From IMG/VR virus record IMGVR_UViG_3300045973_001026, positions 1 through 24,951 of that record: a stretch of DNA of 24,951 nt. One strand, given 5' to 3'. A model generated the notes under the pieces. That model was not told the origin of the DNA. It saw only the letters and a program-made list of their open reading frames with translations, and made no database searches. Both the position numbers and the translations under genes were made by a program. Shown piece after piece: positions 1-24,951 of this stretch. This DNA comes from a virus. Numbering within the stretch: position 1 is the first letter of the stretch; each line of letters starts with the position of its first letter.

Positions 1-90
1 ACCATCCTGAGTCCGGTTCCGACGGATCCTCGCAACCTCAACGAAGCCATTTCGATGGTGGGTCGGTTGTCGAAGGCCATCAACGCCTGA
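1..90 (+). CDS. 3' end of an upstream head-region gene (partial)
   Basis: Frame 1 is open from the first base and ends in TGA at 88-90. The visible 29 residues end in SMVGRLSKAINA. It lies 56 bp before the capsid gene. In T4-like phages the genes just before the major capsid gene encode the prohead protease and scaffold core, so this could be the end of a scaffold or head-assembly protein, but the fragment is too short to identify. The 56-bp gap that follows is AT-rich and shows no clear promoter or Shine-Dalgarno sequence. Confidence 0.6.
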   Translation, partial: TILSPVPTDPRNLNEAISMVGRLSKAINA

Positions 91-146
91 TTCAAATAGT
101 CATTCATTAACCGCAACTGAAACAGTAGTAAAACAAAGTAAACAAT

Positions 147-1604
147 ATGGTGATTCAAGATTCACTTACCGGTAGGCCGATGCTGGCGACCAACGGCGGG
201 CATATTTCCCGCTTTACGGAAACGCTGGAATGGGGTTACCGCCTCGCTGAGACGCCCGTGGGCATCTCGTCAAACAACAGCTCCAAAGGTCTCTGGGAAG
301 CCAAAGGCTGGAAAGAGTTCGTTCAACACATGCCCGATCACAAGAAGGCGTATACAGCAATCATGCTGGAAAACTGCCGCTCTCGTTTCGGTCAACTCGA
401 CGAAGTCACTCGTACCACGTCACTTGGAACATTCGATAAATGGATTTTTCCAATCATCGCCAACATGAGCGAGAACGACGTGATTGATCAGTTGGTGGCC
501 CTCCAGCCTATGGCCGGACCCGTCAGCCAGATCGTTTACATGGACATCGTCACCGGCAAGCGCAAAGGTCGCACCCCGGCTGGCAGCCCAATGTGGCGTG
601 CCTTGCAGGGCGCTGTGGATCGCGACGATGACGGCGATGAATTGGTCCAGGACGAAACTGGCAGTCTCGCTGGCAACGCTGGTCAGTTGGAATGGTTCCC
701 GCTTCGCGCTGGCACCATCACCCTGACGGTTGGCAATGACACCACGACTGATGACAGCAACGGCAACATCCTGCCTGCTGGCGCAATCACCGGTGGCACG
801 ATCAACTACGTCACTGGCGTGATCACCATCACTGGTGTGTCGGCTACTGCGGCGTTCAATGCGACCTACGCGTTCAACGCGGAAGGCAACCTGAACATCC
901 AGGACTACGAGATGAAGCTCAGCTCCACTCCCGTCACTGCTAAGGTCATGAAGCTGAAGACTCTGTGGTCTGAGGAAGCGGACCAGAACCTCCAGGCGAT
1001 GTATAACATCAAGGCGGAGAGCGTGTTGCTCAACGCGTTGACGAATGCGTTGACCTACCAGAAACACCGCCAGGTCATTTATGATCTGCGTGCTCGTGCG
1101 GACGCTGGCTTCGTCGTGTGGGATGCGAATGCTCCTACTGGCGTGAACTACCAGACCCACAAGTTCTCGATCATCGACGCGTTTGAAACCGCAAGCAACT
1201 TCATCTTCGGTGGCACCAACATGGTGGCCGGAAACTGGTTGCTCCTCGGTCTCCAGGCGGCGACTGTCGTGGCCACCCTCCCTCAGTTCGTTGCGAAGAA
1301 CAACCGGACTCAGATGCAGGGCGTGACCTACTTGGGCGACCTCGGCAACAAGAAGGTGTTTGTTGACCCGCACTATCCCGTCAACGAGTGGTTGGTCGGA
1401 CACAAAGCTGACGCGTTTTTAAGCACGGGCTACGTTTTGGCTGAATACCAGAAGTTATACACAACTCCCGACGTTGTGCTGCCGGACTTTGTCCATCAAC
1501 GTGGATTCGCTACGAGCTTTGCTCGTAAGATGGTGAACAGCAAGATGTTTGCCAGGGGTCTTATTACGTCCGCAGCGACCAGCTTCGGTTCCGTCATCGG
1601 TTAA
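147..1604 (+). CDS. Major capsid protein, T4 gp23-like
   Basis: A 485-residue protein that should form the capsid shell. The segment around residues 95-130 (FDKWIFPIIA, then VALQPMAGPVSQIVYMD) matches the gp23 family signature in which an FP element is followed by VSVQPM-GP and a YMD/YLR strand. Residues about 200-250 look like a beta-rich insertion. The C-terminal third has the conserved QTHKFSIIDAFETASNFI and KKVFVDPHYPVNE blocks. T4-like capsid proteins lose an N-terminal propeptide at (L/I)xE; L33-A34-E35 is a candidate site, which is inference. The ATG at 147 follows an A-rich leader with no Shine-Dalgarno. A strong hairpin terminator follows. A truncated homologue is encoded at 6717-7223 on the other strand. 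The family call is confident; exact equivalence to gp23 rests on motifs only. Confidence 0.88.
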   Translation: MVIQDSLTGRPMLATNGGHISRFTETLEWGYRLAETPVGISSNNSSKGLWEAKGWKEFVQHMPDHKKAYTAIMLENCRSRFGQLDEVTRTTSLGTFDKWIFPIIANMSENDVIDQLVALQPMAGPVSQIVYMDIVTGKRKGRTPAGSPMWRALQGAVDRDDDGDELVQDETGSLAGNAGQLEWFPLRAGTITLTVGNDTTTDDSNGNILPAGAITGGTINYVTGVITITGVSATAAFNATYAFNAEGNLNIQDYEMKLSSTPVTAKVMKLKTLWSEEADQNLQAMYNIKAESVLLNALTNALTYQKHRQVIYDLRARADAGFVVWDANAPTGVNYQTHKFSIIDAFETASNFIFGGTNMVAGNWLLLGLQAATVVATLPQFVAKNNRTQMQGVTYLGDLGNKKVFVDPHYPVNEWLVGHKADAFLSTGYVLAEYQKLYTTPDVVLPDFVHQRGFATSFARKMVNSKMFARGLITSAATSFGSVIG

Positions 1605-1636
1605 GCCTAATAAGCTCATACTGAGACACTTACACT

Positions 1637-1667
1637 CCCTCGACTTGAAAAGGTCGAGGGATTTTTA
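1637..1667 (+). terminator. Rho-independent terminator after the capsid gene
   Basis: CCCTCGACTT at 1637-1646 pairs with AGGTCGAGGG at 1651-1660 (one G-U pair) around a GAAA tetraloop, followed by ATTTTTATT. This is a textbook intrinsic terminator 33 bp after the capsid stop codon. It separates the capsid transcript from the endonuclease genes, which have their own promoter. Confidence 0.93.
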
Positions 1668-1728
1668 TTGCTCTAATTCCGGTATGGTCAATTTCAAAAT
1701 GTATTTTGATTATTTTTAAGTATGACGG

Positions 1729-1757
1729 TTGACATTGGTATCAAATCCGTGTATAGT
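1729..1757 (+). promoter_or_regulatory. Sigma-70-like promoter for the GIY-YIG gene
   Basis: A perfect -35 box TTGACA (1729-1734) is followed by exactly 17 bp and then TATAGT (1752-1757). The ATG at 1764 begins 6 bp after the -10 box, so the predicted transcript starts at or next to the start codon (leaderless). This also argues against the in-frame upstream ATG at 1722, which lies before the -35 box. Confidence 0.8.
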
Positions 1758-1763
1758 CATTAC

Positions 1764-2918
1764 ATGAATATGAAATATACGGTTGAAGACCTGGTTTCTA
1801 GTGCTAAAAGATACGCTACGATGTCCGAATGGAAGCGCTGCGAACCTTCAAAGCATACATGTGCATACAGAAGAGGGATTCTGCCTGAAATCAAAGTATT
1901 TTTAGCCCACAGTCCGGTTGGGTCTGTTTCCGTTTACTCTAAAGAGTTTCTCATAGCTGACGCTCGTCGATACTCTACCAGATTGGAGTGGAAACAAGCT
2001 GGAAAAGAACTTATTAAACAAGGCAAGGTCAGTCCATATAACGCTGCGATAAAATACGGCAAAGAGTTTTACAGCACTTATTGTCCGCACATGGAAGTGC
2101 GACACCGTTGGACTGACGATGAAATTGCTACTGTTGCCTTGCAGTATCAACACAAAGGTGACTGGAAGAGGTCGCCCAACTCCAGGCATAGCGCGGCCTA
2201 CCAGGTAGCTTTGACTCGCCCGTATCTGTTTGATAAAGCAACGACTCACATGGTCCCTAAGGCCAGCCCTTATTCAGGAGACTACGTGATCTACGTGTTT
2301 GAGTTTTCTGACCGCGCTGCTTACGTGGGTCTCACTTTCAGGCCTGAGCACCGGTATGCCCAACACTTGATGAAAGGACCTGTGTTCGAGCGTATCAAGG
2401 TGTGCCCTGATTATGCGCACAAAATACTGGCCAGTGGTATCGACGACCCTCTTCTCGTCATCGAGGCTGAAAAGCAGTGGATCGAGAAGTACAGGACTGA
2501 AGGCTGGAACGTGCTGAACACCTCAGACGGCGGTAGCCTGGGTACCGTGGAAATCAAGTGGACCAAGGAAGAAGTGATTGCAGAGGCTCAGAAGTATTCC
2601 ACAAAGCAAGACTGGATCGACGGCAGTCAGAGGTCCTATCGGTTGGCCCGCCTTGAAGGCTGGTTCGAGGAGGCGGCTGCCCACATGCCTGACCGCGTGC
2701 TCGGCGTAGGATTAGGCTTGAAAAGGACGGATGAAGCTAAAGAGAAGATGCGCCAGGCCAAGCTCGGCAAGCCTCAGACTCCCGAGGCTCGCGCAGCGCG
2801 ATCTGCTGCAATCAAGAAGTGGTGGGCTGCTCGACGACTATCTTCCGAAACGTGTCACAAATCCACCGGCACTGATCAGACCTCCAGGAATATCGCATCA
2901 ACTCCAGTCTGCGAATAA
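1764..2918 (+). CDS. GIY-YIG endonuclease with WK repeats and NUMOD3-like tail
   Basis: A 384-residue probable free-standing homing endonuclease. The GIY-YIG nuclease domain spans about residues 172-250: VIYVFEF, then YVGLTF with an R/H-rich helix, a glutamate-containing IEAEKQWIEKY helix, and the closing NVLNTSDGGSLG loop. Four degenerate repeats of the form A-x-x-Y-x-x-x-x-x-W-(K/I) occur near residues 12, 65, 124 and 274; this kind of repeat accompanies phage homing nucleases and probably reads DNA. The tail, about 320-358 (DEAKEKMRQAKLGKPQTPE), looks like NUMOD3. The start at 1764 was chosen over 1722 because the promoter overlaps the intervening codons. It sits between the capsid terminator and another GIY-YIG gene, so it may home into a nearby site such as a capsid-lacking allele of this locus. 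Confidence 0.85.
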   Translation: MNMKYTVEDLVSSAKRYATMSEWKRCEPSKHTCAYRRGILPEIKVFLAHSPVGSVSVYSKEFLIADARRYSTRLEWKQAGKELIKQGKVSPYNAAIKYGKEFYSTYCPHMEVRHRWTDDEIATVALQYQHKGDWKRSPNSRHSAAYQVALTRPYLFDKATTHMVPKASPYSGDYVIYVFEFSDRAAYVGLTFRPEHRYAQHLMKGPVFERIKVCPDYAHKILASGIDDPLLVIEAEKQWIEKYRTEGWNVLNTSDGGSLGTVEIKWTKEEVIAEAQKYSTKQDWIDGSQRSYRLARLEGWFEEAAAHMPDRVLGVGLGLKRTDEAKEKMRQAKLGKPQTPEARAARSAAIKKWWAARRLSSETCHKSTGTDQTSRNIASTPVCE

Positions 2919-2927
2919 AGCACCTTT

Positions 2928-5207
2928 ATGTTTTACAGTTACGCTATCTGTTTGGGCGATACGCCCTACTACTACGGTTTTGGTTCTAGTGACTACGGAG
3001 ACGGTCGTGGTCGTATAGAACAACACCAGGTTAAATTGCGCATGGCTTCAAACGGAAGTTTTACGCATAGCCATCTTTATCACAGTCTTCAGACGCTGTC
3101 TGACCGTCTCAAATTGCCGATCACGTTTAGAAAATATTACGAAGGAGACTCAGAAATGGAGGCCCTCTCGTCTGAGTCAGACCTCATCGAAAATCATTCT
3201 AAGGCGTATGCTACACCTATTATAAACAGGAGAGTTGGCGGAAAAGTGGTCAGTGAGGACACCAGTCTCAAAGTTTTCAACATGACTGTTCCCGAGGATG
3301 GGTACGAGATGTGGAAGCACAAATGGAAATTAAAGCTCCATGAACGAAAGCTCAGGAAGCTACACCTGTTCGGCTTAGCAGATAAGTTCGCAGAAAAGTA
3401 CAAAGAGCTGAAAGTGCTGACCACTGGGAAAGTGAATGCCACTTTGGCGGTTCAGCGAGCAACTCGCCTTGCACTTAAAAGAGGATACACGGACATTGCA
3501 GACAGTCTCTCTATTTCCAGAGCGGCAAGCATGACGCTAGAAGAACACAGAGAGCACGCGACATTAGCTTTAGAAACTATCAGGATGAGAGAACTCGTAG
3601 CCCAACCGGTGCCAGAAGACCCTCGCGCTGTTCAGGACTACATGGAAAAGCTGAAATACAACGAGGACAGATACACCAATCTAGGAATGACCCCGCTGGC
3701 ACACGCGGTTTCAAAGCACCTCTTAGCTATCCGAAAGACGTGTCTCGTGAGAGGCGTCAAGTGCCTTAAAACCAACGCCAGCATTATCAGTGATCTCCAA
3801 ACTCAACCTGACCTAGCACTCCTCCCCTACGCGGAGCTGGCTAAGAAATTCGGCATTACGGTTGCAAACATGGTCCGGCTCGTGCGCCTTGCTGGAGTTG
3901 AAAAGCAGAATGCCAAGTCCATTGCGAAGGATAAGTCTAAGGCTGAGTTCATCGCGGATCCTCTCGTGGCCACCGACTGGGCAGCGGCAGGCGTAAAGCA
4001 CGGTCTCAGCCGGATGACGGCTTACCGTTATGCTAAGGAGTCTGATTTGATCACCGACCGAAGGAAGAAACCCGTCATACCCACCAAACAGGGGCCTGTG
4101 CAAGCCACCCCTATGCCGCCTGCTGCACCTTCCGTAGAGGCAGAGGTAGATTGCGACGGATTAGAGGACGAAGAATCAGAAAATGAGAAATTTGACCAGA
4201 TGCTTGAGGAGTGCCCCACCCTGAAGCAGTTTGAAGTTTACGACTTCGGCGGTGCAGCACCTGAAGAGCCAAGCCATGTGCCTAAACAGAGGCAGAAACT
4301 CGCGCCTCCTCCCAAGCCCGTCACTGTTCCCGGCAAGTGCCATCAGCGTGTGATTCGTGAGAACACCCGCGAGGAGGACATCGCCAAACTGACTCCAGTC
4401 CTCGGCGATCTCAGCGCTCTCAAGGCTTCCATGTTTGATCTGGCTTACGAGCGATACACCAAGGAGCATCGCGGATTTATTCGGCGTTACGAGTGGCTTG
4501 GCAACCCTGGCGTGAGCATCAAGTGGTGCTTCACTGCCCGGTACAAGGGCGAGTTAGGCGGAGTTGTGCTGCTGTCAGAACCTTATAACCCTTCAGCTAC
4601 GCAGGCACTGATTGCTCGTGGCGCGTGCGCCGGGTGGACTCCCAAGAACGTGGGATCCATGCTGGTGATGTTCGCCTGCCGACAGATGGCGGCCAACACT
4701 GTCAAGCGCAGTTTCGTGGCGTACGCTGACGAGGAAGCCAACGAGGTAGGCCAGATATATCAAGCGTGCAACTTCAAGTTCCTAGGTTGGAAGGAGGCTT
4801 CTTACCTTGAGAACGAGAATGGAGAGCGCAAATCGGCACAGACGTTCAAGCGCACTTCCAGGATGGTGCCTTGGCTCAAGAAGCAAGGAATAACACTGGC
4901 ACCTGAGTGCTTTACAGCGAAGGGCTACCTGCACTGGAGTGCTATTCCAGCGGACATAAAGGCTTCTATGCGTGCTCACATTGCCAGCGAGAAGGCCAAG
5001 TGCACAACCAAGACCCGGCCCAGGGGCAAGTACCTGCTGTTACTCGGGCCGAACAAGCAGATCACGAAGCAGATGAACGAGGCGTTTAAGGATGAAACCT
5101 TTCCATACCCTCGCAGAGTCGGCTATGAGGCCAAGGCCACCGGCAACGAGGTAGAGCTTGCCCGCCTATCCTCCGAGCGCACTGCACTGGACGCTGGAAC
5201 ACTGTAA
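2928..5207 (+). CDS. Multidomain GIY-YIG / helix-turn-helix / Mom-like protein
   Basis: A 759-residue protein with an unusual domain mix. Residues 1-100 look like a GIY-YIG domain: YSYAI, then YYYGFG in place of YVGKG, an R-x-x-QH helix, and ESDLIENH before IINRRVGG, where the E should be the metal ligand. Two helix-turn-helix-like segments lie near residues 300-325 (ELAKKFGITVANMVRLV) and 350-372 (GLSRMTAYRYAKES). An acidic, proline-rich linker follows at about 390-470. Residues about 500-615 resemble the GNAT-fold Mom family that modifies adenine in phage Mu: FIRRYEWLG, a GELGGVVLLSEPYNPSA strand, FVAYADEEANEVGQIYQACNF. The last 100 residues are unassigned. It starts 9 bp after the preceding gene, so the two are probably cotranscribed. 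The nuclease call is fairly firm, the Mom-like call moderate. Confidence 0.65.
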   Translation: MFYSYAICLGDTPYYYGFGSSDYGDGRGRIEQHQVKLRMASNGSFTHSHLYHSLQTLSDRLKLPITFRKYYEGDSEMEALSSESDLIENHSKAYATPIINRRVGGKVVSEDTSLKVFNMTVPEDGYEMWKHKWKLKLHERKLRKLHLFGLADKFAEKYKELKVLTTGKVNATLAVQRATRLALKRGYTDIADSLSISRAASMTLEEHREHATLALETIRMRELVAQPVPEDPRAVQDYMEKLKYNEDRYTNLGMTPLAHAVSKHLLAIRKTCLVRGVKCLKTNASIISDLQTQPDLALLPYAELAKKFGITVANMVRLVRLAGVEKQNAKSIAKDKSKAEFIADPLVATDWAAAGVKHGLSRMTAYRYAKESDLITDRRKKPVIPTKQGPVQATPMPPAAPSVEAEVDCDGLEDEESENEKFDQMLEECPTLKQFEVYDFGGAAPEEPSHVPKQRQKLAPPPKPVTVPGKCHQRVIRENTREEDIAKLTPVLGDLSALKASMFDLAYERYTKEHRGFIRRYEWLGNPGVSIKWCFTARYKGELGGVVLLSEPYNPSATQALIARGACAGWTPKNVGSMLVMFACRQMAANTVKRSFVAYADEEANEVGQIYQACNFKFLGWKEASYLENENGERKSAQTFKRTSRMVPWLKKQGITLAPECFTAKGYLHWSAIPADIKASMRAHIASEKAKCTTKTRPRGKYLLLLGPNKQITKQMNEAFKDETFPYPRRVGYEAKATGNEVELARLSSERTALDAGTL

Positions 5208-5214
5208 CTATAGT
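5187..5214 (+). repeat. 28-bp upstream box, copy 1
   Basis: This stretch immediately before the ATG at 5215 matches 6054-6081, before the ATG at 6082, at 23 of 28 positions without gaps (both begin CTGGACGC and contain ACACTGTAA). The similarity continues into both coding regions (ATGAC...GCACAACG). Copy 1 overlaps the last codons of the preceding gene. It may be a duplicated gene-start module or a regulatory site. TATAGT directly abuts the ATG, too close for a normal -10 box. Confidence 0.6.
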
Positions 5215-5502
5215 ATGACTGACGCACAACGCATCGTAAATCACCTGCTCGAAGCAGAGGGTGCCAATCCTAGCTTCAGGCGTGCATTCCGCCCGCAGGA
5301 CCACAGCTTGACGTACCCTAACAGCGACTATCTGCCATCATGCCCGAAGTGCCATAGCTTACGCGTGGATTTTCCGTCGCACCCGGACGACGCTTTCGAC
5401 TGCATGGACTGTGACCACTCTTGGATGCCGACTCCGAAGCAGGTTGCGAAGATGAAAGCTGGACGAAAAGTAGACCCTTTCTACGGAAGAATAAAGCAAT
5501 GA
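5215..5502 (+). CDS. Tagged zinc-ribbon protein, putative internal head protein
   Basis: A 95-residue protein. It begins MTDAQRIVNHLLEA, the amphipathic N-terminal peptide shared by four other proteins in this window. Residues about 43-72 hold two CxxC pairs (CPKC and CMDC, 22 residues apart), a zinc-ribbon arrangement. The start at 5215 was chosen because the conserved peptide begins there; an in-frame ATG at 5158 lies inside the previous gene. Its stop overlaps the next start as ATGA. The peptide resembles T4 capsid-targeting sequences with a following LLE-A cleavage-like site, so packaging into the head is inferred, not shown. The core function is unknown. Confidence 0.75.
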   Translation: MTDAQRIVNHLLEAEGANPSFRRAFRPQDHSLTYPNSDYLPSCPKCHSLRVDFPSHPDDAFDCMDCDHSWMPTPKQVAKMKAGRKVDPFYGRIKQ

Positions 5503-5822
5503 CCAACGCACAACGCATCGTAAACGCTCTCCTTGAGGCTGGAGCTGCTCGGAATCTAGCCGAGTATCGCTTGCGGCGTGGGCCTATTGAGTTTGTTGTC
5601 TGGAACCCAGATGGAGTGTGGAAAGGCGAGATCATGCGAGTAAGCATGCGCATTAAAGAGGGCGGGTGTGTAGTGTTCATCGGCGATCTTACTCAGAGGC
5701 TTTCAGCACCTCCTATCTTCGACGATCTGCTCCAGCAATCTAGAGTTCGCTACGAGAGCATTTGGATGCCAGATGCTGCTAGACAGGCGCTTTACGCTCA
5801 GAAGCTTCCTGACAACACGTGA
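5499..5822 (+). CDS. Tagged hypothetical protein, putative internal head protein
   Basis: A 107-residue protein starting MTNAQRIVNALLEAG, almost identical in DNA and protein to the start of its neighbour. The ATG overlaps the preceding stop (ATGA), and GGAAGA eleven bases upstream is one of the few Shine-Dalgarno-like sequences in the window. The core (about 20-95) is predicted beta-rich (FVVWNPDGVWKGEIMR, GGCVVFIGD) and unrecognised. The C terminus ALYAQKLPDNT is shared with the tagged metalloprotease-like protein ending YAYAQKLPG. A common head tag and a common tail around different cores suggest modular exchange. Confidence 0.72.
   Translation: MTNAQRIVNALLEAGAARNLAEYRLRRGPIEFVVWNPDGVWKGEIMRVSMRIKEGGCVVFIGDLTQRLSAPPIFDDLLQQSRVRYESIWMPDAARQALYAQKLPDNT
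5793..5816 (+). repeat. Repeat encoding the shared C terminus YAQKLP, copy 1
   Basis: TACGCTCAGAAGCTTCCTG followed by ACAAC here is nearly repeated at 6712-6739 (one substitution and a 4-base insertion). Both copies encode the last residues YAQKLP of otherwise different tagged proteins and straddle or approach the stop codon. This could be a recombination junction. Confidence 0.55.
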
Positions 5823-6028
5823 ATTTTATGCACAAGCAGCCAAGCGATACGAGCTACGGAGATCGGATTGATCGACACATCTACGGAATCAAAAACGGGG
5901 CAGATTGCCCGGCTGAGTGGTTTGATGTTGCGATGGCCGCATTCGACAAGTGCGGTATATCTGTGGAAGGCTTGGACAAGATTAAAGATTTAGCGAGCGA
6001 AATCGCGATTGAAGAAGGAATTGACTGA
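5819..6028 (+). CDS. Small acidic hypothetical protein
   Basis: Up to 69 residues. A GTG at 5819 overlaps the previous stop (GTGA); an in-frame ATG at 5828, in the AT-rich context usual for this window, would give 66 residues. The product is acidic with a helical C-terminal half (DKIKDLASEIAIEEGID) and no recognised domain. It lacks the N-terminal tag of the genes on either side. Translational coupling to the previous gene is likely. Confidence 0.6.
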   Translation: MNFMHKQPSDTSYGDRIDRHIYGIKNGADCPAEWFDVAMAAFDKCGISVEGLDKIKDLASEIAIEEGID

Positions 6029-6053
6029 GTCTTGCTTGCTGCACAGACGGCAT

Positions 6054-6081
6054 CTGGACGCCGGTACACTGTAAATAGATT
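6054..6081 (+). repeat. 28-bp upstream box, copy 2
   Basis: Second copy of the box described at 5187-5214. Here it lies in a 53-bp non-coding gap, so its conservation is not explained by coding of an upstream gene. Confidence 0.6.
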
Positions 6082-6735
6082 ATGACAGATGCACAACGTA
6101 TCATACGCGCTCTCCTTGAAGACGTGGTTGTTCCTGACGAGAATCTCGTTGAGGAATACACGGATGCTGTGCTGGAGCTTTTTCGTTGTGCAGCCGAACA
6201 TTATGGATGGGCAAGTGAAAATGGCCCGTACGCCTGGCAAGATAGCTGTGACTACGCAAATGCAAATGCGGACAGAAGTGTGCCAGCATTTATAGGCGAT
6301 ACAGATGCGCAAGGCGGATTCGGATACTATAATCCTAACGATAAAAGTGTAACGATTCAAGTAGCGTACACGGACAATCTTGCTCAGTTATGGGACACTG
6401 ACGAATTCCGAAGCCAGATAAAATCTTACGTTGGCCACGAGCTTATCCATGCGGGGCAGGATGATCATTCAAAAGGCAAGATGCGACAAGCCGATTTACC
6501 TTACGCTGAGAAGCCTTACGAGCTGATGGCTTTTGCAAAAGAGTTCATCGACCTTGTTAAGGCAGACGTGCTCAGCAGATCCTCGAAGACAGTGTCAAGA
6601 GGCAGCCTCAAGGCGAGCGTGATTAAAAAGCTGGCTTCCCTCACCGCGTCTGACCTGCATGCAACTATCCCGCCTAAAAGCCGAAAGCGATTTATTCGTT
6701 ACGCCTACGCTTACGCTCAAAAGCTTCCTGGCTGA
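6082..6735 (+). CDS. Tagged HExxH metalloprotease-like protein
   Basis: A 217-residue protein. Residues 1-13 are the shared tag MTDAQRIIRALLE. The central part carries H119-E-L-I-H123 within YVGHELIHAGQ, the zinc and catalytic motif of many metallopeptidases. Downstream, YAEKPYELMAFAKEF offers E143 or E147 as third zinc ligand, as in gluzincin-like peptidases where P-x-E-x-x-A follows the HExxH helix. The C-terminal region (about 165-217) is basic and ends YAYAQKLPG. Its 3' end overlaps the convergent capsid-fragment gene by 19 bp. If the tag directs packaging, this would be a protease delivered with the DNA or acting inside the head. The motif is clear; activity and packaging are inference. 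Confidence 0.72.
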   Translation: MTDAQRIIRALLEDVVVPDENLVEEYTDAVLELFRCAAEHYGWASENGPYAWQDSCDYANANADRSVPAFIGDTDAQGGFGYYNPNDKSVTIQVAYTDNLAQLWDTDEFRSQIKSYVGHELIHAGQDDHSKGKMRQADLPYAEKPYELMAFAKEFIDLVKADVLSRSSKTVSRGSLKASVIKKLASLTASDLHATIPPKSRKRFIRYAYAYAQKLPG

Positions 6736-6739
6736 CAAC
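6712..6739 (+). repeat. Repeat encoding the shared C terminus YAQKLP, copy 2
   Basis: Second copy of the element at 5793-5816, here lying across the overlapping ends of two convergent genes. Confidence 0.55.
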
Positions 6740-7223
6740 CCCGCGCTGCAAACCACCCCGCCATCTCTGCCTTGGCAATGATGATTACGGCAGTCCTGCC
6801 ACCTGAATTGCAGAGCTTGATCTCGTTCGCAGGCATGCTCGGGTCAAACAGGATCTTGCGGTTCGTCACTTTGCCCACAACCACCAGCCCCCGGTCAGTA
6901 GGCAGCAGGCCTTGTTCATTCGCTTCTTGCAGGACCGTGTGGGGCAGCGTCGTGAAAATAACCCTGCCTTCCCGCCCAGTAATGATTTCCTCACTCTCCT
7001 TGGCATAGTCGGTCTTGATCAGGTTGCTGGCCGTCTCAATGGCGTCAAGCAGCGAGAACTTGTGCGTTTGCCATCCGAGACCTTTAGGAGGCGTCGAGCA
7101 CCAAGCAACTCCAAGCGTCTCCTTTGAACCTGGATGTGAAACAGCATTTCCGTCGATTATTTCATTCATGCTGCCTAGAACTGCCTGCGCCTCACTACGC
7201 ATTCTTTCAGATTTCGTAAACAT
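6717..7223 (-). CDS. Stand-alone major-capsid-protein C-terminal homologue
   Basis: A 168-residue protein homologous to the C-terminal third of the capsid protein at 147-1604. GWQTHKFSLLDAIETASNLI aligns with NYQTHKFSIIDAFETASNFI (14 of 20 identical). NRKILFDPSMPANE aligns with NKKVFVDPHYPVNE, and VIFTTLPHTVLQEAN with VVATLPQFVAKNN. The N-terminal capsid domain is absent. The ATG at 7223 was chosen because earlier in-frame codons overlap the divergent gene and show no capsid similarity. The frame is intact and diverged, which argues for a maintained gene and not a fresh duplicate. It could be a minor head protein, an assembly regulator or a decoy of capsid assembly. It is convergent with the tagged protease gene and divergent from 7281. 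Confidence 0.8.
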   Translation of the reverse strand: MFTKSERMRSEAQAVLGSMNEIIDGNAVSHPGSKETLGVAWCSTPPKGLGWQTHKFSLLDAIETASNLIKTDYAKESEEIITGREGRVIFTTLPHTVLQEANEQGLLPTDRGLVVVGKVTNRKILFDPSMPANEIKLCNSGGRTAVIIIAKAEMAGWFAARGCQPGSF

Positions 7224-7227
7224 TCCA

Positions 7228-7256
7228 TTGACATTCTCACCGTAAAAGCGTAAACT
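7228..7256 (+). promoter_or_regulatory. Sigma-70-like promoter for the 7281 gene
   Basis: TTGACA (7228-7233), a 17-bp spacer and TAAACT (7251-7256) lie in the 57-bp gap between divergent genes. The inverted pair TAAAAG/CTTTTA (7242-7247 and 7254-7259) overlaps the -10 box and could be an operator. The leader to the ATG at 7281 would be about 18 nt. Confidence 0.7.
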
Positions 7257-7280
7257 TTTAACAGTTGAAACAATAACACT

Positions 7281-7604
7281 ATGAGTATCATGACTGTAGC
7301 ACACGCGACAACGGTTAAACCTAAACTTCCACCTAAAGCTGAATCTGAAAAGGCTATCAAGGCCTGGGCCGACAAGTTCGGCGATCAATACGGCGGCATG
7401 GGCAATGTGTCCGTGCGCCAGCTGTTGACCGGGCTTAACGAGGCTTTCCCGTTGGGACAGGCAGGCATGGGACCTGACTTCAAGGGTGCCCACAACATCA
7501 CGCTGGAAGTGGACAGCGCCATAAGGGTGAACATCTGGTGGGGCGGTCGTGCCTGGTACGCTGACTTCAAAGAGTGCCTATGCTCCTCCAACTCAAAGGT
7601 CTAG
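7281..7604 (+). CDS. Small phage protein with IWWGG motif, copy 1
   Basis: A 107-residue protein of unknown function. Its C-terminal half, PLGQAGMGPDFKGAHNITLE...VNIWWGGRAW, closely matches the protein at 11204-11518 (PLDQAGMGPDFKSTHSIT...AGIWWGGHVW), so the two are paralogues with different N-terminal parts. The N-terminal 35 residues are basic and alanine/lysine-rich. It is first in a long plus-strand run and has a good promoter. Its end overlaps the start of a 48-codon ORF. Confidence 0.8.
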   Translation: MSIMTVAHATTVKPKLPPKAESEKAIKAWADKFGDQYGGMGNVSVRQLLTGLNEAFPLGQAGMGPDFKGAHNITLEVDSAIRVNIWWGGRAWYADFKECLCSSNSKV

Positions 7605-7726
7605 TCAAAGCTCGCTACATCTCCTTCCTGGACAGCTTTGTCCGGGTGAACGGCGGGCGACAGCCACAGGCTAAGGATCGCCATGAAGCTTACGTGTGCG
7701 CGTGCGCAGGCACTAGCCATCCATGA
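7580..7726 (+). CDS. Small hypothetical protein (48 aa)
   Basis: ATG at 7580 to TGA at 7724-7726 gives 48 residues starting MLLQLKGLVKARYISF and ending with a Cys-containing tail (YVCACAGTSHP). It overlaps the end of the previous gene by 25 bp and otherwise fills the only gap before 7754. The product is basic and unrecognised. Support is only the open frame and its fit in the gap. Confidence 0.4.
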   Translation: MLLQLKGLVKARYISFLDSFVRVNGGRQPQAKDRHEAYVCACAGTSHP

Positions 7727-7753
7727 AGGTCTAGCTGGTAACACTTTACGATT

Positions 7754-8053
7754 ATGGAAAGGACAAAATTTACAGCCTGGATCACGTCTCACGCGCTTAC
7801 AACCGGCATCGTGAAGACGAAGGTGCTACCTGTATTCGACTGGAGCAAGGGAGCGGTTCAGCTTGTGCTGCCCAGATTTCCTCAGTTCGCACGCGGAGAA
7901 GGCAAGCAATGGCACCGCACAGAAGGAAGTGCTCTTTTGATGGCAGAGAAGATGCGGATGCGCGAGATAGCCCGCCTGAAGGCGCAGCTCCACCGGCTTG
8001 AAAACTACAAGGTTAAGGTAATAACTGACCGCGAGCTTTGGGCAGCACAATAA
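7754..8053 (+). CDS. Hypothetical protein, tandem paralogue 1
   Basis: A 99-residue protein starting MERTKFTAWITSHALTTG. It is a tandem paralogue of the next gene, which starts MEETTFTAWLTSRALTSG. Both share a central K-QWHRT / R-DWHRT block followed by an alanine-rich helix with regularly spaced basic residues (about 63-90, possible coiled coil). The start context ACGATTATG recurs before the next gene and before 22489. No Shine-Dalgarno. Function unknown. Confidence 0.78.
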   Translation: MERTKFTAWITSHALTTGIVKTKVLPVFDWSKGAVQLVLPRFPQFARGEGKQWHRTEGSALLMAEKMRMREIARLKAQLHRLENYKVKVITDRELWAAQ

Positions 8054-8059
8054 ACGATT

Positions 8060-8335
8060 ATGGAAGAAACAACATTTACAGCGTGGCTCACGTCAAGAGC
8101 CTTGACATCCGGCACCATAAAAGCAGAGGCCAGATTCTGGTCTAAATCCACGAGTAGCATGATTGTAGCTGATTCACCTGGGTACACTCACTACGCACAG
8201 AAAGAGGGCCGAGACTGGCACCGTACCCTTCCAGGTGCGCTCGCTAGAGCAGAGGTGATGCGGGCCGCCAAGATCAGGAGCCTTGAGAAGCAAGCCGCCA
8301 AGTTCAAGGCCCTCAAGATAAAGGTGTCGGAATAG
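8060..8335 (+). CDS. Hypothetical protein, tandem paralogue 2
   Basis: A 91-residue paralogue of the preceding gene, beginning 6 bp after its stop. Shared elements are the FTAW-TS-ALT-G start, the DWHRT block near residue 55 and a C-terminal charged helix (RAAKIRSLEKQAAKFKALK). The pair probably arose by tandem duplication and then diverged. Function unknown. Confidence 0.78.
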   Translation: MEETTFTAWLTSRALTSGTIKAEARFWSKSTSSMIVADSPGYTHYAQKEGRDWHRTLPGALARAEVMRAAKIRSLEKQAAKFKALKIKVSE

Positions 8336-8367
8336 CGTTCTAATTTACGGTCAACTTAGATAGCACA

Positions 8368-8622
8368 ATGACTTACCGCACTAAATTTTGGCTGGCTTAC
8401 ACAGTCACGGCAGTGATAGCACTTATCTGCTTCCTCGTGCTGGGATGGATCCTGATCAGTGACGCCAGCACTCTGTGCAAGGGAGCGGCTCTTGCGACCG
8501 GAGTGTATTGCTCAGCCATATTTTATATCCTGTTCACTACGGTGATACCGAGGGTAAAGCCTTGGGACTGGAACTGGTGGGAACCATTATTTTATCGTAA
8601 ACACAACAAAACAAAGAAGTAA
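8368..8622 (+). CDS. Small two-helix membrane protein
   Basis: An 84-residue protein with two hydrophobic stretches: about 8-30 (LAYTVTAVIALICFLVLGWI) and about 41-60 (AALATGVYCSAIFYILFTTV). A tryptophan-rich segment (WDWNWWEPLFY) and a basic tail KHNKTKK follow, consistent with an inner-membrane protein with a cytoplasmic C terminus. Its stop lies 1 bp before the next start. No family recognised. Confidence 0.75.
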   Translation: MTYRTKFWLAYTVTAVIALICFLVLGWILISDASTLCKGAALATGVYCSAIFYILFTTVIPRVKPWDWNWWEPLFYRKHNKTKK

Positions 8623-8623
8623 C

Positions 8624-9400
8624 ATGGAAAATCAAAAGTTAGCGAAAGATATCGAGCAAGCCATCAACCGGCATTCAGCCGAGAACGGCAGTGACACCCC
8701 GGACTTCATGCTGGCAGAATACCTGGTAGGCTGCCTGGAGGTGTTCAACAAAACCACCAGGTCCCGTGAGATTTGGTACGGGCGTGGCCGAAAAGCTGTG
8801 CACGGGCCAGTGCCTGCTACTCCCATGGATACTGGTTCACCGACTGTTGCCACCTTTCCTCCAGGGTTCACTGAGTTCAGAGGCCATCCCACGATGACCG
8901 GCACCTTGCCTGTGCACGGTCTATCTCTCATGGATATCGCCGGGGGTAATGCCTGCGTCGGGCCGGTGCCTGCTGCTCCGATGGATCCTGGTTCACTAAC
9001 AGGCGGAGGCACGTACCCTCCTGACGGCGTCGATACAGAAGATGACACTCCCGCTGTTAAACCGTTTTCGGCTGGCCCCAACGAGGTGAGCCAGCTTATT
9101 GACGGCCTGCACAGCCTACTGAAGAAGGTCTCACACGGTCCGTCTGGGTCTGGCGTACGCCCTAGCGTGACTCCTGTTCATTGCCAGGTGTTCGCCCGGT
9201 ATCATACCACAGGCGGTGTACTCTGTGATACCCCGCCTGTTATCGTTGCTGACCACAATGGCATTAAAAAAGCTGTATCCCGAGTGCACGCTGATATCGT
9301 CAACGGCATTACTAAACCCAGCTTTGAAAACGCCACCGATAACGACGATGTTGTCGGGTACTCCATCATCTTGCGAACCATCGCCGAAACGTCTGTGTAA
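8624..9400 (+). CDS. Phage protein with TPDFMLAEYL domain and linker repeats
   Basis: A 258-residue protein in three parts. Residues 1-52 (NRHSAENGSDTPDFMLAEYL...FNKTTRSREIWYGR) resemble a short domain common in phages, whose role I do not know. Residues about 58-150 form a low-complexity Pro/Gly/Thr linker with an imperfect repeat (GPVPATPMDTGSPT and GPVPAAPMDPGSLT). Residues about 175-258 (VHCQVFARYHTTGGVLCD...VVGYSIILRTIAE) match the C-terminal domain of the next gene. The short N-terminal domain occurs elsewhere as a stand-alone protein, so this looks like a fusion. Confidence 0.75.
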   Translation: MENQKLAKDIEQAINRHSAENGSDTPDFMLAEYLVGCLEVFNKTTRSREIWYGRGRKAVHGPVPATPMDTGSPTVATFPPGFTEFRGHPTMTGTLPVHGLSLMDIAGGNACVGPVPAAPMDPGSLTGGGTYPPDGVDTEDDTPAVKPFSAGPNEVSQLIDGLHSLLKKVSHGPSGSGVRPSVTPVHCQVFARYHTTGGVLCDTPPVIVADHNGIKKAVSRVHADIVNGITKPSFENATDNDDVVGYSIILRTIAETSV

Positions 9401-9415
9401 CCTGTTCTTAACCCT

Positions 9416-9904
9416 ATGCAAAACCTATCTGAACTTTCTGGAGAACCTACCGAGGGCGTACCTGCTGCAACGGCGCATGACGCACAAGAGGCGGAAGTCC
9501 CTGCTAACTCAATCGGCAGTTGGGCTGCTCGTATAGACCAGGCGCACGCCGCTGCAAAGGCCAAGGCGGAGAATGAAAAAGCCGTATTCGGAGAAGCCTT
9601 GGCTGCTCTCCTTAGAAGGGCCTCGTCTCCTTCCGGTGCTGGGATCAAGCCTGAAGTTGCACGCCCATGGTATAAGATTTACATCCGCTGGCACGCCGCA
9701 GACAACACCCTCCACGACAGCCACTGCTCAATCCTCACCGATTACGCTGAGATCGAGAATGCGCTCAGTGTCGCGCACTCTTCGGCTAGCTGCCAGTTCG
9801 GACAGGGTAAAACGGACACGTTTGGATTCTTCCATACCGACGATGTGCTTGCCGTGGATGGCTACGTTGTCATCCTCCAGACCATGACTGAAATGGCTTC
9901 TTAA
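9416..9904 (+). CDS. Hypothetical protein sharing a C-terminal domain with 8624
   Basis: A 162-residue protein. The last 80 residues (YKIYIRWHAADNTLHDSHCSIL...VDGYVVILQTMTEM) align with the end of the preceding protein. Its first residues MQNLSELSGEPTEGVP resemble MQNISEISVEPVKGTP at 10063, and the DNA before both ATGs is similar (TTC..CCTATGCAAAAC). The middle is an alanine/lysine-rich helix (about 42-66). Function unknown; a mosaic of segments shared with neighbours. Confidence 0.75.
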   Translation: MQNLSELSGEPTEGVPAATAHDAQEAEVPANSIGSWAARIDQAHAAAKAKAENEKAVFGEALAALLRRASSPSGAGIKPEVARPWYKIYIRWHAADNTLHDSHCSILTDYAEIENALSVAHSSASCQFGQGKTDTFGFFHTDDVLAVDGYVVILQTMTEMAS

Positions 9905-9916
9905 CTCTTGTGCCCT

Positions 9917-10051
9917 ATGCCTTTCCTTGCCGCAATCATCGCCGTAGTGGTGATCTATCAGTTCATTGCTTTCCTCGAAGCGCTCACGTTTTTCGGTGTT
10001 GCCGTGATCGCTTTGATCATTGGCCTAGTCTGCTACGTTCTATTTAGCTGA
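9917..10051 (+). CDS. Very small membrane protein (44 aa)
   Basis: ATG at 9917 to TGA at 10049-10051 encodes 44 residues, almost all hydrophobic: MPFLAAIIAVVVIYQFIAFL, a short EALTFF turn, then GVAVIALIIGLVCYVLF. This gives one or two membrane helices. It starts 12 bp after the previous gene and ends 11 bp before the next, which fits the packing of the region. Such tiny phage membrane proteins can be holin- or superinfection-related, but nothing here shows this. Confidence 0.65.
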   Translation: MPFLAAIIAVVVIYQFIAFLEALTFFGVAVIALIIGLVCYVLFS

Positions 10052-10062
10052 AATGTTCGCCT

Positions 10063-10437
10063 ATGCAAAACATATCTGAAATTTCTGTAGAACCTGTCAA
10101 GGGCACACCGGTGCGCCGATACTTCTTGGACAAGCGCGGCGTGCCTACTCAACGGATGGCTGGCACGTCTGGCAAGGGCCACTATGAGATTGCTCAAGCT
10201 GTTACGGGTGCAGATACCGGAGAACTTTACGGTCAGATGGCCCGGCTTGGATTCGCTCGTGTGCTGGAGACTACTGAGGAGATTCACGTGGAGTGCCGGA
10301 ACTTGACTCGTAAACAGAAGGATTACCTCTTGGTGCGATCCAGAGAAACTGGTCTACCAATCATCCACAACAGCCGTGCATTCGTTGAGAGCAAGGATGC
10401 TCGCGCTTCTGCGGTCGTATCTCACCTTTTACAGTAA
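10063..10437 (+). CDS. Hypothetical protein
   Basis: A 124-residue soluble protein. After a start like that of the 9416 gene, it is predicted mixed alpha/beta (GKGHYEIAQAVTGADTGELYGQMARLGFARVLET), with a basic segment NLTRKQKDYLLVRSRETG near residue 84. The pattern, including an ELYGQMARLGF helix, is seen in small phage proteins of unknown role. It ends 3 bp before the next gene. Confidence 0.75.
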   Translation: MQNISEISVEPVKGTPVRRYFLDKRGVPTQRMAGTSGKGHYEIAQAVTGADTGELYGQMARLGFARVLETTEEIHVECRNLTRKQKDYLLVRSRETGLPIIHNSRAFVESKDARASAVVSHLLQ

Positions 10438-10440
10438 AAT

Positions 10441-10716
10441 ATGAATGCCGAAGAAATTCAAGCCCTTAAAAACTACGCTACTGCGATTAGGGAATACGTA
10501 GATGTCCTGCAAGGGGCGTTGACGAACACTCAAGCCATCGTACACCTCCAGGGTGAACAGATTGACAGCCTTAACAGCCAGGTGAGCTTCCTGTTCTGCC
10601 TCGTTACCTTGCTGACCCTGCTCTATGCTGTGAACGCATATAAGACAACCGGGCGATTGCTCACGAGCAAGGAATGCTTGGATGAGCCTAAACAACACAA
10701 CGATAATACATTATGA
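10441..10716 (+). CDS. Small coiled-coil membrane-anchored protein
   Basis: A 91-residue protein with an N-terminal helix rich in E/A/Q (about 1-48, heptad-like hydrophobics in IVHLQGEQIDSLNSQV), one hydrophobic segment at about 49-68 (SFLFCLVTLLTLLYAV), and a short basic then polar tail. The stop overlaps the next start (ATGA at 10713-10716). This layout is also seen in lysis accessory proteins, but nothing here assigns it. Confidence 0.7.
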   Translation: MNAEEIQALKNYATAIREYVDVLQGALTNTQAIVHLQGEQIDSLNSQVSFLFCLVTLLTLLYAVNAYKTTGRLLTSKECLDEPKQHNDNTL

Positions 10717-10943
10717 TAACATTGGTCGATAAACTTAAAGAATCCGGCTTAAAGCTGAGGCCCGACTCTATTACTCGCGGAATGCCTTTTCCGAGCAAGA
10801 CGCTCCGTAAACGCCATAAGTTAGGAGCTTGCCTTTGCTGTGGAAAGAAGCCGTGCGTGTGCAACGCGTATCTGTACATGCTCTTAGAGCTGTCAGGAAG
10901 CGCGAGCTTAACGCCAGGTCAGCGACAGGTCAGCGACAGGTAG
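10713..10943 (+). CDS. Cys-cluster protein, 5' half of an apparently frameshifted gene
   Basis: A 76-residue ORF beginning at the ATGA overlap. Residues about 40-50 hold a dense cysteine cluster (CLCCGKKPCVC), probably metal-binding. The ORF ends soon after an 11-bp tandem duplication (10916-10937). Removing one repeat unit makes the frame run on through ARGGVIKEMYRV to the stop at 11198-11200, giving one protein of 158 residues. The short product is therefore probably the N-terminal half of a longer protein, truncated by the duplication, unless the duplication is an assembly artefact. Confidence 0.6.
   Translation: MITLVDKLKESGLKLRPDSITRGMPFPSKTLRKRHKLGACLCCGKKPCVCNAYLYMLLELSGSASLTPGQRQVSDR
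10916..10941 (+). repeat. 11-bp tandem duplication causing a frameshift
   Basis: AGGTCAGCGAC occurs at 10916-10926 and again at 10927-10937, followed by a partial AGGT. Eleven is not a multiple of three, and the duplication puts a TAG in frame at 10941-10943. Confidence 0.9.
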
Positions 10944-10966
10944 CCCGTGGCGGCGTGATCAAAGAG

Positions 10967-11200
10967 ATGTACAGAGTGAGATATCTCAAGCGCAGGATGG
11001 AATCCGCGTACGTCCACTTCGAGAGCCATTTGAAGCGGCACCTGCACGTAGGCCTGACCGTCGCTTGGAATCTGGCTGTGCTCAAGGCTGTGAACGAAGA
11101 ATCAAGTCGCCGCCGAGCAGAGGAAGATGACGCGTGCCTCCACTCGTTTCGAGAAGACACACAATCGCGCTGGGAGAGCAGGCGCTCAGGAAAGGTTTAA
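10967..11200 (+). CDS. Basic helical protein, 3' half of an apparently frameshifted gene
   Basis: A 77-residue ORF from ATG 10967 (GTG at 10955 is also possible). It is rich in Arg and His (YLKRRMESAYVHFESHLKRHLH) with a charged C-terminal helix. The frame extends upstream through the tandem duplication and, after removal of one 11-bp unit, fuses with the ORF at 10713. It may be the C-terminal half of that protein or be translated alone by internal initiation. No family recognised. Confidence 0.5.
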   Translation: MYRVRYLKRRMESAYVHFESHLKRHLHVGLTVAWNLAVLKAVNEESSRRRAEEDDACLHSFREDTQSRWESRRSGKV

Positions 11201-11203
11201 TTT

Positions 11204-11518
11204 ATGGGAGACTGGACTGACGAATTTAATGAGTTTGAGCTGAACACCACTCCTCCAGCGGTAGTACTCCAGCAGATGGCCGACATGGAGAAAGAGAAGG
11301 CGCATGTGCAGGCCGTGGCTGATGATCTGGACGACAGAGGCTTTGCAAAGATGACTGTTGCCGATGCCCTGGCCCGGATACATGCCGCGTGCCCGCTAGA
11401 CCAGGCTGGCATGGGTCCTGATTTCAAGAGCACTCACAGCATTACTATGGACAGCAACGGGAACGTGTGCGCTGGCATCTGGTGGGGCGGGCACGTGTGG
11501 CCGATCACCTTTACTTGA
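11204..11518 (+). CDS. Small phage protein with IWWGG motif, copy 2
   Basis: A 104-residue paralogue of the protein at 7281-7604, sharing PL-QAGMGPDFK--H-IT and IWWGG--W in the C-terminal half. The N-terminal half differs: acidic start (MGDWTDEFNEFEL) and a charged helix at about 22-45. It starts 3 bp after the preceding stop; GGAAAGG 10 bases upstream is one of the rare Shine-Dalgarno-like sequences here. Function unknown. Confidence 0.8.
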   Translation: MGDWTDEFNEFELNTTPPAVVLQQMADMEKEKAHVQAVADDLDDRGFAKMTVADALARIHAACPLDQAGMGPDFKSTHSITMDSNGNVCAGIWWGGHVWPITFT

Positions 11519-11524
11519 AAATGT

Positions 11525-12115
11525 ATGAACGACGCCAACTTAAACTTAGACTTGGTCCCGGACGATCTCGGGCCGCCTTACGAGAAGTGTGCTGACTGCG
11601 GCCAGACCTCAAAGACCTGGACGCCAGACGGTCAGATATGTATCTGCCCAGACTGTCACGATAAGAGATCCGCTGCTGATCTCAAGCGTCTACGTGAGCT
11701 TGCCAATGAGCCTGATGCGGCTGCACCCCTGGATAGGGTAGCTCCGCCTCCGTTCAGCCCAGGCGAGTCTCCTATCCGTACCGCTCCTCTGCCTGTTGAA
11801 CCGCCCGGTACTGAATTCGATGTGCGGGTGTATCACCAGGGCTGGCACGGGTCAGGGTGCTTTGCGGAGATGCTGCATGTGACCCCGGAGAATTACGTCA
11901 GGCACACCGATACCGTGATCACTGTGCGCGAGAGCTACCAGGACCAGGACGGCGGTGACCGTATGGGTGAGTCGGACTACTACACTGACCTCGACGCGTA
12001 CGCGGCCCACGAGAACAAATGGTTCAACGAGCACATGGCGGAGGTTACCGAGCGACACGTGCTCACGCGACTACAGATAGCAGAACTGAAGGCAAAATAT
12101 GGCACCAAAGCTTAA
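11525..12115 (+). CDS. Zinc-ribbon hypothetical protein
   Basis: A 196-residue protein. Residues about 22-44 carry CADC and CPDC pairs 16 residues apart, a zinc-ribbon-like knuckle. A proline-rich linker follows (about 65-95), then a domain with acidic loops (FDVRVYHQGWHGSGCFAEM, ESYQDQDGGDRMGESDYYTD) and a C-terminal helix (TRLQIAELKAKYG). Its last 17 bases overlap the next gene. No family recognised. Confidence 0.72.
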   Translation: MNDANLNLDLVPDDLGPPYEKCADCGQTSKTWTPDGQICICPDCHDKRSAADLKRLRELANEPDAAAPLDRVAPPPFSPGESPIRTAPLPVEPPGTEFDVRVYHQGWHGSGCFAEMLHVTPENYVRHTDTVITVRESYQDQDGGDRMGESDYYTDLDAYAAHENKWFNEHMAEVTERHVLTRLQIAELKAKYGTKA

Positions 12116-12374
12116 ACGCTACGACATGAAGAATATTCTGGCTGATCCCACCCAGCGCCGGGATATGATCGCCAGATCGACTCAGTTCGTAATGGCAATC
12201 GAAGGCCAGGACATCACTATGGAAGAGTCGTTGGCCAGCTATGATCGTGTGATGGAGGAGAAGCGCAAGAAAGAGGCTGAAGAAGCTGAAGCTAAGGAGA
12301 GGGCGCGACGGCTGAGACTGAGGACCAGGATCCGGCGGCCTTTCGGACCACTGAAAGCGTCGAAGCACAAATAA
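12099..12374 (+). CDS. Small conserved phage protein (RYDMKNILADPTQRRDMI type)
   Basis: A 91-residue basic protein. The N-terminal part (RYDMKNILADPTQRRDMI...AIEGQDITMEESLASYDRV) matches a short helical domain I associate with many phages, where a KxILADPxxRRxMM block is followed by an EGIxTTxEQAxxAYD block. Its role is unknown. The C-terminal 35 residues are extremely charged (KRKKEAEEAEAKERARRLRLRTRIRR), a likely coiled coil or nucleic-acid-binding tail. It overlaps the upstream gene by 17 bp. Confidence 0.75.
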   Translation: MAPKLKRYDMKNILADPTQRRDMIARSTQFVMAIEGQDITMEESLASYDRVMEEKRKKEAEEAEAKERARRLRLRTRIRRPFGPLKASKHK

Positions 12375-12389
12375 CAGGTTCTTACCTCT

Positions 12390-12866
12390 ATGGAACTAAA
12401 TAGCGTCCACGTAAGCAGCAAGTCCGATGAGTGGGAGACACCCAAGGATTTGTTTGCCAGATACGACACGGTCTATCATTTCAATCTTGACGCTGCGGCT
12501 ACGCGGGATAACGCGATGTGTCAGGCCTTCTTCACGAAAGAGGACGATGCTCTGACGATTGACTGGCATCGGCATGGCAAGAGCGTCTGGCTGAACCCTC
12601 CTTACGGACGCAGCATAGGGAAGTTCGTCAAGAAGGCGTACGAGGAGAGCTTGAAGGGCTGCGTGGTTGTGTGCCTGATCCCGGCCAGGACGGACACGGC
12701 GTATTTCCACAATTACTGCTTGAAGCATGGCCTGATCGAGTTCCTTCGTGGCAGGCTCAAGTTTGTAAACAGGACGTTCCCGAGCTGGCGTGCCGACGGG
12801 AATTTCAAGGTATCGCCAGCACCGTTCCCGTCGTGCATCGTGATATTCGGATCCAAAAGCGAATGA
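12390..12866 (+). CDS. dam: Phage-type DNA N6-adenine methyltransferase
   Basis: A 158-residue protein of the short phage Dam-type family. It has EWETP at 14-18 (the EWxTP motif typical of these enzymes), FNLDAAAT at 31-38 (cofactor region), the catalytic NPPY at 69-72 followed by GR, and the VVVCLIPARTDTAYFH strand and helix. It transfers methyl from S-adenosylmethionine to N6 of adenine, usually in GATC or similar sites, and may protect phage DNA from host nucleases. Length fits the family. A near-perfect palindrome with central GATC overlaps its stop codon. The specificity is not shown by sequence. Confidence 0.88.
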   Translation: MELNSVHVSSKSDEWETPKDLFARYDTVYHFNLDAAATRDNAMCQAFFTKEDDALTIDWHRHGKSVWLNPPYGRSIGKFVKKAYEESLKGCVVVCLIPARTDTAYFHNYCLKHGLIEFLRGRLKFVNRTFPSWRADGNFKVSPAPFPSCIVIFGSKSE

Positions 12867-12880
12867 TCGTTCGCTTTTGG
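12853..12880. promoter_or_regulatory. 28-bp near-perfect palindrome centred on GATC
   Basis: CCAAAAGCGAA (12853-12863) and TTCGCTTTTGG (12870-12880) are exact inverted repeats around TGATCG, so 26 of 28 positions are symmetrical and the centre is GATC (12865-12868). The dam stop codon (12864-12866) lies in the loop. There is no T-run after the stem, so it is a poor intrinsic terminator; it could be a terminator variant, RNA-processing hairpin or methylation-sensitive operator. Confidence 0.7.
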
Positions 12881-12919
12881 AAACTCAGCAGTAAACCTTG
12901 CGTGGTCCGTAATTAGGGT

Positions 12920-13474
12920 ATGCTGCCAGTGCAACGAATACTATCACGCCTGCTTGAAGATGATGACGACGACATCATTGGCGCTGAAGGACTGCTCCCT
13001 GATCCTCAGTCAGATGCGCTTGAATCTTTTTTATCGGGAGCCAAAATTGATCCTGTAACTGCTGATTACCTGAGACGTGTTCTTCGTGTTGCAATCACTG
13101 AGATAAGCTCTAAGTTTTCAGAGGCCTCACCGTTAGGAAACTGGTTCAATTACCACCCTAAATCCAGGGATGACGGCCATGCCAGTGTCGAATTCTACTG
13201 GGATACTCCTGGGTTTAATCCTGACATTGCGTGGGCTGCATCATACGGGGCAGCCTATCGAGACGACGTCAGCCGGTTGAAGCGCACCGGTGATGATCAG
13301 GTCAAGCTCGTCAAGGAGATTAACAAGGTTTTGTCGGAGATCCCAAAACCAAGTATGTGCATTAGGTGTATGGCTGGAAGTGGAAACGATAGTGAACTCC
13401 TGGTTAAGGTGTGGTTTAGGGATAATATTTTTGATGATGTCTGGGAAGAAGGGTCAGCCGGGTACAAGGATTAG
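12920..13474 (+). CDS. Tagged hypothetical protein, putative internal head protein
   Basis: A 184-residue protein beginning MLPVQRILSRLLEDDDDD, a variant of the shared tag (x-QRI-x-x-LLE) followed by an acidic run. The rest has helices (about 45-75) and a mixed region with WFNYHPKSRDDGHASVEFYWD and two nearby cysteines (CIRC). It is not recognised. It follows the dam gene by 53 bp and ends 1 bp before the next tagged gene. Packaging in the head is inferred from the tag only. Confidence 0.72.
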   Translation: MLPVQRILSRLLEDDDDDIIGAEGLLPDPQSDALESFLSGAKIDPVTADYLRRVLRVAITEISSKFSEASPLGNWFNYHPKSRDDGHASVEFYWDTPGFNPDIAWAASYGAAYRDDVSRLKRTGDDQVKLVKEINKVLSEIPKPSMCIRCMAGSGNDSELLVKVWFRDNIFDDVWEEGSAGYKD

Positions 13475-13475
13475 C

Positions 13476-14021
13476 ATGACGCCCATCACGTTCCAAATCA
13501 TATCCCACCTGCTCGAATCTGATACTATTCAGTTCAGGTCTGAGTGCACCGGTGCCCATCACGAGCAGGAGGATATGGCTCTATTTGCTGAAGTGGCCGG
13601 AAAGCCTGCCGGTGAGCTTCGTTACTGCATCTACAACGACGAGATCACAGTCCAGTGGATTCACGTCGATAATAAGTTCCGCAGGCAAGGCATAGCGCGG
13701 GCCATGGCCCAGCATCTTCAGTCTGAGTACCCTGACCAGAGCATCGAGTGGAGCAACACCACGGACGACGGCACTGCCTTCCTGGACAAGCTCGACCGGG
13801 TGTTCGATCCGAATGCGAACTACGCCACCAGGGTGAAGGCTCGCGACGAAGCGAAATTAGAGTTGGACAGGCTCCAGGCGGAGATGGACGCGTCTGATAC
13901 TCCGCTGTCCCGAGAGAAGATGGATCGCTACGGCGACCTGGACAGGTTCGTCTGGAGCATGGATGACGAACTCAGGAGCATGAAGCCGGGCCGATGGAAG
14001 ATTCCTCCTGCCAGCATGTAA
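13476..14021 (+). CDS. Tagged GNAT-type N-acetyltransferase
   Basis: A 181-residue protein. Residues 1-14 (MTPITFQIISHLLE) are the most divergent version of the shared tag. Residues about 33-110 form a GNAT fold: ALFAEVAGKPAGELRY, then TVQWIHVDNKFRRQGIARAM, in which R69-R-Q-G-I-A74 is the acetyl-CoA pyrophosphate loop (Q/R-x-x-G-x-G/A), then SIEWSNTTDDGTAFLDKLD. The C-terminal 60 residues are a charged helix. A longer in-frame ORF begins at 13290 inside the previous gene; 13476 was chosen because the tag starts there and the genes then abut. Packaging is inferred. A tagged acetyltransferase could modify host proteins early in infection. Confidence 0.72.
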   Translation: MTPITFQIISHLLESDTIQFRSECTGAHHEQEDMALFAEVAGKPAGELRYCIYNDEITVQWIHVDNKFRRQGIARAMAQHLQSEYPDQSIEWSNTTDDGTAFLDKLDRVFDPNANYATRVKARDEAKLELDRLQAEMDASDTPLSREKMDRYGDLDRFVWSMDDELRSMKPGRWKIPPASM

Positions 14022-14047
14022 ACATTCCGAGGCTCGTTCTATTTATC

Positions 14048-14142
14048 ACTGAGAGCCTCGTAAGCGGCGATATTCCTGCGGATGTCTATCCATCGTCCGC
14101 GCCGACCCTGGGTTTTACCTCTTTGACAGGGAGGCTCTCAGT
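14048..14142 (+). ncRNA. Candidate structured RNA in the 146-bp intergenic gap
   Basis: A perfect 12-bp inverted repeat, ACTGAGAGCCTC (14048-14059) and GAGGCTCTCAGT (14131-14142), closes a 71-nt interior that holds smaller pairings: GGCG/CGCC around GCGGA/TCCGC (14066-14103) and CCCTG/CAGGG (14106-14110 and 14127-14131). The 5' arm can also pair with CGAGGCTC at 14028-14035 (8 bp), which would exclude the outer stem. It is not a tRNA. The orientation is taken from the flanking genes. No clear promoter or T-run was seen, so a regulatory leader of the next gene is as likely as a free RNA. Confidence 0.45.
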
Positions 14143-14167
14143 CCCCATTATCCCTCGTATTTAAGCC

Positions 14168-14659
14168 GTGATCGTTTATCTTTTCAAGGGCACCGCACTG
14201 GTCAGCAAGCTGATCCGGTGGCAATCACGCAGTGAATACAGCCACGCAGCCATCGGCGACGGCACCCACGTGTGGGAGGCTGTAGGCTCTGGCGTGCGCA
14301 AGCTTCACGTCGAGGATCTTCCGACTCACTATTCCCGTGTCCACTGCGACAAGTTTACAGTGCCCATGACGCCAGTCCAGGAGGAGGGTGTCGTTCATTT
14401 CCTGAACAAGCAGATCGGAAAACCTTACGATATGACGATGGTGATCCGATTCCTTACTCGGAACCAGGCTCACCGCGAGAGTCGAGGCAAGTGGTTTTGT
14501 TCGGAGTTGGTGGCTGCCGCCCTGGGCAAAGCTCAGCCGGTGCTCCATCGAATCGAACCTTGGGCTGTAAGTCCAGGTATGCTTTCGTACTCGCCGCTAC
14601 TGGCCAAGGTTCCGAAACAGATGATCTCGCCTTTGCAAGAAGGTCAGCAACCAGCTTGA
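14168..14659 (+). CDS. Permuted NlpC/P60-like (YiiX-type) cysteine hydrolase
   Basis: A 163-residue protein starting with GTG. The order of catalytic elements is permuted compared with classical NlpC/P60: H26 in EYSHAAIGDG comes first and C111 in KWFCSELVAAAL comes last, with GKPYD (84-88) between. This is the YiiX/YaeF-like permuted papain fold, whose members act as amidases or thioesterases on cell-wall peptides or lipids. No signal peptide is seen, so a cell-wall role would need lysis or virion association. It follows a structured 146-bp gap. The family is reasonably supported; the substrate is unknown. Confidence 0.72.
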   Translation: MIVYLFKGTALVSKLIRWQSRSEYSHAAIGDGTHVWEAVGSGVRKLHVEDLPTHYSRVHCDKFTVPMTPVQEEGVVHFLNKQIGKPYDMTMVIRFLTRNQAHRESRGKWFCSELVAAALGKAQPVLHRIEPWAVSPGMLSYSPLLAKVPKQMISPLQEGQQPA

Positions 14660-14660
14660 C

Positions 14661-15203
14661 ATGCCTCCGAAACGCGCCATCAAAGACACCTACGCTAGCA
14701 TCACTGCCAAGGCCGTTGCTGAGTGGGGCCTGACCGACAACCCTCGCACAGCAGGGTACATCCTCTTGGACGGAACCCTGCTTGACCTTGCAGAGGGCCA
14801 GGGGTACCGCGTTCACGACCATCGGGAGATTGCACAGTTTTTCGACGAGGCTTTCGATTACTCGAAGATAGATCGCGGCGACGTCATGCACAAGTATATG
14901 GACTTAGGGGCTATTCGATGGATGCCTGAAGGTCCCGGCATTTACGTGCGAGCGGTGCCCACTCAGGCTCAGCGCCGGGCCATTGACCGGCTATTGGAGC
15001 CGATGGCAGACGAAGAGGAAGTTCACGTGGACGTGACCAGTTCAAAGTACGGCGAAAAGCACCACGACTTTTCCAGGCTGGACGGTGTGTATGTGTCGGA
15101 AGCTATCGCTGAATTTTATGCGTCAGGCAACCTGGGCTATAACCAAGAATTCGAGATAGAGGAGAGCCTGATTAAGCGGATACTGGAGCATCTGCTAAGC
15201 TGA
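14661..15203 (+). CDS. Conserved phage protein (GYILLDGTLLDL type)
   Basis: A 180-residue protein starting 1 bp after the previous stop. The segment GYILLDGTLLDLAEGQGYRVHDHREIAQFF (residues 31-60) resembles a domain found in other phages and mobile elements, often annotated as hypothetical. The middle has IRWMPEGPGIYVRAVP and a helix, then beta strands around VHVDVTSSKYG. It ends with ESLIKRILEHLLS, which resembles the QRI-x-x-LLE tag but sits at the C terminus. Its end overlaps the convergent gene by 9 bp. Function unknown. Confidence 0.75.
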   Translation: MPPKRAIKDTYASITAKAVAEWGLTDNPRTAGYILLDGTLLDLAEGQGYRVHDHREIAQFFDEAFDYSKIDRGDVMHKYMDLGAIRWMPEGPGIYVRAVPTQAQRRAIDRLLEPMADEEEVHVDVTSSKYGEKHHDFSRLDGVYVSEAIAEFYASGNLGYNQEFEIEESLIKRILEHLLS

Positions 15204-15479
15204 GGTGGTTTCGACAGGGTACGGTTGTCCATTCTTATCCCACATCTCCTCGCTGAACAGATCGGTGCAGTTGTATCTTAACTCCTTGATCTGTCCGCAG
15301 TTAATAGCCTCTTTCCCTGACGACTCTCGGTCCAGGAATTCACCGTTCTCGTTCGTGAACCCCTGAATGCAGCCTATGAGCGAGATTCCACGGACGTGGC
15401 ATTCATGGATGATGACGCAGTGCCTCCACCCGGTGTGAATGGTGCCGTCCTTTCCGACTATGGCAGCTTTGGTAATCAT
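15195..15479 (-). CDS. Conserved phage protein, F(V/L)xRE family member 1
   Basis: A 94-residue protein. The pattern A-A-I-x(6)-I-x-TG-x-x-H, then QGF--ENGEFLDRESSGKEAINCGQI, then LFSEEMWDKNG fits a common phage family in which a grown-again QGF-T--GRFV-REEA--IA---GQ core is followed by LYSEDL. Two paralogues lie upstream in the same operon (16665 and 17020). Function unknown. The start overlaps the previous stop as ATGA (15476-15479). Confidence 0.78.
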   Translation of the reverse strand: MITKAAIVGKDGTIHTGWRHCVIIHECHVRGISLIGCIQGFTNENGEFLDRESSGKEAINCGQIKELRYNCTDLFSEEMWDKNGQPYPVETTSA

Positions 15480-15967
15480 TTGTCTGGGAGGAATAAAGGA
15501 ATCTCTTTAGACTGCTTGGCGTTTTTCAGGGCTAGCGAAGCTCTCTGGAGCCACTCGGCCATCTTCTCCATGGCCTCGAACGTGGTCAGCTTCTCCACGT
15601 ACCCTAGATCCACAGAGATTTTAGTGCCTGTCGATCTGATCGTCATTGCCACGTCGAACACAAACACGGTGCCGTCTCGCCCTGGTGTGTGATGCTCGCC
15701 TTTGTAATTGGCCTCGATACCTCCCGCTTCTGATTGTGCAGCAGAGAGGAACTTCATGCCTGCGTAGCTGGTTTCGGGGTCAGGCTTCACAGGGTTGCCC
15801 CGTAGTGGGCATTCAAGCGGAGGAGGATTATTGCCGTCTCTGTCTGGCAGAAACATAACGCTCGGCCCTGGCGCAAGTTTGTGGTCGCAGTAGCTCCTCC
15901 CGGCATCGCTGCAACCCGAAGTTTGGTCGATACAATCACATTCTGAACACGTTGTTGGAATATTCAT
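15476..15967 (-). CDS. Cys-rich hypothetical protein
   Basis: A 163-residue protein. The first 55 residues hold six cysteines (CSECDC, then C19, C27 and ECPL), suggesting a metal-binding domain. The C-terminal part has GTVFVFDVAMTIRSTGTKISVD and an amphipathic helix (TTFEAMEKMAEWLQRASLALKNA). No family recognised. It is coupled by ATGA overlap to the next gene. The 113 bp between its start and the tRNA hold no gene that I can support, only an 8-bp inverted repeat GCAGGCAG/CTGCCTGC (15996-16003 and 16049-16056). Confidence 0.7.
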   Translation of the reverse strand: MNIPTTCSECDCIDQTSGCSDAGRSYCDHKLAPGPSVMFLPDRDGNNPPPLECPLRGNPVKPDPETSYAGMKFLSAAQSEAGGIEANYKGEHHTPGRDGTVFVFDVAMTIRSTGTKISVDLGYVEKLTTFEAMEKMAEWLQRASLALKNAKQSKEIPLFLPDK

Positions 15968-16080
15968 AATTTCAATACTTCATAAGCTGTAAAATGCAGG
16001 CAGCCCTGACTAGCTTCCTCAAGTAACTTCACCTCAGTTTTAATCAGTCTGCCTGCTGCGGTATTACAACTCCGCCAAAT

Positions 16081-16154
16081 TGGTTGACCTACATGGATTT
16101 GAACCACGACTAACAGGACCAAAGCCTGCTGTGCTACCATTACACCATAGGCCA
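16081..16154 (-). tRNA. tRNA-Gln (anticodon UUG)
   Basis: On the minus strand a complete cloverleaf folds: acceptor TGGCCTA with TAGGTCA (all seven paired, one G-U), D arm GTGTAATGGTAGCAC, anticodon stem GCAGG/CCTGT with loop CTTTGGT (anticodon TTG reads CAA), T arm CGTGG-TTCAAAT-CCCATG-like with TTCAAATC loop, discriminator A and an encoded CCA end. It lies within the minus-strand accessory operon between the SMR gene and the Cys-rich gene and is probably cotranscribed. Confidence 0.95.
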
Positions 16155-16162
16155 TATCTAAA

Positions 16163-16480
16163 TTATTCAGAAAGCAACACGATGGCAGCTATTCCCATCG
16201 CCACCCCGGCGATCTGCCTGGCTCCTAAAGTTTCGTGGAACAGAACAATAGCGATCAGCAACGTCACCAGAGCGGACGCTACCGCCCACACCGCGCTCAG
16301 CACTGCCAGCGAGTTGAACACCTTTATCGCAGGCAGAAACGCTGCGCCGGTGGCAGCGTAACTCAAGATGGAGATCGCCGCCCAGCTCAACTTCAAGCTG
16401 TTGGCGTAGGCCTTGGCCGAGTATTCACCCAGGCCGTAGAACAGCATCCCGATCACCACATAAGGCAGAGCATGTCTCAT
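16163..16480 (-). CDS. SMR/EmrE-like small membrane transporter
   Basis: A 105-residue protein with four hydrophobic helices (about 5-25, 34-52, 58-78 and 86-104), the size and topology of small multidrug resistance proteins. G18-E19-Y-S-A-K in helix 1 places a lone glutamate where EmrE has its essential proton- and drug-binding Glu14. Helix 4 has GARQIAGVAMGIAAIVLL, similar to the family's dimer helix. It would sit in the inner membrane as a dimer and exchange cations for protons. A transporter is unusual in a phage operon. The ATG lies 6 bp after a TAAAAT box. Confidence 0.75.
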   Translation of the reverse strand: MRHALPYVVIGMLFYGLGEYSAKAYANSLKLSWAAISILSYAATGAAFLPAIKVFNSLAVLSAVWAVASALVTLLIAIVLFHETLGARQIAGVAMGIAAIVLLSE

Positions 16481-16486
16481 ATTGAA

Positions 16487-16514
16487 ATTTTAGGCGGAGG
16501 GTGCCGATTGTCTT
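16487..16514 (-). promoter_or_regulatory. Possible promoter with internal palindrome for the SMR gene
   Basis: On the minus strand AAGACA (16509-16514, 4 of 6 to consensus), a 16-bp spacer and TAAAAT (16487-16492, 5 of 6) precede the ATG by 6 bp, the same geometry as the stronger promoters. GGAGGGTGC (16496-16504) and GCACCCTCC (16517-16525) form an exact 9-bp inverted repeat over this site: an operator, an mRNA hairpin or a terminator of upstream transcription. Confidence 0.45.
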
Positions 16515-16636
16515 CAGCACCCTCCAATTTTAGCCCTAACGAGGATTTCACGGCTTGCGTACGGGCTTGCACGCATTAGCGGCCTAACAGCCTGCCATTT
16601 TAGGCTCTCTCGCCTCACCTGTAATGAATAAACCAT
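16514..16636 (-). CDS. Small basic hypothetical ORF (40 aa)
   Basis: An ATG at 16636 opens a 40-codon frame (MVYSLQVRRESLKWQAVRPL to RAKIGGC), very basic, filling most of the 184-bp gap between the SMR gene and 16665. It has no recognised domain and no Shine-Dalgarno, and its end runs into the 9-bp inverted repeat. Support is only the open frame and position, so it may be chance. Confidence 0.3.
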   Translation of the reverse strand: MVYSLQVRRESLKWQAVRPLMRASPYASREILVRAKIGGC

Positions 16637-16664
16637 TGAACGTCGAGCAGTACCACGAACAAAA

Positions 16665-17015
16665 TTATACCTCAAACTGGTGCCCGAATCCGTTCCTGAT
16701 GAACGGGGGCATCGGCGCATAACCAGTCACCATGCTTGACTCCAGTGATTGCCCTTGAAATCCGTCAGGCACAGGCACCCACTTCGCGATCTGATTTGCT
16801 TCCATCGCTATCTTAAAAGCTTCTCTACGGTCCACGAACCTGGCCTTCGTAGTATAGAACCCGTAGACGGCGTCTCGCACCCAGTCCAGCTTGGCCCTCT
16901 CTTCCGGCAAGAAAGAGCCAGGGCTTAGCGCTGCCTCACCACAGTCGGAGTGCGTGACCCCGGTGAACACGTAGCGCCCGAACTTGATCGCTGCTGCTGC
17001 AATTTTTTCTTCCAT
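16665..17015 (-). CDS. Conserved phage protein, F(V/L)xRE family member 2
   Basis: A 116-residue paralogue of 15195 and 17020. It opens MEEKIAAAAIKFGRYVFTG--H, as in the family, and continues to GFYTTKARFVDRREAFKIAMEANQI. The C-terminal 35 residues differ from the other two. The start lies 4 bp after the stop of the preceding gene. Its DNA keeps a run of six A after GAAG, which helps show where the neighbouring paralogue lost a base. Function unknown. Confidence 0.78.
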   Translation of the reverse strand: MEEKIAAAAIKFGRYVFTGVTHSDCGEAALSPGSFLPEERAKLDWVRDAVYGFYTTKARFVDRREAFKIAMEANQIAKWVPVPDGFQGQSLESSMVTGYAPMPPFIRNGFGHQFEV

Positions 17016-17019
17016 GCAA

Positions 17020-17378
17020 TTATCCCATCAATGCCAGTTTACCGACGTGCGTGAATTCAGCCCATTCCCGGATCAGACCTGAGTCCAGTGATGGCTCCTT
17101 TGTGCCGTAAAAGTCCTTGTTGTATTCCGGGTTATCAGCACAGGGATGGCTGATCATCTGCTTGTTTTTCTGGGCGATCACGAATGCCTCTTCCCTGGTT
17201 ACGAATCGACCTTCGTCCGTGACAAAACCATCCTCGCTACCGTCGATGAGCAGGTCAGCCAGCTCTCCTGGTGCGAACATGTCTGACCTCATGGCCGCCG
17301 CGATACACCCGAAGTGCGCCGGTGCTGTAAAGATGTGACCTTTGATACGGACTGCCGCTAATGCAATTTTTCGCTCAT
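17020..17378 (-). CDS. F(V/L)xRE family member 3, frameshifted just after its start
   Basis: The continuous open frame from ATG 17292 encodes MRSDMFAPGELADLL to HVGKLALMG, with GFVTDEGRFVTREEAFVIAQKNKQ. The same frame continues upstream without a start codon as KIALAAVRIKGHIFTAPAHFG, clearly homologous to KIAAAAIKFGRYVFTGVTHSD of the next gene. An ATG at 17378, 3 bp after the previous stop, begins ATGAGCGAAAAA but is out of frame because the run has five A (17367-17371) where six would be needed. One added base gives a 119-residue protein starting MSEKIALAAV. So the gene is either inactivated, read by slippage on the A-run, or misassembled by one base. Confidence 0.72.
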
Positions 17379-17381
17379 ACC

Positions 17382-17801
17382 TTAATTATGACCGAAGTTT
17401 TCTGACTCCATAGCGGTCCAAGATGCCAGCGTCTTTCCTGCCCCGATGCCGATAGTGACCACAGAGGCGTTGGCCTTGATCTTTTCCATGAAGTGGCGGG
17501 CCAGCTCGTGCTGCTCTTTTCCGTCGCTCATGATGACGAGGTGCGTCTTCGTGTTGCTCAGAACCATATTCTGACCGCGTTCACCAGGCCGCCTGCCCGG
17601 CTGATCCTCGATTGAGAAATCAACCACAGCGAGCCGCCAGTCGCCGACCTCGGCCTGCCAAGCGTCTGCGTTATGCTCCGTCAGGTCCGTGCCTGACGCC
17701 CTCCAGTTGATTCTGCCATTCAAGAGCACTTGCAGTTCTCGGGCAGCAGAGGCTTGCATCTTAGCCAGGCCTACACAGAAGTTGTCAATAGCTTCGCTCA
17801 T
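17382..17801 (-). CDS. Hypothetical protein
   Basis: A 139-residue protein: N-terminal helix (about 1-28), a beta-rich middle (WRLAVVDFSIEDQ, KTHLVIMSDGKEQHELARHFMEKI) and SVVTIGIGAGKTLASW near residue 115. The GAGKT lacks the glycine spacing of a full Walker A loop, so no ATPase call is made. Its start overlaps the previous stop by ATGA (17798-17801). Function unknown. Confidence 0.7.
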   Translation of the reverse strand: MSEAIDNFCVGLAKMQASAARELQVLLNGRINWRASGTDLTEHNADAWQAEVGDWRLAVVDFSIEDQPGRRPGERGQNMVLSNTKTHLVIMSDGKEQHELARHFMEKIKANASVVTIGIGAGKTLASWTAMESENFGHN

Positions 17802-17989
17802 GATCTAAGTTTTTTCTGAATTGAAGACACTGTCTGTCCCAAGAGGAGGTGGCTCGATACGACGGAGAGCATTACCTCCAGGTCTTCTGGTTTCTGTTTG
17901 CTGAATGTGAATGCCTTCTTCATCACAGGCAGACCGTCTCTTTCGATAGAGAGGATCGCGCCGCTATCTGTTTCTTGTATTGTGATCAT
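17798..17989 (-). CDS. Small hypothetical protein (63 aa)
   Basis: A 63-residue protein starting MITIQETDSGAILSIERDG. It is beta-rich at the N terminus and helical at the C terminus (EDLEVMLSVVSSHLLLGQTVSSIQKKL). An in-frame ATG at 18049 exists but overlaps the previous gene by 47 bp and would add a Ser/Lys-rich lead unlike the rest; 17989 leaves a 13-bp gap and lies in the usual AT-rich context. No family recognised. Confidence 0.65.
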   Translation of the reverse strand: MITIQETDSGAILSIERDGLPVMKKAFTFSKQKPEDLEVMLSVVSSHLLLGQTVSSIQKKLRS

Positions 17990-18002
17990 AAAATGTTTAC
18001 TT

Positions 18003-19097
18003 TTATTCGTCTTTTCCGAATAATATTCCTTCGACCCACAGCCGCTCATGGACCGCCCTGAACTTTCCTGTTAAATCGTTGCCTGCTGCATCGAAATTGA
18101 TCGTGCCCTTTTCGTCCCGTGGCATCTGCTCCACGGAAACAAACTCCACGCCCTTGAACCGCTTGGCCTGCCAGGTGTAGTGGCCTCGGCGGAACGTGAA
18201 TCGAGGCTTGTTCCTGTTCACCGAGATCGGCCCGGTGAGCTGCCTCGGGATCTTGTACGCCTTCCCGATGACGTTCGGGGACCACAGCTCCCTCTGGACC
18301 ACTTTACCCTTCTTCAGCTTCAGTGGCCGGGTGCAGTGACCATTCTCCACCAGTCCTGGGCGGCAAGACACCGCCATGATCAGCTTCAATGACAGGGCCA
18401 GCGCCTTGTCGATGAAAACTTGTTCCTGCTCCGGTGTCAGGTCTTCGTGATCTATAGGAAGCGTGAAACCGTGCATTTCATCCTCGTAGCCGGTCGAATC
18501 GACCCAGTCTGCGGTCTTAAAGATTTCCACTCCAGCGCTGGTCGGGTAGCTTCCGTTGTAATCCGTGGGGATTCCAAGGCTGTGATAGACCGGGTAATCC
18601 ACCATAAACTTCTCAACCTGATTGTAAACGCCGGAGTAAGGCACCTCCGTAGCAGGAAGCTTTCCGGTGTTCGCCGGGTGCTCGCCCGCCGCGCACCGCG
18701 CCATAGCGATGAACGGAGCATAGCACCCGAAATAGGACGTCACGAACTGATCCGGCAACACGAACAGCATTGCCTCCAGCGGCCACTTAATCTCGCTAAA
18801 CTTAAAGTCGAGCGGCAGATCTGTGTTCGCTACCGCCTGGGCGAACTCGTAGGCCACGAAATACGTGGGCACCTTGTTCGCTATCAGACTGATCGCCGTC
18901 ATGTAAGCCGTCATGTGCGGCAGTTGGTTCATGGCCGGATTCTGCACGACCATCAGGTTACCGACGGTCGTGGCCGCGTAATACTTCGGGTTACAGAATC
19001 CCGTCGGTGGCTGGATGTTCCTGGGGAACGCAGCCTTAAACGCTGTCGGGAGCTGCTCTTCCATGGTTTCTGTGATTTTCTTGAGTATAGCGTCCAT
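18003..19097 (-). CDS. Phage protein with AcrVA2-like C-terminal motif
   Basis: A 364-residue protein. The C-terminal 90 residues hold ELWSPNVIGKAYKIPRQ followed by FTFRRGHYTWQAKRFKG (R303-R-G-H) and a final LWVEGILFG strand. An RRGH-(W/Y/F)-x-x-(Q/Y) block followed by a W-(I/V)-(E/Q)-P-like strand occurs near the C terminus of AcrVA2, the Cas12a inhibitor, and in a broad group of related phage and plasmid proteins of unknown role. The middle (WPLEAMLFVLPD) also fits the 'LPDW' type element there loosely. Homology to that group is plausible; Cas12a inhibition is not implied by this motif. It is the largest gene of the minus-strand operon. Confidence 0.6.
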   Translation of the reverse strand: MDAILKKITETMEEQLPTAFKAAFPRNIQPPTGFCNPKYYAATTVGNLMVVQNPAMNQLPHMTAYMTAISLIANKVPTYFVAYEFAQAVANTDLPLDFKFSEIKWPLEAMLFVLPDQFVTSYFGCYAPFIAMARCAAGEHPANTGKLPATEVPYSGVYNQVEKFMVDYPVYHSLGIPTDYNGSYPTSAGVEIFKTADWVDSTGYEDEMHGFTLPIDHEDLTPEQEQVFIDKALALSLKLIMAVSCRPGLVENGHCTRPLKLKKGKVVQRELWSPNVIGKAYKIPRQLTGPISVNRNKPRFTFRRGHYTWQAKRFKGVEFVSVEQMPRDEKGTINFDAAGNDLTGKFRAVHERLWVEGILFGKDE

Positions 19098-19100
19098 AGA

Positions 19101-19376
19101 TCAAAAGTCTAGCTGCGTTAAGTCACTCTGAGGCATGGCGGAGAATAGTGCTGACCTGGCAGCCTTCCGCTCTCCGAGAGCATACACGAGGCCCCGGCCA
19201 CCAACGTAGCCCCAGTCCATCTCGATCCCGCTGGCATAAGATGCCTGCTTTACGATGACCTCGATCACGACCGCAGGCCCGGCGATCATGGCACACGGAG
19301 TGCAGTCCTTGAACTTCTTGCCGAGGACCTGCACCATATCTGATTGAATTCCTTCGATAAATGTCTTTGCGTCCAT
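19101..19376 (-). CDS. Hypothetical protein
   Basis: A 91-residue protein starting MDAKTFIEGIQSDM. It has a CTPC motif (about 25-28) before a hydrophobic strand-like segment (AMIAGPAVVIEVIV), which could be a redox or metal site. The C-terminal part is RGLVYALGERKAARSALFSAM. It lies 3 bp before the AcrVA2-like gene and 4 bp after the previous gene. No family recognised. Confidence 0.7.
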   Translation of the reverse strand: MDAKTFIEGIQSDMVQVLGKKFKDCTPCAMIAGPAVVIEVIVKQASYASGIEMDWGYVGGRGLVYALGERKAARSALFSAMPQSDLTQLDF

Positions 19377-19380
19377 AGGG

Positions 19381-19677
19381 TTACTTTCGTGCTGCCAACT
19401 GTTTTCGTGTCTGCTTCTGTTGTGCCTTCAAGGCTCCTGTCGAGGCCATGAACTTCTGCATTTCCATCCAAGACTCCCAACCTCTGGCTTTGGCATCATA
19501 GGCGTTGTCAGCCTTGCCGTACCAATGGAACTCATCGTAGAAAAACTCATACATCTTGCCACCGCTGCCCATGCTCGACCAGGTCACGGAAGCTTCCTTG
19601 ATGTCAGCCCCGAGACGTTTAACTCGGTCCGTCACCAGCTTTAACTCGCACCGTGAGAATGATATGCTTTCGTTCAT
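19381..19677 (-). CDS. Hypothetical protein expressed from its own promoter
   Basis: A 98-residue basic protein starting MNESISFSRCELKLVTDRVK. Aromatic-rich middle (MYEFFYDEFHWYGKADNAYDAKARGW) and a Lys/Gln-rich helical tail (KAQQKQTRKQLAARK). An in-frame ATG at 19788 lies upstream of the promoter and inside the previous gene; 19677 was chosen because it sits 6 bp after a consensus -10 box. No family recognised. Confidence 0.72.
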   Translation of the reverse strand: MNESISFSRCELKLVTDRVKRLGADIKEASVTWSSMGSGGKMYEFFYDEFHWYGKADNAYDAKARGWESWMEMQKFMASTGALKAQQKQTRKQLAARK

Positions 19678-19683
19678 AGCCGT

Positions 19684-19712
19684 AACGTAAACGAAAAAGA
19701 TTACGATGTCAA
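19684..19712 (-). promoter_or_regulatory. Twin promoter A with CGTAA-N10-TTACG palindrome
   Basis: On the minus strand TTGACA (19707-19712), 17 bp and TACGTT (19684-19689); the ATG follows 6 bp later. CGTAA (19686-19690) and TTACG (19701-19705) are inverted repeats 10 bp apart between and over the promoter boxes. Nearly the same sequence precedes 20075. Confidence 0.78.
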
Positions 19713-19749
19713 CAGTTTTACAATAAATTATCGAAATATTTTTAACAGC

Positions 19750-19764
19750 CGTGATTCTCACGGT
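19750..19764. other. Short perfect hairpin at a gene end
   Basis: CCGTGA-TTC-TCACGG (19749-19763 region) has a 6-bp perfect stem and includes the stop codon of the 19758 gene. No T-run follows on the minus strand, so termination is doubtful; TTTT follows on the plus strand. Confidence 0.35.
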
Positions 19765-20075
19765 TTTACCGGACAAATAGCCGCCCACACCGTGCCGCAG
19801 ATTCCGCTGGCTATGAACAGCCCTGGAGCATACGCTTTTGACGTTGTTAAGTCGCTGATATAGCTCGTATTACCGCCGATCTCCAGCATCACGTTGAGAA
19901 CGGAGAGACCCAGCACGATGAATACCACAGCCGCCATACTGTTGATGATTGAGAAGAAAATGAACCCTTGAATCTTACCTCCGCAGGCCCACTGGAACAA
20001 CCTACCTAGGAAGCAGAATCCAACATAGCCTACGGCGACTTTGGTCACGATTGATGTCTTTTCGATGTCTTTCAT
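19758..20075 (-). CDS. Small multi-helix membrane protein
   Basis: A 105-residue protein with three hydrophobic segments: about 11-29 (VAVGYVGFCFLGRLFQW), 38-62 (FIFFSIINSMAAVVFIVLGLSVLNV) and 84-101 (PGLFIASGICGTVWAAI). It is first in the minus-strand operon and has its own strong promoter, so it is probably expressed early or strongly. No family recognised; superinfection exclusion or host-membrane roles are possible but unsupported. Confidence 0.72.
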   Translation of the reverse strand: MKDIEKTSIVTKVAVGYVGFCFLGRLFQWACGGKIQGFIFFSIINSMAAVVFIVLGLSVLNVMLEIGGNTSYISDLTTSKAYAPGLFIASGICGTVWAAICPVKP

Positions 20076-20081
20076 TCCTGT

Positions 20082-20110
20082 ATCGTAAACGAAAATGGTT
20101 ACGATGTCAA
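20082..20110 (-). promoter_or_regulatory. Twin promoter B with CGTAA-N10-TTACG palindrome
   Basis: On the minus strand TTGACA (20105-20110), 17 bp and TACGAT (20082-20087), then 6 bp to the ATG at 20075. CGTAA (20084-20088) and TTACG (20099-20103) repeat the palindrome of promoter A with the same 10-bp spacing. The tape-measure gene starts divergently 54 bp beyond. Confidence 0.78.
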
Positions 20111-20163
20111 ATTAAATCTTAGCGGACAGCCTGCCTTTAGAGTCTCGCCGCGATAGTTAAGGC

Positions 20164-22479
20164 ATGGCGACCGAAATGTATGACGCGGTGAAGCACTTTC
20201 AGGATATGGCGCTCCAGATGGGGCGTATCGAGAAGGCGTCGAAAGCCACGGCTGAAAATTTCACGGATTTGATGTATCAGTTCCAGCACTCACACCAAGC
20301 TGGATTTGTGGATTATGTCGGAAGGATGATCAAGCTACCTCCCGCGTTAAAGGCAGCTTCGGCAGTCATGCGCATGTCCGGTGCAGAGTTGCAGAAAGAC
20401 GTGCAAGCTGCCGTTGCCAGGCTGGCGGTTGTGAATAAAAACATCGCTGATCAGAAAGACCTGATCAACATGTCTATACTCGACGGGGCAAGAACAGACC
20501 CTATGGCACTGGCTGACTTGCAAGCTGAAGTTGGATCGCTCGAAAAAGAAAAATCCATACAGCAGTCCCAACTGGACCTCCTGTCGAAGCAGTATAAGCT
20601 TAAAGAGCATCTGTCCAAGATCACCGGGGAGACCGTTGTGTTGGAGACCCTCACGGTAGCTGCCTTGGTCAGCAGCTACAAGCATAGCGGTGAGCTTAAC
20701 GTGTCGCTCATCGAAGCCAACTCCCTGCTCAAAAACAGGAGTGAATTAACCCAGCAGGTGTGGGAAGTGATGGCAGCCACAGGCACCGCACAACAGAGCG
20801 CAAATGAAGCGGCCAGGGCACTGGTAGGTGTAGGGTTCGACCTCAGGAATAATTTCAAGAGCACACTGGAAGTGATGGTCCAGATGCGTGATGGCCTCGG
20901 AGTGTCCTACGAGAATTCTGCGCAGATGGCCCGCATATTCGAGATCAACCTCAAGACCCCGGTTCGTGAGGTGGCAGATCAGATCACGATGATCAAGAAC
21001 AACACCTCCCTTGCGGCAGACGAGGCGACTCGATTTGCGACTGAGGTCGGAAAAGCTCTGCGCCTTCTCGGGCCGGGCGCTCAGTCGTCGGCTGCAAAAG
21101 TTTCCGGTTACGTGACGATGATGGCTGCCAAGATGAAAGACGTAGGCGGCAGCGGGGAGGACGTGACCAAGCTGTTCAATGAGATGACGAAAGGAACCTC
21201 ACAGGGGTTCATGTTGCGCGGGCTAGCTGGCGTTACTTCACCGGGAGCCGTCGGATCCGTCAGTGGATCCAAGGACGCGATGCAGGGAATTGACCGGATG
21301 ATCAAAACGATGGTCACGGCAGGCCCAGGTTCACCAGCTTACGCCGCGCAGGTGGACATGGCGGCTCAGGTGATGGGAACGAGCACAGAAACAATCTGGG
21401 CCTGGCAGAAGATGATTGAAGCGTCCAACAAACCATTAACCGCGAACCAGAAGTTACAGGAATCGTGGAACGAGCAGATGGTCGCTTCGAGCGCATCTAT
21501 TCGCCAGATTAAAGATTCGTTCATAGCACTTGTTCAAAGAGGCATAGAACCTGTGCTCACTTTCATTAAACCTGCTCTGGATAAAGCTTCAGAAGGATTT
21601 CGGTGGGTGGCTTCGAGTGCTTATGCCTTTGTGCCTGTAATGGGACTCGTTGTGTTCGGCACTGCCAAAACAGTGGTCTCACTCGGCAGGCTTACGGCTG
21701 CGATATGGCGCGTAGGTGTAGCCGCAGATATCGCAGCTAAAAGGCAGATTGCGGCAGCAGCGAGCGCTAAGGCTGGATCAGGAATGTTCAGCACATTGAA
21801 GGCTCTCGCTTCGTTTAGCACGCGAGGCATCGGAACAACGATGGCGATGGCACCTATACTGACTGCAACAGCTATCGCATCATCGGCTGCCGCAGGCTAC
21901 GCAGTAGGCACCTATATCGACAAATCGTTTCCTAATAACTGGATGTCAAAGCTAGCCCTGTTGATTGGAAAGTCAGTGTACGAAGAAGACAAGTATAAAG
22001 CTGCTGGAATGCTGCAAGATAATCAGAGGCTGAGTGCTGATCAGCTTGCAGAACGGGTTGCTCGAATGTCTGTCAGTGGTGCCACGACACCTGAAATGTT
22101 GGCGTACATCAAAAGCAACGCTTTCAGAGTAGAGGCACTTCAAACCCAGAAGGGGGCAGAAGGCCTCTACGGAAAGATACTTGAAAAGTCCGCTCCTATG
22201 CGCGAGCGCGTGGGACAGAACGCATACGATCCGAACAGTATCGAAACGCGCAACAAGGATGAGGGTGTGATAACAGCTTTGCGAGACATCAAAGCTGTTT
22301 TAGTTGATAGCTCTAAGCTCGTAGATCAGGCCAATAAGAAAAGGAACCTTTTGCTGGAACAGAGTGCTGCAAGAGCAGAGGGGGCCGAGCTAGACGCTAA
22401 GCTCGATACTCTGACCATAGGAAGCTCTGGAAACGGAGCACCGAGCGACCCGATCAAGAGCCAAGGACGGTGGTACTAA
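20164..22479 (+). CDS. Probable tail tape measure protein
   Basis: A 771-residue protein, mostly helical, Ala/Lys/Glu/Gln-rich. The N-terminal 220 residues include coiled-coil stretches (LQAEVGSLEKEKSIQQSQLDLL). Residues about 220-450 resemble the phage tape-measure minor tail region (TGTAQQSANEAARALVGVGFD, FATEVGKALRLLGPGAQSS, DVTKLFNEMTKGTSQGFMLRG). Hydrophobic segments occur near 488-515 and 558-585 (TMAMAPILTATAIASSAAAG), as in tape-measure proteins that enter the host membrane during DNA delivery. Tape measures set tail length, and this size would give a fairly short tail. The next gene is structural. Assignment rests on composition, layout and context, not on a signature motif. Confidence 0.65.
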   Translation: MATEMYDAVKHFQDMALQMGRIEKASKATAENFTDLMYQFQHSHQAGFVDYVGRMIKLPPALKAASAVMRMSGAELQKDVQAAVARLAVVNKNIADQKDLINMSILDGARTDPMALADLQAEVGSLEKEKSIQQSQLDLLSKQYKLKEHLSKITGETVVLETLTVAALVSSYKHSGELNVSLIEANSLLKNRSELTQQVWEVMAATGTAQQSANEAARALVGVGFDLRNNFKSTLEVMVQMRDGLGVSYENSAQMARIFEINLKTPVREVADQITMIKNNTSLAADEATRFATEVGKALRLLGPGAQSSAAKVSGYVTMMAAKMKDVGGSGEDVTKLFNEMTKGTSQGFMLRGLAGVTSPGAVGSVSGSKDAMQGIDRMIKTMVTAGPGSPAYAAQVDMAAQVMGTSTETIWAWQKMIEASNKPLTANQKLQESWNEQMVASSASIRQIKDSFIALVQRGIEPVLTFIKPALDKASEGFRWVASSAYAFVPVMGLVVFGTAKTVVSLGRLTAAIWRVGVAADIAAKRQIAAAASAKAGSGMFSTLKALASFSTRGIGTTMAMAPILTATAIASSAAAGYAVGTYIDKSFPNNWMSKLALLIGKSVYEEDKYKAAGMLQDNQRLSADQLAERVARMSVSGATTPEMLAYIKSNAFRVEALQTQKGAEGLYGKILEKSAPMRERVGQNAYDPNSIETRNKDEGVITALRDIKAVLVDSSKLVDQANKKRNLLLEQSAARAEGAELDAKLDTLTIGSSGNGAPSDPIKSQGRWY

Positions 22480-22488
22480 CGAACGATT

Positions 22489-23325
22489 ATGCCTTCAACA
22501 ACACTTCAACGCTCGTCCTCCTGCGGCAGGCTAATCGCCTATGAGTCTGGTAACGTGAAAGATTTAAGTCCTTTCACAGGCACCACGAATTACGCGGCGA
22601 TCAATTTCCCGGCCATGCCCGATTCTATAGAACTGGCCCGGTCAGTTGACTACATGGTCGTCCCGAGCCAGGTCATGCCTGACGGACTCCACCAGTACAA
22701 GTGGACCAATCCGATGACCATCCCGTTCAGCTTCAGGTTGCACTCATTTGATAGGGAGTTTTGTCCTAGAGGGGCACTGTCACTCATGGAGACGGTAGCG
22801 CTGTTGCACTCGTTCTCTCTCCCTCTTGCCTGGTTCGGGCCTAACGGCACAAGGGGTATAGCCACCTCCTACGGTGCCCAGAATCCAGCGACACCGGCTA
22901 GCGGCGCGGACAACAACCAGAGCGTCAAAAGCGCCGGGTCGGACAGCAGCTATAATGCGATGCCGGACGCCATGTCTAAATTCTCTCCTCCGGTGACGCT
23001 CAGGCTTGAGCTGATCACGATAGGAAGCGATCAGCCCGGCATTGTGTGCATGGGTTACGTCAAGGACGTCAAAGCCAAGCTGAATGGGCCTTGGCTGCGA
23101 GGCCCGAACGGCGCACGCAACCTGCCTACTTCAGCCGATTTCGATTTTAGCTTCGTGCATGTGCCTGGGCATGGAAACCAGTATGACACATCTCAGAGCA
23201 CCATCGTAAAGTCGGGGCGCACCGCGCAGGCCTATGGCCAAGACGTAAAGCAGACGCTTTACAACACCGTCGGATTGATCGGCAACGACACCATCGGTTA
23301 CCAGGGCTTCGACAAGAAGAGCTAA
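22489..23325 (+). CDS. Phage tail or baseplate structural protein
   Basis: A 278-residue beta-rich protein 9 bp after the tape-measure gene. FPAMPDSIELARSVDYMVVP and TNPMTIPFSFRLHSFDREFC look like the strand pattern of baseplate-hub or tail-tube-associated proteins that follow tape measures in contractile-tailed phages. A Ser/Asn-rich linker occurs at about 130-165, then VTLRLELITIGSDQPGIVCMGYVKDVKAKLNGPW. The start lies in the recurrent ACGATTATG context. Its stop codon overlaps that of the convergent ATPase gene (23322-23325). The structural role comes mainly from context. Confidence 0.55.
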   Translation: MPSTTLQRSSSCGRLIAYESGNVKDLSPFTGTTNYAAINFPAMPDSIELARSVDYMVVPSQVMPDGLHQYKWTNPMTIPFSFRLHSFDREFCPRGALSLMETVALLHSFSLPLAWFGPNGTRGIATSYGAQNPATPASGADNNQSVKSAGSDSSYNAMPDAMSKFSPPVTLRLELITIGSDQPGIVCMGYVKDVKAKLNGPWLRGPNGARNLPTSADFDFSFVHVPGHGNQYDTSQSTIVKSGRTAQAYGQDVKQTLYNTVGLIGNDTIGYQGFDKKS

Positions 23326-24951
23326 GCGCTTTGCTTTGCAGCCTTCCAGGCGTAAGTCGTTCCGTTTTTGTCCTTGGTGGCCATCAGCACGTGGTCGCAA
23401 TACGAAGCGGACTCTGCGTGGTGATCTACGATGAACACCAGGATCCCGAGCCTGTTCGCCAGATCCCGCAGGTACGAGAATACACTCCGGCGCACCATGG
23501 CGTCCAGGCCAGATGAAATCTCATCGTAGAATCTGAAGCCGATCCTCTCTGACACCTGCCCGATCTCTGATATGTTCTCGGCGATGATCAGGTTCGTCAG
23601 GCAGGACTCGCCCTTCGAGTTGCCTTCCATCCGCTTGCTGCCGATCTTGTTGTCCACCTTGACCACGAGCTGAGCTTTCGAGTCACCCTTGGCCAGCTCG
23701 CGCTGCGTCGAGTAGCTCACGTTCAGGGTGCCACCAGTCATCAGGCTGGATATGCGCTGCGCCACCCGGTTGAGCGGAGCAATGGCATCCGCCAGCACCA
23801 TGTTAGGGATACCGGCAGGTCCGAACGCCTTGTGCCAGTACTCGATCACGGCGAAGAGCTGCTCTTCCTCGGCGAGATCCCTGGCGGCCTTGTCGATAGC
23901 CTCCTGTCCAGAAGCCAGTGATCGCTCGCGCTCTTCCACCACGGCTGCGCGTTTGTTTACAATGCTGTTATCGACTCCGTTGCCCAGGGTAACGATTTGC
24001 AGCTCTCGTTGCTGGATGGTCGCCCCGAGGTTTCGGATGATCCGGTCATTTTCGGTAACTGCTCGGTTCAACTCCCGGACGTCGTTCATGCAGCCTTGAT
24101 TCTGCATGTCTTCTTCGATCACTCCGATTTTGTTTTGGATCGCAGACACAACAGCTTCAGCCTTTCTGTAGGCTTGGTCCGCCGAGGTGAATGCTGCACC
24201 TGCTTCCGTTACGGCCAGGCGAGCCTTGGCAATCTCCTCGTCGCTGTGGACTTTATCCATGGGCTTGCGGCACGTGGGACAGAATTTAGGAGCAGCAAGC
24301 AAGGTATTCAGTGCCCTGGTCGCTTGATCCCGGCTGCTGGCGCAGGTTGCCCTTTCACTCAGGGATGACTTAACATCCTTGTTCTTAATGGCATATTCGT
24401 CTCTGAGCGTCTGGCGCTTGATCTCCATCTGGTGATTGTAAACTGCTTGCTGCTCTGCCAGCAGTGTGAGCTGCTTCTTATTGGCAGCCAGAGTCTTTTC
24501 CGCTGCTGCAACAGAGGCCGTGTCACCACTGTTCAGCTTCCTCAGTCCGTCAATTCTGTCCTGAAGCTCGTCCGCCTGACGGTCCCGCTCTTTTACGGCG
24601 GCAGCGTAGGAGTTCCTGGCGATCTCCACGTCCTCTTCCATTCGGGTCATTCGGGACTTGGACGAGTCGAGAGCCTGAGAACACACGGCAACCTGCCTTC
24701 GGCTATCCTGTAGCGTCTTCGTAACTCGTTCATAATACTCAGTCCACGGGGGCTGATTCAGAGCCGTCATCAAAAGGTTTACAGAATCCTGCTGTGACAT
24801 CCGGTTGAACTTCAGTTTGTCGCCGTCGAGGAGCACCGTCCACTCTGCCAGCTCGGGCGTGACGCGTATCGTTTTGCTCAGCTCTTGGCGGGTGTGATCC
24901 ACGTTGCCCCGGTTGAAAACTTTACCGTCGTACGTGAACTTCAGACCCTCG
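23322..24951 (-). CDS. SbcC/Rad50-type recombination ATPase (gp46-like), 5' end outside window
   Basis: The frame is open through the window edge and continues upstream of the GTG at 24902 (EGLKFTYDGKVFNRGN), so the true start and the Walker A loop lie outside. Visible parts, numbered from 24902: long coiled coil about 60-360 interrupted by a zinc hook CPTC (about 208-211, CPTCRKPMD); the ABC signature region with SKGES (about 430); Walker B RFYDEISSGLDA (about 455-466); and the H-loop VDHHAES. Rad50/SbcC/gp46 proteins pair with an SbcD/Mre11/gp47 nuclease to process DNA ends in recombination-dependent replication. The partner nuclease would be expected just beyond the window. Confidence 0.88.
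   Translation of the reverse strand, partial: EGLKFTYDGKVFNRGNVDHTRQELSKTIRVTPELAEWTVLLDGDKLKFNRMSQQDSVNLLMTALNQPPWTEYYERVTKTLQDSRRQVAVCSQALDSSKSRMTRMEEDVEIARNSYAAAVKERDRQADELQDRIDGLRKLNSGDTASVAAAEKTLAANKKQLTLLAEQQAVYNHQMEIKRQTLRDEYAIKNKDVKSSLSERATCASSRDQATRALNTLLAAPKFCPTCRKPMDKVHSDEEIAKARLAVTEAGAAFTSADQAYRKAEAVVSAIQNKIGVIEEDMQNQGCMNDVRELNRAVTENDRIIRNLGATIQQRELQIVTLGNGVDNSIVNKRAAVVEERERSLASGQEAIDKAARDLAEEEQLFAVIEYWHKAFGPAGIPNMVLADAIAPLNRVAQRISSLMTGGTLNVSYSTQRELAKGDSKAQLVVKVDNKIGSKRMEGNSKGESCLTNLIIAENISEIGQVSERIGFRFYDEISSGLDAMVRRSVFSYLRDLANRLGILVFIVDHHAESASYCDHVLMATKDKNGTTYAWKAAKQSA

Follow-up and report, generated by a model that had tools for sequence, protein, structure and literature searches.

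We found here that a similar helix of 13-14 residues, ending in LLE, opens five proteins encoded in a 25-kb stretch of viral DNA. It is likely that this shared peptide is a capsid-entry tag of the T4 capsid-targeting sequence (CTS) type, which a prohead protease would remove while also splitting polyproteins. More broadly, a set of tag dialects in large T4-like phages probably marks dozens of unrelated proteins for head loading, after which the tag is cut. Read directly from the DNA are the tags, their dialects and modularity, a protease gene, late-type boxes and a junction motif. The window (the whole stretch analysed, 24,951 nucleotides) is one complete IMG/VR record, IMGVR_UViG_3300045973_001026, and a whole-window megablast search returned no match among cultured phages, leaving it without a cultured close relative. 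Our comparison set consisted of 16 related contigs (G-numbered, e.g. G002, G003, G005, G010, G013 and G016).

The sequence-only reading had claimed a common N-terminal peptide on five open reading frames with unrelated cores. The five frames are indeed present at the starts given for them, similar peptides are read from each, and judged by family scans the cores of the five proteins, all of which lie on the plus strand, appear unrelated. The first is a 95-aa zinc-ribbon-like protein (gene 5215-5502; tag MTDAQRIVNHLLE, 5215..5253; ORF start MTDAQRIVNHLLEA) whose zinc-ribbon match is weak (E 0.005), and its stop is overlapped by the start of the second, a 107-aa protein (gene 5499-5822; tag MTNAQRIVNALLE, 5499..5537; ORF start MTNAQRIVNALLEA). 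The third, of 217 aa (gene 6082-6735; tag MTDAQRIIRALLE, 6082..6120; ORF start MTDAQRIIRALLED), has a core with an HExxH motif, HELIH, and in its predicted structure the tag forms a helix of its own (residues 3-13). A fold search with this model (pLDDT 73) gave no significant match, and sequence searches returned no cultured homologue for it or for two conserved tagged proteins. The remaining two are a 184-aa protein (gene 12920-13474; tag MLPVQRILSRLLE, 12920..12958; ORF start MLPVQRILSRLLED) and a 181-aa GNAT protein (gene 13476-14021; tag MTPITFQIISHLLE, 13476..13517; ORF start MTPITFQIISHLLES; Pfam E 3e-6). Family scans assigned no convincing family to the 5499 and 12920 proteins. LLE, a hydrophobic-x-Glu site, is the end of the tag in all five. 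The tag pattern, written post hoc from the five tags themselves, matches 5 of 571 candidate starts in the window as against 9 of 26,941 deep-in-ORF start codons across all contigs (P ~2e-6), and some of those nine may be real internal tags.

Part of the likeness within the 5215/5499/6082 cluster is due to cassette duplication, because a leader and C-terminal codons are shared. The leader, of ~28 nt (CTGGACGC.GG.ACACTGTAA.TA), stands immediately 5′ of the tagged starts at 5215 (5187..5214, plus strand) and 6082 (6054..6081, plus strand), the two genes being alike over 77 nt of leader and start (73%), and 5499 and 6082 have the codons for YAQKLP in common at their C-terminal ends. Comparison of codons 1-13 among 5215, 5499 and 6082 gives ratios of synonymous to amino-acid changes of 5:2, 5:3 and 3:3. 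The shared leader and codons speak for an explanation in which the peptide is a by-product of promoter-leader-start segments duplicated by gene duplication or recombination, with no tag function. We consider this highly unlikely, since three of the tagged genes (5499, 12920 and 13476) lack that leader, the relatives carry internal and C-terminal copies, the tag varies with the genome though cores remain homologous, and the tags are already observed to be alike in protein, not in DNA, at N-terminal, internal and C-terminal places. Pure DNA cassette duplication was rejected as accounting for the spread of the tag but not for its placement or dialect patterns.

The expectation that more tagged genes would lie beyond the window was borne out in the relatives, where a single contig may have as many as 24 strongly tagged genes. 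At a score of at least 14 there are 77 tagged ORFs (24 of them in G010), and at a score of at least 18 there are matches at 64 of 64,210 starts versus 6 of 34,599 interior places, 24 of the matches being training seeds. Tag edges fit [LIV]xE↓[S/A/G/D] (the arrow marks the edge), and several contigs have a dialect of their own: AKQLV..LLE, SRARAILEAETP, [KN]AR.LID or E↓S.EDDF..KDL. The KDL motif is present in 18 copies in G003 and in none of the 16 other contigs, and the TPR motif in seven copies in G005 and nowhere else. The N-terminal dialects of G005 and G013 have 11 and 14 matches, respectively, with 1 of 1,629 and 0 of 1,266 at deep starts. Homologous cores bear the dialect of their own genome, such that cores of 48% identity follow MTRARAILEVETTR in G005 and MNAQNVVKQMLES in G016, and a HAD core is tagged in G010 (MRAKQLVDILLED↓KKVIAVDLDGT) and untagged in G016 (MDKRWIGVDLDGT). 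When the window tag was searched for as exact DNA patterns, neither the relatives nor IMG/VR had a match, which is what differing dialects would lead one to expect. The G003 EDDF..KDL pattern matched other IMG/VR contigs only singly, and an S77 search of those contigs, which gave no signal on any sequence, had no match in them. The G005 dialect LEAE↓TP is a poorer fit to [LIV]xE. Conservation extends beyond LLE in several dialects (e.g. LLE.GPDEV.P.DYL in G010), which may mean that only part of the tag is cleaved off or that cleavage takes place at another site. Amphipathic helices ending in LLE might simply be common at protein starts: weak matches do occur at low scores, and a plain pattern is found at 7 of 17,720 deep starts. 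Such a coincidence has a negligible probability in our view, and a chance origin was rejected on the start counts, the column-permutation and reversed-peptide controls, and the near-private character of the dialects. The tag is also missing, as anticipated, from the identified replication and tail orthologues (none on the gp41-, gp47-, gp42-, gp18-, gp13- or gp5-like proteins). One tagged NUDIX-thymidylate kinase is an awkward case that could be an ordinary nucleotide enzyme; NUDIX domains are also found within tagged polyproteins of G003 and G005.

Describing the tag as an N-terminal peptide is correct for the five proteins but too narrow overall, given that internal and C-terminal copies exist as well and that the tag varies between phages. 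In the window, the 10063-10437 protein terminates in a tag-like helix (AFVE↓SKDARASAVVSHLLQ, 10390..10434, plus strand), and a similar G016 protein ends FVE↓ARDTRATQVVKQLLG. The 14661-15203 protein has a probable second example at its C-terminus (FEIEE↓SLIKRILEHLLS, 15165..15200, plus strand), which was spotted by eye and is absent from the PSSM list. E↓S is placed directly ahead of the helix in both window proteins, and of 16 C-terminal tags, 12 have E[SA] within the 12 residues that lead into the helix (background 8%). In G003, G002 and G005, the tag is repeated inside polyproteins of 400-1,500 residues, where it lies between domains that have genes of their own in other contexts. Several unrelated conflict-type domains per polypeptide are confined to these three contigs, and no multidomain polyvalent-type protein was seen in the window. 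Of 31 acidic-KDL anchors, 23 have [LIV]xE[SAGDT] upstream, versus 11% in shuffles (P 4e-16, for anchor copies that are not independent). The polyprotein junctions and the C-terminal tag edges lend independent support to the cut position predicted after LLE. The polyproteins could instead be ordinary polyvalent proteins, for which zincin autoprocessing has been proposed (PMC5512222), with their own zincin domains performing the processing and the acidic repeat acting as a linker; HExxH domains are present in several of them. This is very unlikely in our estimation, because no zincin domain is visible in many tagged proteins and some polyproteins, genes with a single domain also carry the acidic motif at the N terminus, and the dialect of this motif goes with the genome.

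The gp23-like capsid of the sequence-only reading is confirmed by the gene at 147..1604 (plus strand; Pfam Gp23 E 3e-28), and the prohead protease that it led us to expect is encoded in the relatives, where a T4 gp21-type S77 protease (PF03420) stands directly upstream of the capsid gene in 16 of 16 contigs (37.8-74.8 bits; curated cut-off 27). Judged from this order, the expected position in the window is just off its edge, and the window's own copy would lie outside the visible DNA because the window starts 146 nt ahead of the capsid gene. Tag-like sites also close the N termini of the protease (QQLLE↓G, RQYLVE↓G, KILLE↓D), and in 8 of 9 genomes a probable core protein beside the protease starts with a helix whose end, LGE↓[ASD], falls at residues 11-13. 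A tagged gene immediately precedes the protease in G007, G008, G009 and G016. The idea that core proteins are generally rich in [LIV]xE sites was rejected, the density of these sites being raised only modestly (34 vs 21.5 ± 4.7 in shuffles). A promoter-like box, TA[GAT]TTA, known from tail and baseplate genes, is enriched at tagged genes (30 of 74, as against 122 of 1,341 among the untagged; P 5e-12, odds ratio 6.8). In the window, TAATTA lies 4 nt ahead of the 12920 start (12910..12915, plus strand), and boxes of the TAATTA class precede gene 14168 (14158-14163) and the gene of the 771-aa protein at 20164 (20154-20159); the capsid gene was inspected for a late-type box and has none. One might ask whether the peptide acts in trans to sort or dock its proteins at some other destination (chaperone, host membrane, tail or replication compartment) or is a degradation signal, and the dialects do suggest that a putative phage-encoded partner reads it. 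This is nevertheless unlikely: S77-type Glu-ending sites lie at the cargo-facing edge of the tag, a tagged gene is found within the head module, the core and protease genes have similar N termini, and late-type boxes are present, all of which point to the head.

Under the capsid-entry model that we favour, many unrelated proteins made late in infection would each carry a short amphipathic helix that ends in [LIV]xE and is usually N-terminal, but sometimes C-terminal or repeated between polyprotein domains. This helix would dock the cargo protein in the prohead core, and the activated S77 (gp21-type) protease would then cut after Glu, which would take off the tag and free the individual domains of a polyprotein. 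The free effectors would stay in the head, able to enter the next cell along with the DNA. Docking, cleavage, packaging and injection of the tagged proteins are all steps that we infer. The differences in tag version among phages suggest that each version has evolved together with the core or protease of its phage. We lean towards a clade-wide but phage-private head import code, in which tag and prohead core or protease coevolve, the tag may be read in N-terminal, internal or C-terminal position, and prohead-protease cleavage makes separate injected proteins out of effector polyproteins.

Like the T4 CTS (IPI, IPII, IPIII and Alt; gp21), the tag is a short N-terminal peptide on unrelated proteins, with a hydrophobic-x-Glu site ~10-14 residues in, and it accompanies a gp23-type capsid and, in the relatives, a gp21-type protease. 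The T4 CTS cargo of IPI, IPII, IPIII and Alt is highly variable, as here (PMC3012670, PMC9958956). However, the sequence is different, a contig may have 24 strongly tagged genes rather than a handful, the dialects are near-private, there are internal and C-terminal copies, and packaging is a prediction. We read the T4 N termini as MKTYQEFIAE↓A (IPII/IPIII), MLKEQLIAE↓A (gp22), MNEPQLLIE↓T (gp21) and MAKINELLRE↓S (gp24); no homology to the T4 CTS MKTYQEFIAEA was found, and by eye the layout Q..[IF]..[LI]xE↓A alone is in common. In phage P1, ~30 N-terminal residues of DarB suffice to bring a foreign protein to the capsid, and no common consensus was found among the Dar proteins (PMC9024508), whereas our tag is widely shared within one genome. 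SPN3US gp53 and gp54 have an identical N terminus and are otherwise diverged (PMC5694885). The head propeptides of phiKZ and SPN3US (protease gp245 in SPN3US) are likewise cut after Glu in a short motif, which is a prediction here, but they are mostly >100 residues long, with few substrates and an AxE or SxE motif. Polyvalent proteins (Iyer et al., 2017) are phage proteins that combine several domains, among them zincin, GNAT and further conflict domains; like the NUDIX and 2H domains of head-packaged NAD-ADPr enzymes, they have been proposed to be injected (PMC5512222, PMC9503650). In contrast to polyvalent proteins, the domains described here are parted by a genome-specific repeated tag with predicted prohead-protease sites, and the same domains also exist as single tagged genes.

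Injected phage proteins have mostly been discovered one by one, and the tag may offer a sequence-searchable list of proteins that a virus could inject into bacteria. If polyprotein cargo is cut within the head, the prohead protease would be serving a new purpose, and the process would be a bacteriophage counterpart of eukaryotic-virus polyprotein processing. The near-private dialects suggest that tag can be matched to reader, which would make the CTS docking partner in the prohead core approachable by covariation. The dozens of candidate injected effectors nominated here include the HExxH protein, the GNAT protein, the NUDIX-thymidylate kinase, HAD and 2H phosphoesterase proteins, many further proteins of unknown fold in uncultured phages, and PDZ proteins, among which one has a DegQ-like PDZ region as its sole cultured match.

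The tag, a short helix ending in LLE, begins five window proteins (genes 5215, 5499, 6082, 12920 and 13476). Inspection of the window ORFs bore out all five starts proposed in the sequence-only reading, which had taken the helix for a T4-like capsid-targeting sequence on head-packaged, injected cargo. The tags of 5215, 5499 and 6082 have 10-11 of 13 residues in common pairwise, and their codon differences divide into synonymous and amino acid changes as 5:2, 5:3 and 3:3; a leader is common to 5215 and 6082, and last codons to 5499 and 6082. The cores behind the five tags look unrelated in family scans, as had been claimed (weak zinc ribbon, unknown, HExxH, unknown and GNAT). A model of the 6082 protein (pLDDT 73; six-sequence alignment) shows the tag as a helix of its own that spans residues 3-13 and stops at LLE. 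The window is an entire 24,951-base IMG/VR record, and no close cultured relative of it was found.

Searching with the capsid protein as query gave 37 loci, and the tag was followed through 16 related phage contigs (G001-G016; 23-238 kb, mostly read whole, G011 and G012 in part). The suggestion that the tag would find further genes proved right: a position-specific score trained on 24 tags picked out 77 tagged ORFs at a score of at least 14, with 24 in G010, 15 in G016 and 11 in G008. Because those 24 seeds are among the matches, three controls are more informative. At score 18, 64 of 64,210 starts matched as compared with 6 of 34,599 interior positions; at score 14, permuted columns gave 2 matches and the real ones 95. 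A pattern set on the window sequence only matched 19 of 14,477 near-start codons in the relatives versus 7 of 17,720 deep ones, and the reversed-peptide control gave 1 match.

Where the LLE form is scarce, contigs have a form of their own, here called a dialect. That of G005 is MSRARAILEAETP (11 pattern matches; 1 in 1,629 deep starts) and that of G013 is M[KN]AR.LID (14 matches; 0 in 1,266), while G003 has 18 copies of an acidic EDDF..KDL element found in 0 of 16 other contigs, a KEV variant of which occurs in G002. On homologous cores the dialect goes with the genome. At G005 137712, a core that bears the G005 tag shows 48-56% identity to cores in G015, G016 and G008; similarly, a family with the LLE tag in G010 (103930), G008 (22438), G006 (14079) and G016 (75515) has a G003 homologue (ORF 152880) that follows LVE↓SLDDDDESIKDIL, where the arrow marks the predicted cut after Glu. 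In G010 a HAD-phosphatase core bears a tag, whereas in G016 and G008 the protein starts straight at the core. From these cases it follows that the tag is a separable module.

The helix also occurs at 16 ORF ends (score at least 12); interior segments would predict 6.7, and reversed tails gave 1. A second list of 16 was made up of 15 of these ends, a duplicate having been dropped, and window gene 14661, added by eye. In 12 of this second list E[SA] lies at most 12 residues before the C-terminal helix (background 8%), so that the predicted cut tends to fall on the side of the tag that faces the cargo. The window's C-terminal tags are those of 10063 and, probably, 14661. Furthermore, dialect motifs repeat inside ORFs of 1,146, 1,192 and 1,545 residues in G003, 792 and 864 in G002, and 415, 750 and 756 in G005, and stand between domains wherever domains are recognisable. 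Among these domains are NUDIX (E 1e-17), 2H phosphoesterase (E 2e-10) and HExxH. The HExxH family (with invariant H119, E120, H123, Q126, P145, E147, M149, A150 and A152, window numbering) is a single gene with an N-terminal tag in the window, has a C-terminal tag in G010 (..FATE↓SRAQRIVTNLLES, then stop), and in G003 is an internal domain ending YAYQYAQQLPE↓SVEDDFETKDL, the window protein ending YAYAYAQKLPG. An orthologous junction varies around a constant site (EFPEQNREQLGE↓SEDEDV in G003, EFPETDREQIDE↓AVEDSD in G002). With junctions anchored on the acidic-K[DE][LIVF] part only, [LIV]xE[SAGDT] is found immediately upstream of 23 of 31 anchors versus 11% in shuffles, a difference whose P value is indicative only because copies within one protein are not independent. 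In polyproteins, 2H phosphoesterase domains occur in L041 and L044 (G003) and in L073 (G002); the L073 domain has a weak match (E 0.017) to anti-CBASS Acb1. By eye, the YHGTS...EGL segment of G003 115829 resembles an ADP-ribosyltransferase, with no match in Pfam. Two other viral contigs (L139 and L140) encode ORFs of 1502 and 1715 aa whose HELVH domain follows repeated FLNE stretches (VTNTWDGVSDSTQ.FLNE); they may form a further polyprotein family whose repeats end in Glu.

The prohead protease implied by gp21-like cleavage (S77, PF03420) was found in all 16 relatives, with the capsid gene directly after it in those head modules whose gene order was read. Its ORF has 540-630 residues, versus 212 in T4 gp21, and is a possible scaffold fusion. 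At the end of the protease N terminus are sites such as RQYLVE↓G, QQLLE↓G and KILLE↓D. The adjoining gene probably encodes a core protein, which in 8 of 9 genomes opens with a helix that closes in LGE↓[ASD] at residues 11-13. T4 gp21 takes off nine of its own N-terminal residues and trims short N-terminal peptides from IPI-III and Alt (PMC9958956); the T4 N termini, as read here, show a matching layout. In G007, G008, G009 and G016, a tagged gene separates the protease from the probable core genes. A TA[GAT]TTA box lies 4-6 nt upstream of the start codon in 30 of 74 tagged versus 122 of 1,341 untagged genes (odds ratio 6.8, P 5e-12; rate over all ATG/GTG, 0.3%). It also precedes gp13-like, baseplate-like, sheath (G011) and probable core genes, and is absent at the capsid gene. 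We read it as a putative late promoter, so near the start that leaderless mRNA is possible. The capsid genes of the window and G001-G016 have A/C-rich leaders with no obvious Shine-Dalgarno sequence, which, with the near-start box, may hint at the host group.

We propose a model in which tagged proteins would be made late in infection, the helix would dock in the prohead core, the S77 protease would cut after Glu, and the freed cargo would be kept in the head and delivered at the next infection. Sequence evidence points to late synthesis and cleavage after Glu; docking, retention and delivery would be as in T4 (PMC3012670, PMC9391042) and P1 (PMC9024508). Singly, capsid-targeting peptides, prohead-protease propeptides and polyvalent proteins have all been described before. 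In a library of published open-licence papers, we found no description of near-private tag dialects, of C-terminal or internal tags of the present kind, or of a prohead-protease site between polyprotein domains. The expectation that replication-type proteins would be tagless stood, with one exception. No tag was seen on phmmer-found orthologues of T4 gp41, gp47, gp42, gp18, gp13 or gp5, but a NUDIX-thymidylate kinase in G010 is tagged. A case for head packaging has been made for NUDIX enzymes of other phages (PMC9503650), and the kinase therefore does not refute the model, but it makes the argument from function weaker.

Several further features were noticed. A tagged family with an FG.G.P-like stretch near the N terminus occurs in at least five genomes (G007 12737, G016 143887, G006 109680, G008 104816 and G010 6955), and a PDZ domain was detected in some members. 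In the window, the reverse-strand ORF 6717-7493 resembles the capsid protein's C-terminal half; an inverted repeat (1152-1205 / 7017-7070, 76%) links it to the capsid gene, and it is read as a capsid relic or truncated paralogue. Two proteins have a different N terminus in common, MQN[LI]SE[LI]S.EP..G.P, encoded at 9416-9460 and 10063-10107 (84% over 50 nt); the 10063 protein also has the C-terminal tag-like helix. Tandem paralogues at 7754-8053 and 8060-8335 begin ME.T.FTAW[IL]TS.ALT.G and are alike immediately upstream of their start codons. Finally, the 759-aa protein at 2928-5204 matches Mom-like DNA modification proteins in its C-terminal part (PHROG E 2e-16), and a Dam-type methylase lies at 12390-12866.

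Follow-up and report, generated by a model that had tools for sequence, protein, structure and literature searches.

A predicted stand-alone HK97-fold A-domain protein encoded beside a Gp23-type major capsid protein in a virus contig

The 24,951-base virus contig analyzed here (referred to as the window, at its full length) has a major capsid protein (MCP) as its first long gene, and encodes in addition a 168-residue protein (Table 1). Sequence comparison and a predicted model indicate that this protein is very probably a free-standing HK97-fold A-domain whose ancestor was a Gp23-type MCP from within the clade. The corresponding ORF lies on the minus strand and is unbroken from its ATG at position 7223 to its stop at 6717. 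At the level of sequence, the fragment is a homologue of the MCP A-domain, yet it is not an MCP, with only residues ~319-421 of the latter being represented.

Table 1. Coordinates of the stand-alone A-domain genes and of associated features (window positions unless a record or locus is given).
Feature	Position	Strand	Basis or remark
Full-length MCP, 485 aa, Gp23 family, paralogue of the fragment	147..1604	(+)	PF07068 E 3e-28; phrog_138 major head protein E 2e-27
MCP gene portion coding for the A-domain, counterpart of the fragment	1104..1475	(+)	Alignment slice
Accessory island with the fragment gene, ~15.8 kb	1605..17381		tblastn of window proteins on L001, L003, L004
Predicted stand-alone capsid A-domain protein gene, 168 aa	6717..7223	(-)	Intact ORF; MCP homology; homologues in three other contigs
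Predicted A-domain proper, residues ~36-142	6798..7118	(-)	hhalign range; AlphaFold model
G011 stand-alone copy, 138 aa from ATG	G011:C1:97468-97785; L040:4930-5346	(-)	Full MCP in same record
G013 stand-alone copy, 175 aa	G013:C1:96562-96876; L041:4955-5482	(-)	Full MCP in same record
G027 stand-alone copy, 145 aa from GTG	G027:C1:154074-154424; L110:5072-5509	(+)	Full MCP in same record

The initial annotation had described an intact ORF of 168 residues with MCP homology, and this was borne out both by BLASTP, which aligned fragment residues 39-134 with residues 323-414 of the window MCP (35% identity, E 2e-16), and by hhalign, in which a profile of the four stand-alone proteins listed in Table 1 matched a profile of 35 MCPs over MCP residues 319-421 (probability 99.5, E 4e-22). 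As a sequence match, the latter is far beyond chance. The count of 14 identical residues out of 20 in the QTHKFS block (NYQTHKFSIIDAFETASNFI vs. GWQTHKFSLLDAIETASNLI) was correct, and the second block is better written as DPxxPxNE (FDPSMPANE vs. VDPHYPVNE), as the leading F of the FDPxxPxNE motif first proposed is not shared, one of the two proteins having VDPHYPVNE. It had also been stated that the fragment covers the C-terminal third of the MCP and lacks the N-terminal domain; the N-terminal parts are indeed missing, but the match is to the internal A-domain, and the C-terminal end of the MCP, from VLAEYQKLYTTP on, is missing too. Thus, the fragment is devoid of the N-arm, the E-loop, the P-domain and VLAEYQKLYTTP, which is invariant among the aligned MCPs and is not kept in the stand-alone copies. 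The shared region extends from [VI]-x-W-x-[A/S]-T past the DPxxPxNE region to the end of the strand after it, with domain limits much alike in all four copies. The TN..GNW segment, invariant in these MCPs, is gone from 4/4 stand-alone copies, and the contact within the capsomer may therefore have changed. Pfam hmmscan gave no PF07068 match to the fragment.

In HK97-fold proteins, the A (axial) domain is located close to the axis of the capsomer (PMC9958956), and facet subunits touch each other through the two main helices of this domain (PMC8346489). Structure prediction of the fragment alone, proposed earlier as a check, modelled the A-domain confidently: in the AlphaFold2 model, block pLDDT was mostly 80-90 over residues 61-150 and under 50 for residues 12-47, and the predicted A-domain elements are helix 52-69, strand 78-82, helix 84-92 and strands 114-119, 122-126 and 134-139. 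The best PDB matches of the model were HK97-fold capsid proteins and 2PK8. Foldseek placed the former on top (P1 head, 9ukm, E 1.4e-3, probability 1.00) and gave a TM by target of 0.65 for 2PK8, while VIA-align scored mycobacteriophage Douge, T4 gp23 and P1 at Z 10.4 each and 2PK8 at Z 7.8 (79/94 residues, rmsd 2.5, 24% identity). Since the alignment supplied to AlphaFold2 was made of the four stand-alone proteins and 28 MCP slices, the fold is no independent proof of homology. The AlphaFold model of the full window MCP was poor (mean pLDDT 51), and a PDB sequence-profile search retrieved no relevant match. In BFVD, where the short matches to the fragment model were 106-155 aa long, Foldseek found A0A2H4IBH4 of Erwinia phage vB_EamM_Y3 (E 8.6e-4, prob 1.00), likely to be Y3_244 (125 aa; L119:1708-2085; KY984068 201708-202085), as identified by its 125-aa length, which no other gene in the inspected tables had. 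Y3_244 has a faint match to phrog_283 major head protein (E 0.4) and no sequence similarity to the window family; going by the model match, it may be another A-domain-only phage protein. Relatives of Y3_244 occur in many ~260 kb Erwinia phages.

We then considered the A-domain-only proteins already described. Family 4 (A-domain) encapsulins are truncated HK97 proteins that retain the A-domain only (structure 2PK8, 94 residues, from Pyrococcus furiosus); their genes (PF08967/DUF1884) are cellular, from Thermococcales and Rhodothermus/Rubricoccus, with the archaeal members in two-gene operons with hydrogenase, OsmC, GAPDH or DeoC and the bacterial ones as orphans, and their self-assembly into facets or shells is unproven (PMC8346489). 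Like them, the window protein is a stand-alone HK97-fold A-domain, with a core of ~100 residues and the other domains lost; unlike them, it is encoded by a phage, beside a full MCP, and its nearest sequence kin are Gp23-type MCPs. Pfam hmmscan found no PF08967 match up to E 0.1 for the 168-aa protein, nor up to E 10 for the longer, 258-aa version of its frame and for the G011 and G013 copies, and no hydrogenase, OsmC, GAPDH or DeoC gene was seen by eye among the ORFs neighbouring the four copies. Because it has no PF08967 match, stands in no enzyme operon and has phage MCPs as sequence kin, we do not file the window protein as a Family 4 encapsulin. The same points, together with the lack of a conserved enzyme gene beside the four copies and the fact that the closest kin are the MCPs of the very same phages, make it quite unlikely that the protein is a phage counterpart of these encapsulins, forming small self-assembled rings or shells around another protein and having no capsid-directed role, even though 2PK8 is its closest stand-alone structural match and shares its architecture, all other domains being lost.

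To determine the distribution of the gene, MCP relatives were gathered from viral contigs, and the fragment, followed by profiles built from fragments, served as query against their whole records (n = 30). Beside a full MCP, 3/30 of the relatives' records hold a further stand-alone A-domain gene, the remaining 27/30 having the MCP alone; carriers amount to 2/6 among records above 190 kb, and all these counts are minimum figures, as records may be incomplete. A search of related phages for the fragment had been put forward in the initial annotation, and its outcome, stand-alone homologues in three independent contigs, led us to reject the reading of the window gene as a gene remnant or the product of an assembly join. 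The four stand-alone proteins are 138-175 aa long. Carrier MCPs share 67-79% identity with the window MCP, and the stand-alone proteins share only 18-35% with one another over the aligned region, so that either the small gene changes far more rapidly than the MCP, or its history in these phages is much longer. In the A-domain tree, whose long branches make its details unsafe, the window copy groups with those of G011 and G013 on a single branch (98/96), the placement of the very divergent G027 copy is unsure, and a single clade of all four copies was not rejected (p-AU 0.33). No stand-alone homologue was found in isolated phages when 50,697 phage records were searched by tblastn with the window, G011 and G013 proteins as queries, where matches were weak (E 0.007 and above) and the inspected ones were full-length MCPs (phiLo, EP_H11), and none was found in plasmids and genome contigs. 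When viral contigs were searched by peptide pattern, the window fragment alone had no match and two members each matched only themselves; the alignment added only full MCPs. As a separate observation, the N-terminus of the G013 member, MNRRDALKAFGFVAIATTA, resembles a twin-arginine signal, which may be due to chance or may represent an export signal.

The window gene had been proposed to be a selected, diverged paralogue and not a fresh copy of the MCP gene. As no homologue is closer than ~40% over the domain, which is too distant for dN/dS, selection was assessed by indirect tests. Stops in frame are absent from 4/4 stand-alone copies. In a neutral simulation that took MCP A-domains to 36% protein identity, 130 codons remained stop-free in 2.4% of the runs, with a mean of 3.5 stops; this simulation included point mutations only, and indels would lower the stop-free share further. 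In addition, the window copy keeps 21/37 of the MCP-invariant columns vs. 12/73 of the variable ones (p 2e-5), and the other three copies keep 16/37, 18/37 and 12/37 vs. 14/73, 15/73 and 9/73 (p 0.003-0.013), retention in variable columns being biased low, since the majority letter is not necessarily ancestral. The common domain limits of the stand-alone copies represent a third test in agreement with selection. Unbroken frames and preferential retention of MCP-invariant columns thus make the stand-alone A-domain genes look as if they are under purifying selection, and the earlier proposal is upheld by the three independent unbroken homologues and by the invariant residues kept in the window copy. 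A functionless, decaying relic of partial MCP duplications would fit the partial length, the patchy presence and the high divergence of the family; it is nevertheless highly improbable, given four unbroken copies vs. a neutral expectation of 2.4% per copy, MCP-invariant sites preferentially kept, domain limits shared by all four, and one old lineage to which three of the copies belong.

Regarding the gene itself, a second in-frame ATG is found at residue 19 (base 7169), and the frame is open further upstream, as far as a GTG at 7493 (258-aa frame). Because the extension to GTG 7493 runs antisense across the 7281-7604 gene, the start is likely to be either ATG 7223 or the residue-19 ATG. At its 3' end, the gene shares 19 bases with the convergent gene 6082-6735. 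The promoter scan revealed one sigma-70-like site, directed at the neighbour gene 7281, and no convincing promoter for the fragment gene; no leader motif common to the stand-alone genes could be settled. The protein encoded by 6082-6735 (+) carries an HExxH motif (GHELIHAGQDD) and a capsid-targeting-like leader, and may be a packaged metalloprotease.

We next turned to the genomic surroundings. In the closest relatives (L001, L003 and L004, with MCPs 88-90% identical to that of the window), only 0.1-1.1 kb separate the MCP gene from the downstream homologue of 17382-17801. The intervening island of the window, which contains the fragment gene, a GIY-YIG endonuclease, a Mom-like gene, a Dam-type methylase and many small ORFs, is absent from them, and the fragment is therefore accessory cargo. 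Moreover, the neighbours of the four copies are all different, with no gene in common: translations read by eye suggest a 5'-nuclease-like and a baseplate-like ORF beside the G011 copy, a helix-turn-helix-like and a small membrane-protein-like ORF beside the G013 copy, and a phosphoglycerate-mutase-like and a PLP-enzyme-like ORF beside the G027 copy. As 27/30 relatives' records lack the gene, contexts differ and the island is missing in the closest relatives, a core structural role is disfavoured, and the fragment is so taken to be an accessory A-domain paralogue and no core vertex protein. The patchy occurrence and rapid change of the gene likewise count against a vertex or size-determining part essential to the phage, as opposed to an accessory function.

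Several other features of the island deserve mention. The GIY-YIG homing-endonuclease-like gene (1722-2918, +; PF01541 E 4.5e-4, phrog_314) directly follows the MCP gene, and a homologue is present at the same place in L007, L008, L012, L019 and L025; the annotation of Bacillus phage SP-15 splits the MCP match into two pieces, with an endonuclease. The gene at 2928-5207 (+) encodes a 759-aa protein with a Mom-like DNA-modification domain toward its C-terminus (PF25680, phrog_1384). Four ORFs, at 5215, 5499, 6082 and 12920 (+), have N-termini of the form M-x(2-3)-[AV]-QRI-x(4)-LLE or close to it (e.g., MTDAQRIIRALLE), which resemble the leaders that target T4 proteins to the capsid and that a gp21-type protease cleaves at (I/L)-x-E, and these ORFs are candidate internal head proteins. 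A looser form of the leader is seen in a GNAT-like protein near 13477 (MTPITFQIISHLLES), and none was found in the ten related loci scanned. Two pairs of small genes (all +) appear paralogous by eye, namely 7281-7604 / 11204-11518, with QAGMGPDFK and IWWGG motifs in both, and 7754-8053 / 8060-8335, alike in starts and layout. Lastly, a tRNA-Gln(ttg) at 16081-16154 adjoins a gene (16163-16480, -) for a 105-aa multi-helix membrane protein that, by eye, looks like a bacterial EamA/small-multidrug-type transporter, possibly host-derived.

The surroundings also bear on whether the fragment could be a minor structural component, e.g., a virion plug or decoration at the hexamer axis or the portal vertex, without interference. 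Its predicted fold is that of the domain lining the capsomer axis, the window copy adjoins genes with capsid-targeting-like leaders, and the G011 copy lies near genes resembling late structural genes (ORFs read by eye). A regular structural part of the capsid would, however, be expected to be more widespread, and the gene is missing from most relatives' contigs, its position is not conserved and its divergence is very fast, which leads us to consider such a component unlikely.

The role that appears most likely for the fragment, in view of its patchy occurrence, island location and rapid evolution, is that of an accessory protein modulating capsid assembly. A capsid-directed mechanism, by which it would modulate or poison the assembly of the phage's own capsid or that of a rival, is proposed tentatively and at somewhat less than an even chance, because retention of the predicted interface helix holds in the window copy and not in G011 or G027: for helix 52-69, the window copy keeps 12/14 conserved sites vs. 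17/52 (p 6e-4, at a 90% threshold), preferential retention is weak in G013 (p 0.03), and it is absent in the other two. In HK97 capsids, A-domain helices pack subunits around the capsomer axis, and the small protein might bind MCP A-domains or form a ring. With neither N-arm, E-loop nor P-domain, it would not extend the lattice, and a lone A-domain would cap, plug or bias capsomers, the outcome being interference with co-infecting related phages or a tuning of the phage's own assembly.

Known capsid paralogues offer partial parallels to such a modulator. Ccm of SaPIbov5, homologous to the capsid protein, redirects the capsids of phi12 (PMC8569155), evidence that paralogues of a capsid protein are able to influence assembly. 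Like the window protein, it is an additional and diverged HK97-fold homologue of a capsid protein (24% identical to the phage CP; PMC8569155) found in a mobile or accessory setting; it differs in having the full HK97 fold (355 residues, with delta domain, N-arm, E-loop, P- and A-domain) and in forming pentamers, whereas the fragment consists of the A-domain only, with P-domain, E-loop and N-arm absent. T4 gp24, too, is paralogous to the Gp23-family MCP of its own phage, with duplication followed by divergence as its presumed origin (PMC9958956), but it is full-length and essential for viability, while the window protein is a single domain missing from most relatives. In T4, A-domain changes of gp23 alter the capsomer type, and gp23 mutations, part of which lie in this domain, enable gp23 to take the place of the vertex protein gp24 (PMC9958956). 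T4 Inh, the prohead protease inhibitor, was rejected as a relative (hhalign vs. the A-domain alignment, probability 0.2; no phrog_1051 match).

Accessory, island-borne, fast-evolving genes are typical of conflict. The fragment might accordingly act as a decoy against an MCP-sensing host defence, binding the sensor without triggering it, and capsid proteins can trigger bacterial immunity directly, as is the case for CapRel-SJ46 (PMC9712102); no sensor of these hosts is, however, known to read the A-domain, and we regard a decoy as very doubtful. Returning to the capsid-directed mechanism, its broader form would be that Gp23-type phages possess a fast-evolving family of stand-alone A-domains serving as capsid-directed weapons or regulators, which enter or cap the capsomers of co-infecting relatives or of their own prohead, and which would be a plausible source of the cellular A-domain encapsulins; taken as a whole, this is speculative and rather unlikely.

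It had been claimed in the initial annotation that nothing like this gene was described. This stands in so far as a word search of the open-access literature, Pfam and PHROGs yielded no description of a phage-encoded A-domain-only protein beside a full MCP, and does not stand for cells, as cellular A-domain-only HK97 proteins are known from archaea and two bacterial genera (PMC8346489). Such proteins had previously been known from cellular genomes, with an unsettled function and an origin thought to be viral, and phages that have a full MCP and a diverged lone A-domain look like an intermediate on the path from virus to cell. Moreover, phages with both proteins constitute a system in which it can be tested whether a lone A-domain binds, caps or poisons capsomers. 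If this were true, the lone A-domain would represent a minimal, portable modulator of capsid assembly, and its gene would add a new type to those by which phages interfere with one another.
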